From Halovivax gelatinilyticus (lineage in GTDB: Archaea; Halobacteriota; Halobacteria; Halobacteriales; Natrialbaceae), in the NCBI RefSeq assembly GCF_024300625.1, contig NZ_CP101322.1, positions 1,687,992 through 1,751,991 on the forward strand: 64,000 nt of DNA, in the 5' to 3' direction. Numbering within the stretch: the first letter of the stretch is position 1; each line of letters begins with the position of its first letter. Below are positions 1-64,000 of this stretch, piece by piece. The notes under the pieces are model-generated. The model was not told the DNA's origin. It saw only the letters and a program-made list of their open reading frames with translations, and did no database searches. The translations under genes and the position numbers were made by a program.

Positions 1-1186
1 CGCTGGCGTACCACGCACACGCGACCTGCTTACAGATCGTACTTTTCCCGGATCCCGGCGGTCCCAGGACGATCGTATCCGTTCCGTCGACCAGTGCGGC
101 CGTGATCGATTCGTCGAGCGGGCCGGCGCGTTCGGCGTCGCGGGCGTCCGCCGCTCGACCGACGTTCGGAGCCGTCGACGGCCGTTCGATGGCGTAGCCG
201 GTGTGGACTTCGGCGAGCGAGAGCCCCGTCCGCCAGGCCGTCGTCGGACTCGCGACGGGTTCGTTTCGGAAGTAGGCGTCGTCGATTCGGACGAATCCCT
301 CGCGTTCGAGCGAGACCGGAAGGGATTGGCCGATCGGTGAGGACCCACGCGGGTCAGCCGTTCGAACGCCGCCATCCGTGTCGGCGATCAGGTCGCTCGT
401 TCGATCCGTGCCCGCCTCCCGGTAGCGCTCGTACTGTCCGCTCGCCCACGAAATCCCCTCGACCGTTTCTGTCGCGAGTAAGCCGTGAATGCCGCCGCTT
501 TCGTTGTGGACGACGAGATGGGCCCGCTCGGTCGGATCGTCACCGTTCGACTCGAGCTCGTGGAGGGCGAGGCCGTACGGCGGAATGTCGGCAACGTAGA
601 CCGTACAGTTCTGTGACTCGGCGAGCAGCGTCGCTCGACGGGGAAACTCACTTCGCAGCGTCTCGAAGACCGCCGGGCTCACGACGAGCTCGGCCGGTCG
701 TCCGCGGGTGACGACGTGTTCGTACAGCACCCTGACCGTCCGCGATTCCTCGATCGTCGGCATCAACGCACGATACCCGCGCGCGTCGGTCAGTGCCGAA
801 TGGTTTCGGTCTGCCGGCCGATACGGCGCCGGATCGCTCGCGGGGACGACATCCGCGCCGACGGTGACGTCGAACGGGACGTCCGTCGCCGTCGGGAGCG
901 GTTCGAGGACCTCGCGGGCGGCGAGAACGTCGTCGAGCGCGTCGAGGTAGTCGACGAGCTGATCGCGGACGAATCGCCCGGTAATCGTCGCTTCGACTCC
1001 CTCGTCTCCCCGACGAACGAGGCCCAGTTCCGTGAGTTCGGTGACCGCGCGGTGGACCGTCGATCGAGCCTGGCCAGTCTCGTCGATGATGTCGCGAACG
1101 TGTGCGGGTGATCGACAGAGCCGGTCGAGCAACTCGAGGCGGCTGATGAGCGTCACCGTCTCGTCGCGTCGGTCGACACCTGCCAT
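1..1186 (-). CDS. HTH-FilR1-NTPase-TPR regulator, copy A (3' part beyond left edge)
   Basis: This gene reads leftward off the window, so only the first ~395 residues are seen. I translated it by hand because the open frame has no stop inside the window. The N-terminus (about 1-75) is a winged helix-turn-helix with recognition segment RSTVHRAVTELTELGLV. The middle (about 120-260, with YRALMPTIEESRTVRVLYEHV) resembles the FilR1/DUF1724 sensor domain of archaeal regulators. A Walker A motif (GPPGSGKST) appears just before the edge. It is a close tandem paralogue of the next gene, whose missing part shows a TPR tail. The HTH and P-loop stretches are almost identical between the copies, while the sensor part differs. 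The ATG at 1186 is ~30 bp below a TATA-like box, which suggests a leaderless mRNA. The domain calls are by eye; the role (ligand-sensing transcription regulator) is inferred. Confidence 0.85.
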   Translation of the reverse strand, partial: MAGVDRRDETVTLISRLELLDRLCRSPAHVRDIIDETGQARSTVHRAVTELTELGLVRRGDEGVEATITGRFVRDQLVDYLDALDDVLAAREVLEPLPTATDVPFDVTVGADVVPASDPAPYRPADRNHSALTDARGYRALMPTIEESRTVRVLYEHVVTRGRPAELVVSPAVFETLRSEFPRRATLLAESQNCTVYVADIPPYGLALHELESNGDDPTERAHLVVHNESGGIHGLLATETVEGISWASGQYERYREAGTDRTSDLIADTDGGVRTADPRGSSPIGQSLPVSLEREGFVRIDDAYFRNEPVASPTTAWRTGLSLAEVHTGYAIERPSTAPNVGRAADARDAERAGPLDESITAALVDGTDTIVLGPPGSGKSTICKQVACAWYAS

Positions 1187-1215
1187 CCGTTGGAACGATG
1201 ATTCGGGGGAGTTTC

Positions 1216-1228
1216 CTTATATCCACCG
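1216..1228 (-). promoter_or_regulatory. TATA-type promoter of regulator copy A
   Basis: On the minus strand this reads CGGTGGATATAAG. It lies about 30 bp upstream of the ATG at 1186. The same 13-mer sits at the same distance upstream of copy B, so it is probably the shared core promoter. Confidence 0.6.
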
Positions 1229-1309
1229 TGCACGAGCGGCGTCGCGTTCGAAACGGAACGGCGCTTTAGATTGCTTTTCGGACCCTTCGCTGGTGTGGTA
1301 ACGGTCGCC

Positions 1310-4300
1310 TCACTCGCCCGTAACCCACGTTCCGTGTCGCTCGCGCACTTCTTCGGGGGCGTCGGCCAGCAGGTCTCGGGTCCGGGCGTGGTACGCTTCG
1401 CTCGCGTCGACGTCCGTTACGGGCAGCTCGTCGAGTGCCTTCAACACCTCGAGGGCGTCGCGAATCGCGTCGACGCGTTCGTAGTACGCCAGCGCCTCGC
1501 GAAGGTGTTCGCGCGCGGTCTCTGGGTCCTCATCCGCTTCGATCCGTCCGAGCAACCCGTTGGCCTGAGCGACCCAAAAGTTCGCATCAAGCGCCTCGCT
1601 CCCCTCGAGAACCTCGTGTGCGATCGCTCTCGCCCGATCGGAGTCCCCGCGATCTCGTTCGAGTCGCGCCGCCGTCAGCCGAATCTCCTGTGCGACCAGT
1701 CCGTCCCGGTCATCGATGGCGTCGAGTGCCCGTTCGAGGCGCTCGTCAGCTAGATCGTGCTCGCCGGCGAGTCGTGCGACCTCGCCCAGACAGTGGTGAC
1801 TCCCGGCTATCTGCTCGGATATCTCGACCTCGGTCGCGATGTCGAGCGCCCGTTCGCCGTACGAACGGGCCCGTTCCAGCGCCCCTCGCCGCGCGGCGAG
1901 CAGTCCGAGGTTGGTGAGCGTGAGGACGAGTTCGCCCCGGTCGCCGAGTTCCTCTTTGATGTCGAGGCTTTGCTCGTACAGCGTGATCGCCCGGTCGACG
2001 TTGCCTTGCCGATTGTTGATCTGTCCGAGGTTGTGTAGGCACCTGGCTTTCCCGTGGCGATCGCCGAGGTCTTCGATGAGATCGAGCGCTCGCTCCTGAT
2101 AGTCGGCCGCACGAACGTAGTTCCCGCGCCGTCCTTCGACCGATCCGAGGGCGGTTAGCGTCGTGATCAGCAGGGGCCGATCGCCGATCTCGGTCTTGCT
2201 GTCGAGGCTTTGTTCGTACAAGTCGGTCGCCCGGTCGTAGTTCCCGCGCCGTTCTTCGAGGATGCCGAGGTTGTGTAGACACTTCGCCGCGCCGGGACGA
2301 TCGCCGATCGCCCGACTGTCCTCGAGGCTTCGCTCGTAGAAGGCGATCGCTCGATCTTCGTTTTCCCGTCTGAACTCGACCGCCCCGAGGTTGTTGCGGA
2401 TTTTCGCAACGCCGTGACGGTCGCCCCGTTCGTCGTGGCGATCGAGCGTCCGCTCGAACAGCGTGGCTGCCCGATCGAACGACCCGCGCTGCATGGCGAT
2501 ATTCCCCAGCGAGTTGAGAACCTCGGCCTCGCCGCGTCGGTCGCCGAGCTCCTGGCGCGTGACGAGGCTCGATTCGAACCACTCTCGTGCCCGCTCGTAG
2601 GCGCCTCGTTCGAACGCGACGGCTCCAATTCGGTGGCGAGCCTGCGCCTCCCACCCCGGGCGTTCCAACGTCCGAAACGCCGCTAACGCCGTTTCGTAGT
2701 GCGATTTGGCCTCGTCGAACGCTCCCGTTTCAGCTACCGCCTCGCCGAGTCGCAATCGGGTTCGGGCGCGAAGCAGCGGCTGGTCTGCGTCTTCGAGCAG
2801 CGATAGGCCGCTCCGACAGCACTCGATCGCCGCGTCGTACTCTCCACGATTGAGCGCGACGCGTGCCAGCCCGAGCAGCCGTTCGCCTGACCGCTCGACA
2901 CACTCGTCGCTCACCCGTTCGAACGCGCGTTCAGCCCGATCGTAGTAGCCACCGGCGAGGAATATCTCGCCGAGTCGGATCTCATGGTCGGACACCATCC
3001 TATCCGGACACGCCTCGGGGAATTCGAACCCGCTCTCAGTACCGTCGCCGAACAAGGGGGCGATTTGGGACCGTTGCTGGCCGAGGGCGTACACCGCGTC
3101 GATCGTCTCGGGTACCCACTGCCGTGGGTCGTCGAGCGCCCACCGCTCGCCGAGGTGGGCGGCAATCCGCTCACGGCGCTCCGGATCGTCCGCGAGACCG
3201 ACCACGGCGCCGACGACCGCTTCGAACTGCTCGCTCGCCGCCTCTTCACCTTCGACGTCGAGGAGGTTCTCGAGGAACGCCGTCGACCAGGCTTCGTGGA
3301 CCGCGCGATACCGCCCGTCGCCCGTGGGAAAGAGAACACGGCCGTACAGTCGTTCGAGCGCCCCGTCGACGGCATCGAGGTCGTCGTCACCGACAGCGTA
3401 GCAGAACCGCCGATCGACGCCGATTCCCGCCGCGTTGAGTACGTTCACGAGTAGACAGACCGTGTACACTAGTTCGTCGTCTTTCAGTTCGTCGTAAACC
3501 CCGGCCACCGCCTCCTCGAGCGCGGTCGGCTCGTCGGTCAGCGGATCCGCGTACGTCGAGAGCCGGTGGATCAGGCGGAGCATTTCGTGGCTCCTGTCGC
3601 CGCCGCGGCTGGCGATCTCGTCTCGAAACGTCGACCACAGCCGCTCGGTGGGGACGTCGACGTGCCGTCCGAGCGTCCGTTCGAAGTGTTCGACGAGTCG
3701 GGCACAATCCGCCTCCCGTATCGGCGGGACGTACATCACCTCGAGGTCGGACACCTCGGTCGCACGCGCCAGCCGCCGGTTCCACTCGCTCTCTCGGGCG
3801 TCGAGCAAGACGCTGACGTCGGTTCGGTCGGCGACGCGTTCGATCACCTCGAAGATGGCCTCGGCGTCCGGTCTGACCGCGTCTTCGACGACGACCAGCG
3901 CGTGCCCCGAAGCAGCCGTGACGGTGTCGACGAGATCGTCGACCGCTTCGCTCGTGCGCCCGTGCTGGCCGTCGCGGTAGATCACCGGTCCTCGATCCGC
4001 GGCGTACCACGCACACGCCACCTGCTTACAGATCGTACTTTTCCCGGATCCCGGCGGCCCGAGGACGATCGTATCCGTTCCGTCTCCCAGCGCGGCGGTA
4101 ATCTCGTCGGCGAGGTCCGACCGATCGTCGGGTGATTCGTCCGCGATGCTGTCGGTCTCGTGAGTCGTATCGTCACGACGCACCTCGTCGGTCGATTTCG
4201 ATACCGAGCGGTCGATCGCGTACCCCGTATGAACCTCGGCGAGCGAGAGTCCGGTCCGCCAGGCGGTCGGCGGCGCCGCGACTGGTTCGGTGTGAAAGTA

Positions 4301-5215
4301 ATCGTCGTCGATTCTGACGAACCCTTCGCGTTCGAGCGAGACCGGCAGCGACTGGCCAAGCTCCGGCGCGAATTCTCCATCGATCGCCCGGGTACCTCCG
4401 TCGGTATCCGGCTGCAACTCGTCCGTTCGATCCGTCGCGCCGTCCCGGTAGCGCTCGTAGTGCGCCTCCGCCCACGAGACACTTCGGTCGGTGTCGTTGA
4501 CGAGGAGTCCGTGTACGCCACCGCTCTCGTTGTGAACCACGACGTGGACCGTCGACGCCCGCGTTTCGTGCCCGACGGGTTCGCGTTCGAACAGACCGAG
4601 GCCGTACGGGGGAACCGCACCGACGTGGGCGGTGAAGCGATCGGACTCCGCCAGAAGTGTCATCCGACGCGAAAATTCGCTTCGTAGCGTCTCGAAAACC
4701 GCCGGCGAGACGACGAGTTCTGCCGGATTATTTCGGGTGATCACGTGTTCGTACAGCGTCCGAATCGTTCGCGACTCTTCGATCGTCGGCAGCAATGCCC
4801 GATAGGTCGTCGCATCGCGTAGATCCTCGAACATCCGATCAGCGGGTCTGTACGGCGCTGGTTCGGTAACCGGAATCCCGTCGGCACCGACGACCACGCC
4901 GTACGGGATGTCGGTCGTTGGGGAAAGCGGCTCGAGGACCTCGCGGGCGGCGAGAACGTCGTCGAGCGCGTCGAGGTAGTCGACGAGCTGATCGCGGACG
5001 AATCGCCCGGTGATCGTCGCTTCGATTCCGTCGTCGCCCCGGCGAACGAGGCCCAGTTCCGTGAGTTCGGTGACCGCGCGGTGGACCGTCGATCGTGCCT
5101 GGCCGGTCTCGTCGATTATGTCACGAACGTGGGCAGGGCCCTCACAGAGTCGGTCCAACAGATCGAGCCGACTGATGAGTGTTACCGTCTCGTCGCTTCG
5201 GTCGGCACCCGCCAT
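1310..5215 (-). CDS. Giant HTH-FilR1-NTPase-TPR (STAND-like) regulator, copy B
   Basis: A 1301-aa soluble protein with no signal peptide. In order: winged HTH (about 1-75), FilR1-like sensor domain (about 125-265), P-loop NTPase with Walker A GPPGSGKST near residue 385, a probable Walker B ALVVVEDA near 437 and a following SVLLDARE strand, a helical region, and then about 11-12 TPR units (about 750-1270) in a ~40-residue period with recurring ELGDR and NNLG motifs. The architecture matches the MalT/STAND logic: DNA binding, nucleotide switch, repeat sensor. The protein family is haloarchaeal and, to my knowledge, uncharacterised. It is divergent from the giant surface-protein gene at 5385, with only 169 bp between the starts, so it is a good candidate regulator of that gene. 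TPR tails often bind peptides or partner proteins. Function is inferred from domains and position. Confidence 0.88.
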   Translation of the reverse strand: MAGADRSDETVTLISRLDLLDRLCEGPAHVRDIIDETGQARSTVHRAVTELTELGLVRRGDDGIEATITGRFVRDQLVDYLDALDDVLAAREVLEPLSPTTDIPYGVVVGADGIPVTEPAPYRPADRMFEDLRDATTYRALLPTIEESRTIRTLYEHVITRNNPAELVVSPAVFETLRSEFSRRMTLLAESDRFTAHVGAVPPYGLGLFEREPVGHETRASTVHVVVHNESGGVHGLLVNDTDRSVSWAEAHYERYRDGATDRTDELQPDTDGGTRAIDGEFAPELGQSLPVSLEREGFVRIDDDYFHTEPVAAPPTAWRTGLSLAEVHTGYAIDRSVSKSTDEVRRDDTTHETDSIADESPDDRSDLADEITAALGDGTDTIVLGPPGSGKSTICKQVACAWYAADRGPVIYRDGQHGRTSEAVDDLVDTVTAASGHALVVVEDAVRPDAEAIFEVIERVADRTDVSVLLDARESEWNRRLARATEVSDLEVMYVPPIREADCARLVEHFERTLGRHVDVPTERLWSTFRDEIASRGGDRSHEMLRLIHRLSTYADPLTDEPTALEEAVAGVYDELKDDELVYTVCLLVNVLNAAGIGVDRRFCYAVGDDDLDAVDGALERLYGRVLFPTGDGRYRAVHEAWSTAFLENLLDVEGEEAASEQFEAVVGAVVGLADDPERRERIAAHLGERWALDDPRQWVPETIDAVYALGQQRSQIAPLFGDGTESGFEFPEACPDRMVSDHEIRLGEIFLAGGYYDRAERAFERVSDECVERSGERLLGLARVALNRGEYDAAIECCRSGLSLLEDADQPLLRARTRLRLGEAVAETGAFDEAKSHYETALAAFRTLERPGWEAQARHRIGAVAFERGAYERAREWFESSLVTRQELGDRRGEAEVLNSLGNIAMQRGSFDRAATLFERTLDRHDERGDRHGVAKIRNNLGAVEFRRENEDRAIAFYERSLEDSRAIGDRPGAAKCLHNLGILEERRGNYDRATDLYEQSLDSKTEIGDRPLLITTLTALGSVEGRRGNYVRAADYQERALDLIEDLGDRHGKARCLHNLGQINNRQGNVDRAITLYEQSLDIKEELGDRGELVLTLTNLGLLAARRGALERARSYGERALDIATEVEISEQIAGSHHCLGEVARLAGEHDLADERLERALDAIDDRDGLVAQEIRLTAARLERDRGDSDRARAIAHEVLEGSEALDANFWVAQANGLLGRIEADEDPETAREHLREALAYYERVDAIRDALEVLKALDELPVTDVDASEAYHARTRDLLADAPEEVRERHGTWVTGE

Positions 5216-5244
5216 CTATTGACAGCATGACTCGGTGGCACCGT

Positions 5245-5257
5245 CTTATATCCACCG
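5245..5257 (-). promoter_or_regulatory. TATA-type promoter of regulator copy B
   Basis: On the minus strand this reads CGGTGGATATAAG, identical to the element upstream of copy A and at the same spacing (about 30 bp) to the ATG at 5215. The duplication evidently included the promoter. Confidence 0.6.
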
Positions 5258-5322
5258 TCGGTCAGGTCGCCGCCGTACTCGATTATGGACTGATGGCGAA
5301 CGCCGTGAATCGAGGCCCGTCC

Positions 5323-5359
5323 CACGCGGCGAAACAGTGTAGCGACCCGTAACATGAGG
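5323..5359 (+). promoter_or_regulatory. Conserved 37-bp motif upstream of the giant surface protein
   Basis: This stretch, 25 bp before the ATG at 5385, matches 22833-22869 at about 30 of 37 positions. The shared blocks are GCGAAACA, TGT, CCCGTAA and ATGAGG in the same order and spacing. The shared block at both surface loci suggests a common binding site or a common leader. I found no third copy by eye. Confidence 0.5.
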
Positions 5360-5384
5360 GGACTGTTCGGGAAACCGGACCGCA

Positions 5385-8300
5385 ATGACCGGATCGAAAT
5401 CCGCTGCGACCGGACGGATGAGAGGGAAACCGTCCGCCTATTGGGTCGTGGCGCTTATCGCTGCACTCGCGCTCGTGAGCACCGCCATCGCGACCGGCGG
5501 CGTCGGTATCGTCGCATCGGACGTCGCCACGTCCGTCGAAGAACCGACGACCGACTCGCCCCTCGTTCAGACCGGTATTGGCGAGACCGACTGGCCTGGG
5601 TCGACCGACTCGTCGATCGCCGACCTGACCTGCGACGCGACGGTCGAAGCGGGGTCGTCCATACAGGATGCGGTGAACGATTCGAGCGCTGGCGAGACGA
5701 TCTGTGTGGACGCGGGCGAGTACGCCGAGTCCGTTACCGTCGACGTCGACGCGCTGTCGCTGGTCGCCTCGGACGCGGACGACCCGCCGGTCCTCGACGG
5801 CGGCGACCTCGGCGAGGATGCGGTCGGAATTCACGTCGACGGCGCCGACGACGTGACCGTAACGGGCTTCGAAATTCGTGCGTTCGCCTCACACGGCGTG
5901 CACGCCATCGAGAGCGACGGATTCGAGATCGCGGACGCTGCGGTACTCGACAACGACCTCGCCGGTGTCCTCGTCAACGGATCGGCCGGCGCAACCGTGC
6001 GTGGGATCACCGCCACGAACAACGGCTGGGCGGAGGACGTTCCGGGGATCCGACTCTACGAGTCGCCAAACGCGCTCGTCGAGAACAACACGGCGAACAG
6101 CAACGCGCGACAGGGGATCAACGTCTGGGAGCACTCTGACGGCGCCGTCGTTCGGAACAACACGGCGAACGACAACGATCGCAGCGGGATCTACGTCCAG
6201 GACGCCGACGACGCCGTCATCGATAATAATACGGCCAATGACAACGGACTGCGAGCGGTTCACCTGGAAGCGATCAACGTCACGTCGATCCAAAATACCA
6301 CCGTCCGCGACACCGTCGGCGTCTCGAACACCCAGAGCGGCATCCTCGTTCAAGGAGCCGACGACACAGTTTTAGAGGGGAATCTGCTGGAGGACAACGC
6401 GCTCGGGTACGACGAGGAATCACACGGAATCTACGTCACCGATTCGAGCGACGTCGTCGTCACCGAAAACGAGGTCACCGAAACGCACACGACGGGGAAC
6501 CTTTTCCACGACGAGTCCGGGGTGGGCGTGTTCGTCGAGGACTCTCCCGACCCGCGAATCGAGGCAAACGTCGTCGACGACAACCGGCGGACGGGAATCC
6601 AGATCCACGAATCACCGCGCGCTCACGTCGAGGCGAACGCCCTGGACGACAACAACGACCACGACGAGGTGCTCGACGCCGGTATCTCTCTCCGCGACTC
6701 GCCAAACAGCGCCGTCGTCGACAACGTCGTCGAGCGTCACGCGAGCGCGATGCGAATCGGCTCGGACGAGACGCTCGTCGAAGCGAACACCGTCCGAGAC
6801 AACGACGACGGTATCGTCGTCATTTCGACCGAGACGGGCGTCACGGTCAGGGACAATCTCGTCGAGGAGAATGGAGGTGCGAGCGGGGCCGATGGACAAG
6901 GGATCAACGTCTTCGGGGTGAGCGACGTGCTCGTCGAGGACAACACGGTTCGGGAGAACACGCTCGGAATCGACGTGTCGGAAAGCGGCGATCAGATCGT
7001 CAACGTGACCGTTCGAAACAACACCGTCGACGCTCACCATCGGGCCGATTCCCAACCGACGAGACAGGCTCACGGCATCTCCATCGGCAACGTCGTCGAC
7101 GTCACGGTCACGGATAACGTCGTCACCGACAGCGAGAATTCGGGAATCAGCCTGCGAGACGGTGTCGACGATATCGTCGTGGCCAACAACACGCTCTCCG
7201 ACCAGGACGTCGACCTCGGAATCGACGGCGTGACGAACGCGACCGTCGTCGAGAACACCTTCGAGACCGGACTCGTCCTCAACGGGGACGACATCGATGA
7301 ACCCGAACTCGAGCACTTCGATCACCAGATTTCGGACAACACGGTCGGCGGCGACCCATTGTACTACGCCGTCGGCGAGGACGGCGGATCGGTCGAGGGG
7401 GAGTACGGCCAGATTGTCCTGATCGACGCGACCGACGTGACCGTCGACGACCACGCGTTCTACGACCCGGCGGTCGGCGTGCAGGTCGCGTTGAGCGACG
7501 GCGTGGCGGTGACGAATACGACGGTCTACGGCGGCGAAAACGGTATCATCGCAACGAACGCGACCGACCTGACGATCGCCGACAGCGCCGTGGTCGGGTC
7601 GGGCGACGGATTCTCGCTGTACGGCGATGCGAGCGGAACGACCGTCTCACACAGCGTTCTGTCCGCGAACGAACGCGGCGTGCTAATCGCGGAAACCACC
7701 GAGGCCGTCGATATCGACGAGAGCGCCGTCCGTGACAACGAGATCGGTCTCGAATCGGACGCGAGAGACCAGACACACAACGCGAGCGCGACTGGCAACT
7801 GGTGGGGCGACGAGACGGGGCCGAGCGGCGACCGTACTGATCCTGTTACTGGTGTGACCGCCGATGGATCGGGAGACGAAATTGCCACGCCGGTCAACGA
7901 TCAGAACGTCGCCTTCGACCCGTGGGAGCCGGACGCCCCGGGCACGTACTTCGACGTCGAGATCGACGACTGGAGTGACCTCTACGGCGAGGAAGGTGAC
8001 ACGCTCGAAGTGAACGTGACGGTGACCAACCGCGGTGTCGAAGCGGGCACGCAGACGCTCGCACTCTTCGATCCGGCGTGGACCGCGCTCGACGAGAAGG
8101 CGGTTACGCTCGATGCCGGAGAGTCGACCGACGTCACGCTCTACTGGGAGACCCAGATCGGGGATGCGGCCACCGAGGAACTCTTCGCCGTGAGCGAAGA
8201 GACGATGGACGTCGCCGACTGGGTCTGGCTCGATCCTGCACCCGGCGGGTTCGACGTCGAAATCGACGACACGAACGCGCCGGTAACCGAAGGCGAGCCC

Positions 8301-11300
8301 CTCGATGTCGACGTGACCGTCGAGAACACGGGCGGCGAGGAGGCCACCCAGACGATCGAACTGGAGGACTTCGACGGCGATATGGTCGATTCGGCTGAGG
8401 TGACTCTCAGTGAGTTGAGTTCTGAAGCAATTACGCTCACCTGGGAGACCGAGGCGGGTGATGCGGCCACCGGCGATGTGACGGTCCGAAGCAACGACGC
8501 TTCCGAGAGCGAGACGGTCAGCATCGAGGAACTAGAGACGACCGGAACGCTCACCGGCACCGTCGTCGACGGGGAGACCGGCGACCCGATCGAAGGCGCG
8601 TGGGTGGGGCTAAGCGACGGCAGTGAGAACGTGGACACGACGACGACCGACGCCGATGGCGCGTACGAACTCGCGGCCGAATCCGGAACCTACGACGTCA
8701 CCGCCGCGATCGAGTACTACGACCCGCAGACGGCGACGGACGTGGAGCTGAACGCAGGCGAGACAGTGTCCCAGGATTTCGAGCTGTTCCCGACCGACAG
8801 TTCCGGAACGCTCGTCGGCACCGTCACCGACGCCGACGACGGCGAAGCGATCGAGGCGGCGACCGTCGAACTCCTCGACGGCGACGGCGAGGTGCTCGAA
8901 ACGGCCACGACCGACGCGAGTGGCGCGTACGAACTCAGCCATAGCCCCGGCACGTACGACGTCCGGTTCGACGCCGCCACGTACGAATCCCTGACGGTCG
9001 AGACCGTCGAGATCGAATCCGACGCCGTGATCGAGGAGAGCGTTGCACTCGATCGGGAGACGATCGGCGCGCTCTTCTCGGTCGCCATCACGGACGTGAC
9101 CGACCCCGTCTTCGTCGGCGAACCGCTGGCGATCGAAACCGTGGTCGAGAACACCGGTGACGAAGAAGGTACCCAGTCGATCGAACTGCGAGCCGACGGC
9201 GACGTCCTCGAGGCGACGACCGTCGAACTCGACCCCGGTGAATCGACGTCCGTTACGCTCGAGTGGGTGCCCGAATCGGCCGACGTCGGGATCCACGAGT
9301 TCTCGGTCTGGAGCGCGGACGACGTCGACCACGTCGCCGCCGAGGTGCTCCCGGAGGGCGCTGGCTACGTCCTCGGTGCCTCGCTCGACGTCTACGATGG
9401 CGACGAGTCGGTCCTCGATGCGCTGTCGATCGACGCAGCCGTCGATGGCGACGACGTCTCGCTCCGCCTGGTTAACGAGGACCCCGAACCGACCGACGAC
9501 CCGGCCGACGAGATCGCGGCCGCACGCGAACTCTCGTCTGTCGGCGTCGATCCCGGGAGCACCTGGTTCGAGATCGAGGTACAACTCGAGAACGTCGATC
9601 CGAACGCGGTCGGTGGAACGGCCGAACTCGACGACTGGTGGGTCGAGTCGAACGCCGACGGGACCACCAACGTCACCGTCCGGGCGACGACGCTCGGGAC
9701 GGACGTGCTGATCGACTGTGATACCTACGACGAGGCCGACGACTGCGAACCGCCGCTCGAGGCGTGGCCCGATCCGGAGTCGGTCGCGACGCACGCACTC
9801 CAGTCGACCGTCGACCTCACGCTGAGCGACCTGTCGGGACTCGAGGTGGGCGACGCGACGGCCGGGGCGCAGGTGATCACCGACGCACAGCGGATCGCGT
9901 ACGACGACGCGGACGAAGCCGGACTCGCCGTCGACCTCGGTGCACCGGCCCGCGGCGTCGACGACCAGCCGAACGAGGGCATCTTCGCCGCGACGGTCCC
10001 CCACGGCTTGCTCGACGCGTGGGACGTCGAGACGACCGACGAAATCGTCGTCGAGTACGGGGAGGAACCCGCCGATTCGACCGTCACCGAGGTGGGCGAC
10101 GGCTACCGCGTGAACGTCGACCTCGTTCACGGGGACGGTCCGGTCACGATCGAACCGGACGTCGACGAACCGGCGACGTTCGCGGCGACGGTCGAGTACG
10201 CGAACGATCCCGTTCCCGAAGGGGCCACGGTCGTCGTCGGCACGACGATCGAGAACGTCGGCGACGAGACAGGGTCCCAGATGGTGTCGCTGGTAGACGC
10301 CGATCAGAACCTCCTCTACGAGGTCCCCGTCGTCGACCTGGAACCCGGCGAGACCCGACTCGTCGAGTTCCAGTGGTGGACCGAGGAGGGCGACGCCGGC
10401 ACCCATGATCTCGAGGTCGTCACCGAGGACCACACGACGGAAACCACCGTCGAGGTCGAGGAACTCGGCTTCGGGGTCTCGCTCTTCCCCGAGGAGCCGA
10501 CGACGAACGTCCCCATCATCTTCCAGACCACCTACACCGACGCACCGGTCTGGGACTTCGACGACGGCTCGACCGCGACCGGCTCGAAGGTCTTCCACGA
10601 GTTCGCCGAGGCGGGCACCTACGACGTGACGCTCACGGATGCGGCCGACGGCACCACCGAGACCCACGAAGTCGAGGTCACCGAGCCCGAGATGGCAATC
10701 GTCCAGCTGGACCCCGTCTACGGCGGACAGCCGCTCCAGGGCGTCTCCTGGGAGGAGACTTTTAGAGCGGGCGTCTTCACCGAGGAAGGAAACGAGGTCG
10801 AGACTGTCACGTTCGAACTCGACGGCGAGACGGTCGTCCGCGACGGTTCGCCGGGCACCTACGAGGCGACGTTCGACCTGGGCGACCTCGACGATGACGC
10901 CGAACTGACGATCACCGCCGAAGATCAGTTCGGGGCGACGACCGAGGCGACGCGGATGGTCCGGGTCACCGACGCGCCGGACTGGATTCAGTGGATTATC
11001 GACGGCGACGGCGACGTCGTCGTCGACCGGGAGGCCGGCACGATCGAGGCGCGGCACGCGCCCGTCGACATCGAGCAGGGACTCGCCATCGAGGGGGTCC
11101 CGGTGCTCCCCGACGTCGACCTCCTGTCGTTCGAACTTGCCGCCGACGCCGTCGCGGCGTACACGGCCGATCCGGTCGGCGCGGCCGTCGAAGGCGACGG
11201 CGCACTCGGCGCCACCCTCCTCGGACAGGGGATCGGCGGCGAGATCGAAGGCGACGGAACCGTCGACTCGGCGCTCTCGCTCGAAGCGGCGACGATCGCC

Positions 11301-14300
11301 GCCTCGGCGTCCAGAACGGGACTCGAAGGGCCGACCGTCTTCGGCGGCGCCGTCGAGGGCCAGGAGGACAGCCAGATGGAAGACGTCATCGTGCCCTGGA
11401 CGATCGACCCGAGCGTCGAGTTCGAGGGCCACTTCGGTGAGGACTTCTCGTTCGAGGAGGGGACCGTCCAGTCCGGCACCGACATCACCATTCTGCACGC
11501 AGCCGAACTCTTCGGTTGTGGGGTCTACGCCGAGGGCGGCGGCGGGATGACGGCCTCGTTCGACGTCGGCCCGGAGACGGACCTGAATCCCGGCGGCTCG
11601 CTTTCGGTGGACGGCGATATCGTCCTGGACTGTTTCGCCGATTTCGAGTTCGACCTCGGTCCGTTCGAAGGAGACGTCGGAAGCGGTGGCCTCGGTCTCC
11701 AGGCGACTGACGTACCCACGGGATCCGTCACGGTTAGCCCGCCGTCGGCACACGGACCGAACCCGCTGCCGAACGTCCCCGCCGTGGAGGACGACGACCT
11801 GGGCGAGGGTGACGTCGGCACGGACTCCCTCGCGACCGACGTCGAGCCGACCGATTCCGACGGGATCGACCTCGACCGGCTGACCGATCGTGAGTTCGAG
11901 GACACCCAGCCGGCGATCGCGACCGTCGATGAGGAACTGATCGTCGTGTACAGTGCACAGAACGAGTCCAAAGCGGCCACGGACGGTCGAGACCTTCGCG
12001 TCCGGACGCACAACCTGACCACCGGCACGTGGTCGGCCGTCGAGGACGTCACCGACGACGACGCGACCGACGAAACGCCCGCACTCGCCGCGAGCGAAGA
12101 CGGGACCGCCGTCGTCTGGTCGACGCTCGAAGACGCCCCGCCGATCGAGGAGGTGGAGACGCCCGCCGATCTCTTCGGTCACTACGAGATCGCCGTCGCC
12201 ATCGACGACGGTGCGGGCTGGAGTGACCCCGATCAGTTGACCGAGAGCGATCGGCGACAGCACAGCCCGTCAGTCGCGGCGATCGACGGTGGCTGGCTGG
12301 TCGCCTGGGAGTCGACCGCGGCGAACGGCTCCGACTCGAACGTCCGATACGCCATTCTGGACGAGAGTGGCGACGTGGACGAGATCGAAACGATTTCGAA
12401 CGCGTCTCACCCCGCCGTCGGCACTGACGGCGACGGCGCCACGCTCGCATATGCGACCGTCGACGACGTAGATGACGAGGTGGTCGTCACCGCAGCCGTC
12501 GACCACGAGGGGCTCACCGAGTCCCACAGTCACGCGGCGACGACCGTGACCGCGGTGGCGACCGCCGACGGCCGTACCGTCTGGGCAAACGCCAGCGGGA
12601 GTGACACGCACGTCTTCGACGCCGAAGGCGAGGGTAGCCCCACCGAGCTGGCGTTCGAATCCGGACTCACGACCGTTGACGAACTCGCCCTCGACGCACA
12701 CGGGGACGACACCGTGCTCACCTATCGCGCCCGCTTCGACGGGGGATCGACGTCCGATCTCGGTTACCGCCTCGACCGCGGCGACGGGTGGATCGCCGAC
12801 CACGCGTACGCGGAGGTATCCGACGAGAACCTGACCGCCTGGTACGCGGACGTGGCGGTCGGTGAGGGCGGCGACGCGTTCTACTCGGCGTTCGCCGTGC
12901 AGGAACTCGACCGAGCGGCCGTCAACGACGTATTCGTCACCGAACGAGCGTTCGCCCCGGCGTACACGATCGAGGCGAACGCGTCGGCGGCGGTGGCCGG
13001 CGACGAGTCGACGATCGAGTACGACCTCCGGAACGTGGGCGACCGTTCGTCCACCGATGACGTGACCGTCGTCATCGAGAACGCCACGGGCGTCGTCGAC
13101 GAACGCTCTCACGATCAGATCGCACCGGGCGAGACTGTCACGGAGTCCATCGACGCGACCGTCGACGAGCACGGAACGTTCGACCTCTCGGTCGACGACG
13201 GTGACGCAACGACCGATGGAGCCGGCACAGTCGGCACCTTCGTCGGTGCATCGACAGCATCGGGAACGGCCGAAGCGACGACGACCGTCGTCGCCGCGAC
13301 GCCGCACCTGTCGGTCGAATCGGTCGACTCGACGCTGGTCGAGGACGAAGACGGGGACGTGATCCAGGTCGACGCCGTGGTCGACAACGCCGGCGGCGCC
13401 ACCGCATCCGACGTGCCGATCGCGTTCGACGACGGCACCGAGACGATCGAGACCGTCGAACTCGACGCGATCGAACACGGCGAGAACGCGACCGCGACGG
13501 TCACGATCGATCCGGATCTGATCGACGCGTCCGTCGCCGACCGCGTCTCGATCGTGACCGACGAGTCGGTCGACGAGACGGCTGTCGACCGGGATCACCG
13601 TCCGGCCTGGTTCCTCCAGCCGGACCTGGCTGTCGGCGGGATAGAGTACCTCGACGTCGGCGGCGATCGAATCGCCGAGATTCTGGTCGCGAACCGCGGT
13701 CACGGTGGGGCGAACGCGACCGTTTCGGTCCGGACCGAATCCGGGGACGTCGTCGCTACCGCAACGGAGACCGTCGACGCGGCATCGGTCGATGCCCCGT
13801 CGTTCGAACCGATCGAGGTTCCGCTGGGATCGCTCCCGGCAAACGAATCGATCACCGTGGTGGCCGACGGTGACGTCCCCGACGCAGATCCGTCGACGAC
13901 GGGCACGACCGACACCGTCGGGCCGTTCACCGACGTCGACCGACCGTCGTTCGCGGTCGACCTCGTCGTCGACGAGATGGTCGCCCCGGGTGAGCCGCTC
14001 GACGTCACGCTCGACGTCAGAAATCCCGGCTACCGGGCCGACGAGCAACCGGTTTCGCTCTCCGTCGACGGCGCCCACTCGACGACTCGAACGATCGAAC
14101 TCGACGGCGGTGAAACGACGACCGAGACGATCGTCGTCGAACCAGAGACCGAGGCGGAAACGATCGACCTCTACGTCGAAAGCCTCCGTCCACAGGACGC
14201 GACGACGGTGTCCGTCGAGGCCGACGGGTCCGCGCCGCCGGCGCTGCCGCCGGCGCCGACGCCGGATCCAGCTGCGATTTCGCTCGTCGACCTCGACGTC

Positions 14301-14744
14301 CCGACTCAGGTCGAGGATGGAGACCCGGTAACCGCGACCGTTTCCGTCGAGAACGCCGGGGACGAGACTGGAACCGAGTCGATCGAACTCGCCCTCAACG
14401 GCGAACCCGTGCGAACGGAGACGGTCACGCTCGAACCGGCCGAATCGACCGATGTGGCGTTCGAAATACCGGCTAACGCGCTCGACGTCGGATCCGGCCA
14501 GGTCACCGTGACGATCGGCGATTCGTCTCTCTCATCGACGCTCGACGTCGTCTCTCGAACCGACCCGGACGACGGATCGGCCGACGACGATCCGGCGGGA
14601 AGTGATACGACGAGCGACCCGGCCGACGACGATCCGACCGACGAACGGACTGACGACGCGGACGACGCCGTTCCCGGGTTCGGCGTCGCGCTCGTGCTGG
14701 TTTCGCTACTCGTGGTCGCGTTCGTACGATCGCGTCGAGCGTAA
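5385..14744 (+). CDS. Giant secreted beta-helix/CARDB/PKD surface protein with PGF-CTERM anchor
   Basis: A 3119-aa extracellular protein. A signal peptide lies at about 18-45 (an alternative ATG at 5418 would shorten the basic start). Residues ~90-820 are NosD-like right-handed beta-helix repeats (EDNTVREN, VVDNVVE, VRNNTV) ending near GNWWGDETGPSG. Next come CARDB-like sandwiches (~854-1049), two carboxypeptidase-regulatory-like domains (~1052-1228, motif GTVVDGETGDPIEGA), another CARDB-like module (~1229-1323), a PKD domain (~1698-1766, WDFDDG), a region resembling a sialidase-type propeller (~2160-2540) and four more CARDB-like modules. An Asp-rich linker leads to PGFG, a hydrophobic helix and RSRRA, the PGF-CTERM signal that archaeosortase A processes to attach the protein to lipid. 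The protein is very acidic with many N-glycosylation sequons. Likely role: adhesion or binding/processing of extracellular polysaccharide (inferred). Confidence 0.88.
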   Translation: MTGSKSAATGRMRGKPSAYWVVALIAALALVSTAIATGGVGIVASDVATSVEEPTTDSPLVQTGIGETDWPGSTDSSIADLTCDATVEAGSSIQDAVNDSSAGETICVDAGEYAESVTVDVDALSLVASDADDPPVLDGGDLGEDAVGIHVDGADDVTVTGFEIRAFASHGVHAIESDGFEIADAAVLDNDLAGVLVNGSAGATVRGITATNNGWAEDVPGIRLYESPNALVENNTANSNARQGINVWEHSDGAVVRNNTANDNDRSGIYVQDADDAVIDNNTANDNGLRAVHLEAINVTSIQNTTVRDTVGVSNTQSGILVQGADDTVLEGNLLEDNALGYDEESHGIYVTDSSDVVVTENEVTETHTTGNLFHDESGVGVFVEDSPDPRIEANVVDDNRRTGIQIHESPRAHVEANALDDNNDHDEVLDAGISLRDSPNSAVVDNVVERHASAMRIGSDETLVEANTVRDNDDGIVVISTETGVTVRDNLVEENGGASGADGQGINVFGVSDVLVEDNTVRENTLGIDVSESGDQIVNVTVRNNTVDAHHRADSQPTRQAHGISIGNVVDVTVTDNVVTDSENSGISLRDGVDDIVVANNTLSDQDVDLGIDGVTNATVVENTFETGLVLNGDDIDEPELEHFDHQISDNTVGGDPLYYAVGEDGGSVEGEYGQIVLIDATDVTVDDHAFYDPAVGVQVALSDGVAVTNTTVYGGENGIIATNATDLTIADSAVVGSGDGFSLYGDASGTTVSHSVLSANERGVLIAETTEAVDIDESAVRDNEIGLESDARDQTHNASATGNWWGDETGPSGDRTDPVTGVTADGSGDEIATPVNDQNVAFDPWEPDAPGTYFDVEIDDWSDLYGEEGDTLEVNVTVTNRGVEAGTQTLALFDPAWTALDEKAVTLDAGESTDVTLYWETQIGDAATEELFAVSEETMDVADWVWLDPAPGGFDVEIDDTNAPVTEGEPLDVDVTVENTGGEEATQTIELEDFDGDMVDSAEVTLSELSSEAITLTWETEAGDAATGDVTVRSNDASESETVSIEELETTGTLTGTVVDGETGDPIEGAWVGLSDGSENVDTTTTDADGAYELAAESGTYDVTAAIEYYDPQTATDVELNAGETVSQDFELFPTDSSGTLVGTVTDADDGEAIEAATVELLDGDGEVLETATTDASGAYELSHSPGTYDVRFDAATYESLTVETVEIESDAVIEESVALDRETIGALFSVAITDVTDPVFVGEPLAIETVVENTGDEEGTQSIELRADGDVLEATTVELDPGESTSVTLEWVPESADVGIHEFSVWSADDVDHVAAEVLPEGAGYVLGASLDVYDGDESVLDALSIDAAVDGDDVSLRLVNEDPEPTDDPADEIAAARELSSVGVDPGSTWFEIEVQLENVDPNAVGGTAELDDWWVESNADGTTNVTVRATTLGTDVLIDCDTYDEADDCEPPLEAWPDPESVATHALQSTVDLTLSDLSGLEVGDATAGAQVITDAQRIAYDDADEAGLAVDLGAPARGVDDQPNEGIFAATVPHGLLDAWDVETTDEIVVEYGEEPADSTVTEVGDGYRVNVDLVHGDGPVTIEPDVDEPATFAATVEYANDPVPEGATVVVGTTIENVGDETGSQMVSLVDADQNLLYEVPVVDLEPGETRLVEFQWWTEEGDAGTHDLEVVTEDHTTETTVEVEELGFGVSLFPEEPTTNVPIIFQTTYTDAPVWDFDDGSTATGSKVFHEFAEAGTYDVTLTDAADGTTETHEVEVTEPEMAIVQLDPVYGGQPLQGVSWEETFRAGVFTEEGNEVETVTFELDGETVVRDGSPGTYEATFDLGDLDDDAELTITAEDQFGATTEATRMVRVTDAPDWIQWIIDGDGDVVVDREAGTIEARHAPVDIEQGLAIEGVPVLPDVDLLSFELAADAVAAYTADPVGAAVEGDGALGATLLGQGIGGEIEGDGTVDSALSLEAATIAASASRTGLEGPTVFGGAVEGQEDSQMEDVIVPWTIDPSVEFEGHFGEDFSFEEGTVQSGTDITILHAAELFGCGVYAEGGGGMTASFDVGPETDLNPGGSLSVDGDIVLDCFADFEFDLGPFEGDVGSGGLGLQATDVPTGSVTVSPPSAHGPNPLPNVPAVEDDDLGEGDVGTDSLATDVEPTDSDGIDLDRLTDREFEDTQPAIATVDEELIVVYSAQNESKAATDGRDLRVRTHNLTTGTWSAVEDVTDDDATDETPALAASEDGTAVVWSTLEDAPPIEEVETPADLFGHYEIAVAIDDGAGWSDPDQLTESDRRQHSPSVAAIDGGWLVAWESTAANGSDSNVRYAILDESGDVDEIETISNASHPAVGTDGDGATLAYATVDDVDDEVVVTAAVDHEGLTESHSHAATTVTAVATADGRTVWANASGSDTHVFDAEGEGSPTELAFESGLTTVDELALDAHGDDTVLTYRARFDGGSTSDLGYRLDRGDGWIADHAYAEVSDENLTAWYADVAVGEGGDAFYSAFAVQELDRAAVNDVFVTERAFAPAYTIEANASAAVAGDESTIEYDLRNVGDRSSTDDVTVVIENATGVVDERSHDQIAPGETVTESIDATVDEHGTFDLSVDDGDATTDGAGTVGTFVGASTASGTAEATTTVVAATPHLSVESVDSTLVEDEDGDVIQVDAVVDNAGGATASDVPIAFDDGTETIETVELDAIEHGENATATVTIDPDLIDASVADRVSIVTDESVDETAVDRDHRPAWFLQPDLAVGGIEYLDVGGDRIAEILVANRGHGGANATVSVRTESGDVVATATETVDAASVDAPSFEPIEVPLGSLPANESITVVADGDVPDADPSTTGTTDTVGPFTDVDRPSFAVDLVVDEMVAPGEPLDVTLDVRNPGYRADEQPVSLSVDGAHSTTRTIELDGGETTTETIVVEPETEAETIDLYVESLRPQDATTVSVEADGSAPPALPPAPTPDPAAISLVDLDVPTQVEDGDPVTATVSVENAGDETGTESIELALNGEPVRTETVTLEPAESTDVAFEIPANALDVGSGQVTVTIGDSSLSSTLDVVSRTDPDDGSADDDPAGSDTTSDPADDDPTDERTDDADDAVPGFGVALVLVSLLVVAFVRSRRA

Positions 14745-14809
14745 CCACCGACCGGTCAGTACCCTCGGAACTACCGGGACTCTTTCGCTCGAACTGACGG
14801 TCGGTCCCC

Positions 14810-14873
14810 GACTCACGTATCGCCGGTTTCCGGCCCACTTGCCGTCGGTTCAGACTCACGTATCGCTGGTTTC
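14810..14873. repeat. Two 21-bp direct repeats in the convergent intergenic space
   Basis: GACTCACGTATCGC followed by C or T and GGTTTC occurs at 14810-14830 and again at 14853-14873, period 43. The copies lie between the convergent ends of the surface protein and the histidine kinase. They may take part in termination, or may simply be a small duplication. Confidence 0.5.
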
Positions 14874-14876
14874 GGT

Positions 14877-17012
14877 CTAATTACGTCGATTTCCGGTCCG
14901 CGTGCCGACCGGCGCTGGCCGATCGTTCCGGGGTTCGTCTCGTTCGCCTCGACCCTCTCCAGCGCAACGACGATCGGATTCGACCGGTATCCTGACGGTG
15001 ACGGTCGTCCCCTCGCCCGGGGTCGATTCGAGCCAGATCTCGCCGTCGTGGACGTCGACGATCTTCTGGCAGATCGCCAGCCCCATCCCGGTTCCGTCGT
15101 CGGACCCCGTCTGCGGGCCGCGTTCGAACAGCTGAAAGAGGCGCTCCTGGTAGATGGGATCGATCCCGACGCCGTCGTCGCTGACCGAGAGTTCGGCGTA
15201 CTCGTCGGTCATACTGCCGGAGACGACGATGTGTGGGGCTTCGTCGCCGGCGTAGGCGAGGGCGTTCGCGATGAGATTCTGGAACAGCCGAAAGAGCAGG
15301 TGCTCGACGCCGTACACCGTCGGGAGGCGTTCGATCTCGACCGTCGCGTCGCGGTCGTCGATCTCGTATCGCAGGCCGTCTCTGACCGCCCTGACGACTC
15401 GGTCGCAGTCGACGGGTTCGAACGTCTCGCCCGCCGCGCCAATTCGTGAGTACGAGAGGAGGTCGTCGACCATCTCCTGGGCGCGACGCGTGTTCTCGCG
15501 CGCCACGTCGAGCAACTCCTGCTCGGTCGAGGTCGCGTTCTCGTCACTCGAAACGGCCGGTTCGACCGACTCGCTTGATCGCTCACCGTCCCGGTTTCGA
15601 GCCGTCGTTCCCGCCCTCGGTGTCGACTCTTCGCGACCGAGCAGCGAGAGGTATCGTTCGGTCGTTCGCAGCGGTCCGCGGAGGTCGTGTGAGATCACCG
15701 CCGCGAACGATTCGAGTTCCTCGTTCGACCGGCGCAATCGCGCTAGCGTGTCGTCGACGGCGGCTTCCAGTTCCCTGGTTTCGGTGACGTCTCTGAGGAC
15801 GACCGTCCGGCCGAGCGACGTCCCGCCCAGGTCCAGAACGGGCGTCGTCGAACACTCGATATAGCGCGTGCCGTCGCGCGTTTCGAGGTGTATCTCGCTC
15901 GTCGACGCGTGGTCGAGGATGTCCCCGTCGGATCCGGCGCCGTCGAGCGTCTCTTCGTCGGTCTGTTCGTCGTCGAATCCGATTGACTCGTCGTCGGGAT
16001 CGCGATACCGGGACGCGGTCGTATCGTCGACGAGCGACGACGCACCCTCGTGTTCGGCCGATCCGGACGACGCGTCCGGGCGACCGTCCGACCGGAGCGG
16101 ATCGCGATCTCGTCGATCGACCACCCGCGCGTCGGTCGGAAGCAGCGTCTCGAACGGACGGCCGATCGCCGGGGCGGCCTCCGTATCGAGCATCGCCGCC
16201 GCGGTGTCGGTACAGTCGACCACGCGGTTCGATCGATCGAGGACGACGATGCCGTCGTCTAACGTATCGACGACGAACGAGCGGGCGACCGGCGCGAGGT
16301 CGAACAGCCGGTAGTGATAGATCGCGACGAAGAAGATGATGCCAGTGAGGGTGAAGCTAAACGGGGTGAGATCGAGGTGGGAGAACGGACTGTAGCCGGC
16401 GTGGTAGACGACGTTCGTCGCCACCGCGACCGCCGCCCCGAGCAAGAGCAGGCTGACCTGGCGCCGGTAGACGCGTGGCGACCACACGAGCAGGTGTGCG
16501 AGGACGACGATCCCACCGAGCATCAGGCCGTAGCCGTAGGCGGCGTGAATCCAGAACGCGATGCCGAAGCCGTGATCCGAGACGAGGACGTCGCCGACGG
16601 TCATCAGTTCGATCGGCGATCGAACCAGGTGGTGGTACTCGTTCGTGACGACCAGCGCGAGGTAGCCGACGGGAATCGCAGAGAGCGCCCCGATCGCTCG
16701 ACGGGTCAGCACGTTCTCCCGGACGCCGAACTGCAGGGTGAAACAGAACCAGGCGACCGGGACGATCGCCACCCCGACGTGATTGACGTTGGCGAAGAAC
16801 CGGATCGTCGCCTCGTTCGCGCCGGCCAGCTGTAACGCGTAGCCGACGGCCCAGATCGTCGTGGCGGCCATGAGGACGGCGAACGTACTCGCGCCGGTGA
16901 CCTCCCGGTTTCGCCAGGCGTAGCCGCCGATCGTCGCCATGACTCCGGCGGCACCGAGTAGAATCGGCGTGTATATCGTGTACTCAAACTCCACTCCGAG
17001 CGTTCCGAGCAC
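14877..17012 (-). CDS. Membrane sensor histidine kinase (7TM + PAS + HisKA + HATPase)
   Basis: A 711-aa protein. Residues ~8-235 form about seven membrane helices of the histidine-kinase N-terminal 7TM type. A PAS-like domain follows (VVDTLDDGIVVLDRSNRVVD at its start) with a ~70-residue acidic insert. Next is a coiled linker and the phosphoacceptor box ISHDLRGPL with the His near residue 441. The catalytic domain shows an N box (NLIANALAYA), G1 (SDDGVGIDP) and G2 (GTGMGLAICQKI). A second Ser/Glu-rich insert separates the two HisKA helices. No response regulator lies beside it, which is common for haloarchaeal kinases. It is convergent with the giant surface protein. The stimulus is unknown; hydrophobic or membrane signals are plausible for the 7TM type. 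Confidence 0.93.
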   Translation of the reverse strand: MLGTLGVEFEYTIYTPILLGAAGVMATIGGYAWRNREVTGASTFAVLMAATTIWAVGYALQLAGANEATIRFFANVNHVGVAIVPVAWFCFTLQFGVRENVLTRRAIGALSAIPVGYLALVVTNEYHHLVRSPIELMTVGDVLVSDHGFGIAFWIHAAYGYGLMLGGIVVLAHLLVWSPRVYRRQVSLLLLGAAVAVATNVVYHAGYSPFSHLDLTPFSFTLTGIIFFVAIYHYRLFDLAPVARSFVVDTLDDGIVVLDRSNRVVDCTDTAAAMLDTEAAPAIGRPFETLLPTDARVVDRRDRDPLRSDGRPDASSGSAEHEGASSLVDDTTASRYRDPDDESIGFDDEQTDEETLDGAGSDGDILDHASTSEIHLETRDGTRYIECSTTPVLDLGGTSLGRTVVLRDVTETRELEAAVDDTLARLRRSNEELESFAAVISHDLRGPLRTTERYLSLLGREESTPRAGTTARNRDGERSSESVEPAVSSDENATSTEQELLDVARENTRRAQEMVDDLLSYSRIGAAGETFEPVDCDRVVRAVRDGLRYEIDDRDATVEIERLPTVYGVEHLLFRLFQNLIANALAYAGDEAPHIVVSGSMTDEYAELSVSDDGVGIDPIYQERLFQLFERGPQTGSDDGTGMGLAICQKIVDVHDGEIWLESTPGEGTTVTVRIPVESDRRCAGEGRGERDEPRNDRPAPVGTRTGNRRN

Positions 17013-17213
17013 ACCTACCGTGGTCGGTAGTGAATAGTAAATTCATCGACCGTGGCCGCGTCGACGTTTTTCACCGATACGTCGAGATAATCCGTTCTTC
17101 GAGATGATGCTCTCGGGTAATGACAGTGGCGACGAGAAGGTTACGTGGAGGTAACCGACCAGGTAACCCGACGCTCAGCGAGTATTCAGGGGCCGTCACG
17201 TCGAGTACAGTTT

Positions 17214-17924
17214 ATGGTGCAATCGATCCGAAGACGACACGTCCTCGAAGCGTGTGCTGGCGTGGCCGTCGTCGGACTGTCCGGCTGTCTCGGCGGTGAC
17301 GACGACTCGAACGGTGGTGACGGTTCGAACGGCGGAGATGGTTCGAACGGCGACGGTGCGGGTGCAGGCGACGACGCGAACGATGACGGCGGAACGACGT
17401 CGGGAGCGGGTTTCGGCGGCGTCTCGTCGTTTACGGACGTCCGGTTCGAAGATAGCTACGCCATCGAGATGTCGTTCGAGGAACCTGACGGCTCTTCGGG
17501 CACGATCACCGGCCGGTTCGACGGCGAGGATTTCTACCAGCAGATCTCGGCCGACGGGTTCACGGTGGAATCGTACGTCGTCGACGGGGTCCACTACACG
17601 GTTCAGGGTGGGATGTGTATGGAGACGGCCTCACCGGAGCACGGCTACGGCGATGAGGCCGACTACACGGACATCGCCGAGATCGACGTCCGCGAGGGAA
17701 CCGACGACGAGTACGCCTCCCTCGAACCGATCGAGACGACGACGATCGACGGGGCCGAGATGGCGGTCTTCGAGATCGAACTCGACGAACCGTTGACCTA
17801 CTACGTCGACGTCGACACCGGGTACCTCCGTCGGATCGAGGTTCCCGACGGGACCGTCGACTATCACTCGTGGGGCGGCGTCGATCCGATCGAACCGCCG
17901 GAGATGGACTGCCAGTCTATCTGA
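17214..17924 (+). CDS. Secreted Tat-type lipoprotein, possibly LolA-like fold
   Basis: A 236-aa protein using the ATG at 17214, because it places SIRRRHVLEA (twin arginines) and a lipobox LSGC right at the N-terminus; the longer frame from 17145 adds 23 residues without sense. Mature Cys is followed by a Gly/Asp/Asn-rich tether. The remaining ~170 residues alternate beta strands (SYAIEMSFEE, DFYQQISAD, YYVDVDTGYLRRIEV), which resembles the LolA/LppX-type fold of archaeal lipoproteins; that match is by feel only. It stands alone between the kinase and the adhesin cassette. Probable place: lipid-anchored on the outer face of the membrane. No enzymatic motif is seen. Confidence 0.8.
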   Translation: MVQSIRRRHVLEACAGVAVVGLSGCLGGDDDSNGGDGSNGGDGSNGDGAGAGDDANDDGGTTSGAGFGGVSSFTDVRFEDSYAIEMSFEEPDGSSGTITGRFDGEDFYQQISADGFTVESYVVDGVHYTVQGGMCMETASPEHGYGDEADYTDIAEIDVREGTDDEYASLEPIETTTIDGAEMAVFEIELDEPLTYYVDVDTGYLRRIEVPDGTVDYHSWGGVDPIEPPEMDCQSI

Positions 17925-18285
17925 GACGGAGTGACGAATTTTGGGTACTGGTGTGATCTCTCGTACGAGTAGCGATCCCCAGAGGCTTCGGTCGCACACT
18001 GAGGCTCTCGGAGGGTAGCAAACGAGCAGCCCAATTTGGCGACCTGAGGTTACTCCCTGGTAAGTGCGTTACTTACTCTCGCCATAGCTGACGGTTAAGG
18101 TATCGCTGATTTCTCCTTTAACCGTGCGTGAAACTCCGGCGGTAACGGGCCGATCGGCAGCCGAGCGCTCGATCGAGGGTCGAATCTCCGGCGATGTGTT
18201 CGGACGCCGTCGGAGGCCGATGTTTCGAAACCGCGGCGAGCGGACCGGACACCGGCGGACGCCGCGCCAACGGAGGTTAGTGCCG
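17925..18285. other. Intergenic region before adhesin cassette 1
   Basis: No convincing gene is seen here. Open frames on both strands are short, Arg-rich and unlike the acidic neighbours. The stretch near 18040-18120 is relatively AT-rich and may carry the cassette promoter. A Shine-Dalgarno match (GGAGGT, 18272-18277) marks the following leader ORF. Confidence 0.4.
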
Positions 18286-18357
18286 ATGACTGACCGAGAC
18301 GTGCCTGCGGGGAGTCGAACATCGACCAGTGCGGACGAAATACGATCAACTAACTGA
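18286..18357 (+). CDS. Possible 23-codon leader ORF of cassette 1
   Basis: It starts ATGACTGACCGA eight bases after GGAGGT and stops with TGA three bases before the ATG of the next gene at 18361. The next gene has no Shine-Dalgarno of its own, so it may be translated by re-initiation after this leader. The peptide (MTDRDVPAG...) has no recognisable family. It could also be chance. Confidence 0.3.
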   Translation: MTDRDVPAGSRTSTSADEIRSTN

Positions 18358-18360
18358 ACC

Positions 18361-19665
18361 ATGGACTCTACTACCAGAAACCCTGACGAGATAGACGACA
18401 GACTCGACCGACTCGAATCACTCATTGAAACACAACAAGAGACGATCGAGGAACTGACAACCCGTAACGAGGCCCAGCAGGAGACGATCGAGCAACTCGA
18501 AGCGATAACGGACGAGCGACCGACTGGGGGTAAACTTAGCGAACTCCCGGCAGTTAGCAGGCGGTCGGCACTGGCAGGGCTCGCCGGTCTGGCCGGTCTG
18601 GGGGCGATGTCTTCGTCGACGAGTGCGACAACCCCACAGGGACAGGTCGGCACCGAAGACCACCCGCTCAACGCGTTGCACACGGTCGACCTCGAGGCGA
18701 CCGAAATCGCCGCGGAGAACGACGGTGACGACGATGAGACGACCGCGATACAGGGTCACGCGAGCGCGTTGGACGTCGAGGCGGCTACGAAAGGCGTCGC
18801 GGGAATCGCGGATGCGGACGCCGACAACGCCCCAGTAGAGGAGATCGTTCCTGCCGGCGTCGAAGGAACGGCGACGGGCGATGGAGCCACGCACGGCGTC
18901 AGGGGCGTCTCGGAGTCGATTAACGGCCGCGGTATTGCGGGATTCGCGACCTCGGACGACTACGACCATTCGACGTTCACGGGGTCGGGGATCGGTGTGG
19001 TGGGCGTCACCGATCGTAGCGGCGATGACGACGGTATCTCCGACTCCGGCGGCGTCTTCGGGATGGCAACAGCCGAAAGCGGAACTGCCTACGGCGTTAT
19101 CGGGCGAACCGAGTCCCCGGACGGATGGGGTGTTCGCGGGATGGACATGTCCGGGGACGGGCACGGGGTATACTCGTACGGTGACAGCAAAACGGATGGC
19201 GATCACGAAACCACCGGAGATACCGTTCTCGGCGGCGAACTATCCTTTTCTGACGACACTCCACAACGGACCGCCGGTCCGATCGCGAAGGGATCGATCA
19301 ACTCCGATGGATCGATCGAGAACGCAGTCAACGTTAGCGATGCCGAGTGGAACGAAGGCGAGGAGCGATATCGAATCACGCTGACCGATGAGAATTATTT
19401 CTATGACGATTATGTTACCACAATAACTCCGACGACGTCGGCATTGTGGCGGGTAACGAGTAATTCCAACCAAATCATCGTCGAGTTCGAGGACACCGAC
19501 GGAGATCCTCTCCAAAGAGATTTCCAGTTCGTGACGTTCGATCTCCCGAGTGGAACGGAGACGACCGCAGCCGACGCCAGAACCGGTGAGAGTACTGACG
19601 ATACCGAGGCTGACGACGAGCGGGCGTCGTCGAGCGCGGGCTCAACACCCGATTCCCATGAGTGA
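18361..19665 (+). CDS. Coiled-coil/Tat-like repeat surface protein, cassette 1 'adhesin'
   Basis: A 434-aa protein. Residues ~9-50 form a charged coiled coil with repeated QQETIE heptads. A twin-arginine-type segment follows unusually late (SRRSALAGLAGLAGLGAM, about 66-83). The exported part carries loose ~20-30-residue repeats of the GVxG...GxGV type (GVRGVSESINGRGIAGFAT, YGVIGRTESPDGWGVRG), as seen in fibre-like bacterial proteins. A C-terminal beta domain (about 305-400) follows, then an acidic Ser/Thr tail. The last 8 bases overlap the next gene (ATGAGTGA), so the pair is translationally coupled. It is paralogous to 23209-24693 in layout and in the N-terminal region. Function is unknown; a trimeric fibre or adhesin is my inference from repeats plus coiled coil. 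Confidence 0.8.
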   Translation: MDSTTRNPDEIDDRLDRLESLIETQQETIEELTTRNEAQQETIEQLEAITDERPTGGKLSELPAVSRRSALAGLAGLAGLGAMSSSTSATTPQGQVGTEDHPLNALHTVDLEATEIAAENDGDDDETTAIQGHASALDVEAATKGVAGIADADADNAPVEEIVPAGVEGTATGDGATHGVRGVSESINGRGIAGFATSDDYDHSTFTGSGIGVVGVTDRSGDDDGISDSGGVFGMATAESGTAYGVIGRTESPDGWGVRGMDMSGDGHGVYSYGDSKTDGDHETTGDTVLGGELSFSDDTPQRTAGPIAKGSINSDGSIENAVNVSDAEWNEGEERYRITLTDENYFYDDYVTTITPTTSALWRVTSNSNQIIVEFEDTDGDPLQRDFQFVTFDLPSGTETTAADARTGESTDDTEADDERASSSAGSTPDSHE

Positions 19666-21091
19666 TCGACGGTTCAGCGGGACTCAACACGCTGGGGCCA
19701 TCCTCGCCGTCGTGATCGTTCTCGGTCTCACCGTCGCCGTCCCGGGAACGGTAACGGCCGACTCGAGTGCCGTCGACCTCGAGTGTACCGAAGGCGACGG
19801 CGGCGGTCCCGTCTACCTGGCCAATTCGGGCCTCGCGGTCGTCGACAACGACTCCGCACCGGACGAAGCCTATCCGTCGTTCCCTGACAACGAGACCATC
19901 CACCTGGATGACGACGATTATCCGAACGTCACGTTCAGCGCGGGCGGCGACGCCGAACTCCGACTGGAGAACCGGACGACCGAGCGGATCTGTCTCGCCG
20001 CGGTGGACGCGACGGAGTACGAGATTCTAATCGATCCGGCCAACCTGTCCGCCGTCACGGTCAACGGGTCGGTCGACGGACTCGCGTTCGGCGACCTCGA
20101 CTTCGACGTCGACGACGAACCCGAGGTGGTTTACAACGCGAGCGATGCGATCTCGCTCACCATCCACGACACCGGCCTCGAGGAGGGCGATTCGATCGCG
20201 ATCGAGAGCCTCGATTCGGACGCCGTCGACGCGGAGGTCGACGCCGATTCGAACGGCTCCCTCCTGCTGGATCTCCCGGCCGGCGAGCACCGCCTGTCGC
20301 TGTCGACGGCGTCTTCCGGTGGCGGTCTCCCGGGTCTGCCGCCACCGCCGCCGGACGAGGAACCGGCCGCGTTCGAGATTTCCGACGTCGAGATCGACCC
20401 CGCGTCGGTCGATCCGGGCGACTCGGTGACGGTGAGCGCCACGGTGACGAACGTCGGCGAGGAGACGGGCGGGCACGCGGTCGAACTCGCGGTCGACGGC
20501 GACGTGGTGGCCGAAGAGTCGGTGCACCTCGCCGGTGGCGGCTCCGAGCGGGTCACGTTCACGGTCGTGCTCGACGAGCCGGGGGCGAAATCGCTCTCGC
20601 TCGACGGCGAGTCGATCGGCAGCGTCGCGGTCGCCGATCCGGACGACTCCACCGGCGAGTCGGACGACGACGGCGGAACCGAAGCGCCCGACTCGGACGA
20701 CGCGGACGAGCCGCTCGACCCCGAGACCGACTCGGAGGGTGACGACGGGTCGTCGTGGTTCCCGATCGCGCTCGCCGCCGGCGTCCTGATCGCCGTCGGT
20801 CTCGGCGGCGCCTACCACCTCGGCTACCTCGGCGGCTCGGACGCGACGCGCGGTGGGCCGGCCCCGTCGGCCGACCGGTCGGCTGCGGATGACGGACCAG
20901 AAGACGACCGGCCCGACGATACCCGAGATTCCGACGAACGGACGGCCGAGTCGACCGACGATCGCTCGCCGACGGAGGCGGTCGGGGAGACCGACGGCGA
21001 AACCGGCGACCCAGCCGAGACCGACGGAGACGTTGCCGGCGACGATCTGGATGCCGACGACGCCGTCGAGCCGCCGGATCGATCCGACTAG
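19658..21091 (+). CDS. Membrane-anchored partner protein, cassette 1
   Basis: A 477-aa protein starting at the ATG that overlaps the upstream stop; the longer frame from 19550 would lie inside the adhesin gene. A signal peptide (AGAILAVVIVLGLTVAVPGTVTA) precedes a ~170-residue conserved domain beginning LECTEGDGGGPVYL with FPDNET, which I do not recognise. Then come the linker STASSGGGLPGLPPPPPD, a CARDB-like sandwich (about 240-325), an Asp/Glu-rich stretch, a membrane helix (WFPIALAAGVLIAVGLGGA) and a long acidic cytoplasmic tail (~95 residues). The tail is absent from the cassette 2 homologue. Strict pairing with the repeat protein suggests it anchors or displays that protein. Confidence 0.85.
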   Translation: MSDRRFSGTQHAGAILAVVIVLGLTVAVPGTVTADSSAVDLECTEGDGGGPVYLANSGLAVVDNDSAPDEAYPSFPDNETIHLDDDDYPNVTFSAGGDAELRLENRTTERICLAAVDATEYEILIDPANLSAVTVNGSVDGLAFGDLDFDVDDEPEVVYNASDAISLTIHDTGLEEGDSIAIESLDSDAVDAEVDADSNGSLLLDLPAGEHRLSLSTASSGGGLPGLPPPPPDEEPAAFEISDVEIDPASVDPGDSVTVSATVTNVGEETGGHAVELAVDGDVVAEESVHLAGGGSERVTFTVVLDEPGAKSLSLDGESIGSVAVADPDDSTGESDDDGGTEAPDSDDADEPLDPETDSEGDDGSSWFPIALAAGVLIAVGLGGAYHLGYLGGSDATRGGPAPSADRSAADDGPEDDRPDDTRDSDERTAESTDDRSPTEAVGETDGETGDPAETDGDVAGDDLDADDAVEPPDRSD

Positions 21092-21167
21092 GCGGGGTCC
21101 GGCGACTACTTCGTCGCGCTTCGTTCGAATCAGCAAACGTATAAGAGGTGATTCCGTGCTCTCGGCC

Positions 21168-21935
21168 ATGCAGCTAGACTGGACCGGGATCGACCACGTC
21201 ACGAAGGTCGATCCGGAAAAACCCATGCCGGCCGATCCGTCGTCGCTGCTTTCGGCGACCGACCTGGTCATGGTCGGCGGCTCGGACGGCGTCACCGAGG
21301 CGAACACCCTCGAGGCGATCGAGGCGGTTCGCGAGGCGGCCCCCGACGTCCCGATCTTTCAGGAACCGTACGACGCCGCCCAGGTCACGAAGGACACGAT
21401 CGACGCGGTCGACGTGCTCTCGGTGCCGGCCGTCTACAACGGCGACATGGACCACTTCGTCGGCAAGCACCTCTCGATGTTCGCCAAACTAGCGAGCAAA
21501 CCGTCGTCGGTCCTCGGGACGAGTCTCCCGGTCGTGGGTAGCGTCATCGAGTCGAAAGGAGAAGAGATCGCCGCCGAGCTCACTGAGAAGATCGTCGGCG
21601 AGGGCTACGTCATCCAGCACGTCGACTCGGCGGCGGCACAGACCGCCGGCGTCAGGGAACCGTTTTCGACCGACGAAGTGGCCGGCGCCGCGCTCGCGAC
21701 CGAGACGTTCTACGACTTTCCGATCTTCTACGTCGAGTACTCAGGCACCTACGGCGGCCCCGAGGACGTCGAGGCCGCGGCAAACCAGCTAGAAGAGACG
21801 GTTCTGCTCTACGGCGGCGGGATCGACTCGCAGGAAAAGGCCGAGGAAATCCTAGACGCCGGGGCCGACGCAATCGTCGTCGGCGACTGCTTCCACGACG
21901 ATCCGGCGAAGTTCGAATCGACGATCCCGCGGTAG
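21168..21935 (+). CDS. Geranylgeranylglyceryl phosphate synthase (PcrB-type)
   Basis: A 255-aa TIM-barrel enzyme that joins geranylgeranyl diphosphate to sn-glycerol-1-phosphate, the first ether-bond step of archaeal membrane lipid synthesis. Family marks are the early VMVGGSDGVTEAN segment, VPAVYNGDMDHFVGKH, the YVEYSGTYGG loop and the C-terminal phosphate-binding YGGGIDSQEKAEEI followed by VVGDCFHDDP. The ATG at 21168 gives the family's usual length; the frame runs open further upstream only as a shadow of the preceding gene. A TATA-like ACGTATAAGAG lies about 25 bp upstream. It is a housekeeping gene lying between the two surface cassettes and is unlikely to be functionally tied to them. 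Confidence 0.93.
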   Translation: MQLDWTGIDHVTKVDPEKPMPADPSSLLSATDLVMVGGSDGVTEANTLEAIEAVREAAPDVPIFQEPYDAAQVTKDTIDAVDVLSVPAVYNGDMDHFVGKHLSMFAKLASKPSSVLGTSLPVVGSVIESKGEEIAAELTEKIVGEGYVIQHVDSAAAQTAGVREPFSTDEVAGAALATETFYDFPIFYVEYSGTYGGPEDVEAAANQLEETVLLYGGGIDSQEKAEEILDAGADAIVVGDCFHDDPAKFESTIPR

Positions 21936-22075
21936 GCGACGGTTCGGTTCGGTGGTTTCTGCCGTCACTCGGTCAGCTTTCCGGTTCGACGTCGGTGCCG
22001 TCGGTCGTCGGTCGGTCGATTCGAGGGGATCGCCCGCGACGAAACACGTTTCGCCCGTCACGACGACCGTTCGGT

Positions 22076-22693
22076 ATGGGCGAATTCGACGTCGAAATCG
22101 TACTGTTCGACGGATTCGACGAACTGGACGCGGTCGGTCCGTACGAGGTGTTCGACACGGCGCGCGCGTTCGGCGCCGACCTTTCGGTTTCGCTGGTCAC
22201 GCTCGCCGAGCGCGAACGGGTGACCGCCAGTCACGGCCTCCGGGTCGAACCGGACGGGACGCTCGCCGAGCCAGCGGAATCGTCGACGTTGCCCGACCTG
22301 CTGGTCGTCCCCGGTGGCGGGTGGACGACGGCCGACGGGGGCGTTCGCCGAGTCGTCGACGACGGCGCACTTCCGGACGCCGTCGAGGGCCATTACGCAG
22401 CCGGGACGACCGTCGCCTCCGTCTGTACCGGCGCGATGATCCTGGCCGAGGCCGGGTTACTCGACGGTCGGCCGGCGACCACCCACCGCGTCGCCCTCGA
22501 CGATCTCGCGGACGCGGGTGCGACGGTCCGCGAGTCGCGGGCCGTCGACGACGGCGACGTGCTGACGGCCGGAGGCGTCACCGCCGGGATCGACCTCGCG
22601 CTGTGGATCGTCGAACGGGAGTTCGACGTCGAAATCGCAGACGCCGTCGCGACGGAACTCGAACACGAACGCCGGGGAGAGATCGCCCGCTGA
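22076..22693 (+). CDS. DJ-1/PfpI family protein
   Basis: A 205-aa cytoplasmic protein of the class I glutamine amidotransferase-like fold. The nucleophile elbow is SVCTGAMILAEAG with Cys117, and an early acidic residue lies in GFDELDAVGPYEVF, as in the isonitrile-hydratase and AraC-N-terminal-like branch of DJ-1/PfpI. LVVPGGGW supplies the oxyanion loop. The ATG at 22076 is chosen because the family motif (FDVEIVLFDGF) starts right after it; the frame upstream is Arg-rich and not conserved-looking. The substrate cannot be predicted; members include chaperone/deglycase-like proteins and isonitrile hydratases. Confidence 0.9.
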   Translation: MGEFDVEIVLFDGFDELDAVGPYEVFDTARAFGADLSVSLVTLAERERVTASHGLRVEPDGTLAEPAESSTLPDLLVVPGGGWTTADGGVRRVVDDGALPDAVEGHYAAGTTVASVCTGAMILAEAGLLDGRPATTHRVALDDLADAGATVRESRAVDDGDVLTAGGVTAGIDLALWIVEREFDVEIADAVATELEHERRGEIAR

Positions 22694-23208
22694 AGGCGTT
22701 ACTGTCCGACCGATCGCGTATCGACGCTCTAAATCCGCACGTTCTACGCTTCCGGCCGCTGATCGGAGTACGTACGGCTGCGTGACGGTCGGGATCGGAG
22801 ATGACGGTCGGCTCCGAATACGATGTTCGTTTCACGTCGCGAAACACTGTTTCGTCCCGTAATATGAGGTGGATATCGTCGAAATCGAGGCGCGTAATCG
22901 GGCCAGGGAGGTTCTGAGGGCACACTGCCTTCCGAACCGGTACACTGGCACGTGGACGATACCAATGACTGACACCACACTTTTACGAAAACGATTCAGC
23001 GAAGATCGGTCGAAAACTGTCTCTGCTGTAAAGTCCGACGACACGCAAGCGCTTTCTCGGCAACGCTGCCAAGAGTGGGTGTCGAACCGTTGGGGGACGG
23101 TCAACGGCGCTGTCGAAGCCCGTGTCGAATCCGACCGTGGGGACGAGAACGGACCGATCCGAACGCGCGACGCGCGAGCGCTGGCACCATCGCTGGGGGT
23201 GCTGGCCG
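22694..23208. other. Long leader/intergenic region before cassette 2
   Basis: A 515-bp gap. It contains the conserved 37-bp motif (22833-22869). It also holds an 83-codon frame from the ATG at 22965 (ATGACTGACACC) whose TGA (23214-23216) lies inside the start of the next gene. Its product (MTDTTLLRKRF...) is Arg-rich and not clearly coding. No RNA gene was recognised. Confidence 0.4.
22833..22869 (+). promoter_or_regulatory. Second copy of the 37-bp surface-locus motif
   Basis: About 30 of 37 positions match 5323-5359 without gaps (GCGAAACA...TGT...CG...CCCGTAA...ATGAGG). Here the element is ~340 bp before the cassette 2 adhesin start, which implies either a long leader or another transcript beginning here. 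Confidence 0.5.
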
Positions 23209-24693
23209 ATGACTGAGGATTCGTCCATCGAAGCCCGCATCGAGCAGCTCGAGTCGATTATTCGAGACCAGCAGGAGACGATCGAACGGGTAGCTGACGA
23301 GGTCGATCGCGCTCGCACCGAACCGTCGGCGCGCCGAACGATCGGTCGTCGCCGGGCGCTCCAGGCGGCCGGCTTGGCCGGACTCGTCGGCCTCGGTGCG
23401 ACGTCGGTGTCGGCGAGTGAAGCCGATCCATCGGGGGAAATTGGGACCGAGACGCGGCCGCTGGAATCTGTGTACACCCAGCGGTTACAGACCGTTCCAG
23501 ACGGTGAGACTCCGTTCGACCTGTTCGCCGGTGGTGACCGAATCGCTCGATTCGGGCCGAACGGTTCCGAGTCTCCGAACCTGTTGTTCGGCGAGGAGAC
23601 CAACGAGTACGCCGTGGATGGGCAAGGACAGACGATCAGCGGCGGGCGAAACAACGTCACGGACGGGAACAATTCGGTGGTCGGCGGGGGTTCCGGCAAC
23701 GAGGCACTGATGCACAGCGCGACGGTCTCGGGTGGACAAGAGAACGTTGCAGAGTCGACGTTCGCAACCGTCGCGGGCGGAAATAGCAACCACGCCACGA
23801 ATTCCGGCGCGACGGTCGGAGGCGGCAGTTCGAACGAGGTCACTGGTGATCGGGCGGTGATCGGTGGCGGCTCCAATAACAGTGCAAACGGGACCGAGTC
23901 TGCGATCGGGGGTGGTTCCGATAACAGTGCAAACGGGACCGAGTCTGCGATCGGGGGCGGTTCCGATAACAGTGCCAACTCAATCGGCTCGACGATCGGC
24001 GGCGGGGGCCAAAACTCCACGAGCGGCAACTACTCCACGGTCGGCGGTGGCCAGGAAAACGAAATTGATGGTACCGAGGCGACGATTGCTGGGGGAAGTT
24101 CGAACACCGTCGGCGCACCGTGGGCAACGGTGGGTGGCGGCGATCAGAACGAGGTGACCGGGGAACGGGCGACCGTTTCCGGAGGCGACTACAACGTTGC
24201 GTCGGCTTTTTGGGCGACGATTCCGGGCGGGTCCCACGCCAAAGCCAATTCGTCCGGTCAGTTCGCGTATGCGAACGGCGACTTCTCCGAACCCGGTGAT
24301 GCGCAGGCCTCGATGTACGTCCTTCGGAACGAGACGGACGATCGCGAACAGACCGTCGGGTTGTTTCTCGACCGATTCGATGAACAGATCGTCGTTCCGG
24401 CCGACCGATCCATCGCGTTCACCGCACAGGTCCTCGGTCGAACGTCTAATCACGATGCGTCGTCCTGGTGTGTCAACGGCGTCGTGACCAACGATGGGTC
24501 GTCGTCGACGCTCAGTACCGAGACCGTCAGCGAATTCGACGACGAGGACCTGGGAAGCGTCGACGTCGGCTTCGACGATGGCGAGGATTGTCTCGAGTTT
24601 TCGGTCACGTCGAGCGATGGCAACTTCCGGACCACCCAATGGGTGGCGACGATCAGAACGACCGAGACGGAGTTCGCGAACGGAGGTTCATGA
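23209..24693 (+). CDS. Coiled-coil/Tat-like protein with YadA-head-like 15-residue repeats, cassette 2
   Basis: A 494-aa protein. Residues ~5-38 are a coiled coil (EQLESIIRDQQETIERV), closely like cassette 1. A twin-arginine segment (IGRRRALQAAGLAGLVGLGA) sits at about 46-64. From ~143 to ~353 there are about 13 repeats of 15 residues with the consensus GGGSxNxAxGxxATV, the pattern of YadA/Hia head beta-rolls and related phage-fibre proteins. The C-terminal ~140 residues (from QASMYVLRNETDDREQTVGLFLD) form a probable beta domain like that capping fibre proteins. The ATG at 23209 is preceded by GGGGGTG. The stop is followed one base later by the GTG of the partner gene. By family knowledge such repeats trimerise; an extracellular trimeric fibre is therefore the leading guess. 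Confidence 0.82.
   Translation: MTEDSSIEARIEQLESIIRDQQETIERVADEVDRARTEPSARRTIGRRRALQAAGLAGLVGLGATSVSASEADPSGEIGTETRPLESVYTQRLQTVPDGETPFDLFAGGDRIARFGPNGSESPNLLFGEETNEYAVDGQGQTISGGRNNVTDGNNSVVGGGSGNEALMHSATVSGGQENVAESTFATVAGGNSNHATNSGATVGGGSSNEVTGDRAVIGGGSNNSANGTESAIGGGSDNSANGTESAIGGGSDNSANSIGSTIGGGGQNSTSGNYSTVGGGQENEIDGTEATIAGGSSNTVGAPWATVGGGDQNEVTGERATVSGGDYNVASAFWATIPGGSHAKANSSGQFAYANGDFSEPGDAQASMYVLRNETDDREQTVGLFLDRFDEQIVVPADRSIAFTAQVLGRTSNHDASSWCVNGVVTNDGSSSTLSTETVSEFDDEDLGSVDVGFDDGEDCLEFSVTSSDGNFRTTQWVATIRTTETEFANGGS
23869..24003 (+). repeat. 45-bp tandem repeats coding the beta-roll turns
   Basis: Units start at 23869, 23914 and 23959. The first two are almost identical (GGTTCCGATAACAGTG, then CAAACGGGACCGAGTC), and the third diverges after 24 bases. 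They encode GGGSxNSANGTESAI. The near identity of codons shows recent slippage or unequal exchange, so copy number may vary between strains. Confidence 0.85.
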
Positions 24694-24694
24694 C

Positions 24695-25924
24695 GTGGCA
24701 TCGAACTCGACGGAAGGGGGCCGAGACACACGGGACACGACGCGGTCGGGTCGGGTGTTCGTGGGCCTGCTCGTTAGCGTACTCGCGGTCAGTCTACTGG
24801 CCGTCGGCATCGCCGGTCCGGCGCTCGCGGCCGATTCGTCCATCGAGTGCGCCGCTGGATCCGGCGGCGGGCCGGTCTACGTGACCGATAGCGGTCTCGA
24901 GGTCGCCGACAACACGACCGCGGCCGACGAAGCGTATCCCGCGTTCCCGAACGACGAGACCGTCGCGCTCGAGGACGCGAACGTCTCGTTCGCGGCGGCT
25001 GGTCTGGCCGAGCTTCGCCTCGAAGCGAGATCGGTCGGTCTCACCTGCGTCGCGGGGGTCAACGCCTCGGCGAACGACGTCCTGATCGACCCCGCGGAGG
25101 GGCCGGAGCTGACGATCAACGGCTCGCTCGAGGCGCTCTCGTTCGGGCCTCTGGATTTCGAGTCCGACGACGCTGACCTCACCTACGACGCGAACGACTC
25201 CGTTACGCTCACCCTCGGCGACACCGGACTCGACGAGGGTGAAACGGTCGATGTCGAGAGCCTCGATTCGGACGCCGTCGACGCGGAGGTCGACGCCGGT
25301 TCGAACGGTACGCTCTCGGTGGAGCTCCCGGCCGGTATTCACCGGCTGTCGCTGTCGACGGCGTCTTCCGGCGGCGGCCTCCCGGGTCTCCCGCCACCAC
25401 CGCCGGACGACGGTGAACCGGCCGCGTTCGAATACGCAGAAGCCGCCGTCGAGCCGACCGAGATCGACGTTGGCGAGGAGATCACGGCGTCGACGACGGT
25501 GACGAACGTCGGCGACGAGACGGGCTCTCACGTGGTGAAACTGCTCGTCGACGGCGATGTGGTCGCCGAAGAGAGCGTCTCCCTCGCCGGCGGCAGTTCC
25601 GAGACGGTCACGCTCACGACGGTGCTCGACGCCGCTGGAACGGTCGCGATTTCGCTCGGCGACGAATCGGCCGGGAGCGTGACCGTCACCGACGAGGAAC
25701 CCGGCTCGGACGACGATTCCGGCTCGCCCGATCCGGGGTCGGACGATGCTGGCTCCGACGCCGGTACCGACGACGGCGAACCGACGCCCGATCCCGAGTC
25801 CGACGGCGACGAAGATAGCGGGACGCCCTGGCTCCTGATTACGTTCGGCCTTCTCGCACTCGTGACCGCGGGCGTCGGCGTGGCGTACTCGCAGGGCTAC
25901 CTGGACCCGTACCTACCGGGTTGA
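24695..25924 (+). CDS. Membrane-anchored partner protein, cassette 2
   Basis: A 409-aa homologue of 19658-21091. I use the GTG at 24695 because GGAGGT ends 7 bases before it and the frame further upstream is only a shadow of the adhesin gene. Layout: signal helix (VFVGLLVSVLAVSLLAVGIAGPALA), conserved domain beginning IECAAGSGGGPVYV with FPNDET, linker STASSGGGLPGLPPPPPDD (nearly identical to copy 1), CARDB-like sandwich, Asp/Ser-rich stretch, one membrane helix (WLLITFGLLALVTAGVGVAYS) and a very short tail ending PYLPG. The long cytoplasmic tail of copy 1 is missing. Role inferred: partner or anchor for the adjacent repeat protein. Confidence 0.85.
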   Translation: MASNSTEGGRDTRDTTRSGRVFVGLLVSVLAVSLLAVGIAGPALAADSSIECAAGSGGGPVYVTDSGLEVADNTTAADEAYPAFPNDETVALEDANVSFAAAGLAELRLEARSVGLTCVAGVNASANDVLIDPAEGPELTINGSLEALSFGPLDFESDDADLTYDANDSVTLTLGDTGLDEGETVDVESLDSDAVDAEVDAGSNGTLSVELPAGIHRLSLSTASSGGGLPGLPPPPPDDGEPAAFEYAEAAVEPTEIDVGEEITASTTVTNVGDETGSHVVKLLVDGDVVAEESVSLAGGSSETVTLTTVLDAAGTVAISLGDESAGSVTVTDEEPGSDDDSGSPDPGSDDAGSDAGTDDGEPTPDPESDGDEDSGTPWLLITFGLLALVTAGVGVAYSQGYLDPYLPG

Positions 25925-26084
25925 ACGGCCCATCGAGCCCGTCGCACCGGACGATCGCACGACGTCAGTAAATTGATCGAATACGGGGCGTCGTTATTCG
26001 TATACCGTTTGCACAGCGACACCGCCCCGTTATCGAGACTGCAAACCCGAAAATCGCCGGGGAAGACGGTTGAGGACCGTCTCT

Positions 26085-26117
26085 CTCAGGCCGTGAGCTG
26101 GAGTCTCAGTCCGTGAG
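26085..26117. promoter_or_regulatory. Tandem palindromic operator-like sites
   Basis: CTCAGGCCGTGAG (26085-26097) and CTCAGTCCGTGAG (26105-26117) repeat exactly 20 bp apart, about two helical turns. Each is a partial palindrome (CTCA...TGAG). They end 31 bp before the ATG at 26149, a good place for a repressor or activator site. Confidence 0.45.
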
Positions 26118-26148
26118 ATGATGCCCGTTGCGTCGAAACGACGTTCAA

Positions 26149-29100
26149 ATGTCTGAAAGTCCGAATTGTCTCGACGACGTGCTCGAAACCGATCGGGCCG
26201 TTCGACGTTCGAACCGGGAACGCACTACCGAACCTCGCGTACGGAGCCATCTCTCCGGCTCCGTCCGAATCGGAAAATGGTGTCTACTCGCCGTTCTCGT
26301 GATACTGTCTCTCGCAACCGTCGCTATCGCAGGGGCCGGTCTCGTCGAGGCCGCGTCCGAGACGGAGCCGCCGATGCCAGGAGACGGGACCGAAGACGAC
26401 CCGTACGAAATCTCGAACGCCACGGAGTTACAGCAGATGGAGCTGAACCTTTCGGCTCACTACGTGCTCGTGGCGGACGTGACCGCGGACGGTTCGTTCG
26501 AACCGATCGGTTCCGATACCGATTCGGCGTTCACCGGAACCGTAGACGGGAACGGTCACACCATCTCGGGACTGACGATCGACGAGAACGCCGATTACGT
26601 CGGCCTGTTCGGCGTCATCGGCGACGGCAGTCAGATTACGGACCTCGCGCTCACCAGCGTCGACGTCCGTGGCGACGAACACGTCGGCGGTCTCGCCGGC
26701 CTATCCGAGGGTGGGACCGTCCACGGTGTCACGGCGACGGGAACCGTCTCGGGAGATTCCAGCCGGGTCGGCGGACTGCTCGGGGCGAACGAGAAGGGAA
26801 CGGTCGAAGACAGCCACGCTTCGGTCTCGGTCTCTAGCGGTTGGAGCAGCGCTGGCGGCCTGGTCGGCGTCAACGACGGATGGATCGTTCACTCCTCGGC
26901 GGACGGAACCGTCTCCGGCATCCATCAACGGGTCGGCGGACTGGTCGGCTGGCACACGAATTTCGGCGAAATCACCTTTTCACACGCGACTGGTGCGGTA
27001 TCGTCGGAATCCAGCCGGGTCGGTGGTCTCGTCGGCCAGGCCGACGAACGGGCTGACATAACCGATTCGTACGCGACCGGAAGCGTCTCGACGCAATCTA
27101 ATCAGGCTGGCGGGCTGGTCGGCACAACCGCCGACGCCTATACGAGGATCGAGCGATCGTACGCCACCGGGAACGTCGCCGGGGTATCGTCGGATTCGGG
27201 AGCCGTCGGCGGTCTCGTGGGTGATCACGGGGGACACACCATCGAGCAATCGTACGCCTCGGGTTCGGTCGCCGGGAGCGACGGGATCGGCGGTCTCGTG
27301 GGAAGCAAAAGCGGCGATATCATCGGCTCCTTCGCCGTCGGAACGGTGTCTGGCAGCGAAAACGTGGGTGGTCTCGTCGGTCAAAATTACGGGACTGGAA
27401 CGGTGACGGACTCGTACTGGGACGTTCCGGCGACCGAACAGGAGTCGTCCGACGGTGGTATCGGATTCGGGTCGCTCTCGGATACTGCACCTGCCGCCGA
27501 GATGATCGGCGAGAACGCCGTCGCCAATATGACCGGGCTGGATTTTGACGTGATATGGGACGTACGGTCCGATCCCGACGAGTACCCGGCGCTCGCACAC
27601 GAGCGATTCGAAGAGACCGTTCCGATAAAATCCTGTGACGTGTATGCGGAAATCGACGTATCAGGTGTCTACGAGCTACAGAACAACGTCTCGAGCGACG
27701 GAACGTGTATCGAGGTCACCGCCGACGACGTGGTTCTGGACGGGCAGGGTATGACGATATCCGGCGTGGATAACCCGACGTCGGGTGAGTACGCCGTTCA
27801 CGTCGATGGGGCGACCAACGTGACGGTGCGAAACGTCACGATCGAGACGTGGGATCAGGGGACCGGCATCTACGTCGAACAGGCGAGTGACGTGACGGTA
27901 CGAAACGTCGAGGCCACGGATAATCGATTTGCCGTCCGAAACCGGATCGTCGACGGGTTCACGATCGATTCGGTGCGCGCCGAAGGCGGAAGTGCGCCGG
28001 GTCTCGAACTCGTCGACGCCAGCAATGGCATGGTGACCGACGTCACCGTCATCGGGACCGACAGTGAAGACTGGGGTGGGGCAATCAGACTGAGCGAGCG
28101 GTGGAATAGTGGAACGTCGAACGTCACGCTGGACAACGTGACCGCGATGGATTCGAAGAGTGCCGGTATCTCCGTCGAGGATGGTGATGTCTGGGATATC
28201 TCCATTACGAACTCGACCGCCGTCGGGAGCGATGGATCGGGGATCGCGATCGACGTAGCTGCTGTCGACGTCACCGACAGCCGGGTACTCGACAACGGTG
28301 CGTACGGAATCCGGCTCGGCGAGGCCAGCGAAACGACCCTCACGAACATCGAATCTCGGGAGAACGCCGACGCTGCGCTTCGAGTCGACGGCTCGCCCGA
28401 CCTGGCGATCGAGGCGTTAGATATCGGCGACTCGACGGCGGCCAACACGACGCTGTCGATTGCGGAGGCAGTTGACGTCGAACTCGGAAGCGTGGCGGAC
28501 CCAGCCGATCCGCCAGCCGATCTCGCCCCCATCGAGCGGTACGTTACTGCTGAGGCGCTCTCCGACGACGGATTGCTCGACGTTTCGGTCGGATACGAGA
28601 CCGAGGACGTCGGTGCAATCGACGAATCGACGCTCTCGCTGTGGGCCGACGACGGCGACTGGACCGAAATCGAGGAATCGACCGTCGACACCGGTGAGCA
28701 GACGGTCAGTGCCATGATAGAGACGTTTTCGACCGTTGGCGTGTTCGGTGAGGGCGACGTCTCGCCGTCGGCGTCGTTCACGTTCGAGCCCGATCAGCCG
28801 ACCACCGGCCAACAGGTTACGTTCGACGCCACCGATTCGTCGTCGCCACACGGCGACATCGTCGAGTATCGGTGGGACTTCACCGGCGATGGGACGTTCG
28901 AAGATACGACCGCCGACCCAGAGGCGACCTGGACCTTCGACGAGGCGGGCGAACAAAACGTGACGCTCGAAATCGAAGACGAAACGGACGAGACCGCCGA
29001 GACGACGGAGACGGTCGCCGTCGAGGAATCGGACGACCCCGAACCGAACCTCTCCGTCGTCGATGCGACGTTCGATCCCGACGCGGTGGCTGTCGGCGAC

Positions 29101-30390
29101 CCCATCACTGTCACGGCGACCGTCGAGAACACGGGTGAGGCGGCCGGTGAACACACCGCCGCCCTCGAACTCGACGGAACGGTCGAGGACACCGAAACCG
29201 TCGCGGTCGAGCCGGGAGAGACCGAGGTGGTCGAATTCACGCACACGTTCGAGGCCGCCGGCGAGTACGAGGTGTCCGTCGACGGGTTCGATGCGGGAAC
29301 CGTGTCGGTGAGCGGTCCGGAACCGGTAATCGAGGTGACGGACGTCTCCCTCAGCGACGACACGGTCGACGAAGGTTCGGACGTGACCGTCACGGCCACC
29401 GTCGAGAACACGGGTGAGGCGGCCGGTGAACACACCCTCGAACTCGAACTCGACGGAGCGGTCGAGGACGCCGAAACCGTCGAGGTGGAGCCGGGTGAAA
29501 CCGAGGAGGTCGAATTCACGCACACGTTCGAGGCCGCCGGCGAGTACGAGGTGTCCGTCGACGGGTTCGCTGCCGGAACTGTAACGGTGAACGAGGCGTC
29601 GACCCCGTCGCCACCTCCCTCCCCCAGTCCGGTCCCGGACATCTCGGTAGTGGACGCCTCAGTCGAGGAGACGACGGCTGTGGCGGGCGAGAACGTAACG
29701 GTCACCGTCACGCTCGAGAACGCCGGCGATGCGGACGGGGACTACGAGGTCACGCTGAACGTCGACGGCACCCAGGTTGATTCGGCGACCGCATCCGTCG
29801 GTGCCGGCGAGACGACCGATCTCTCGTTCGTCCACACGTTCGAGGAGGCTGGCGAGTACGAGGTTCGCGTCAGCGACGTCCAGGCAGTAACGGTCACCGT
29901 CGAAGGCGCTTCCGACGACCTCACGCCCGCGTGGTTCGATGTCACCGGGCTCCCGCCGTCAGTAGCCATCGACGAACCGGGCGACAGTGCCAGTATCTCG
30001 GCGACTGTCGAAAACACCGGCGACGAACCAGACACGCAGGCCGTCGAGGTCACGCTCGACGGTGACGTCGTCCACGAAGCGGAGATCACACTGGAAGCAG
30101 GCGAAACGCACACCGTGTCTCTCGATCTCGAGACCGAAGCGCTCGATTACGGTGCGACGTACGAGTACACCGTCTCGACCCAGGACGACAGCGAGACCGG
30201 CGTACTGGACGTCGGGGACCAGTCCGCCGGAGACGGGGACGAGTCCGATGCGGGCGGAGACGGCACGGACGATGACGCGATGGACGACGGGCTCCCGGGC
30301 TTCGGCGTTACGGCGGCGGTGTTCGCGCTCGTATCCGCGCTCGTCCTCGCAACGCGCGGCCGGCGAAGCCGCTCGTCGTCGCCTCGATAG
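26149..30390 (+). CDS. Giant GLUG/beta-helix/PKD/CARDB surface protein with PGF-CTERM anchor
   Basis: A 1413-aa extracellular protein. The ATG at 26149 is preferred over an in-frame TTG at 26128. A hydrophobic signal segment lies after ~40 basic residues (CLLAVLVILSLATVAIAGAGL). Residues ~80-425 start with GDGTEDDPYEISNATELQQM and hold many GLUG-type units (GGLVG, SYATGSV), also found in bacterial adhesins. A NosD-like beta-helix spans ~497-777, a PKD domain ~870-960 (YRWDFTGDG), then four CARDB-like modules to ~1350, the first two nearly identical. The end is DDGLPGFG, a membrane helix and a basic tail, the PGF-CTERM signal for archaeosortase A. It follows cassette 2 in the same direction. 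Likely role: adhesion or S-layer-associated binding (inferred). Confidence 0.9.
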   Translation: MSESPNCLDDVLETDRAVRRSNRERTTEPRVRSHLSGSVRIGKWCLLAVLVILSLATVAIAGAGLVEAASETEPPMPGDGTEDDPYEISNATELQQMELNLSAHYVLVADVTADGSFEPIGSDTDSAFTGTVDGNGHTISGLTIDENADYVGLFGVIGDGSQITDLALTSVDVRGDEHVGGLAGLSEGGTVHGVTATGTVSGDSSRVGGLLGANEKGTVEDSHASVSVSSGWSSAGGLVGVNDGWIVHSSADGTVSGIHQRVGGLVGWHTNFGEITFSHATGAVSSESSRVGGLVGQADERADITDSYATGSVSTQSNQAGGLVGTTADAYTRIERSYATGNVAGVSSDSGAVGGLVGDHGGHTIEQSYASGSVAGSDGIGGLVGSKSGDIIGSFAVGTVSGSENVGGLVGQNYGTGTVTDSYWDVPATEQESSDGGIGFGSLSDTAPAAEMIGENAVANMTGLDFDVIWDVRSDPDEYPALAHERFEETVPIKSCDVYAEIDVSGVYELQNNVSSDGTCIEVTADDVVLDGQGMTISGVDNPTSGEYAVHVDGATNVTVRNVTIETWDQGTGIYVEQASDVTVRNVEATDNRFAVRNRIVDGFTIDSVRAEGGSAPGLELVDASNGMVTDVTVIGTDSEDWGGAIRLSERWNSGTSNVTLDNVTAMDSKSAGISVEDGDVWDISITNSTAVGSDGSGIAIDVAAVDVTDSRVLDNGAYGIRLGEASETTLTNIESRENADAALRVDGSPDLAIEALDIGDSTAANTTLSIAEAVDVELGSVADPADPPADLAPIERYVTAEALSDDGLLDVSVGYETEDVGAIDESTLSLWADDGDWTEIEESTVDTGEQTVSAMIETFSTVGVFGEGDVSPSASFTFEPDQPTTGQQVTFDATDSSSPHGDIVEYRWDFTGDGTFEDTTADPEATWTFDEAGEQNVTLEIEDETDETAETTETVAVEESDDPEPNLSVVDATFDPDAVAVGDPITVTATVENTGEAAGEHTAALELDGTVEDTETVAVEPGETEVVEFTHTFEAAGEYEVSVDGFDAGTVSVSGPEPVIEVTDVSLSDDTVDEGSDVTVTATVENTGEAAGEHTLELELDGAVEDAETVEVEPGETEEVEFTHTFEAAGEYEVSVDGFAAGTVTVNEASTPSPPPSPSPVPDISVVDASVEETTAVAGENVTVTVTLENAGDADGDYEVTLNVDGTQVDSATASVGAGETTDLSFVHTFEEAGEYEVRVSDVQAVTVTVEGASDDLTPAWFDVTGLPPSVAIDEPGDSASISATVENTGDEPDTQAVEVTLDGDVVHEAEITLEAGETHTVSLDLETEALDYGATYEYTVSTQDDSETGVLDVGDQSAGDGDESDAGGDGTDDDAMDDGLPGFGVTAAVFALVSALVLATRGRRSRSSSPR

Positions 30391-30457
30391 CCTGCACGAC
30401 CCTCGCTAAACTCCGGGATCGCAGTCTCGTCGAATTACAGCAGTAGCGAGGCGAAAG

Positions 30458-30477
30458 CCCACCCGTTTACGGGTGGG
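30458..30477. repeat. Left-end hairpin of the IS element
   Basis: A perfect 8-bp stem CCCACCCG / CGGGTGGG with the loop TTTA. TnpA of this family binds such subterminal hairpins. Confidence 0.8.
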
Positions 30478-30566
30478 ATGAAGCCGACAACTGGGAATCT
30501 CTCCACGTTCATAGTCACGGTTGGGCTTATATGATTGAGAAACATCTTTAGGTGGGTAGTTTCTAT

Positions 30567-30965
30567 ATGCTGACGATGCCTCGTGGGTTCGACAGGGAAC
30601 GTACAAACGTCCACAAACTCCAGTACCACTTCATCTGGTGCCCGAAATACCGTAAATCAGTGCTTGAGGGTGAGATACGTGACCGTCTCGAAGAACTCAT
30701 CGAGGAGAAAGCCGACGAGCTCGGCCTCGAAATTTTGGAGTTGGCGATTCGACCCGACCACGTACACCTGTTCATCACAGGCGACCCGACACTCGCCCCG
30801 AACAAGATAATGCAACAGGTCAAAGGCTACTCCTCGCGCCACCTCCGCGACGAGTTCGACTTCGGTCTTCCCTCGCTGTGGACGCGCTCGTACTTCGTCT
30901 CAAGTGCGGGCGACGTATCCAGCGAAGTCATTGAGGAGTATATCGACGCCCAAGCAGGTGAATAA
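30567..30965 (+). CDS. tnpA: IS200-type transposase TnpA (Y1 HUH)
   Basis: A 132-aa single-strand DNA transposase. It shows the N-terminal YHFIWCPKYRKSVL, the metal-binding HUH motif (HVHLF) and a candidate nucleophilic Tyr in EEYIDAQ near the C-terminus. It cuts and rejoins the element ends at hairpins. Start could be the ATG at 30567 or at 30576 (MPRGFDRER). The frame is intact, so the element might still be mobilised. The stop is 2 bp before the tnpB start. Confidence 0.92.
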   Translation: MLTMPRGFDRERTNVHKLQYHFIWCPKYRKSVLEGEIRDRLEELIEEKADELGLEILELAIRPDHVHLFITGDPTLAPNKIMQQVKGYSSRHLRDEFDFGLPSLWTRSYFVSSAGDVSSEVIEEYIDAQAGE

Positions 30966-30967
30966 CG

Positions 30968-32122
30968 ATGCAACGGAATGTCTCAACCACGGTGCGGGTC
31001 AAACTCCACTCGCTGACCAACAGGAAAGCCGACCTGCTCGCCCGTGAGTACGAGGCGTTCCAGACCGAGGTACACGGCGGAGACGCCAGCCTCTACTCCG
31101 CGACCGACCAGCAGGCGTCGAAAGTCCAGCGACAGAAAGACCCGAACCCCGATACCGAACAGCCTGTCGTTCTCCGCAACGACGTGTTCGACGTGTCCTA
31201 CGACGAGGACACCGTTCTCTCGTCGTGGTGGGTGAAAGTTCCCGTCTACGACCCCTAGCGTGGACGGGGAAACTCCATCTGGTGCCCCGCTCACGTTCCG
31301 CACAAGGACGAACAGCTCGTCCGCAAGGGCGATGTTCGGGACAGTGAACTGGTGCGTCGTGACGGAGACTGGTACGTCCATCTCGTCGTGAAGCGGTCTG
31401 TGACCGTCCAAGACGAGTACGACGACGTACTGGTCATCGACATGGGCGCACGGTGGGTCGCTACCTGCGCGTTCCTCTCCGACCGCAAAACCACGTTCTA
31501 CGGCGAGGAAATCCGTCGTATCCGCGAACACTACAAGCAGTTGCGAAAGTCCATCGGGAAGGCGAAACCCCGACAGGGACAGCAGGTCGTGGAACGTATC
31601 GGGGACGCGGAAGCGCGGAAGGTGGACGACCGTCTCCACAAGATTGCTCGGCACATCGTGGAGGATGCCGAGGAACGGAACGCGGTCATCGTCGTGGGCG
31701 ACCTCGGTGGGATTCGCAAGGACAACGACAAAGGCAGGTACGTCAACGACAAGACTCACAAGATGCCGTTCGCCCGCCTGCTCAACTACATTGAGTACAA
31801 AGCCCACGACGCAGGCATCGACGTACAGTTGGTCGAAGAATACGACACGTCGCAGACGTGCAACCGCTGTGCTTGCGAGGGCATCCGTGATACGCAGGGA
31901 CGCTTTGAGTGCCCTGAGTGTGGGCTGGACGACAACGCCGACAAGAACGGTGCGCTGAACATCGGCAAACGAGCCTTGGGCAAGTTCTCGAAACCGCTGT
32001 CCGAGGCGGGGGCTGTACTGGCACAGCCCGAAACGCAGGTCATCGTCCAACGTGACGACGAACCTGCGAACCTCCCGCTACTCGTGGATTCAACCCCCAG
32101 TGGGGCAACCCCACGGCTTTAG
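30968..32122 (+). pseudogene. tnpB: tnpB, RNA-guided nuclease relative, interrupted by an in-frame amber codon
   Basis: One frame of 384 codons is broken by TAG at 31256-31258. The 96-codon front ends WWVKVPVYDP; after the stop the frame continues RGRGN and later QDEYDDVLVIDMGARW. Family members commonly have a Ser codon at the break, so a TCG to TAG change is likely. The back part holds the RuvC-like Asp (VIDMG), a VVGDLGGI block where many TnpB proteins have Glu-Asp-Leu, a zinc ribbon (CNRC...CPEC) and the last Asp (DNADKNGALNI). An internal ATG at 31352 could give a 256-aa fragment. TnpB proteins are guide-RNA-directed nucleases that help keep the element. Confidence 0.88.
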
Positions 32123-32129
32123 CCGTGGG
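32110..32129. repeat. Right-end hairpin of the IS element, overlapping the tnpB stop
   Basis: A perfect 8-bp stem CCCACGGC / GCCGTGGG with loop TTTA. The tnpB stop codon TAG (32120-32122) lies in it. By family knowledge the transcribed right end serves as the omega/reRNA scaffold of TnpB. Confidence 0.8.
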
Positions 32130-32135
32130 AGGATG

Positions 32136-35100
32136 TCAGTGCTCAGACAGCCACGCTTCGTGGCGTTCGACGACCTCGTCGGGCGCTCCAGCCAGTAGCG
32201 CTCTCGCACGTTCGTCGTAGGTCTCCGAATCGGCCCAGTCGACGTCCGCGTCGACGAGCGTCTCGAGCGTTACGAACGCGTCGTGAATCGCTCCCATCGC
32301 TTCGAAGCGTTCCAGCGCCGAAATTGCGTATTCACGCGCGACTTCGACGGTCCCGGCGTCGAACGCGATCCGTCCCAACACGTGGTCTGCCCGGGCGACC
32401 CAGTAGGTCGCATCTATCGACGCCGCTCGTTCGCGAACGTCTCGCGCGATCGATTCCGCTCGCTCGACTTCGCCGCGAGCGCGTTCGAGGTCGGCGTGGG
32501 ACAGTCGAACCCGGAGCGAGAGGATACCGTCTTCGTTCTCGATGGCGTCGAGTGCCGCTTCGAGGTGGTCTCCGGCTCGATCGATTGCACCAGTTCGACG
32601 TTCTACTTCGCTCAGACAGAGGTGGCTCAGGGCGATCTGTTCGGGATCCTCGATCGCCGTTGCGCGTTCCCGGCCTTTTTCGCTGTAGTGTTCTGCCTGC
32701 TCGTCCGTCCCTCGTCGCAGGGCGATCAGGCCGAGATTGTTGTACGTCCGGGCGATACCGCGCTGGTCGTCGAGGGCGTCGTATATCTCGAGACTCCGCT
32801 CGTAGCACTCGAACGCTCGATCGAGCGATCCGAGACGAAATTCGACCTCTCCGATGTTGTGAAGGCAGGAGGCTTCGCCGTGGCGGTTTTCGTGTTCCCG
32901 CCTGATCTCGAGGACCCGTTCGTGCATTGCTCCGGCGCGTTCGAAATTACCGCGTCGCCCTTCGACCGTGCCGATATTGTTGAGCGTCGACGACAGCCGC
33001 GGTCGATCGCCGAGTTCTTCCTTTCGCTCGAGGCTCCGTTCGTAGTACTCGATGGCCCGGTCGAAGTTGTTTCGCTGCGTCTCGAGGTGTCCGAGGTTGT
33101 GCAGACACTTTGCCACGCCGTGGCGATCGCCGAGTTGCTCGCTGCGTTCGAGACTTTCTTCGTACAACTTCTGGGCTCGTTCGTACTTTCCACGCTGGCC
33201 CTCGATAACGCCGAGGCTGTTCAGCGCCAGTGCCACGCCGTGGCGATCGCCGAGCGCTTTCATGTGATCGAGATTTCGTTCGAAGCACTCGGCCGCCCGA
33301 TCGAACGATCCTCGTTTCCAGGCCACATTCCCCATCGAATTGATGGTTTCGGCCTGGCCGCGACGGTCGCCGAGTTCCGTTAGTAGTTCGAGACTCGATT
33401 CGTAGAACTCGGTCGCTCGATCGAACGCTCCCCGTTTCGTCGCGATATTGCCGATCTGTCGGTGGGTTCTCGCTTCCCAGCGACGGCGTCCGCTGGCACG
33501 GAACACCGTTACCGCGCGTTCGAAATTCCGTTCGGCCTCGTCGAACGAACCCCGTTCCGTCTGGATCTCGCCGAGACGAAGTTGCGCCCGCGCCCGAAGC
33601 ACTGCGTTCTCCGGATCGTCCTCGTCGATCACGGACAGACACGCTCGACAGTGATCGATGGCCTCGTCGTACGCGCCGCGTTCGATGGAGACGCGAGCTA
33701 CCCCCAGGCGTCGTTCGCCGGCGCGGCTGATCGATTCGTCGCCCACTCGTTCGAAGGCACGCTCAGCTCGGTCGTAGTAGCCGCCGGCGAGAAACAGCTT
33801 TCCGAGCCAGATCGGTCGGTCCTCGCGCGTCGAAGCCGCACACGCCGCCGGGAGTTCGATCTCGTCGTGGTCCCCATCGCCGAACAGCGGTGCGAGCGTC
33901 GCTCGCTCTCTTCCCAGGTCGTATACCGCCGCTACGAGCGAATCTGCCCACGATTCCGGGTCTTCGAGCGGCGTCTCCAGCGCCCGCTGCTGATCGAGGT
34001 GACTCGCGATCGCCTTCCGTTGATACTCGCTGTCTGCGAACGAAAGCAGTTCGCTCACCGCACTACCGAAGCGTCGTGCGGCGATCTCCTCACTTTCTAC
34101 GCTGGCCAGGTGGGCGAGAAACGCCGTCGACCACTCCTCGTGGACCGCCCGGTACCGTCCGTCCGAACGCGGAAAGAGGACTCGCCCTTCGAGACGCTCC
34201 AGAACCGCATCGATGGCGTCGAACTGCGTCGGATCGCCCACGGTGTAGAGGAGTCCCCGTTCGACGCCGACGCCGGCTGCGTTGAGGACGTTTACGAGGA
34301 TACCGACCGAGAGCGCGAGGTCGTCTCCGTGCAACGCATCGTAGACGTCGGAAACTGCGTCTTCGAGCGCGGTTGGCCCGTCGGCCAGCGGATCTGCATA
34401 GGTGGCCAGCCGGTGTATTACCCGGAGCAGCTCGTGGGTCGAGCCCTCGGTGGCTGACTCGTCGCTGACCGCCGCCCACAGCTCGTCGGTCGGGACGTCG
34501 ACGGATCGATTCGCCGTTCGCTCGAAGTGTTCGACGAGTCTGGAACAGTCACGTTCGCTCAGTGGCGGGACGTGTGTCACCGCGAACTCGCTCGTCGTCG
34601 CCGCCGGCTCGAACCGATCGCGCCACTCGTGTTCGCGAGCGTCGAGCAGGACGGAGACGTCGTCGGTCGCCTCGAGCCGGTCGACCGCGTCGAAAATGGA
34701 GTCGGCGTTCGGACGAATCGCGTCTTCGACGACGACGAGCGCGTGTCCGTCACCGTTCGTGACGGTTTCGACGAGTTCGTCGACGGCCGTAAACGATCGA
34801 CCGCGATCGCTCTCGCGGTAGTAGACGGGGCCGTGATCGTCGTCGTACCAGTCGCACGCGATCTGTTTACAGAGCGTACTCTTTCCCGAGCCGGGCGGTC
34901 CGAGGAGGACCTGATTCTCACCGGCCAGCAAGCTCGCGGTGAGCGACGCTGCCACGTCCTGGTCCGGGGTATCCGGTGAGTCGTCGCCCGCCCGGGATGA
35001 TTCTCCCGCTTCTTTCGGTCTCGAGATTGCGTATCCGGTGTGCACTTCGGTGAGCGACAGTCCGGCTCGCCAGGCCGTCGACGGATCGGCAACCGGTTCG

Positions 35101-36029
35101 TTCAGAAAGTACGAGGCGTCGATTCGGGAGAATCCCTCGTGGTCTAGGGAGCCGGGGAGGGTCCGGCCGATCGTGGCGAACTCGGTCGCATCACCGGATT
35201 CGAACGCGTTTTGGTCGTCGGGCCACAGCGCACTCGTTCGATCCGTCGCCTCGGACCTGTACCGGTCGAAGGTCGTTTCGCCCCATCGGACGGCCGGAAC
35301 TGCATCGTTGACGAGAAGCCCGTACAGCGTCCCCTGGTCGGTAAATGTGGCCAGGTGGACGGTGGTGCTGGATTCTGCCCCTCCCTCGGCCGATTCCAGT
35401 TCGAAGAGGCTCACTCCGAAGGGTGGAACGGAACCGACGGCGACCGAGAAGTCGTCCGTTTCGCCCATCGCCGCCATCCGCCGCGGAAACTCCTGCGTGA
35501 ACGTGTCGAACACGTCCGGCGTCACGACCAGGTCGGCGCGATGACCGTCGGTGATGACGTGTTCGTAGAGCAGGCGTACGTGTCGCGGGTCCTCGAGCGT
35601 GGGGATGAGCGCACGATACTCCGTCGCCTCGGCCAGCGTATCGATACTCCGTTCGAGCGGTCGATACGGGGACGGGTCGCCCGCGAGAATCGCCTCGCCG
35701 CGGGCGACGAGTGCGGGATCGATCTCCGCGCCGGCGGGAATCGGATCGAGGACGGTCTTGGCCGCCAGGATGTCCTCGAACGTTTCCAGGAACGCCTCGA
35801 GGTGATCGTAGACGAGTCGGCCAGCGACCGTCACGCTGACGCCGCCGTCACTGCGTTCGACGAGGTCGATCGCCTCGAGGTCGTTTACGGCCCTGTTGAT
35901 GGTCGCTCTCGACTGGCCCGTATCGGCCACGAGGTCGCGAATGTGAGCTGACGACCTACAGAGTCGCTCGAGTATCTCGATCCGTTTGATGATCGTTCTC
36001 GTGTGCTCGGCCGGAATTGCCCCCACCAT
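32136..36029 (-). CDS. Giant HTH-FilR1-NTPase-TPR (STAND-like) regulator, copy C
   Basis: A 1297-aa paralogue of copies A and B. Order: winged HTH (about 1-75; recognition helix SRATINRAVNDLEAI, which differs from A/B), FilR1-like sensor (about 120-265), P-loop NTPase with GPPGSGKST near 378 and HALVVVEDAIRP as probable Walker B, helical middle, about 11-12 TPR units (about 745-1270; repeated ELGDR and LNNIGTVE). It ends LSEH. The ATG at 36029 is used; the frame also allows TTG one codon earlier. It is convergent with the giant GLUG surface protein, from which the IS element separates it. The stop codon touches the IS right end. A different HTH helix suggests different DNA targets from copies A/B. 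Function inferred as ligand- and nucleotide-gated transcription control. Confidence 0.88.
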   Translation of the reverse strand: MVGAIPAEHTRTIIKRIEILERLCRSSAHIRDLVADTGQSRATINRAVNDLEAIDLVERSDGGVSVTVAGRLVYDHLEAFLETFEDILAAKTVLDPIPAGAEIDPALVARGEAILAGDPSPYRPLERSIDTLAEATEYRALIPTLEDPRHVRLLYEHVITDGHRADLVVTPDVFDTFTQEFPRRMAAMGETDDFSVAVGSVPPFGVSLFELESAEGGAESSTTVHLATFTDQGTLYGLLVNDAVPAVRWGETTFDRYRSEATDRTSALWPDDQNAFESGDATEFATIGRTLPGSLDHEGFSRIDASYFLNEPVADPSTAWRAGLSLTEVHTGYAISRPKEAGESSRAGDDSPDTPDQDVAASLTASLLAGENQVLLGPPGSGKSTLCKQIACDWYDDDHGPVYYRESDRGRSFTAVDELVETVTNGDGHALVVVEDAIRPNADSIFDAVDRLEATDDVSVLLDAREHEWRDRFEPAATTSEFAVTHVPPLSERDCSRLVEHFERTANRSVDVPTDELWAAVSDESATEGSTHELLRVIHRLATYADPLADGPTALEDAVSDVYDALHGDDLALSVGILVNVLNAAGVGVERGLLYTVGDPTQFDAIDAVLERLEGRVLFPRSDGRYRAVHEEWSTAFLAHLASVESEEIAARRFGSAVSELLSFADSEYQRKAIASHLDQQRALETPLEDPESWADSLVAAVYDLGRERATLAPLFGDGDHDEIELPAACAASTREDRPIWLGKLFLAGGYYDRAERAFERVGDESISRAGERRLGVARVSIERGAYDEAIDHCRACLSVIDEDDPENAVLRARAQLRLGEIQTERGSFDEAERNFERAVTVFRASGRRRWEARTHRQIGNIATKRGAFDRATEFYESSLELLTELGDRRGQAETINSMGNVAWKRGSFDRAAECFERNLDHMKALGDRHGVALALNSLGVIEGQRGKYERAQKLYEESLERSEQLGDRHGVAKCLHNLGHLETQRNNFDRAIEYYERSLERKEELGDRPRLSSTLNNIGTVEGRRGNFERAGAMHERVLEIRREHENRHGEASCLHNIGEVEFRLGSLDRAFECYERSLEIYDALDDQRGIARTYNNLGLIALRRGTDEQAEHYSEKGRERATAIEDPEQIALSHLCLSEVERRTGAIDRAGDHLEAALDAIENEDGILSLRVRLSHADLERARGEVERAESIARDVRERAASIDATYWVARADHVLGRIAFDAGTVEVAREYAISALERFEAMGAIHDAFVTLETLVDADVDWADSETYDERARALLAGAPDEVVERHEAWLSEH

Positions 36030-36057
36030 CAATACCGTCTACACTCTATCTCCTCGT

Positions 36058-36064
36058 GTTATAG
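36058..36064 (-). promoter_or_regulatory. TATA box of regulator copy C
   Basis: On the minus strand this reads CTATAAC, ~32 bp upstream of the ATG at 36029, the spacing also seen for copies A and B, which suggests a leaderless transcript. Confidence 0.5.
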
Positions 36065-36181
36065 TTGTATGGTCCGGCTTATCCAACGGCCGCGCTGAAG
36101 GAACGAAGTCGGCACCAACACAGGAGACGTCGAGCCACGCGGTCCAAACCGCTTTCCGACCCGCGCTCGTAGCGGCCGACG

Positions 36182-36844
36182 ATGACCGCCGTACTCTTCG
36201 ACATGGACGGCGTCCTCGTCGACAGCGAGGACTACTGGGTCGAGTTCGAGGCGACCGAACTCTTTCCCGACGCCGTTCCGGATCACGACGTCGACCTGAA
36301 CGAAACCTCGGGAATGAACTTTCGCGAGATCTACGACTACCTCGACGACGAGTACGGGACGGCCATCTCGCGCGAGGAGTGGATCGATCGGTTCGACGAG
36401 ATGGCCCGGGACGTCTACACCGAGGAAGTCTCGCTCCTTTCCGGCCTCCCGGACCTGCTCGCCGCCCTCGACGAGCGAAACGTGACGGTCGCGGTCGTCT
36501 CTTCCTCACCGCGGGCGTGGATTTCACTCGTCCTCGACCGCTTCGACCTCGCCGACGAATTCGACGCGGTGGTGAGCGCAGACGACATCGACGCGGCGAG
36601 CAAACCGGCGCCCGACGTCTACGAACACGCCGCCTCGGTGGTCGGCGAACCTACCGCCGACTGCGTCGCGGTCGAGGACTCGGAAAACGGCATCGAGGCG
36701 GCCGACCGCGCCGGAACGACCGTCGTCGCGTATCGGATCGACGCACACGGCGACCTCGAATACGAGCGGGCAGACGCCGTCGTCGACGATCCCGGGGAGC
36801 TTCGCGAGACGGTCTTCGAGTTATCGACGAGCGACGGTCGCTAA
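36182..36844 (+). CDS. HAD-superfamily phosphatase (phosphoglycolate / beta-phosphoglucomutase type)
   Basis: A 220-aa cytoplasmic hydrolase with all four HAD motifs: DMDGVLVDS (nucleophile Asp), VSSSP, SKPAPD (Lys) and VEDSENGIEAA (metal-binding Asp). The helical cap between motifs I and II is that of the subclass I enzymes. Substrate is a small phosphorylated compound; specificity cannot be read from sequence. It is a single gene divergent from regulator C with ~150 bp between them. Confidence 0.93.
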   Translation: MTAVLFDMDGVLVDSEDYWVEFEATELFPDAVPDHDVDLNETSGMNFREIYDYLDDEYGTAISREEWIDRFDEMARDVYTEEVSLLSGLPDLLAALDERNVTVAVVSSSPRAWISLVLDRFDLADEFDAVVSADDIDAASKPAPDVYEHAASVVGEPTADCVAVEDSENGIEAADRAGTTVVAYRIDAHGDLEYERADAVVDDPGELRETVFELSTSDGR

Positions 36845-36896
36845 CGAGCGTCGTCACTGAGCGGGCCCGACCGTTCTCAGGGCGTACGTTCGACCG

Positions 36897-37064
36897 CTAC
36901 GTCGGCTTCGACCGTCGGTACTCGTCCGCACAGTCGTCCATGCCGGACGCCTGAATAACCTGTCGAATATGGAAATCTTTCTCCTGCGGATCGTCGGAAT
37001 CGAGCGCCGATTCTAAATGACGCTTACAGTCTTCGCTTAGCTCCCCCATCCCTGCACAGGCCAT
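36897..37064 (-). CDS. Small 55-aa protein with three cysteines
   Basis: Read by hand on the minus strand. The product begins MACAGMGELSEDCKRHLES, goes on through DDPQEKDFHIRQVIQASG and ends DDCADEYRRSKPT. It is acidic, helical and has Cys at 3, 13 and 45, possibly for metal. Support for a real gene: GGAG about 8 bases before the ATG, a TATA-like AATATAGT ~18 bp upstream, sensible amino-acid composition and an otherwise empty gap. I think I have seen similar small haloarchaeal proteins but cannot name a family. Function unknown. Confidence 0.7.
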   Translation of the reverse strand: MACAGMGELSEDCKRHLESALDSDDPQEKDFHIRQVIQASGMDDCADEYRRSKPT

Positions 37065-37311
37065 TCGGCTCCGTTACTATATTCTTCACGGAGTCGACTG
37101 GTCATTTGCGTGTCGCAAGTCGACGCCTCGTCACCAGTTCTGACGAGTGATGGTGGCGAATCCTCGTCCACCTTCGATCGACGCCGATGGCGACTCCGAA
37201 CTGATCGGGACCCACCGAGCCGGCCGGATCGCGGTCGACTTCTACCCGGGTGCCCGGCTGGTCGATTGCGGTTCAAGCGACGAACTCGAATGTCCGTTCA
37301 CCCGGTCCGAC

Positions 37312-39702
37312 TCAGACGATGTCGACCGATCGCGTCTCTGCGACCGGAACGAGCGGGCGCTCCGGAAACGCCACGCTGACGGACAACTCGAGTGAGTCCG
37401 CGTCGGCACCGAAGATGGCGATCGGCACCGTCTCCTCCTCGCGCAGGTAGGTGTCGGCGCTCGTCATCTCGACGCCGTTTACCGTCGCGCGAATTTCGGC
37501 ACGGGCGGCGTCGCCGCGATTGGTGACGACGACCTCCTGTAGCTCGTTTTCCCCGGCGGCGATCGAGTCGGGAAAGTCGCCCGCCCACTCGATTTCGACG
37601 GCCGGGAGCGATCGGGCCGCCGTTCGAACGCGTTCGGCCACCCCCTCGTCCAGGCCGGCGTCGACGAGCGCCGACGCGTCGGCGTCGACGACGTCCGCGG
37701 GCGTCGTGAGTCCGGCCCCGGCGAGTTTGCTTGCCCGGCCCGGGCCGACCCCGTCGATCGCCGTCAGCCCGACGGCCGCCGCGTCGACGCCGTTTTCGAT
37801 GCGCGCTTCGAGTCGACTCGCCCGGTTCGCGTCGTGCCCGCTCGCGAACCGATCGAGAAACGCCCGGAGCGCCGCGAGCAGGCGGAGGGCGTTTCGCGTG
37901 ATCGCCCAGGCGTCGCTTCGCAACTCGGCCGGGGCACTCCCGTTCGTCTCGGCGCGAAGGATCGCGAGCACCTTTCGCTGTCCGCTGGTTTCGACCCGCT
38001 GGCTCACCGTCTGGCCCGTCAGTATCGCGTCGATCGCATCCCGCTCGGACTGGCGGGCCGTGACGGAGTCGAACGCGCCGGCGGTGGCGATCGTCTCGAG
38101 GATCGTCGCGTCGTCGAGCGAGCCCTCGGCCGCCTCCGCACAGCACTCGGCGAACGCCTCCGCGGTCCGTAAGTCGAGGTAGTACCGCGAGGTGAGCCGT
38201 CCGAGGGCGGTCGGTTCGATGGCACCTCGCGTCCCGTCGCCGTCCGTTCGTTCGACGAATCCGCCGTCTTCGAGGGTGCAAAGCGCATCGCGTACGATCG
38301 TCTCCAGATCGGCGAAGCCGTACTTCGCCGGCCGGCTCTGACCGCGCTCGTAGAAGTAGGTGGTTTCGAGCCAGTCGAAGACGTCGGACTCGCTCGTGAC
38401 GGTCCCCATCGCGATCTCCGCGTTTAAGTGCGTATCGAGGCTCTCGGCCAGCTGTGACTCGATCTCCGTCCCTTCCCGAAGCAGTCGTCGGTAGCGATCC
38501 GCGTCGGCGCTATCGCAGACGACCCAGCCGTAGCCGACGTCGTCGTAGCCGGGTCGGCCCGCACGGCCGAGCATCTGCAACACGTCGAGCGGGCTCATGT
38601 CGATCTCGCCGCCGGCGAGCGAGTCGTGGTACTTCGTGTCCCGAAGGATGACGCAGCGGGCGGGCAGGTTGACGCCCCAGGCGAGCGTCGACGTCGAGAA
38701 GAGCAGTTCGATCACTCCGTCTTTGAACCACCGCTCGACGAGGTCCTTGTCGTTCTTCGAGAGGCCGGCGTGGTGGAACGCGACGCCGTCGAGCACCGAT
38801 TTGCGCAACGTGTCGTTGTTGAGCTGTTTCGCCTCCGTGTGAAAGTCGTACTCGCCGCGGGCGCCCATCGGAACGTCTCGCTCGGCGATCTCGTCTCTGG
38901 CCTTCTTCGCGGCCTGAACGGTATCCTGGCGGGAGGCGACGAAGACGAGCGCCTGACCGTCCTCGCGGAGGTGCGGTTCGGCCAGGTCGAGCGCGCGGTA
39001 GAGCCGGCGGTACTTGTCGGCGAAGGCGTTCTCGCCGTGGGTGTAGGTCTTGACGTCCGCGTGCAATTCGACCGGTCGGTACTCGTCGCCGAAGTCGAAC
39101 GTACACGCCTCGGGCGCGTCGAGCCACGCGGCCACGTCCTCGACGTTCGGCATCGTCGCCGAGAGGGCGACGATCCGCGGCTCGCAGAGCCGGCGGAGCC
39201 GCGAAATCGTCACTTCGAGGACGGAACCGCGGCGGTCCGCGTCGAGCAGGTGGACCTCGTCGATCACGCAGCAGTCGATGTTTGTGACGAAGTCGTACCG
39301 GTGTGAGTCGTGCTTTCGCGTGGCCGAGTCTAACTTCTCGGGCGTCATCACGAGGATGTCGGCCCGGCGGGCCCGGCGCGGGTTCAGGTCGCGCTCGCCG
39401 GTGACGACGTAGACCGAGTAGTCGAGCGCTTCGAACCGATCCCAGTCGGCTTCCTTCTCGTTCGTCAGCGCCCGGAGCGGCGCGATGAAGCAGGCGGTCC
39501 CGCCCGCGTCTAAGGTCTTACAGATCGCGAGTTCGGCCAGGGCGGTCTTGCCCGAGGCGGTCGGTGCGCTCGCGACCACGTTCTCCTCGCGTTCTAACAG
39601 CGCTGGGAGCACCTCGCGTTGCATCCGGTTGAACGAGTCGAAGGCGAACGCGTCGGCGAAATCCGTTTCCAGCGAGTCGGCGAGAACCTCGGCGACGTCC
39701 AT
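37312..39702 (-). CDS. Hel308/Ski2-like DEAD-box DNA helicase
   Basis: A 796-aa superfamily 2 helicase. Motifs seen in order: Q-like FDSFNRMQREVLPALL, Walker A APTASGKTA, PLRALTNEKE (Ia), TPEKLDSATR, DEVHLL (II), SATMPN (III), the second RecA domain with STSTLAWGVNLPARCVIL (V), and QMLGRAGRPGYD (VI). A winged helix and ratchet region follow, then helix-hairpin-helix units (IDGVGPGRASKLAGAGLTTPADVV). This matches Hel308/Hjm, which unwinds forks and acts in replication restart. An extra ~95-residue C-terminal module (VEIEWAGDFPDS... to the end) looks like a beta sandwich and is not part of classical Hel308. Haloarchaea often carry more than one paralogue, so I leave the symbol blank. Confidence 0.9.
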   Translation of the reverse strand: MDVAEVLADSLETDFADAFAFDSFNRMQREVLPALLEREENVVASAPTASGKTALAELAICKTLDAGGTACFIAPLRALTNEKEADWDRFEALDYSVYVVTGERDLNPRRARRADILVMTPEKLDSATRKHDSHRYDFVTNIDCCVIDEVHLLDADRRGSVLEVTISRLRRLCEPRIVALSATMPNVEDVAAWLDAPEACTFDFGDEYRPVELHADVKTYTHGENAFADKYRRLYRALDLAEPHLREDGQALVFVASRQDTVQAAKKARDEIAERDVPMGARGEYDFHTEAKQLNNDTLRKSVLDGVAFHHAGLSKNDKDLVERWFKDGVIELLFSTSTLAWGVNLPARCVILRDTKYHDSLAGGEIDMSPLDVLQMLGRAGRPGYDDVGYGWVVCDSADADRYRRLLREGTEIESQLAESLDTHLNAEIAMGTVTSESDVFDWLETTYFYERGQSRPAKYGFADLETIVRDALCTLEDGGFVERTDGDGTRGAIEPTALGRLTSRYYLDLRTAEAFAECCAEAAEGSLDDATILETIATAGAFDSVTARQSERDAIDAILTGQTVSQRVETSGQRKVLAILRAETNGSAPAELRSDAWAITRNALRLLAALRAFLDRFASGHDANRASRLEARIENGVDAAAVGLTAIDGVGPGRASKLAGAGLTTPADVVDADASALVDAGLDEGVAERVRTAARSLPAVEIEWAGDFPDSIAAGENELQEVVVTNRGDAARAEIRATVNGVEMTSADTYLREEETVPIAIFGADADSLELSVSVAFPERPLVPVAETRSVDIV

Positions 39703-39768
39703 CTACGAGTAGAGGGGTGACGCCGGGTGAAAGGCGTTTCCACTCGACGATGGCAGGTCGACCGGGGC

Positions 39769-40374
39769 TCACCGTCCGCTCACGAGAACAGCCAGAACCG
39801 CCCCCGCGGTCGCGAAGACGAGCGGGTAGAGTACGCCGGCGAGGACGACGGCCGGGACGAGTTCCGGCCCGACCGAGCCGGTCACGTCGACGCCGAAGAA
39901 CGTCCCCTCCGAGCGCGATTCGCTCGCGTACACGCCGAGGCTCATCACGACGGCGTAGCCGATCGTCACCGGGGCGCCGGCGACGACCGCCTCGCCGAGG
40001 TCGCCCGCCCGGAGGTTGTGCGCGAGCAGCGCACCGGCGCCGAGCAGGACGAGCGGCGGTATCACGTACAGCAGTTCGACGCTCTGGGCGCTCGACTCGG
40101 CGACGAGGTCGACCGTCGTCGACCCGCCGAGGCCGCCGAACGAGCCGCTCGTCTCGAGTTCGACGAAGTGGGCGTTGTAGTAGTACCAGGCCGTCGCCCG
40201 CCACTCGCCGACGGCGTCCGCGTTATCTCGCACCTCGTCGCGGACCAGGAGGTAGGAGGCCAGGTAGCCGATCGCCGCCGCGATGACGCCGACCCCGGCA
40301 CCGGCTGCGACACTCGGACGGTCTGTCCTCGCACGGTCGTCCGTCGACAGGATCGTCGACATAGCGTTGGCCAC
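39769..40374 (-). CDS. Conserved-looking haloarchaeal membrane protein, unknown function
   Basis: A 201-aa protein with four predicted membrane helices (VAAGAGVGVIAAAIGYLASYL; LLYVIPPLVLLGAGALLAH; AVVAGAPVTIGYAVVMSLGVYA; LVPAVVLAGVLYPLVFATAGA). The first loop holds DNADAVGEWRATAWYYYNAHFV, a pattern I associate with a haloarchaea-restricted family but cannot name. The start may be ATG at 40374 or 40362. It lies 66 bp downstream of the helicase start in the same direction. No catalytic motif is visible. Confidence 0.75.
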   Translation of the reverse strand: MANAMSTILSTDDRARTDRPSVAAGAGVGVIAAAIGYLASYLLVRDEVRDNADAVGEWRATAWYYYNAHFVELETSGSFGGLGGSTTVDLVAESSAQSVELLYVIPPLVLLGAGALLAHNLRAGDLGEAVVAGAPVTIGYAVVMSLGVYASESRSEGTFFGVDVTGSVGPELVPAVVLAGVLYPLVFATAGAVLAVLVSGR

Positions 40375-40498
40375 CGTCTGCCAGTCGCGTAATAGTCTTT
40401 CTGGTGCGTGTCGTCCCGGTGAGATTTACTCTCGAGTGTGGTGAACTCGACGCTACGAGACCGCCGGTGACGGCCCGTCGCTGGGGGGTCACGATCGG

Positions 40499-40548
40499 GC
40501 GACGCAAGTGTGCAGGCTGACGGTCGGGCGCGACGCAAGCGTGCAGGC
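40499..40548. repeat. Short direct repeat, period 31
   Basis: GCGACGCAAG followed by T or C and GTGCAGGC occurs at 40499-40517 and 40530-40548. The copies lie between two membrane-protein genes. No function is suggested. Confidence 0.5.
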
Positions 40549-40586
40549 GTACGACCGACGAGCCGATCACACAACCGACGGGTTGA

Positions 40587-41135
40587 TCAGACGCGGCTGG
40601 TCCGGTTCGGCCCGTTCGCGCGACCGAGCTGTCGGGAGAGGACGCGGCTCGCTCGCTCCGGATCAGGAACGCGGTCGAACGTCACCTCGGGCTCGCCGGA
40701 GCCGGCGGTGTAGACGGATATATCGCCGTAGCCGAGGAGTCGACCCGCGACCGACTGGCGCCGGGTCGTGTTCTGGACGCGTTCGAGCGAGAGCTGGGTA
40801 ACGTCTCGCGAGACGACGCCGCGCTTCGCGTAGAGCTGCTCGTTCGTGAGGACGTATCGCGTGTTCGTCCAGAAGGCGTAGGATACCCCGGCGCTCGCGA
40901 CGCCGCCCGCCGCGATCGCGATGCCGAGCCAGCCGACGAGTCCGTAGCCGCCTTCCCACGCCCACGCGGCGGCGACGAGGCCGAACACGGCGAACGCCAG
41001 TCCGACGAGAAAGCGCGTTCCGAGTTCGATCGGGTGCGGGCGGGCGGACCATAGCACGTCCTCGCCCTCCGCGAGGTGTAGCCAGTCGGTCGAGTCCCCA
41101 GTCAGGCTCACAGTGTGTCCTACTCGTTCGAACAC
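40587..41135 (-). CDS. PH-domain (DUF304/bPH2) membrane protein
   Basis: A 182-aa protein with two membrane helices (about 43-90) placed after an N-terminal strand containing LWSARPHPIELGTRFLVG, followed by the bacterial-type PH domain (TRYVLTNEQLYAKRGVVSRDVTQLSLERVQNT...LLGYGDISVYTAGSG). This is the standard layout of YdbT/YdbS-like DUF304 proteins. The role of the family is poorly known; it sits at the membrane and may bind lipids or peptides. It starts 49 bp downstream of the MATE gene stop in the same direction and may be co-transcribed. Confidence 0.9.
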   Translation of the reverse strand: MFERVGHTVSLTGDSTDWLHLAEGEDVLWSARPHPIELGTRFLVGLAFAVFGLVAAAWAWEGGYGLVGWLGIAIAAGGVASAGVSYAFWTNTRYVLTNEQLYAKRGVVSRDVTQLSLERVQNTTRRQSVAGRLLGYGDISVYTAGSGEPEVTFDRVPDPERASRVLSRQLGRANGPNRTSRV

Positions 41136-41184
41136 GGTATAGTTAGGCGGCGTATTCCCGGCACCGTCGCCAAGACGGCCGGCG

Positions 41185-42582
41185 TCAGTCCGCCGTCGCG
41201 GCGGCGACCGCTCGCTGGTTCATCCCGTCGTTCGTCTCGTAGTAGTAGTACAGCCCCAGCCCGATCGCCGTGACGACGTTCGAGATGGTCACCGCCCAGA
41301 AGACGCCCTGTACGTCCCAGCCGAGCGGGTACGCGAGCACCGCCGCGACCGGCAGGCGGACCGCCCAGTACTGGGCGAGCGAGGCGACCATGCTGGTTCG
41401 GGTGCGGCGCGCGCCGTTGAATCCGGCCTGGAGGAGGTACGTCGCGCCGATCGCCCAGTAGCCGATCGCGACGATGACGAGGTACTCGGCGGCGAGTTCG
41501 ATCTCGGCCGGGTCCGCGTCGGGCATGACGAACCAGGAGATGGTCTCGGGGAGGGCGATCTGAACCGCGGCGACGATCGATAACGCGACGGCGGCCACCC
41601 CGACGCCGATCCAGGTCGTCCGGCGAGCGCGGTCGGGTCGACCGGCACCGAGGTTCTGGCCGACCATGCTCTGGGCGGCCTTTTGCAGCCCCATCGCGGG
41701 GACGAACGCCACGCTGGCGACGCGAGCTCCGATGGTGTAGGCGGCGAGCGCGACCGCCCCGCCGACGGCGGCGACGATCCAGATCATGACGACGCGTGCG
41801 AGCTGGCTGACGCCGTGCTGGCCGGCCGTCGGCCAGCCGATGTCGACGATCTCCCGGCAATCGCTCCGGTTTAGGACCACGACGTCGCGGGTGAGCACGA
41901 ACCCGTTTCTGCCGGCGACGAACATCGACAGCCCGAGGACGAAGCCGCAGCCGTAGCCGATGCCGGTCGCGAGCGCGGCGCCGGCGACGCCGAATTCGGG
42001 GAACGGCCCCCAGCCGAAGATCAAGAACGGATCGAGGACGACGTTGACGAAGACGGCGAGGAGGTTGATGTAGAGGGCGGCCCGGGCGTCTCCCCAGCCG
42101 ACGAAGCTCCCTTCGATGACGTCGCTACCGGCGAGAATCGGCAAGAACAGGGCGTAGACGGCGAGATACTCCGCCGCGTACGCGGTCGTGAGTTCGCCCG
42201 CGCCGAAGATCGACATGATCTCTGCGGCCAGGACGAACACCGCGAGACCGGTCGCGAGCCCGACGCCGATGCCAAGCAGCGTCCCGTTGACGGCCGCGCG
42301 GCGTCCGGCGCGTTCGTTTTCGGCGCCGACGCGCTGGGCGACGAGCACCTGCGTGCCGACCATCGCTCCGATGACGGCCACGGAAAGTAGCGTCACCACC
42401 GGAAAGTTCAGGCCGACCGCGGCGATGGCCTCGACGCTGTCTTCGTGTCGACCGAGCCAGAGCGTATCCACCAGCTGCTGGATCACCTGGACGACGTTCT
42501 GTACGAGAAGCGGCGTGGCGAGCACCAGCAGGGTCGTCAGGATCGGTCCGTTCGTGATGTCATCGCGGTCGACGTCTAGCAT
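41185..42582 (-). CDS. MATE-family efflux transporter
   Basis: A 465-aa protein with about 12 membrane helices in two halves. Family signatures are the N-terminal ILTTLLVLATPLLVQNVVQ followed by DTLWLG, the loop VGTQVLVAQRVGAENERAG, and the second-half FVPAMGLQKAAQSMVGQNLGAGRPDRA. Members export drugs or metabolites using Na+ or H+ gradients; in halophiles Na+ coupling is likely. The substrate cannot be predicted. The ATG at 42582 gives the normal family length. It is divergent from lipA, with 212 bp between the starts. Confidence 0.95.
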   Translation of the reverse strand: MLDVDRDDITNGPILTTLLVLATPLLVQNVVQVIQQLVDTLWLGRHEDSVEAIAAVGLNFPVVTLLSVAVIGAMVGTQVLVAQRVGAENERAGRRAAVNGTLLGIGVGLATGLAVFVLAAEIMSIFGAGELTTAYAAEYLAVYALFLPILAGSDVIEGSFVGWGDARAALYINLLAVFVNVVLDPFLIFGWGPFPEFGVAGAALATGIGYGCGFVLGLSMFVAGRNGFVLTRDVVVLNRSDCREIVDIGWPTAGQHGVSQLARVVMIWIVAAVGGAVALAAYTIGARVASVAFVPAMGLQKAAQSMVGQNLGAGRPDRARRTTWIGVGVAAVALSIVAAVQIALPETISWFVMPDADPAEIELAAEYLVIVAIGYWAIGATYLLQAGFNGARRTRTSMVASLAQYWAVRLPVAAVLAYPLGWDVQGVFWAVTISNVVTAIGLGLYYYYETNDGMNQRAVAAATAD

Positions 42583-42794
42583 CCGGTCTGGCCCGGAAAT
42601 AGCCGGAACAAATCATAAGCGTTTTCATCTATGTTGGCTTGAAACTCGCTTCGTCGAGGGAACGCCGGACCAGAATTCGGACCGCGACGCCCTGGCGGCA
42701 AATATTACCTGTTACCGACCGATCGGCGGATCGACGACGGCGAGTTCGGTCGGGATCACCACGCTTTTTCACGGTCGGGCGCGACGCTCTTCGT

Positions 42795-43736
42795 ATGAGT
42801 CGCGCCCGGAAACCCGACTGGCTGAAGATGCGACCGCCTTCGGGTCGGGAGTTCGCGGGAATCCGCGAGACGCTGCGCGAGCACGACCTCCACACCGTCT
42901 GCGAAGAGGCAAATTGTCCGAATCTCGGAGAATGTTGGTCGGGCGGGGACGCCACAGGTTCCAGCGACGGCGGAACAGCGACGTTCATGCTGATGGGAGA
43001 CAAGTGTTCGCGCGCGTGCAACTTCTGTGACGTCCAGACCGGCGGGATGGAGGCGCTCGATCCGGACGAGCCGGCGAACGTGGCGAGCGCGATCGCCGAG
43101 ATCGGGCTGGATTACGTCGTGTTGACCTCGGTCGACCGCGACGACCTTCCCGACCAGGGTGCCGGCCACTTCGCCGAGACGATCCGCGAGATCAAAGCGC
43201 GCCATCCGGGAATCCTCGTCGAGGTGTTGATCCCGGACTTCCAGGGAGAGCCCGATCTCGTCCGGAAGATCATCGACGCCGACCCGGACGTCATCGCCCA
43301 CAACGTCGAGACCGTCGAGCGTCTGCAGTTTCCCGTCCGGGACCGCCGGGCGGGCTACGAGCAGAGCCTCGGCGTCCTAGAGCAGGTCGACCGGGAGTCA
43401 GACATTTACACCAAGACGTCGATCATGCTCGGCCACGGCGAGTACGACCACGAGGTCTACCAGACGCTGGCCGACTGTCGCGAACGCGGCGTCGACGTTG
43501 TAACCCTCGGTCAGTACCTCCAGCCCTCGCGCAGCCACCTCGACGTTACACGGTACGACCATCCGGACAAGTACGAGACCTGGCGGCGAGTGGCCGAAGC
43601 GGAACTCGGCTTTCTGTACTGTGCGAGCGGGCCGATGGTGCGCTCGTCGTACAAAGCCGGCGAGCTGTTCGTCGACGCGATCTTGCGCGACGGCAAGTCG
43701 GTCGAGGAGGCCAGGGCGGAAGCACGTGCCTTGTAA
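42795..43736 (+). CDS. lipA: Lipoyl synthase
   Basis: A 313-aa radical-SAM enzyme inserting two sulfurs into octanoyl groups bound to protein lysines. It has the auxiliary cluster cysteines (CEEANCPNLGEC, Cys36/41/47), the radical-SAM CxxxCxxC (CSRACNFC, Cys71/75/78) and the C-terminal RSSYKAGE. The ATG at 42795 is chosen since the frame upstream (from 42639) is Arg-rich and non-homologous. It lies ~1.9 kb upstream of the 2-oxoacid dehydrogenase genes whose E2 needs lipoate, with the AT-rich insert between; the two were probably closer before the insertion. Confidence 0.96.
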   Translation: MSRARKPDWLKMRPPSGREFAGIRETLREHDLHTVCEEANCPNLGECWSGGDATGSSDGGTATFMLMGDKCSRACNFCDVQTGGMEALDPDEPANVASAIAEIGLDYVVLTSVDRDDLPDQGAGHFAETIREIKARHPGILVEVLIPDFQGEPDLVRKIIDADPDVIAHNVETVERLQFPVRDRRAGYEQSLGVLEQVDRESDIYTKTSIMLGHGEYDHEVYQTLADCRERGVDVVTLGQYLQPSRSHLDVTRYDHPDKYETWRRVAEAELGFLYCASGPMVRSSYKAGELFVDAILRDGKSVEEARAEARAL

Positions 43737-44017
43737 CTCGGTCAGTAATCCTCTTCCATTTTGCACCTGTACCGGTCACGGAAAGTTCTGGGGTGTTTGT
43801 GAATTATGATTGCGGCAACGCAAACTGTAGTGGCATGATTAGGCATAGGTCCATCTAAGAAACAAAACTAATCCAGACCCTATCTTTGGTTTAAGCCGAC
43901 ATTCCCTCACTAACCATCAGTCACCAATACTTTCTTCTTAACTATTTAGAAATATAAAATTATTAAGTATAATAATTACGAAAACTACTTTAACCCTTGG
44001 CTATATTGCTTGGATAC

Positions 44018-44923
44018 ATGGCGAACAAAACCACAAATCGGAGAAAGGTCATGAAGTAAATTGCCGCGAGTACACTCCCGTGCTATGCCGCTGGTCAATC
44101 CGCTGCTCAACAGAGCAAGGGACTAATCAAAGTTGACAATTCATTTGATCCAACTGATGAGGGTGACGTGGCAAAATACCTTGTCAGTAGGTTTGAGAGG
44201 GATAACCAAATAAAATCCCGGGCCATCGATGAGTCTTCCACGGTTGGAACGTATGATGGGAACGATGGAAATAAATCGGACGTAAAAGATCTCCTAATCT
44301 CCGGAGAAAGCACTCGTGTGGACCCGGGTATTGAACTCCCTGAGCATGCTAAAAAGCGTCTCAGAAATGAAGGGGAGCGAATGTTGGATGAACTTGACCG
44401 TGAGCAATTCAAAGCACTTGAAGAGTTCTGGAAAACTGAGGTGGAGTTATCAATAAATTCTGCATCAACTGGCTCTCCACCACTTCCAGCCAGTGGTTCA
44501 TCCGCATCACTCTCTACGGATTACAGACAAGCAGAGTTCGAAGCGAATGTCCAAGCAGTCATACGTGTTCCAATCCCGCCCTTTGGTCATGTTGAGTATG
44601 ACGCTTTCACGTATACGCATAGAATTGATTGGGAGTATATCCCAGGAGAAACTGTGGATAATTTCATCGCCATCTGCACTGGGAGTGGTGGATGGTTTAA
44701 TTATGCCAGATGGTCGTATGAGGGGGATGAAGATCAAGTGACTGCTCCCAGAGCAGGCGGCAACTTCTTCATATCGGACAGCACTGGCGTATTTGATCGG
44801 TGCACTGTCACCTCAGTTGGAGGGGGTTGGACCTGCATAGCTACCGATCGGATGTACACGAGAACGGCCGGTAATTGGAACGGAACGGGGGCACTCACTC
44901 GAGAAGAACTTAATCCGGAGTAA
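44018..44923 (+). pseudogene. Secreted protein gene with a stop codon inside its Tat signal
   Basis: From the ATG at 44018 the frame reads MANKTTNRRKVMK, then TAA (44057-44059), then IAASTLPCYAAGQSAAQ and on without a further stop to 44923. NRRKVMK followed by IAAST is a typical haloarchaeal Tat signal, so the gene was originally ~300 codons. A GTG at 44168 could start a 251-aa product lacking the signal. The mature part (about 50-300) has an acidic helical front (EHAKKRLRNEGERMLDEL) and a C-terminal region rich in aromatic residues, Gly and Cys (CTGSGGWFNYARW, GGGWTCIATDR). I recognise no family. It is AT-rich, unlike its neighbours. It could be a pseudogene or recoded; decay is simpler. Confidence 0.7.
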
Positions 44924-45036
44924 CTAACTTCACTTCTCCAATATTGAAGTGGCTCAATCTATATTATAGATCCATGCTACCAGTCCATCATGAATCGTTG
45001 GTCTTATCGATATCGGCGGGGTATTGAAACGTAGCT

Positions 45037-45291
45037 ATGGATGATAGTGCGGAAAATAGTATAAAAATGCAGATGAGTTCTGAAGAGTTTCAATCTATTG
45101 TAGAAAGAGCTGTCAAAAATGCAATTCTCGGAGTACTCACAATAGTCCTGGGGATTATTCTCGCACTGGTCTTTATAGTATCTGGGGCTAGAATGATTGT
45201 CTACACTCCTGGCATAGTTTGGAACATATTTGGATTTCTAAACATTCTTTTTGGGGCGTTAATATTTTGGTGGGCCGTTATTCTGCAGTGA
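45037..45291 (+). CDS. Small two-TM membrane protein of the AT-rich island
   Basis: An 84-aa protein. Residues 1-28 are polar (SSEEFQSIVERAVKNA), then two membrane helices (ILGVLTIVLGIILALVFIV and NIFGFLNILFGALIFWWAVIL) separated by a short loop. It is 113 bp downstream of the interrupted secreted-protein gene in the same direction and equally AT-rich, so both probably came in together. No family is recognised; holin-like or toxin-like function is possible but not supported by any motif. Confidence 0.6.
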   Translation: MDDSAENSIKMQMSSEEFQSIVERAVKNAILGVLTIVLGIILALVFIVSGARMIVYTPGIVWNIFGFLNILFGALIFWWAVILQ

Positions 45292-45664
45292 GCGCTATTT
45301 CTAGCTAACACCACATTATTTCCATTCTAGAGGGAAACTTCCCACATATTTCGTCTCTTTTTTACACGGCCGGTTTCCAATGGAATCCGCCGAGTCTCAT
45401 CGACAACTACTGCCAAACCGTGTCGCATGTCGACATTTGACACTGAACGACTGTCGACGCACGTCCAGTTTCCCATCGAAAATCAAGCACGATTAGCCGA
45501 TTATCTACGTTCGGGCGAATAAAAATACGATCGTCCACCGACGGCGCGAAACGGCGCCGTCCTGTGGTACACTGTCGCAATAATTCCGGCGTTAGTAAAC
45601 TCTATACGAAAATTTGATACCGGGAGCCGTTCAACGTTGAGGATATGCGAAGGTGGGTCTACCC
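45292..45664. other. Intergenic region before the dehydrogenase operon, with a 31-codon ORF
   Basis: An ATG at 45427 opens 31 codons (MSTFDTERLSTHV, QFPIENQARLADYLRSGE) ending at 45522; it reads like the front of a real haloarchaeal protein and may be a gene remnant at the edge of the insert. AT-rich CTATACG near 45602 and a GGAG at about 45622 may belong to the pdhA promoter and leader. Confidence 0.4.
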
Positions 45665-46774
45665 GTGAGTACGCTACAGCACGAACCCGACGACCGCGTT
45701 CAGGTGTTAGACGACGCCGGACGGGTCAGAGAGGGCGCGACGGTACCGGATCTCGACGAGGATACCCTCGTCGGGATGTACGAACAGATGCGGCTGGTCA
45801 GACACTTCGACGAGCGCGCGGTCAGCCTCCAGCGCCAGGGGCGGATGGGGACGTACCCGCCGCTGTCGGGACAGGAGGGCGCCCAGATCGGCAGTGCAAC
45901 GGCGCTCGCCGAGGACGACTGGGTCTTCCCCAGCTACCGCGAGCACGGCGCCGGGCTGGTCCGCGGACTCTCGTTAAAGCGCACCCTGCTCTACTGGATG
46001 GGCCACGAGCACGGCAACTACATTCCGGAGGACGTCAACCTCTTTACGGTCGCCGTGCCGATCGCGACTCAGATCCCCCACGCCGCGGGCGCCGCCTGGG
46101 CCTCCCGGCTCAAGGGCGAAGAGAAGGCCTTCCTCTGTTACTTCGGCGACGGCGCCACCTCGGAGGGCGACTTCCACGAAGGGCTGAACTTCGCCGGCGT
46201 CTTCGACGCCCCGGCGATCTTCTTCTGTAACAACAACCAGTGGGCGATCTCGGTGCCGCGCGAGCGACAGACCGCGAGCCAGACGATCGCCCAGAAGGCG
46301 ACCGCCTACGGATTCGAGGGCGTTCAGGTCGACGGCATGGACCCACTGGCCGTCTACAAGGTGACCCGCGACGCCGTCGAGAAGGCGAAGAACCCGGGCG
46401 AGGGCGAGCTTCGACCGACGCTGATCGAGGCCGTCCAGTACCGCTTCGGGGCTCACACCACCGCCGACGACCCGTCGGTCTACCGCGACGAGGAGGAAGT
46501 CGAGCGCTGGAAGCAGAAGGACCCGATCCCGCGCATGGAGACCTTCCTGCGCGAGTACGGCATGCTCGACGACGAGCGCGTCGACGCGATCGAATCGCAC
46601 ATCGAAGACGAGGTCGCCGACGCCATCGCTGCAGCCGAGGAGTTCGAGGCCGCCGACCCGGCCGAGATCTTCTCACACGTCTACGACGGCATGCCCCGTC
46701 GACTCGAAGAACAGCTAGAGTGGCTCGAAACGCTTCGCGAACGCCACGGCGACGAAGCGCTCCTGGAGGACTGA
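45665..46774 (+). CDS. pdhA: 2-oxoacid dehydrogenase E1 alpha subunit
   Basis: A 369-aa subunit of the thiamine-dependent decarboxylase. The ThDP motif is [18 protein letters not shown] (from residue 161) ending in NNNQWAIS; the phosphorylation-loop region contains [13 protein letters not shown] choose the GTG at 45665 ([10 protein letters not shown]), preceded by AAGGTGGG; an in-frame GTG at 45653 is possible. It opens the E1a-E1b-E2 operon with 2-bp gaps. The complex turns a 2-oxoacid and CoA into acyl-CoA, CO2 and NADH. Haloarchaea oxidise pyruvate mainly by ferredoxin oxidoreductase, so 'pdh' is a family name here, and the true substrate may be a branched-chain or C4 oxoacid. Confidence 0.94.
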
Positions 46775-46776
46775 CC

Positions 46777-47793
46777 ATGGCAGCCGAACAACAATCACGA
46801 CCGGCAGACGACGCAGAGACGGAGAACTTGACGCTCGTCCAGGCGGTCCAGGACGGGCTGGCGACCGAGATGGCCCGCGACGACGACGTGCTCGTCATGG
46901 GCGAAGACGTCGGCAAGAACGGCGGCGTGTTCCGCGCCACCGACGGACTCTACGAGGAGTTCGGCGAGGACCGCGTTATCGACACGCCGCTGGCCGAGTC
47001 GGGCATCGTCGGCACGGCCATCGGCATGGCCTCCTACGGCATGCGCCCTGTCGCCGAGATGCAGTTTCTCGGCTTCATCTATCCCGCGTTCGACCAGATC
47101 GTCTCGCACGCGGCCCGACTGCGCACCCGCTCGCGCGGCCGTTTCGAGTGTCCGCTCGTCGTCCGCGCCCCCTACGGCGGCGGCATCCGCGCCCCCGAGC
47201 ACCACTCCGAATCCTCGGAGGCGATGTTCGCCCACCAGCCGGGGCTCAACGTCGTCGTTCCCTCGACGCCGTACGACACCAAGGGGCTGCTGACCAGCGC
47301 GATCCGCAGCCAGGATCCGGTCCTCTTTCTCGAACCCAAGCTGATCTACCGCGCGTTCCGCGAGGAGGTTCCGACCGAATCCTACGAGGTCCCGCTCGGT
47401 AAAGCCGCGGTCCGCCGCGAGGGCGAGGACATCTCGGTCTACACCTGGGGTGCGATGACTCGGCCGACGCTCGAAGCCGCCGAGACGCTCGACGGCGAGA
47501 TCGACGTCGAGGTCGTCGACCTGCGGACGCTCTCGCCGCTCGACTACGACACCATCGTCGACTCCTTCAAGAAGACCGGCCGCGCGGCGGTCGTCCACGA
47601 GGCGCCCAAAACCGGCGGACTCGCCGCCGAGATCACGACGACGCTTCAGGAGGAAGCGCTCGTCTACCAGGAGGCGCCGGTCGAGCGAATCACCGGTTTC
47701 GACACGCCGTTCCCGCTCTACGCGCTCGAAGACTACTACCTGCCCGAGGCGGAACGAATCGTCGACGGTATCACAAACGCGGTGGAGTTCTAA
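46777..47793 (+). CDS. pdhB: 2-oxoacid dehydrogenase E1 beta subunit
   Basis: A 338-aa transketolase-like subunit that pairs with E1 alpha to form the active site. Marks: VLVMGEDVGKNGGVFRAT, DTPLAESGIVGTAIGMA, the RAPYGGGIRAPEHHSES loop and the C-terminal transketolase domain (ISVYTWGAM, VVDLRTLSPLDYD, VVHEAPKTGGLAAEI, ERITGFDTPFP). The start ATG at 46777 is 2 bp after the E1 alpha stop; the longer frame from 46240 is a shadow of pdhA. Confidence 0.96.
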   Translation: MAAEQQSRPADDAETENLTLVQAVQDGLATEMARDDDVLVMGEDVGKNGGVFRATDGLYEEFGEDRVIDTPLAESGIVGTAIGMASYGMRPVAEMQFLGFIYPAFDQIVSHAARLRTRSRGRFECPLVVRAPYGGGIRAPEHHSESSEAMFAHQPGLNVVVPSTPYDTKGLLTSAIRSQDPVLFLEPKLIYRAFREEVPTESYEVPLGKAAVRREGEDISVYTWGAMTRPTLEAAETLDGEIDVEVVDLRTLSPLDYDTIVDSFKKTGRAAVVHEAPKTGGLAAEITTTLQEEALVYQEAPVERITGFDTPFPLYALEDYYLPEAERIVDGITNAVEF

Positions 47794-47795
47794 TC

Positions 47796-49355
47796 ATGAC
47801 GCTCGAATTCACGCTGCCTGACGTCGGGGAAGGCGTCGCGGAGGGCGAACTGGTCTCCTGGCTCGTCGAACCAGGCGACGCCGTGACCGAGGACATGCCC
47901 GTCGCGGAGGTCGAGACTGACAAGGCGCTCGTCGAGGTGCCCTCGCCGACCGACGGCACCGTCAGGGAACTGCACTGGGCGGAAGGCGACGTCGTCCCCG
48001 TCGGCGACCTGTTCATCACGTACAACGTCGAAGGCGAGGCGCCTAGCCCCTCGGAAGGTGCGAGCGGTGAAACCGCGAGCGAGGGCGAGGCCGGTGGCGA
48101 GCCGGCGGCTGACACCGCCGGCGACCCCGGCGCCACGGGCGCCGACGAGACCGGCGAGGCCGAGACGCCGTCGGGGCGCGTCTTCGCCCCGCCGTCGGTT
48201 CGTCGGCTGGCGCGCGAACTCGGCGTCGACCTGTCGACGGTCGAGGGAACCGGTCCGAGCGGACGCCTCACGGAGGGTGACGTCCGCGCCGCGGCCGACG
48301 AGGGCGACGACGAGACGGTCGAACCGGAAACGGAGGAACCGTCGGAGCCTGCCGAAACCGCGGCGGGACGCGAAACGGCCGCGGAGGCCACTCAGTCGGC
48401 CGCGGCTCGTGGCGGGACGGCCGCCCAGGTCGAATCGGCCGACCGCGAGCGAACGCTCGCCGCGCCGGCGACCCGCAAGCTCGCCGAGGAGGAGGGCGTC
48501 GATCTGAACGCCGTTCCGACCGACGAGGAGCGCGACGGCCAGGCGTTCGTCACGCCCGAAGCGGTGACTGAGTACGCCGAGGCCCAGCGTCAGGCCCAGG
48601 AGGCCGACGCGGCCGCCGTCGCGTCCGGCGAGACCGGTCCGCGCGAGCGTCGCGAGGACTTCCGCGGCGTGCGCAAGACGATCGCGGACGCGATGGTCGA
48701 ATCGAAGTTCACCGCGCCACACGTCACCCACCACGACGAGGTGGACGTGACGAAACTCGTCGAGACTAGAGAGCGCTTGAAGCCGATCGCCGAGGAGCAG
48801 GGCATCCGACTCACCTTCATGCCGTTCATCATGAAGGCGGTCGTCGCCGCCCTGGAGGAATTCCCGGAGATGAACGCCGTCATCGACCTGGACAACGACG
48901 AGATCGTCTACCGAAATTACTACAACATCGGCGTGGCCGCGGCGACCGACGTCGGCCTGATGGTCCCGGTCGTCGACGACGCGGACCGAAAGGGCATGCT
49001 CCAGCTCTCTTCGGAGATGAACGAACTCGTCACGAAGGCGCGAGAGCGCTCGATTTCGCCCGACGAGCTTCGCGGCTCGACCTTTACGATCACGAACATC
49101 GGCGGCATCGGCGGCGAGTACGCCACGCCCATCTTGAACTACCCAGAGTCGGGCATTCTCGCCGTCGGCGAGATCAAGCGAAAGCCCCGCGTCGTCGAAG
49201 ATCCCGAGACCGGCGAGGAGTCGATCGAACCTCGCTCGGTGATGACGCTCTCGCTGTCGATCGATCACCGGCTCATCGACGGGGCGGTCGCCGCTCGCTT
49301 CACGAACGAGGTCATGACGTACCTCGAGGATCCGGAACTGCTGTTGCTAGAGTAA
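47796..49355 (+). CDS. pdhC: 2-oxoacid dehydrogenase E2 (lipoyl acyltransferase)
   Basis: A 519-aa core enzyme. One lipoyl domain (1-80) carries the lipoylated Lys43 in ETDKALVEVPS. After an Asp/Glu/Ala-rich linker come an E3/E1-binding domain (about 129-169, VFAPPSVRRLARELGVDLSTVEGTGPSGRLTEGDV) written here in pieces VFAPPSVRRLAREL and GPSGRLTEGDV, and a second similar unit (about 222-262, APATRKLAEEEGVDL). The catalytic CAT domain (about 285-519) ends with the DHRLIDGA motif (HRxxDG). Its lipoate would be made by LipA encoded nearby. The two peripheral-subunit-binding-like units are notable; the second is more divergent. Confidence 0.95.
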   Translation: MTLEFTLPDVGEGVAEGELVSWLVEPGDAVTEDMPVAEVETDKALVEVPSPTDGTVRELHWAEGDVVPVGDLFITYNVEGEAPSPSEGASGETASEGEAGGEPAADTAGDPGATGADETGEAETPSGRVFAPPSVRRLARELGVDLSTVEGTGPSGRLTEGDVRAAADEGDDETVEPETEEPSEPAETAAGRETAAEATQSAAARGGTAAQVESADRERTLAAPATRKLAEEEGVDLNAVPTDEERDGQAFVTPEAVTEYAEAQRQAQEADAAAVASGETGPRERREDFRGVRKTIADAMVESKFTAPHVTHHDEVDVTKLVETRERLKPIAEEQGIRLTFMPFIMKAVVAALEEFPEMNAVIDLDNDEIVYRNYYNIGVAAATDVGLMVPVVDDADRKGMLQLSSEMNELVTKARERSISPDELRGSTFTITNIGGIGGEYATPILNYPESGILAVGEIKRKPRVVEDPETGEESIEPRSVMTLSLSIDHRLIDGAVAARFTNEVMTYLEDPELLLLE

Positions 49356-49438
49356 CCCGCGGTCGCTTCTATTCTCGTCGGATTCACCACGCCTCGAAAC
49401 CGAAGGAGGGTTTATACCCGCCTTCGAAGTCGGTAGGC

Positions 49439-50659
49439 ATGGGAGAGGTCGAGTTCGCGGACGTCCGCGCGGCGCGTGAGCGATTCGACGACGAGTCGGT
49501 CGTCAGGGAGACGCAACTGGAGTCGAATCGGTCGCTCTCGGGGATGACCGACGCGACGGTCTACCTGAAGATGGAACACCTCCAGCGGACGGGCTCGTTC
49601 AAGACGCGCGGGGCGTACAACAAGCTGTTGCAGGTGGCCGAACGCGGCGACGTCTCGCGCGTCGTCGCCGCGAGTGCGGGCAACCACGCCCAGGGCGTCG
49701 CGCTCGCGGCGACGACGGTGGGTCTCGACTCGACGATCGTGATGCCGAGACACGCTCCCCAGGCGAAGGTCGACGCGACGCGCAGCTACGGCGGCGACGT
49801 CGAACTCTATGGGAAGGACTTCCAGGCGGCGATGGCCCACGCGAAAACGCTTGCCGACGGCGACGACGTGACGTTCGTCCACGCCTACGACGACCCGGCG
49901 ATCGTCGCCGGCCAGGGCACCATCGGCATCGAGATCCACGAGGCGCTTCCCGCGGTCGATACCGTCGTCGTTCCCATCGGCGGTGGGGGTCTCATCGGCG
50001 GCATCAGCCTGGCGCTGTCGGAACTCGACCCGGACGTCCGGGTGGTCGGCGTCCAGGCCGCCTCGGCGGCGACGGTACCGGATAGCCTCGATAAGGGCAT
50101 TCCCCAGTCGATCGACGACGCGAAGACGATCGCCGACGGCATCGCGACCGGCGGCATCTCCGAACTCACGCTCGGGCTCATCGAAGACCACGTCGACGAG
50201 GTCGTCACCGTCTCGGACGACGAGATCGCCAACGCCACGTTGATCCTCTTAGAGCGAGCGAAACAGCTCGTCGAGGGTGCCGGGGCGGCCTCGGTCGCCG
50301 CGATTCTGTCTGACGATCTCGACGTCGCCGGCGAGACGGTGGTTCCTGTCCTCGGCGGGGGAAACATCGACATCTCGATGCTCCAGGTCGTCCTCGATCA
50401 CGCGCTGACCGACCGCGAGCAGTTACTCCGCCTGCGCGTGCGCATCACCGACCAACCCGGGAAGATGTCCGACATCTCCGAGGTCATCTCGGACCACGGC
50501 GCGAACATCCGCACCGTTCGCCACGACCGTGCCGTCGGCGACTTACAGGTCGGCGAGGCCTACCTCGTCTTTCAGGTCGTCACCAGCGGCTCCGAACACG
50601 CCAGATCGGTCATCGAGGAGATCGAAGCGCGGGGCTACGAGGTCGAGCGGGTACTCTGA
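49439..50659 (+). CDS. ilvA: Threonine ammonia-lyase (PLP + ACT)
   Basis: A 406-aa fold-type II PLP enzyme that converts threonine to 2-oxobutyrate and ammonia. PLP Lys55 lies in GSFKTRGAYN; ASAGNHAQGVA and the phosphate-binding VPIGGGGLIGG are present. The C-terminal ~80 residues are an ACT domain (LRLRVRITDQPGKMSDISEVI), typical for the short catabolic type rather than the long two-ACT biosynthetic type. TATA-like GTTTATACC lies ~30 bp upstream, so it is probably transcribed separately. It sits between the E2 and E3 genes, and its product 2-oxobutyrate is a possible substrate of the complex. Confidence 0.95.
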   Translation: MGEVEFADVRAARERFDDESVVRETQLESNRSLSGMTDATVYLKMEHLQRTGSFKTRGAYNKLLQVAERGDVSRVVAASAGNHAQGVALAATTVGLDSTIVMPRHAPQAKVDATRSYGGDVELYGKDFQAAMAHAKTLADGDDVTFVHAYDDPAIVAGQGTIGIEIHEALPAVDTVVVPIGGGGLIGGISLALSELDPDVRVVGVQAASAATVPDSLDKGIPQSIDDAKTIADGIATGGISELTLGLIEDHVDEVVTVSDDEIANATLILLERAKQLVEGAGAASVAAILSDDLDVAGETVVPVLGGGNIDISMLQVVLDHALTDREQLLRLRVRITDQPGKMSDISEVISDHGANIRTVRHDRAVGDLQVGEAYLVFQVVTSGSEHARSVIEEIEARGYEVERVL

Positions 50660-50829
50660 GAGCGGAATCCGATTCGCCCGCCCATCGTCGCACTCCTCGT
50701 GGTCCGTGATACACATTGTGAGGGTCGGTATTCGTTGGATTTCGGAGCCAATTGTGGTCGATTAGTGGACGATCGTTTCGGAATGGGCCAAAACAGCGGC
50801 CACACGGCTCGACTCGATACCTGCCAGTT

Positions 50830-50836
50830 TTTATAG
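50830..50836 (+). promoter_or_regulatory. TATA box of the E3 gene
   Basis: TTTATAG centred ~29 bp before the ATG at 50862 fits a leaderless haloarchaeal promoter, so E3 has its own promoter and is not only read through from pdhABC. Confidence 0.5.
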
Positions 50837-50861
50837 CTCGACTGGGTTTGTGTACGTAGCT

Positions 50862-52322
50862 ATGGTCGTCGGAGACGTTACCACCGGAACGGACGTGTTA
50901 GTGATCGGTGCGGGCCCCGCGGGCTACGTCGCCGCCATCCGGGCGGGACAGCTAGACCTCGACGTAACGCTCGTCGAGAAGGACGCCTACGGCGGGACCT
51001 GTCTGAACTACGGTTGCATCCCCTCGAAGGCGATGATCACGGCCACGAACGTGGCCCACGAGGCGAAAAACGCAGAAGAGATGGGGATCCACGCCGAGCC
51101 GGCGATCGACCTCGCCGGGATGGTCGGCTGGAAGGACGAGGTGGTCTCTCAGCTCACCGGCGGCGTCGAGAAGCTCTGTAAGGCAAACGGCGTCTCGCTG
51201 ATGGAGGGGACGGCGACGTTCGCCGACGAGAACACGGTCCGGATCTCGCACGACGGCGAGGGCCAGGGCTCCGAATCGGTCTCGTTCGAGCACGCCATCG
51301 TCGCGACGGGGTCGCGCCCGATCCAGATCCCGGGCTTCGACTTCGCCGACGACCCCGTCTTGAGCTCTCGCCAGGCGCTCTCGCTCGAGAACGTCCCCGA
51401 CTCGCTGGTGCTCGTCGGCGCCGGCTACATCGGCATGGAACTCGCGAGCGTCTTCGCGAAACTCGGCACGGACGTCACGGTCGTCGAGATGCTAGACGAC
51501 GTCTTGCCGGGCTACGACGACGATCTCACGCGCCCGGTGAAACAACGCGCCGAGGAACTCGGGATCGACTTCCACTTCGGCTACGCCGCCTCCGAGTGGA
51601 AGGATATCGGCGACGGGATCCGCGTCGTCGCCGAGCCGGCCGAAGCGGTCGCGAGCGACGGGGGAAGCGAGGCGGTCGAGGCCGAATCGATCGAACTCGA
51701 CACCGAGAAGGTGTTGATCGCCGTCGGCCGCCAGCCGGTGACGGAGTCGCTCGACCTGGAGGAGGCGGGCGTCGAGACCGACGACCGCGGGTTTATCCAG
51801 ACGGACGACCGCGCGCGAAGCAACGTCGAGCACGTCTTCGCCGTCGGCGACGTCGCCGGCGAGCCGATGCTCGCACACAAGGGCAGCTACGAGGGCCAGG
51901 TCGCCGCCGAGGTGATCGCCGGCGAGCCCTCGGCGATCGACTACCAGGCGATGCCCGCCGTCGTCTTCACCGACCCCGAGATCGCCACGGTCGGCATGAG
52001 CGAGGACGAAGCCGAGGAGGCTGGCTTCTCCCCGCTCGTCGGTAAATTCCCGTTCCGCGCGAGCGGTCGCGCGCTGACGACCGGTCACGCCGACGGCTTC
52101 GTGAAGATCGTCGCCGACGAGGAGAGCGAGTTCGTCCTCGGCGCCTCGGTCGTCGGCCCCGAAGCCTCCGAGCTGCTCGGCGAACTCGGCCTCGCGGTCG
52201 AACTCGGCGCCACGCTAGAAGACGTCGCCGGCACGATCCACGCCCACCCGACGCTCTCGGAGTCGGTGATGGAGGCCGCCGAGAACGCGCTCGGTCACGC
52301 GATCCACACGCTGAACCGATAG
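50862..52322 (+). CDS. lpdA: Dihydrolipoyl dehydrogenase (E3)
   Basis: A 486-aa FAD enzyme that re-oxidises dihydrolipoyl E2 with NAD+. FAD motif VIGAGPAGYVAAI, redox pair Cys47/Cys52 in GGTCLNYGCIPSK, NAD motif VGAGYIGMELASVF, second FAD block VFAVGDVAGEPMLAHKGS, and the interface HAHPTLSES with the catalytic His. The ATG at 50862 is preferred to a GTG four codons earlier since a TATA box is ~29 bp before it. It completes the 2-oxoacid dehydrogenase complex. Confidence 0.96.
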   Translation: MVVGDVTTGTDVLVIGAGPAGYVAAIRAGQLDLDVTLVEKDAYGGTCLNYGCIPSKAMITATNVAHEAKNAEEMGIHAEPAIDLAGMVGWKDEVVSQLTGGVEKLCKANGVSLMEGTATFADENTVRISHDGEGQGSESVSFEHAIVATGSRPIQIPGFDFADDPVLSSRQALSLENVPDSLVLVGAGYIGMELASVFAKLGTDVTVVEMLDDVLPGYDDDLTRPVKQRAEELGIDFHFGYAASEWKDIGDGIRVVAEPAEAVASDGGSEAVEAESIELDTEKVLIAVGRQPVTESLDLEEAGVETDDRGFIQTDDRARSNVEHVFAVGDVAGEPMLAHKGSYEGQVAAEVIAGEPSAIDYQAMPAVVFTDPEIATVGMSEDEAEEAGFSPLVGKFPFRASGRALTTGHADGFVKIVADEESEFVLGASVVGPEASELLGELGLAVELGATLEDVAGTIHAHPTLSESVMEAAENALGHAIHTLNR

Positions 52323-52414
52323 CCGCAGTTCGAGTCGACGGATCCAATCGTTCGAACGGTCACTTCCGATCCGCTTTCAGAGTATCTCTGCGTGGTGGTC
52401 CTCGTGGCTCGGCT

Positions 52415-52732
52415 CTACTGCTCACTGGCCGCGTTCGAGTCGGCGTACACTTCTTTATCGTGTATCGGAGGCAGGTCCGCGAGGATGACCTCGGTTTCTA
52501 CCTGCACCGCGCAGTTCGGACAGTAGTACCGGCGGAACTCGAAGTCATCGTCGACGTACAGCGACGGGTCGTTGACGAGCGGTCCCGCTTCCTGCAGCGG
52601 TGATCGATCGCACAGGAGGTGGTACTTGTAGTTCTCGTCGGCGTCGCACAGCACTTGCCGGCACTTGCGACACCGGACGACGCCCTGATCGGTGTCGATC
52701 TCGAGGTGGGTATCGACGCGTCGATTACGCAT
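52415..52732 (-). CDS. Acetone-carboxylase gamma-like zinc subunit
   Basis: A 105-aa protein with two Cys pairs (CRKC...C and YYCPNCAVQVETEV), resembling the small gamma subunit of acetone carboxylase, though shorter than the bacterial ~165-aa form. The ATG at 52732 overlaps the stop of hyuB by 8 bases, so the gene is coupled to it. Family knowledge: gamma binds metal and joins the two large subunits in a heterohexamer. Its presence favours a carboxylase-type complex over a plain hydantoinase. The conserved-residue comparison is from memory. Confidence 0.8.
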   Translation of the reverse strand: MRNRRVDTHLEIDTDQGVVRCRKCRQVLCDADENYKYHLLCDRSPLQEAGPLVNDPSLYVDDDFEFRRYYCPNCAVQVETEVILADLPPIHDKEVYADSNAASEQ

Positions 52733-54677
52733 CGGAACCACCCCACGGTTCCGCAGACAACCGTGTTGTGCGGATCTCTTCTCTCAGCTCCGCCGTCGCC
52801 GCTTCGTCCACCTCGCCGTCCGTGACGACGACGCCGTAGGTCCGCTCGGCCGCGTCCGCGCTGACGGCCCCGGCGCGGACGTCTGCGGCGACGCGTTCGG
52901 GATCTCGGTCGAGCGGATCGCCGTATCCGCCGCCACCCTGCCAGATGCTGTAGTAGACGTCATCTGCCTCCTGTACGAACTTCGCCTTCGGCGGGACGAC
53001 GTCCGAATCTCCGTCGATCTCGTCTACGTCGGCCGGAATCTCGCCCGATTCGAGTATCTCTCTCGCGTTCGAGTCGCGAACGAGTTCGTACCGGACGGCG
53101 TTCGAGGGGTGGCCGCCGCTGACGCCGTGGCTGGTCGGGGCGGCGGCGCCGAATGCCGAAATAACGTGCTGGATGGGCGCGTCGGTACCGTGGGGGAGCC
53201 AGCACATGCTCGCCGTGAGGCCGCCGCGGTACTCGCCGGCTCCGCCCGAGTCGGGAACCTCCTTGCGGAACATGTACAGCATGGGAAACGCGAGTTCGTT
53301 CGATTCCACGTTCGCCGTAATTCCTCCGGGGGCGGCGAAGATGCCCGCCGTGTTGATGCCGTCCGCGTGCGAGCGGGCGCCCCACCCGCCCGCCATGGGA
53401 TCCATAAACTGCGTGACGAACTGGTCTCCACGCTGGTCGATTCCCATCGCGTTCATCGTCACCCAGGAGCCCGACGACCCGGCGACGAGGTCGTCGCTGT
53501 ACTCTTCGCTCGACGCGAGCATCTTCGCGACGCACTGATTCGAGAGGTTGACCGTGTGCCAGGTGCCGGCAATCGCCGCCATTCCGGTTCCCGCCGGGAA
53601 CTCCGCGTTGACGACGAGGTTCGATTCTGCCTCGAATTCGATCGCCCGATAGATGCCACCAAGCGCCCAGGGGATGTCGTGACAGACCATTGGCAACACG
53701 GGCGCGACGAGGCCCCCGCGCATCCCGGCGTAGGTCGTGTTGATCATGCCCGTCGCGCCGTCCCCGTCGACGTGAAACCGGAGGGTATCGTCGTCTTTTT
53801 CGAGTGCGAGTTCGGTCCGGTAGACGCCCCGGTCGTCGGCGGTGGCGACTTCCTGGTAGTCGACGTGGCGCCAGACTCCGTCCGGGAGTTCCCGAAGCCG
53901 ATTTCGAAGGCTCGTCTCCGCGTAATCCATCGTCTCCTTCAGAACGGCCTTGACCGTCTCTGGGCCGTAGTCGTCGATGAGGTTGTGGATTCGATCGATC
54001 GCGACGTTGTTGCCCGCGATCTGTGCGCGCAGATCCATTCCGACCATCGCCGGGGCGCGAGACTTTCGTAGGAAGATATCCTCCACGTCGGCCCTGAGAC
54101 TGCCGTCTTCGACGAGTTTCGTCGGCGGGACCGGTTCGGCCTCGGCGAACGCGTCGTCGTCTTCGATCGCGAAACTACCGATTTCGTTTCCGCCGACGTC
54201 GACCTGGTGAACCGTCGAACTCACCCAGGAGAACAACTCGTCCTCGTAGAAGACGGGAGCGAGCACTACCGCGTCGTTCTGGTGAACGGCTCCGATCCAG
54301 GGGTCGTTACAGATGTACATATCGCCCGGCTCGATCCCGGGGTTATCCGATCGCCGTTCTAAGATCCACTTGATGATGAGGTCGGTTACGCTCGCGTGAT
54401 ACATCACGTACGGACCGAGGCTCACCGTGTTCCCTCGTTCGTCACCGATGGTGACGTTAAAGTCGTAGGCGTCAGTGACGATCGGCGAGCCGCTGACCTG
54501 CTTTAGCGTCGTCCCCTGCTCTTCATTGATCTGCTGGAGTCGATTTCGCAACACTTCGAACGTCACCTGGTCGAGTTCGAATTCGTCGCTCGGTTCGTGA
54601 AAGGCGACGCCGCTGATGGCCGATTCGTCGAGTTCGGTTACTGCTGTGTAGGGTTCGTGGCCGGGTATCTGGGTCAT
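52725..54677 (-). CDS. hyuB: Hydantoinase B/oxoprolinase-type subunit (HyuB)
   Basis: A 650-aa subunit. It opens with ELDQVTFEVLRNRLQQINEEQG, has ICNDPWIGAVHQNDAVVLAPVFY, and PGGITANVES, GEYRGG and WQGGGGYGDPLDRDPE near the end, all typical of the HyuB/AcxA-B superfamily. Its ATG overlaps the hyuA stop by 4 bases (ATGA). In the family A and B subunits together use ATP to open hydantoins or 5-oxoproline or to carboxylate ketones. The product of the reaction cannot be told. The frame is open for 350 codons further upstream but that part is a shadow of hyuA. Confidence 0.92.
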   Translation of the reverse strand: MTQIPGHEPYTAVTELDESAISGVAFHEPSDEFELDQVTFEVLRNRLQQINEEQGTTLKQVSGSPIVTDAYDFNVTIGDERGNTVSLGPYVMYHASVTDLIIKWILERRSDNPGIEPGDMYICNDPWIGAVHQNDAVVLAPVFYEDELFSWVSSTVHQVDVGGNEIGSFAIEDDDAFAEAEPVPPTKLVEDGSLRADVEDIFLRKSRAPAMVGMDLRAQIAGNNVAIDRIHNLIDDYGPETVKAVLKETMDYAETSLRNRLRELPDGVWRHVDYQEVATADDRGVYRTELALEKDDDTLRFHVDGDGATGMINTTYAGMRGGLVAPVLPMVCHDIPWALGGIYRAIEFEAESNLVVNAEFPAGTGMAAIAGTWHTVNLSNQCVAKMLASSEEYSDDLVAGSSGSWVTMNAMGIDQRGDQFVTQFMDPMAGGWGARSHADGINTAGIFAAPGGITANVESNELAFPMLYMFRKEVPDSGGAGEYRGGLTASMCWLPHGTDAPIQHVISAFGAAAPTSHGVSGGHPSNAVRYELVRDSNAREILESGEIPADVDEIDGDSDVVPPKAKFVQEADDVYYSIWQGGGGYGDPLDRDPERVAADVRAGAVSADAAERTYGVVVTDGEVDEAATAELREEIRTTRLSAEPWGGSDA

Positions 54678-56761
54678 CGTTCTCCCTCCGTGATGTGAAT
54701 ACTGCGGTACTCGTCGACGGTGGCGTGCTGATGGGGCCGAATCGTCACCGTCGTATCGGGGAGCTGAACCACCGCCGGCCCGTCGAACTCGTCGCCGGGT
54801 GCGAGGCGCTCGCCGTCGTAGACCGCGGTGGAATGCCGGGCCCCCGGTCCGGGCCAGTAGACCTCCCGGTGGTCGATCTGCGCGTCGCCCGATCGAGTCG
54901 TCGACCCGCCGAGTGACGGGTTGCTCGTCCGTACGCTGCCGGTTACCCGCTGGTTGACGAGCTCCGCCGGGACGGGCGCGTACGTTGAGCCTTCCCCGTA
55001 GAGACTCTCGTACTTCGATTCCCAGCGGTCGATCGTCGCCTCGACGTCGGCGTCGGTCAGGTCGCCACCGGGGACGCCGACTGAGAGCTGGTGGACCTGG
55101 CCTTTGTACCTGATCTCGGCCTCGCGGGCAAACGAGACGGCGTCGCCGTCGAATCCTCGGTCGACGAGCGTCTCGCGGACGTCGGCCGCGAGCCCGTCGT
55201 AGACCCGCGTCACGGCGGCCGGATCGAACGGTTCGAAGTCGGGGTTCGATCGCTCGGCGACGTAGTTGACGTCGGCCGTCGCGATGCCGAACGCCGAGAA
55301 CACCGATGCGGTGTCTCCGAGCGGGACGACGACCGACTTGACGCCGAGGTCTGACCCGTAAAACGACGCGTGGACCGGGCCGGCGCCGCCGTATGAGAGC
55401 AGCGAAAACTCTCGAGGGTCGTGCCCACGTTCGACGGTCACCTGTCGAAGTAGATCGGCCATCGCTCCGTTGACGATCTCGAAGATGCCGGCCGCCGCCT
55501 GCTCGACGGTCATATCGAGCGGATCCGCGACGGATCGAACCGCACTGTGGGCTGCTTCGACGTCCATCTCTCGACGACCGCCGAGGAAGTACTCCGGATC
55601 GAGGTACCCCAGCACGAGGTCGGCGTCCGTGACGGTTGGCTCGGTACCGCCGAGACCGTAGCACGCGGGTCCGGGATCGGCGCCCGCGCTCTTTGGCCCC
55701 ACCCGGAGCGCGCCACCGTCGTCGATCCACGCGATCGACCCGCCGCCGCTCCCGATCGATTCGATGTCGACCGAGAGCTGATAGAGCGTCTGACTATTGA
55801 CCGACAGCGTCGGCCGTGTCTGTACGTCCCCGTCGATGATGAGTCCGACGTCGAAACTCGTGCCGCCGACGTCCGTACAGATCAAATTCGGCTCGCCCAT
55901 CTCCCGACCGACGAATTGGGAGCCGAGTATCCCGCCCGTCGGTCCGGACATGATGGTCGAAACCGCCTCCGACGAGATAGATTCGGGATCCATCGCACCG
56001 CCCGTGCTCTTCATCACGTAAAACGGTGCGTCGAGGCCCCGCTCGGTCAACTCGGATGCCAGGGATTCGATATACGTTTCGAGAACCGGCGCCGTCGCCG
56101 CGTTGACGACCGTCGTCGCCGTTCGCTCGTACTCGCCGAGTTTTGGGGCGACTTCGTGAGAGCAAAAACACGGACACTCGGGAGCGACGTCGGCCGCTAT
56201 CTCTCGGACTCGTCGCTCGTGATCCGGATTTTCGAAACTCCAGAGCAAACTGACTGCGAGTGTATCGACCGCGGGAGCCAGTTCCTCGATCGCGGTTCGG
56301 ACGCCGTCTTCGTCGAGTTCGACGATCGCCTCGCCCTTGTAGTCTATTCGCTCGTCGATCTGGCGGATCAGTCGTGGCGGTACGAGCGGATCCGGCTTCG
56401 ACTGACTCGCGTAATGTTGTTGCTCCGATCGTGTTAGTCCCTCCGTCCGGGTCTTCGTCCGACCGATCGCGAGCGCGTCAGCGTGGCCGCTCGTCGTGAT
56501 CAGCCCGACGTCCGCTCCGCTTGCCTCGAGGACGGTATTCGTCGTCAGCGTCGTTCCGTGAAAGAGGACGGACGTTCGAGACAGCAACGTCTCGAGGTCG
56601 ATTCCGACCTCGTCGGCGCCGTTTCGAAGCGAATTGAGCACACCCGTCGTTGGATCGTCGGGCGTCGTTTCCGACTTTCCCGTCTCCCGACTCCCGTCGT
56701 CTCCGATTAGTACGGTGTCGGTAAATGTCCCTCCGGTATCAACACCGATGACGTACGTCAT
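54674..56761 (-). CDS. hyuA: Hydantoinase A/oxoprolinase-type ATPase subunit (HyuA)
   Basis: A 695-aa ASKHA-type ATP-dependent subunit. Phosphate-1 motif VIGVDTGGTFTDT at 4-16; second VGGTSFDVGLI; family blocks FHGTTLTTNTVLE, TSGHADALAIGR, ESIGSGGGSIAWID and RGHDPREFSLLSYGGAGPVHA. The start ATG at 56761 has TATA-like ATTTATAAC ~28 bp upstream in an AT-rich stretch. It is first gene of the operon hyuA-hyuB-gamma. Members phosphorylate the substrate before ring opening or carboxylation. Whether this complex acts on hydantoins, oxoproline, acetone or an aromatic ketone is open. Confidence 0.93.
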   Translation of the reverse strand: MTYVIGVDTGGTFTDTVLIGDDGSRETGKSETTPDDPTTGVLNSLRNGADEVGIDLETLLSRTSVLFHGTTLTTNTVLEASGADVGLITTSGHADALAIGRTKTRTEGLTRSEQQHYASQSKPDPLVPPRLIRQIDERIDYKGEAIVELDEDGVRTAIEELAPAVDTLAVSLLWSFENPDHERRVREIAADVAPECPCFCSHEVAPKLGEYERTATTVVNAATAPVLETYIESLASELTERGLDAPFYVMKSTGGAMDPESISSEAVSTIMSGPTGGILGSQFVGREMGEPNLICTDVGGTSFDVGLIIDGDVQTRPTLSVNSQTLYQLSVDIESIGSGGGSIAWIDDGGALRVGPKSAGADPGPACYGLGGTEPTVTDADLVLGYLDPEYFLGGRREMDVEAAHSAVRSVADPLDMTVEQAAAGIFEIVNGAMADLLRQVTVERGHDPREFSLLSYGGAGPVHASFYGSDLGVKSVVVPLGDTASVFSAFGIATADVNYVAERSNPDFEPFDPAAVTRVYDGLAADVRETLVDRGFDGDAVSFAREAEIRYKGQVHQLSVGVPGGDLTDADVEATIDRWESKYESLYGEGSTYAPVPAELVNQRVTGSVRTSNPSLGGSTTRSGDAQIDHREVYWPGPGARHSTAVYDGERLAPGDEFDGPAVVQLPDTTVTIRPHQHATVDEYRSIHITEGER

Positions 56762-56993
56762 ACGGTACCAAGATCAACCGTCTGTTATAAATGAATTATA
56801 TATTCTAACAGATAGTATCGCGGGTCAATTACACCGCTAGTTGACCGATCACAACGGATCCGGGTGTCGATCGAGCGCCGTCAACTCACAGCGAGTGACG
56901 CCCACTCACCGAGCCATCGACGGGCGGAGGCCGGTTTCCCATCGACGCTGTTTTCGGGCTCCGGGAGGGCACATCGGTATCCGTCGAACGATG

Positions 56994-59138
56994 TCACCCG
57001 TTGAACGTACAGAGGTCAGCGCGTCCGGAGCCGACGAGCGTGTTCACGTCGTCGTAGGTCGTGACGTAACTCGTCGAGAGCGCCGGCAACCCGCTCTCGT
57101 TCCGGTAGGTCTCGGTGAAGTCGGTGAGTACCGTCGGATCGTAGCGCGGGCGCTCGCGGACGGTCGCTTGCCCGGCGACGATCGAGAGTAGATCGCACTC
57201 GCGGTCGGCGAGTTCGCGGGCGACTTGCAGCGACTCGCGAGTCTTCAGCCCCTGGAGGTTCCAGTCGGTCGCCTGGAGACAAACGCCGAGGGGCTTTTCG
57301 TCCGGCCAGACATCTCGAACGGCGTCGAAGACCGAGAGCGGATATCGCATCCGATTTTCGAGCGACCCGCCGTACTCGTCGTCGCGGTCGTTCGTCAGCG
57401 GCGAGAGGAACGACGAGAGGAGGTAGCCGTGGCCGGCGTGGAGCTGGAGGTAGTCGAACCCGGCCGCGTCGGCGCGTTCGGTCGCCCGGACGAACGCGTC
57501 GCGAACGCGCTCACAGTCGGAGTCGTCCATCGCGGTCGGTTCGGGACCGCCAGGGGCGTAGGGGGTGGCCGACGGCGCGTACACCTCCCAGCGCTCGTCG
57601 GGCGGGAGCGGGCGATCGAGTCCGCGCTCGCGCGGTCGCGTCGCGCCGCGACGACCGGCGTGAAACAGCTGCGCGCCGATGGCGGCGTCCGTCTCGGCGT
57701 GGACGGTCTCGACCAGATCGGCCCAGGTCGACTCGTGGGCGTCGTCGTAGAGCCCCGGCGTGCCGGGCGTGATTCGCCCGGTCGCGTTCACCGCGATCGG
57801 ATCGGGTAGCAAGAGCCCGGGACCGCTCTCTGCGCGTTCGCGAAGGTCGTCGACGTAGCCGTCGGCGGGCCGACCGTCGGTCGCCTCGTGACTCGGCGGC
57901 CGCGAACCGACGAGTCGGTTGTCGATCGTCGTCTCACGAAGTGAGAGCGGCTGGTGTAGCGGCGGGCGGGCGGCCAGCGGTTCGGTCGTCGCCTCGGACG
58001 CCTGCGTTTCGAACCAGCGGTCGTAGCCGTCGGCGTATCCGACGTCGCGCAGTTTGAGGCTGTCGTAGGAAATCCGCCCGCTCCGGGTCAGCAGGTTGTA
58101 CGCGAACTGTTCGGGCGGCAGGTCCCAGTAGCGTTCGACGTTCTCGAAGTAGCGCTGGCTGCGCTCGGCAGCATCCTGCAGTCCTTCGACGCGGGGCCGA
58201 CGCTCCTTCTCGTAGTGGTTGAGCGCCGACCGGACGTCGTCGCCGTGTTCGCGAACGCCTTCGAGCAGCGAGATGGCGTCTTCGAGCGCGAGCTTGGTTC
58301 CCGATCCGATCGAGAAGTGGGCGGTGTGGGCGGCGTCGCCGAGCAGGACGACGTCCTCGCCCATCGACCACGAGCCGCACTCGACGACGGGGAAGTTTCG
58401 CCAGGCGTAGAGCTTACTCCGTAGCTCGTGGCCGTCTAAGTGGTCGGCGAAGAGGTCTTCGACGTAGGCGAGCGCTTCGTCCTCGCTCTTTTCGTCCATG
58501 CCGGCCGCCTCCCAGGTCGCCTCGGTGCACTCGACGATGAACGTGCTCATCCGACCGGGGTAGGCGTGGACGCGCCAGAGGCCGTGTTCGTTCTCCCTGA
58601 AGACGAACGTGAAGACGTCGAACGGCTTCTCGGTGCCGAACCAGGCGAACTTCGCGTCGCCCATCGAGACGCTCGGTCGGAAGGCCGCTTCGTAGGTGGT
58701 CCGAACCGTGCTGTTCAACCCGTCGGCGCCGATCAGGAGGTCGGATTCGTCGACGAGTTCCTCGACGTCGCCTTCGTCGATCTCGTCGCCGTGGCGCAGT
58801 TCGACGCCGACTTCCGCTGCGCGTTCCTGGAGGATCGTGAGCAGTTCCGACCGCATGATGCCGGCGAAGGTGTGGCCGCCACAGCGGATCGACTCGCCCT
58901 CGAGGTGGATATCGATCGGATCCCAGCGGACGAACGCGTCGGTGATGCGCTCGTGGGTTTTCGTATCCGCTTCCCGGAGATTCGACAGCGTCGCGTCGGA
59001 GAAGACGACGCCCCAGCCGTAGGTGTTGTCGGCCGGATCGCGTTCGTAGACGGTGATCTCCCAGTCGGGGCGCTCTTTTTTCAGGAGCGTACTCGCGTAG
59101 AGGCCGGCGGGGCCGCCGCCGACGACGGTTACCTGCAT
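56994..59138 (-). CDS. Fused FAD monooxygenase/OYE reductase (salicylyl-CoA or 2-aminobenzoyl-CoA hydroxylase type), C-terminus short
   Basis: A 714-aa two-domain flavoprotein. Residues 1-~395 form a class A FAD hydroxylase (VTVVGGGPAGLYAS, the mid motif LIGADGLNS, and VVLLGDAAHTAHFSIGSG). From ~400 on it is an Old Yellow Enzyme barrel (LAARPPLHQPLSLRETTIDNRLV; QLFHAGRRG; YLQLHAGHGYLLSSFLSP; DDEYGGSLENRMRYP). This fusion is known from anthraniloyl-CoA monooxygenase/reductase and salicylyl-CoA 5-hydroxylase, which act on CoA-activated aromatics. The protein stops at GRADLCTFNG, where relatives continue with ALARPHL and ~30-40 more residues, so the last barrel strand is missing. The start at 59138 is 2 bp after the luciferase-like gene. 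Confidence 0.87.
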   Translation of the reverse strand: MQVTVVGGGPAGLYASTLLKKERPDWEITVYERDPADNTYGWGVVFSDATLSNLREADTKTHERITDAFVRWDPIDIHLEGESIRCGGHTFAGIMRSELLTILQERAAEVGVELRHGDEIDEGDVEELVDESDLLIGADGLNSTVRTTYEAAFRPSVSMGDAKFAWFGTEKPFDVFTFVFRENEHGLWRVHAYPGRMSTFIVECTEATWEAAGMDEKSEDEALAYVEDLFADHLDGHELRSKLYAWRNFPVVECGSWSMGEDVVLLGDAAHTAHFSIGSGTKLALEDAISLLEGVREHGDDVRSALNHYEKERRPRVEGLQDAAERSQRYFENVERYWDLPPEQFAYNLLTRSGRISYDSLKLRDVGYADGYDRWFETQASEATTEPLAARPPLHQPLSLRETTIDNRLVGSRPPSHEATDGRPADGYVDDLRERAESGPGLLLPDPIAVNATGRITPGTPGLYDDAHESTWADLVETVHAETDAAIGAQLFHAGRRGATRPRERGLDRPLPPDERWEVYAPSATPYAPGGPEPTAMDDSDCERVRDAFVRATERADAAGFDYLQLHAGHGYLLSSFLSPLTNDRDDEYGGSLENRMRYPLSVFDAVRDVWPDEKPLGVCLQATDWNLQGLKTRESLQVARELADRECDLLSIVAGQATVRERPRYDPTVLTDFTETYRNESGLPALSTSYVTTYDDVNTLVGSGRADLCTFNG

Positions 59139-59140
59139 GG

Positions 59141-59992
59141 TTATCGCCACTCGGTTTCGATGAGCGTTTCGAGCCGATCGTACTGATCGTCGTCGGCGAC
59201 GGTCGGAAAGAGCAGCAGTTCGTCGCAACCGGCGTCGGCGTAGCCGCGGACGAACTGGAGCACCTCCTGTGGCGTCGTCAGCAGGCTGTCGGCGATCTTC
59301 TCGGCGAACGGGCCGGTGAAGGCGTAGTAGTCGAGGAGGTACTCGCGGCCGCGCTCGGCGGCGTCCTCGCCGAGGGCGAAATAGCCGTGACCCCAGAGGT
59401 CGGGGTCGCCGGGTCGGCCGGATTCGGCCCAGGCGGCCCGGGCCTGTTCGGCTTTCCGCTCGAACGCCCGCGGAGGCCCGCCGCCGTGGATGTAGCCGTC
59501 GGCGTAGCGCCCGACGCGGTTGAAGGTGGGATCGCTGTCGCCGCCGACGAGCAGGTGCGGGCCACCCTCGCGTGCGGGTTCCGGTCCGATCTCGTCGTCT
59601 TCCCAGCTCTCGCGGAGGCTATTCAACTGCTTCGAGAAGCGCCGGCCACGTCCGTCGAAGTTGACACCGGCGGCCTCGTAATCCTCGGGGCGTGCCCCGA
59701 GTGCGAGACCGAGGGTGAGCCGTCCGCCCGAGAGTCGGTCGACCGTCGCGGCTCGCTTCGCGAGGAGCGCGTCGTTGCGAAGCGGGCCGGCGACGATCGA
59801 GGTCACCAGTTGTATGTCCTCGGTGTAGCCGATACAGGCGGCGAGCGTCGCGAGCGGGTCCGTGCTCCGGTAGACGAGCCGGTCGAAGACGCCGAGACTC
59901 GTGAACGGGCCGTCCTCGGCTCGCTCGGCCCACGTGAGCAGCGTCTCTCGATCGGCATCCAGCGTGTTCGGGAGCCCGATTCCAATTTGCAT
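59141..59992 (-). CDS. LLM-class (luciferase-like) flavin oxidoreductase
   Basis: A 283-aa TIM-barrel protein of the bacterial luciferase/F420-dependent family. Marks are the N-terminal MQIGIGLPNTLD, LATLAACIGYTEDIQLVTSI, the flavin-site stretch KRAATVDRLSGGRLTLGLALG, and DYEAAGVNFDGRGRRFSKQL. The ATG at 59992 matches the family start; a TATA-like AGATATACG lies ~33 bp upstream. Cofactor could be FMN or coenzyme F420, which haloarchaea make. It heads an operon with the fused hydroxylase (2-bp gap) and may supply reduced flavin or perform another oxidation in the same pathway. Confidence 0.9.
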   Translation of the reverse strand: MQIGIGLPNTLDADRETLLTWAERAEDGPFTSLGVFDRLVYRSTDPLATLAACIGYTEDIQLVTSIVAGPLRNDALLAKRAATVDRLSGGRLTLGLALGARPEDYEAAGVNFDGRGRRFSKQLNSLRESWEDDEIGPEPAREGGPHLLVGGDSDPTFNRVGRYADGYIHGGGPPRAFERKAEQARAAWAESGRPGDPDLWGHGYFALGEDAAERGREYLLDYYAFTGPFAEKIADSLLTTPQEVLQFVRGYADAGCDELLLFPTVADDDQYDRLETLIETEWR

Positions 59993-60299
59993 TTCACTTG
60001 AATACTGGTAAGCGTTCACGTATATCTGTCGATCAGTGCAGCACATTTCCGATTCTGTCCTTATTTATTGGACAAATAAACCACAGATGTCTAATTTAAT
60101 TTTCCATACTCTGCACTCGCGCCATATTCGTGGCGTGTTCCCCAACGAGCGACCAACCGACGTGGCGATCAGGTTTCGGTCGATACGTGCCGTTCTTCGA
60201 GGTGTTGTGGGCGATTCGGACGGCACCCGCCCCATCGACTGGCGAGCGGTTCAGTTATCCTCGCGGGTCCGTCAAAATGGGTGGCCGCAGGCGAGTTCG
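59993..60299. other. AT-rich promoter region with an inverted repeat
   Basis: No gene is seen. TTTATT-GGACA-AATAAA (60064-60080) is a perfect 6-bp inverted repeat and could be an operator for the leftward operon. The promoter of that operon lies near 60024-60032. Confidence 0.4.
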
Positions 60300-61841
60300 T
60301 CAGTCGTCGGCCGTCACTACCGATCCGTCGTCGTCCCAGCGCTGGTTCGACGCACCGTCGAGGTAGCCCTGGATGCGTTCTACGTTCTCCTGTGGGACGG
60401 GCGACGTGACGTAACTCACAACGACGAAGACGATCGAGTTCGCGAGGAGGGCGTAGAAGCCGGAGAAGAATCCGACGTCGATCGCGGACGGAATCGCGAT
60501 CCACTCGACCAGTAACAGACACACGAGTATCACACCCGTCGAGAGTCCGGCTATCGCCCCCGCCGCGGATGCGCGATCCCAGATGAGCGCTCCGACGATG
60601 ATCGGTGCCAGCTGGGCGGCGCCTTCCAGGGCGAACGTCAACAGCCAGAACAAGATGGCGAACTCCTGGATCGCGATGACGTACGCGATGATGGCGATGA
60701 TCGGGACCAGTATCTGTGCAAAGCGCGTCTCTTTTCGTTCGTCGATTTCACCGTCGGCGACGAATTCTTCGTACCAGTCGCGAGTCAGCAGGACGGCGAC
60801 TGCATGAAGCTGCGAATCTTTCGTACTCATCGCCGCGGCGATCGCGCCGGCGACGACGATCGAAGCGAACCACGCCGGAGCGAATTCGTAGAGCATCTCC
60901 GGAACGATGTTATCGGGATCAGATATTTCCGGGAAGTAGATCAATCCGCCGAGGGCGATGAACGGGATTGCCAGGTAGAAGATAAACAGGTAGATCGACG
61001 CGCTAACGCCGGACCACTTGATCGTCGCCGGTGAACCGCCGCCGAAGTATCGAAGGAACATCTGCGGGAGCATCATCTGGCCTAACACGGCGATAATGAA
61101 CCACGTAAACGTAAACTCTGGCGTCCACATGTCACCCGGGCCCGGAATGAGGAAGTGATCCTGGAACTCGGCGCTCAATTCGGCGAACAGGTCTGTCGGA
61201 CCCTGGAACGCGGTTGCCATGATGAGTATCGCAGAGAGCCAGATCGCGATGAGCATGAACACACCCTGGATGATGTCCGTCCAGGCGAGCGCTCTCAGTC
61301 CGCCGAGCCACACGTAGATGACGCCCGCCGCGAGAAGTATTGCGGCTCCAACTTCGAAACTGACGACTCCTTCAGTTGCAACTTCGAAGATGATCCCGGC
61401 GCCTGTGAGTTGTAGCGCGACGTACGGGAACGAAAACAGAATAAGCACGCCACTCGCAAGTAAGGAAAGCGGTTTCGAGTCGTAAAAGTCGGCGAGGAAG
61501 TCCGACGGTGAAATATAGCCGTATTTGGCACCGAGAATCCACATACGACTTCCGAGAACCCAGAATATTACCCCGGCGAAAAATAGCTGGAGCGTAAATC
61601 CAATTATCGCTGGGAGGCCGGTCATGTACGTGATCCCGCCTGCTCCGAGAAATGCGAACGCAGAGAAAATCGTTGCCGCCACCGTGAACGTGAGCGCTGT
61701 GATGCCGAGTCCACGATCGGCCGCCATCCAGTCTTCGATTTCTAGTTTTCCGACTCGCCATCCCTGGTATCCGACCCCCAGAACGACCAGAATGTAGATT
61801 CCGATCGTTGCGAGGGCTACCTGTGCTTGTAACGAAACCAT
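60300..61841 (-). CDS. Sodium:solute symporter (SSS family)
   Basis: A 513-aa carrier with about 13 membrane helices of the LeuT fold. Family blocks: WMAADRGLGITALTFTVAATIFSAFAFLGAGG at its start (given in full motif parts as WMAADRGLG and AATIFSAFAFLGAGG), GGLRALAWTDIIQG, and VVAGAIAAAMSTKDSQLHAVA with the Na+-site Ser residues. It couples uptake to the Na+ gradient; substrate unknown but probably an organic acid or heterocycle fed to the neighbouring catabolic genes. Its ATG shares one base with the stop of the DUF3311 gene (TGATG), a tight coupling. Confidence 0.93.
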   Translation of the reverse strand: MVSLQAQVALATIGIYILVVLGVGYQGWRVGKLEIEDWMAADRGLGITALTFTVAATIFSAFAFLGAGGITYMTGLPAIIGFTLQLFFAGVIFWVLGSRMWILGAKYGYISPSDFLADFYDSKPLSLLASGVLILFSFPYVALQLTGAGIIFEVATEGVVSFEVGAAILLAAGVIYVWLGGLRALAWTDIIQGVFMLIAIWLSAILIMATAFQGPTDLFAELSAEFQDHFLIPGPGDMWTPEFTFTWFIIAVLGQMMLPQMFLRYFGGGSPATIKWSGVSASIYLFIFYLAIPFIALGGLIYFPEISDPDNIVPEMLYEFAPAWFASIVVAGAIAAAMSTKDSQLHAVAVLLTRDWYEEFVADGEIDERKETRFAQILVPIIAIIAYVIAIQEFAILFWLLTFALEGAAQLAPIIVGALIWDRASAAGAIAGLSTGVILVCLLLVEWIAIPSAIDVGFFSGFYALLANSIVFVVVSYVTSPVPQENVERIQGYLDGASNQRWDDDGSVVTADD

Positions 61842-62176
61842 CACTTCTCACCTCCGTCAACGACCGCACTCTCGGGAACGGTAGTTTCGTCCCGATCTGT
61901 ATCGGTAAACCCGATGACACCGGTTTTCTCCCGAAGTTCCGGCGGAACTTGTTCCATGGTAATTCCCCACGCGTCGATCCAGGCCGCCCAGAGCAGGATT
62001 ATCGCCATGGCCGAACCGACCAGTAGCGTCCAAATGTATAACGGCGGGAAGCCGGCGACCAATTCTGGTGTATTAAACGCCGATACGATCGGGGGTGCGA
62101 GCGATACATGCGCGATAACGAGAAGGACAGCAGCGATTTTCCCTTCTCTCTTCTTTGGTATGATTTTACGTATCAT
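61841..62176 (-). CDS. DUF3311 small membrane partner of the symporter
   Basis: A 111-aa protein with two membrane helices (AAVLLVIAHVSLAPPIVSAF and LYIWTLLVGSAMAIILLWAAWI) and a hydrophilic tail. The motif PPLYIWTLL fits DUF3311 proteins, which are regularly encoded in front of SSS symporters and probably act as their small subunit. A TATA-like ACTATATTTT lies ~32 bp upstream of the ATG. It heads the two-gene transport operon, divergent from the racemase-family gene. Confidence 0.88.
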   Translation of the reverse strand: MIRKIIPKKREGKIAAVLLVIAHVSLAPPIVSAFNTPELVAGFPPLYIWTLLVGSAMAIILLWAAWIDAWGITMEQVPPELREKTGVIGFTDTDRDETTVPESAVVDGGEK

Positions 62177-62387
62177 GGCACGTGCTCACCGAGTCAATTG
62201 TACAAAATATAGTTAATGTATTAATTCTGGGAAATTCAATATCGGATTCTCTCCAACACGCTATGCAAAACGGTTATACTTGGATATTGTATTACGAGTG
62301 TACGTTACATTGGATGTTGATACCTCTCGGATTTGTGAGTAAAGAACCACCAAACTACTAACACGTAGTCGACACAGTATCACCATA

Positions 62388-63095
62388 ATGGTCGCGCACA
62401 CACGAATCGGGCTCATCGTCCCGTCGACGAATACGACCAACGAAGTCGAGTTCGTCGACTACGCCCCGTCCGACGTTTCCATTCACGTCGGGCGCGTCAC
62501 AGGCGGCGATTGTACCGTCGAGACCCTAGAGCGAATGGCTGCTGACATAGAGCGCACTGCAGCGCTTCTGTCCGATGCGCGCGTGGATCTGATCGCGTTC
62601 GGCTGTACGACCGGGAGCCTGGTTCACGGCGCCGGATACGCCGAGGAACTCATCGAGGTGATTCAGGAGGCAAGCGGCGTCCCGGCCATCACGACCGCAA
62701 GCGCCGTCGTCGACGCGCTCGACGGGCTGGGGGCGTCCACACTGTCAGTCGCGACGCCGTACCCCGACGACATCAACCGACTCGTTAGTGCGTACCTGGA
62801 GGACCACGGATTCTCCATCGCGCGCCTCCACGGACTCGGTCACGCATCTCCCGTCGACGTGGCGAACCGGTCGGAGACGGCCGTCTACGATCATGCGAAG
62901 ACTGTCGCCGATTCCGCCGCGGACTGCGTCTTTATCAGCTGTACGGACTATCCGACGTTCGAGACCATTCGCCCGCTCGAACGCGATATCGGTCGCCCGG
63001 TCGTCACCAGCAATCAGGCGACGCTGTGGCGCGCTCTCGAACTGACCGACGTGGCGTACGACGACGTTCCACTCGGACAGTTATTCGACGTATAA
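62388..63095 (+). CDS. Asp/Glu racemase superfamily enzyme (maleate isomerase / arylmalonate decarboxylase type)
   Basis: A 235-aa enzyme with two Rossmann-like halves, each carrying a Cys at the active site: FGCTTGSLVHG and FISCTDYPTFETI. The N-terminus IGLIVPSTNTTNEVEF is typical of maleate isomerases and arylmalonate decarboxylases, and related to hydantoin racemases. The choice between these cannot be made without alignment. It is divergent from the transporter operon and belongs to the catabolic cluster; hydantoin racemase would agree with hyuAB, maleate isomerase with ring-cleavage products. Confidence 0.88.
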   Translation: MVAHTRIGLIVPSTNTTNEVEFVDYAPSDVSIHVGRVTGGDCTVETLERMAADIERTAALLSDARVDLIAFGCTTGSLVHGAGYAEELIEVIQEASGVPAITTASAVVDALDGLGASTLSVATPYPDDINRLVSAYLEDHGFSIARLHGLGHASPVDVANRSETAVYDHAKTVADSAADCVFISCTDYPTFETIRPLERDIGRPVVTSNQATLWRALELTDVAYDDVPLGQLFDV

Positions 63096-63359
63096 GCGCC
63101 ACAATCTAGCTGAATCGAACGGGTCTGATCTGCACGGACGGGGCCGTCTCTACGCTCGATACGGTGGGCGTGGATCGACGCCGTGGCCAGTGAGGCGACG
63201 CTCGATACGTTTGCTCGCGGGACGAGTCGGAACAGACGCCGCCGTACCATCGTGTACTGGCGCGCGTAGAACGGTCCGCCTACCGACGTTCCGAAAATCC
63301 GTTATTCGCACGCCGACGGTCTGAGCACCGGATCCCACTAATTCGACCGGCCATGGTGC

Positions 63360-63746
63360 TCACTCGCGTACGGCTTCGGCTTTGATCTCGACGACCATGC
63401 CCTCTCTCGGAAGCTCGTTGACGGCGATCATGGTTGACGCAGGCTGTTCGTCGGGGAACGCTTCGCGGTGTGCGCGTCCGATCTCCTCCCAGTCGCCGAA
63501 GTCGGTCACGTACACCTCGGTGTGGATGACGTCGGTAATCGAGGCGCCTACTTCTTCGAGTGCGTGTTCGATACGATCCATAACGAACGACGCCTGCTCG
63601 TACGGCTCGCCGGGGGCGACGACCTCGCCGTCTTCGATCGGACTCGTCCCGGCCACCTGGACGGTGTTTCCGACTCTCACGGCACGATTGTAGCCGAACT
63701 GCTCTTCGAAGGTGGTCCCGGTCGAGTACGCCTCTCGGTCGGTCAT
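63360..63746 (-). CDS. RidA-superfamily protein lacking the catalytic arginine
   Basis: A 128-aa YjgF/YER057c-type protein. It shows YNRAVRVGNTVQVAGTSP, the ASFVMDRIEHALEEVGASITDVIHTEVYVTD block and the C-terminal PASTMIAVNELPREGMVVEIKAEAV. In imine/enamine deaminases the segment reads PARS...; here Ser stands at the Arg position. The subfamilies without that Arg (Rid4-7) mostly have unknown roles and often lie in catabolic clusters. The ATG at 63746 begins MTDREAYSTG; an upstream frame adds 29 Arg-rich residues without homology. Confidence 0.9.
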   Translation of the reverse strand: MTDREAYSTGTTFEEQFGYNRAVRVGNTVQVAGTSPIEDGEVVAPGEPYEQASFVMDRIEHALEEVGASITDVIHTEVYVTDFGDWEEIGRAHREAFPDEQPASTMIAVNELPREGMVVEIKAEAVRE

Positions 63747-63916
63747 ACGACTCGTTGGGAGAACCAGTATTTGGATGCTGTGGTAGCGGAGATGTCGAAT
63801 TCGTCGGTGTCGGCTGCGTATCCATCCTTCCACCGATTGGATACAAAATACGAGTGCAGGCCGGTTTCCACCCCAGGTTCGATACGCAGATGTGCTCCTG
63901 GGATCACCAGCCCCTG

Positions 63917-64000
63917 TTAGATGAAACTTTTCTCGCCGTCGGGAGCCGACGCCTCGAACCGGTCGCTTCCGAGCGCGGAAATGTCGACGAGCGAGGGCTC
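63917..64000 (-). CDS. C-terminal end of a gene running in from the right edge
   Basis: The last 27 codons read EPSLVDISALGSDRF followed by EASAPDGEKSFI and TAA. Such an ending (EPSL-DIS-DRF) is like the tail of DAO-type FAD oxidoreductases (sarcosine or amino-acid oxidases), but too little is present for a firm call. Reading frame and composition support a real coding end. Confidence 0.5.
   Translation of the reverse strand, partial: EPSLVDISALGSDRFEASAPDGEKSFI

Follow-up and report, generated by a model that had tools for sequence, protein, structure and literature searches.

Coupled gene pairs in Halovivax gelatinilyticus point to a probable two-component surface display device with exchangeable fibres

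Two tightly coupled gene pairs of Halovivax gelatinilyticus each encode a fibre protein with a twin-arginine (Tat) signal (A) and a membrane-anchored partner (B). On balance, we think it probable that A and B are the two components of a surface display device, in which a Tat-exported fibre, presumably trimeric, would dock on its membrane-anchored receptor through the N-domain of B (BN). Comparative genomics shows that the fibre beyond a constant N-terminal module is swapped between scaffolds by recombination, and therefore that one platform could present different binding heads. The window analysed is a stretch of 64,000 nt (GCF_024300625.1, NZ_CP101322.1, 1,687,992-1,751,991), and the coordinates below are window positions.

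Results

All four ORFs of A1-B1 (18361-21091) and A2-B2 (23209-25924) are intact and each pair is coupled (Table 1). The ATG of B1 (19658) overlaps the A1 stop by 8 bp, while the GTG of B2 (24695) begins 1 bp past the A2 stop, which confirms the common gene order and tight coupling proposed in the first-pass annotation. A third cassette (A3-B3) lies 0.86 Mb off in the same genome; it has the 8-bp overlap of A1-B1, as does the G213 cassette, and the 1-bp gap of A2-B2 recurs in G046. The same annotation spoke of a duplicated two-gene cassette. This is right for the scaffold and not for the entire cassette, because the A1 fibre is closer to fibres of other genera than to A2; nor, given the third cassette, is there just one duplicated pair. 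PADLOC gave no match to A or B. The surface-protein island of the window also holds a NosD/CARDB protein of 3119 aa and a GLUG protein of 1420 aa.

Table 1. Features of the two cassettes, in window positions
Feature	Positions	Strand	Basis
A1, coiled-coil/Tat/GVxG-repeat fibre protein, 434 aa	18361..19665	+	ORF; AN profile E=1.6e-20
A1 N-terminal coiled coil, upstream of Tat signal	18391..18507	+	AlphaFold helix
A1 predicted twin-arginine signal (RRSALAGLAG...STSA), residues 67-89	18559..18627	+	sequence; A alignment
A1 constant lead-in motif GQVGTEDHPLNALHTVDLEA, proposed docking segment	18640..18699	+	alignment of 13 A proteins
A1 GVxG-type repeat region	18856..19140	+	motif count; 65-68% identity to G046 and G213 fibres
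A1 C-terminal domain	19270..19554	+	marginal similarity to cyanophage tail fibre, E=0.08
B1, membrane-anchored partner, 477 aa	19658..21091	+	ORF; B1-B2 alignment; 8-bp overlap with A1
B1 N-domain (BN)	19784..20308	+	profile match E=4.7e-62
B1 linker STASSGGGLPGLPPPPPD	20303..20356	+	identical in B2
B1 CARDB domain	20387..20602	+	PF07705 E=1.9e-8, over gathering cut-off
B1 C-terminal transmembrane segment, then Asp-rich tail	20756..20830	+	sequence
A2, coiled-coil/Tat/YadA-UspA1-like beta-roll fibre protein, 494 aa	23209..24693	+	AN profile E=9.6e-22
A2 N-terminal coiled coil	23227..23313	+	alignment with A1
A2 predicted twin-arginine signal RRRALQAAGLAG...SVSA	23347..23415	+	sequence; A alignment
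A2 constant lead-in motif GEIGTETRPLESVYTQRLQ	23434..23490	+	A alignment
A2 15-residue beta-roll repeats	23629..24249	+	UspA1 3pr7; TRF 45-bp unit
B2, membrane-anchored partner, 409 aa, GTG start	24695..25924	+	ORF; B1-B2 alignment
B2 N-domain (BN)	24848..25360	+	profile match E=9.8e-61
B2 linker STASSGGGLPGLPPPPPD	25355..25408	+	identical in B1
B2 CARDB domain	25445..25696	+	PF07705 E=1.3e-7; AlphaFold pLDDT 72-87
B2 C-terminal transmembrane helix	25829..25903	+	AlphaFold helix 379-399

A1 and A2 are alike solely in their first ~104 aa (E=7e-15), which hold the coiled coil, the twin arginines and a GT..PL motif. AlphaFold models A1 as a helix at residues 8-51, confident over residues 10-49 (pLDDT 80-96), and resolves the protein poorly past the coiled coil. 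A Tat signal is predicted in the family: the RR pair is invariant in 13/13 A proteins, with a hydrophobic h-region and the long coiled coil as n-region. A putative VxA/AxA-type signal-peptidase site can be read between the h-region and the GT motif. Across the 13 aligned proteins, G, GT and P of the lead-in are invariant. Since this GT..PL lead-in resembles what we take to be a general lead-in motif of phage tail fibres, its conservation may mean folding and not docking.

Beyond this module, alignment of A1 with A2 gave no match between the fibre parts. A1 carries eight G[VI]xG motifs and, by motif count, no YadA-type motif, while A2 is built on a 45-bp (15-aa) repeat found by TRF and matches the UspA1 head structures in sequence (PDB 3pr7, E=9.7e-22). 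A trimeric beta-roll head is thereby predicted for A2, as for A3 (UspA1_rep over the gathering cut-off), and not for A1. Seven A proteins (A3 and six more) have a C-terminal Peptidase_S74 domain above the gathering cut-off; the Pfam scan found it in neither A1 nor A2, and no firm phage relative was found for the C-terminal domains of these two. PHROG tail-fibre families are matched by the A protein of L043, with E-values down to 5e-27. One and the same A N-module carries at least four kinds of displayed module: a UspA1-like beta-roll together with the S74 chaperone, GVxG repeats, a C1q-like module (just under the cut-off), and beta-helix with LamG.

The variation sits in A, and B1 and B2 are collinear up to their transmembrane segments, with 53% identity over 400 aa (E=4e-111) and an identical linker of 18 residues. 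A shared coiled coil and late twin-arginine segment in A, unlike repeat parts (GVxG type against 15-residue YadA-like) and a common N-domain and linker in the partners had all been read from the window at first pass, and the alignments agree with each. AlphaFold does not resolve BN (pLDDT 30-47), and a PDB search with BN returned insignificant matches only, VP4 of entry 6h9c (E=0.21) among them. Two proteins picked up by early BN profiles, a biotin ligase (L027) and one of Cdc48 type (L026), were removed ahead of the census profile.

In a census of 392 genomes of the haloarchaeal order, an A-type gene was found nearby at 20 of 22 cell-type BN loci, and BN within 10 kb of 23 of 25 genes with a strong A N-module (AN). 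BN co-occurs in 17 of the 18 genomes with A (P ~1e-19, phylogeny ignored), and the cassette family is present in ~5% of the sample. Consequently, the finding by which the first-pass annotation would have failed, partner homologues commonly lacking an upstream repeat protein, is not what the census shows. A search for BN in 197 genomes across the phylum gave no convincing relative beyond the haloarchaeal order, and scans of genome contigs and viral contigs with BN or B proteins gave no confirmed locus.

Linkage by itself could partly come from shared regulation or island hitch-hiking instead of contact. Taken further, A and B would be independent neighbours: A would be held in the membrane by its Tat hydrophobic segment, which would stay uncleaved and leave the coiled coil cytoplasmic, and B would be an unrelated surface protein of the same island. 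The helix of A runs through the Tat segment in AlphaFold models, and the island does carry the further large surface proteins named above. Nevertheless, the association recurs in ~20 cell loci from at least seven genera and again at loci of viruses, translational coupling is conserved, and A proteins have AxA sites behind the h-region. Moreover, a decayed copy in G215 joins the A N-module to a CARDB/TM end like that of B, which argues for an ancestral A-B pair. We give independent neighbours little chance, and a display device remains our preferred reading. In G208, B is kept where a congener has A-B, and the sole A gene is unlinked to it, so some B proteins may act alone or in trans.

Fibre similarity is decoupled from BN similarity across cassettes. 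The fibres of A1 and G213g are 68% identical beside BN domains of only 40% identity, whereas A1 and A2 share 24% in the fibre and 58% in the adjoining BN. Placing the BN domains of A1 and G046g, which stand beside closely alike GVxG fibres, in one clade was rejected by the AU test (p-AU 7.4e-5), against co-inheritance of fibre and scaffold, and the BN tree holds at least three changes of fibre type. The site upstream of GGGPS is occupied by the GVxG cassette in the window and by an A2-like cassette in G101; in three congeners GGGPS-PfpI-HAD stands there with no cassette. With the pairing counts and the range of displayed modules, these comparisons uphold the first-pass idea of a constant scaffold that carries exchangeable fibres.

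Tail proteins of the p12 type, encoded by proviruses that share synteny with the lemon-shaped virus LSV-48N, likewise have BN as their N-domain. Thirteen loci have p12 homologues with BN; p16, p11, p10 and p8 are syntenic, and most have A-like neighbours. LSV-48N p12 itself gave no BN match, the stretch of the LSV-48N genome that was read holds no A-like gene, and p12 as a phmmer query (E 1e-3) matched no cell-type B among the window, L034, L036, L037, L041, L043 and L044, which gives no sign there of the central Ig/DUF region and C-terminal TM segments of p12. For proviruses akin to lemon-shaped haloarchaeal viruses, AN-BN is a probable receptor-binding module. Because the A-B pairing recurs in these proviruses, a common way of displaying binding proteins in cells and viruses is suggested.

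The cassettes could then be domesticated: a receptor-binding pair captured from a lemon-shaped virus (tail fibre and tail-anchor N-domain), or a provirus remnant, serving in conflict as decoy or in superinfection blocking, and not in adhesion. This would suit the BN of the provirus p12-type proteins, usually with an A-like gene, and the S74 and beta-roll modules, which are modules of phage tail fibres. However, cell-type B lacks the C-terminal part of p12 and has CARDB and a TM segment instead, and the cassettes examined adjoin housekeeping genes (GGGPS, cystathionine synthase) and no virus genes. Since cell-type and virus-type BN lie on opposite sides of the tree in all rows but one, any capture must be old. 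We regard domestication as unlikely.

In one ORF, BN is fused with HisKA_7TM (47 bits) and HATPase_c (50 bits). Equivalents occur in three genomes, all in one genus code (g44), and in L044, L046 and L048 the BN-HisKA_7TM/PAS/HATPase fusion is overlapped downstream by a second 7TM kinase. A HisKA_7TM kinase also stands 1.3 kb upstream of A1, and another beside B in G208. Such arrangements would fit a contact-sensing pair, with A as ligand-binding fibre and BN as receptor ectodomain reporting the state of A inward; the B-kinase fusion would be primitive, and TM-anchored B would use a separate kinase. Most B proteins have a single TM only, though, and the fusion is limited to g44. As HisKA_7TM genes are common (6 in this genome), adjacency may be chance and says little about sensing. 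We doubt that sensing is the primary role of the pair.

Discussion

We hypothesize that three A chains join in the cytoplasm, where the coiled coil of the extended Tat n-region would nucleate their assembly, and fold as a trimeric fibre, aided where present by the C-terminal S74 chaperone or a C1q-type trimeriser. The folded fibre would cross the membrane via Tat, and signal peptidase would cut off the coiled coil at the conserved VxA/AxA site, leaving the constant GQxGTxxDPLxxLY motif as mature N-terminus. B would be exported by Sec and held by its C-terminal transmembrane segment, with the Pro-rich linker and CARDB spacer holding BN outward, where it may dock the constant N-terminus of trimeric A. 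Past the constant module, recombination exchanges fibres between scaffolds, as the genome comparisons show, and one platform thereby presents different heads. Where, as in some lineages, a 7TM histidine kinase is joined to the platform, docking or fibre contact may be sensed too. The likeliest use of the fibre is adhesion, between cells or to surfaces.

It is tempting to go further, to a proposal that we hold as possible though short of probable: lead-in and BN may be a docking code of haloarchaeal cells and lemon-shaped viruses, with interchangeable Tat-exported trimeric fibres on one receptor domain, the signal-peptide coiled coil as a disposable trimerisation tag for folded-oligomer export, and the 7TM-kinase wiring of some lineages as a fibre-triggered contact sensor. 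To our knowledge, archaeal surface adhesins besides type IV pili are poorly known, and so are the entry proteins of haloarchaeal lemon-shaped viruses, for which A-BN is a candidate receptor-binding module. A compact family with constant platform and swappable fibre makes it testable whether Tat exports trimers that a cleavable coiled coil has assembled beforehand. It also opens to test the ways in which archaeal cells present and swap their binding heads, and whether a receptor-binding docking domain is common to cells and lemon-shaped viruses.

Trimeric autotransporter adhesins (YadA, UspA1; type Vc) resemble A2 and A3 in the beta-roll repeats (PDB 3pr7; PF18792) and in having coiled coils beside the head. 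They differ in that the export signal of A is Tat and not Sec, and that the coiled coil precedes the signal instead of following it. Archaea are without the outer membrane in which YadA-type anchors sit; Pfam matched no C-terminal YadA-type beta-barrel anchor in A1, A2, A3 or the other A proteins scanned, and we propose anchoring via a separate partner. Phage tail fibres with S74 share the C-terminal Peptidase_S74 of some A proteins and the PHROG matches of the L043 protein, but A is chromosomal, has a predicted Tat export signal and is paired with a BN protein anchored in the membrane; near cell-type cassettes, whose flanks are chromosomal genes, no tail genes were found. In the VARTIG modules of Thermococcales, a large protein varies its C-terminal Ig domain (Makarova et al. 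2021, PMC8416519). They are likewise archaeal, recombining loci of Ig/CARDB-fold surface proteins with a variable displayed part, although the variable fibre here is a separate protein with a Tat signal.

The provirus relatives of p12 of LSV-48N, a Haloferax virus, share BN at the p12 N-terminus and an adjoining A-like Tat protein with the cellular cassettes. LSV-48N p12 differs in lacking a BN match of its own, and in a C-terminus with TM segments that is absent from cellular B. VP4 of SSV19 is a fusellovirus tailspike, a spindle-virus tail protein acting on the host surface (PMC12042106); its likeness to A and BN would lie in that role. The most abundant LSV-48N virion protein has been reported to resemble the SSV19 tail protein in its C-terminus (PMC12714723).

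Pairing of the A and B genes

The four genes of the two cassettes are intact, and each fibre gene is tightly coupled to that of its membrane-anchored partner, as the first-pass annotation had claimed. The genes of A1 (434 aa) and B1 (477 aa) share 8 bp, and A2 (494 aa) lies 1 bp from B2 (409 aa, GTG start). B1 and B2 are 53% identical across 400 residues (E=4e-111), and their 18-residue linker STASSGGGLPGLPPPPPD, previously called nearly identical, is in fact identical. Similarity between A1 and A2 (38%, E=7e-15) does not reach beyond the first ~104 residues and stops shortly after a GTE..PL motif. The repeat regions are unrelated, as had been noticed: the 15-residue repeat of A2 aligns with structures of UspA1 heads (3pr7, E=9.7e-22), and by motif count A1 has eight G[VI]xG motifs but none of YadA type. 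When the genome (3.70 Mb in one contig) was searched in full with the B1 N-domain (BN), a third copy emerged, preceded by a fibre gene, A3, again with an 8-bp overlap. A3 has a coiled coil, a Tat signal, repeats of the UspA1 type and, at its C-terminus, a Peptidase_S74 chaperone domain, the latter two families above Pfam cut-offs.

BN, about 170 residues long, matched no Pfam or NCBIfam family. With a 24-row profile (E<=1e-3), 38 of the 392 sampled genomes of the haloarchaeal order gave a match, a few of the weakest matches being doubtful, and a phylum-wide genome sample gave no convincing match outside the order. Two early matches (L026, L027) were false and were left out. An A-type gene lies within about 4 kb of BN in 20 of the 22 cell-type loci (as opposed to virus-type ones), usually upstream and once downstream (L049); in L039 an IS605-type insertion separates the two genes. 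Conversely, when the 392 genomes were searched with a profile of the A module (53 residues, RR to GT..PL), 18 of them yielded a total of 25 strong, nearly full-length matches (>=62 bits), and 23 of these genes have a BN gene within 10 kb. Other matches (<=42 bits) were mostly generic Tat signals alone, the A-like genes of virus-type loci excepted. Partner homologues without a repeat protein upstream are therefore not common; had they been, this would have counted against the first-pass annotation.

A rival reading is that A and B are unrelated neighbours. The pairing also shows at genome level: both genes occur in 17 of the 18 A genomes (hypergeometric P about 1e-19, phylogeny ignored), and a full scan of the window's family (125 genomes) agrees. 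The cell-type BN loci without a nearby A gene are L085, a 6.7-kb contig, and L038 of genome G208, where the only A gene is not linked to the single BN gene; the same cystathionine-synthase gene adjoins B there and A-B in its congener G043. The other unpaired A module, in G215, is a decayed cassette running from the A N-module through a C1q-like tail fragment and a CARDB-like domain to a C-terminal TM and PGF-type C-terminus, an ORF run together by deletion. At L041, two different A genes precede one B, which suggests that several fibres may share one anchor.

Features of the cassettes and their surroundings
Feature	Location	Strand	Remark
HTH-FilR1-nSTAND NTPase5-TPR paralogues	window 1310-5215, 32136-36032, partial ORF 2-1186	-	flank cassette region
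HTH-FilR1-nSTAND NTPase5-TPR paralogue	L035:3-3626 (G101)	-	divergent from A2-like cassette
Giant surface protein, 3119 aa	window 5385-14744	+	NosD/beta-helix/CARDB; beside cassettes
HisKA_7TM histidine kinase	window 14877-17012	-	1.3 kb upstream of A1; one of six in genome
A1-B1	window 18361-21091		
A2-B2	window 23209-25924		
Giant surface protein, 1420 aa	window 26128-30390	+	GLUG/beta-helix/PKD/4x CARDB; beside cassettes
IS200-type Y1 transposase (PF01797)	window 30552-30965	+	within island at 22.7-36.2 kb
Third BN	genome 848.7-849.4 kb		
A-A-B	L041:6341-9231	-	
Decayed cassette	L131:5395-6144 (G215)		

Fibre exchange and predicted export

The proposal that the fibre is exchangeable on a constant scaffold is supported: fibre and BN similarities are decoupled among the compared cassettes. 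The A1 fibre is 68% identical to that of G213, while the neighbouring BNs share only 40%; A1 and A2 fibres are 24% identical, their BNs 58%. G046 carries both beta-roll and GVxG fibres. Its GVxG fibre is 66% identical to that of A1, but of its BNs the one next to the beta-roll fibre is more similar to B1 BN (62%) than the one next to the GVxG fibre (55%). Fibre type changes at least three times on the BN tree, and the AU test rejects a grouping of the BNs that neighbour two GVxG fibres, those of A1 and G046 (p-AU 7.4e-5). The site upstream of GGGP synthase is occupied by the GVxG cassette in the window and by an A2-like cassette in G101, whose A and B are 78% and 76% identical to A2 and B2; three congeners have GGGPS-PfpI-HAD without any cassette. 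The island at 22.7-36.2 kb parts PfpI from HAD, its usual neighbour. Cassettes and giant surface proteins form a surface-protein island, and the NTPase regulators look as if they travel with the cassettes in this genus.

Most A proteins, including A3, display a beta-roll and S74 after the N-module. Others carry a beta-roll with a different C-terminal domain (A2), GVxG with a further domain (A1), GVxG with a C1q/BclA-like domain just under the Pfam cut-off (L037) or, judged by sequence, beta-helix and LamG-like domains (G208). In known proteins S74, C1q and UspA1 heads fold as trimers, and thus A is probably trimeric. The Tat n-region of the examined A proteins is long, at about 36-110 residues, and mostly includes a coiled coil (A1 residues 10-49 are a confident AlphaFold helix), and a small-x-Ala signal-peptidase motif closes the hydrophobic stretch, so that mature A would start near the constant GQxGTxxDPLxxLY. 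If this putative site is used, the coiled coil would be discarded with the signal peptide, and its simplest role would be cytoplasmic, e.g. trimerisation ahead of Tat export. B comprises a signal peptide, BN, a Pro-rich linker, CARDB and a C-terminal TM; its relatives have two CARDB (L039, L041) or sometimes none, and G208 B ends in a predicted PGF-type anchor.

The best supported reading is that A is a Tat-exported trimeric fibre displayed on B, a membrane-anchored docking protein. It rests on the gene pairing and coupling, the conserved signal and lead-in, the modules of trimeric fold, the anchor and the exchange of fibres. The coiled coil would trimerise A, the signal would be cleaved, A would contact BN, and the pair may serve adhesion. 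A resembles trimeric autotransporter adhesins but lacks their membrane barrel and Sec features; it is tail-fibre-like but lies outside any tail operon. VARTIG is likewise a recombining archaeal surface locus, although built differently, and a survey of archaeal CARDB neighbourhoods found nothing closely like it elsewhere (PMC8416519). A full-text search, with most subscription-journal papers outside its reach, found no description of the A-B pair.

Sensor and virus alternatives

The cassette could alternatively be a contact sensor. At L044, L046 and L048, from three genomes that share a genus code, a single ORF runs from BN into a 7TM histidine kinase region followed by PAS, HisKA and HATPase (by Pfam for L044, with equivalent ORFs in the others), and a second 7TM kinase overlaps it downstream; BN can thus form the outer portion of a receptor. 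B itself ends in an anchor. The HisKA_7TM kinase next to A1, being one of six, may be there by chance, though such fusions do exist elsewhere.

A domesticated virus module is a further rival. In the other BN loci the encoded proteins are long, and their central and C-terminal parts match p12 of LSV-48N, a lemon-shaped virus of Haloferax (13 loci, E from 1e-19 to 1e-87); several of these loci also have p16, p11, p10 and p8 homologues in synteny. Most have an A-like gene. Its product has an n-region that is acidic or helical, RR and 'GTIGT..DPL..IYVDDL', and continues into a domain of C1q-like or beta-helix type; in a variant layout the A-like gene is short and a LamG or beta-helix gene stands separately behind it. 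LSV-48N itself lacks a BN match and, in the genome stretch read, an A-like gene. On the BN tree, cell-type and virus-type sequences fall on opposite sides, bar one unresolved row, and the AU test does not reject a monophyletic cellular group (p-AU 0.18). Fibre display on B remains our preferred reading.

The most abundant LSV-48N supernatant protein is reported to be similar to an SSV19 tail protein at its C-terminus and to a beta-sandwich at residues 365-549 (PMC12714723). By length and content, p12 would be its best fit among the proteins read. Provirus-like, LSV-48N-related loci with p16, p12, p11, p10 and p8 homologues occur in several haloarchaeal genera (L050, L052, L090, L093, L094, L096). 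At L087 (G265:C4), a 76-kb contig carries four copies of a BN/p12-type gene, three of them spaced exactly 14,077 bp, and the chromosome has one more; this is probably a virus-like element of ~14 kb, repeated or concatenated.
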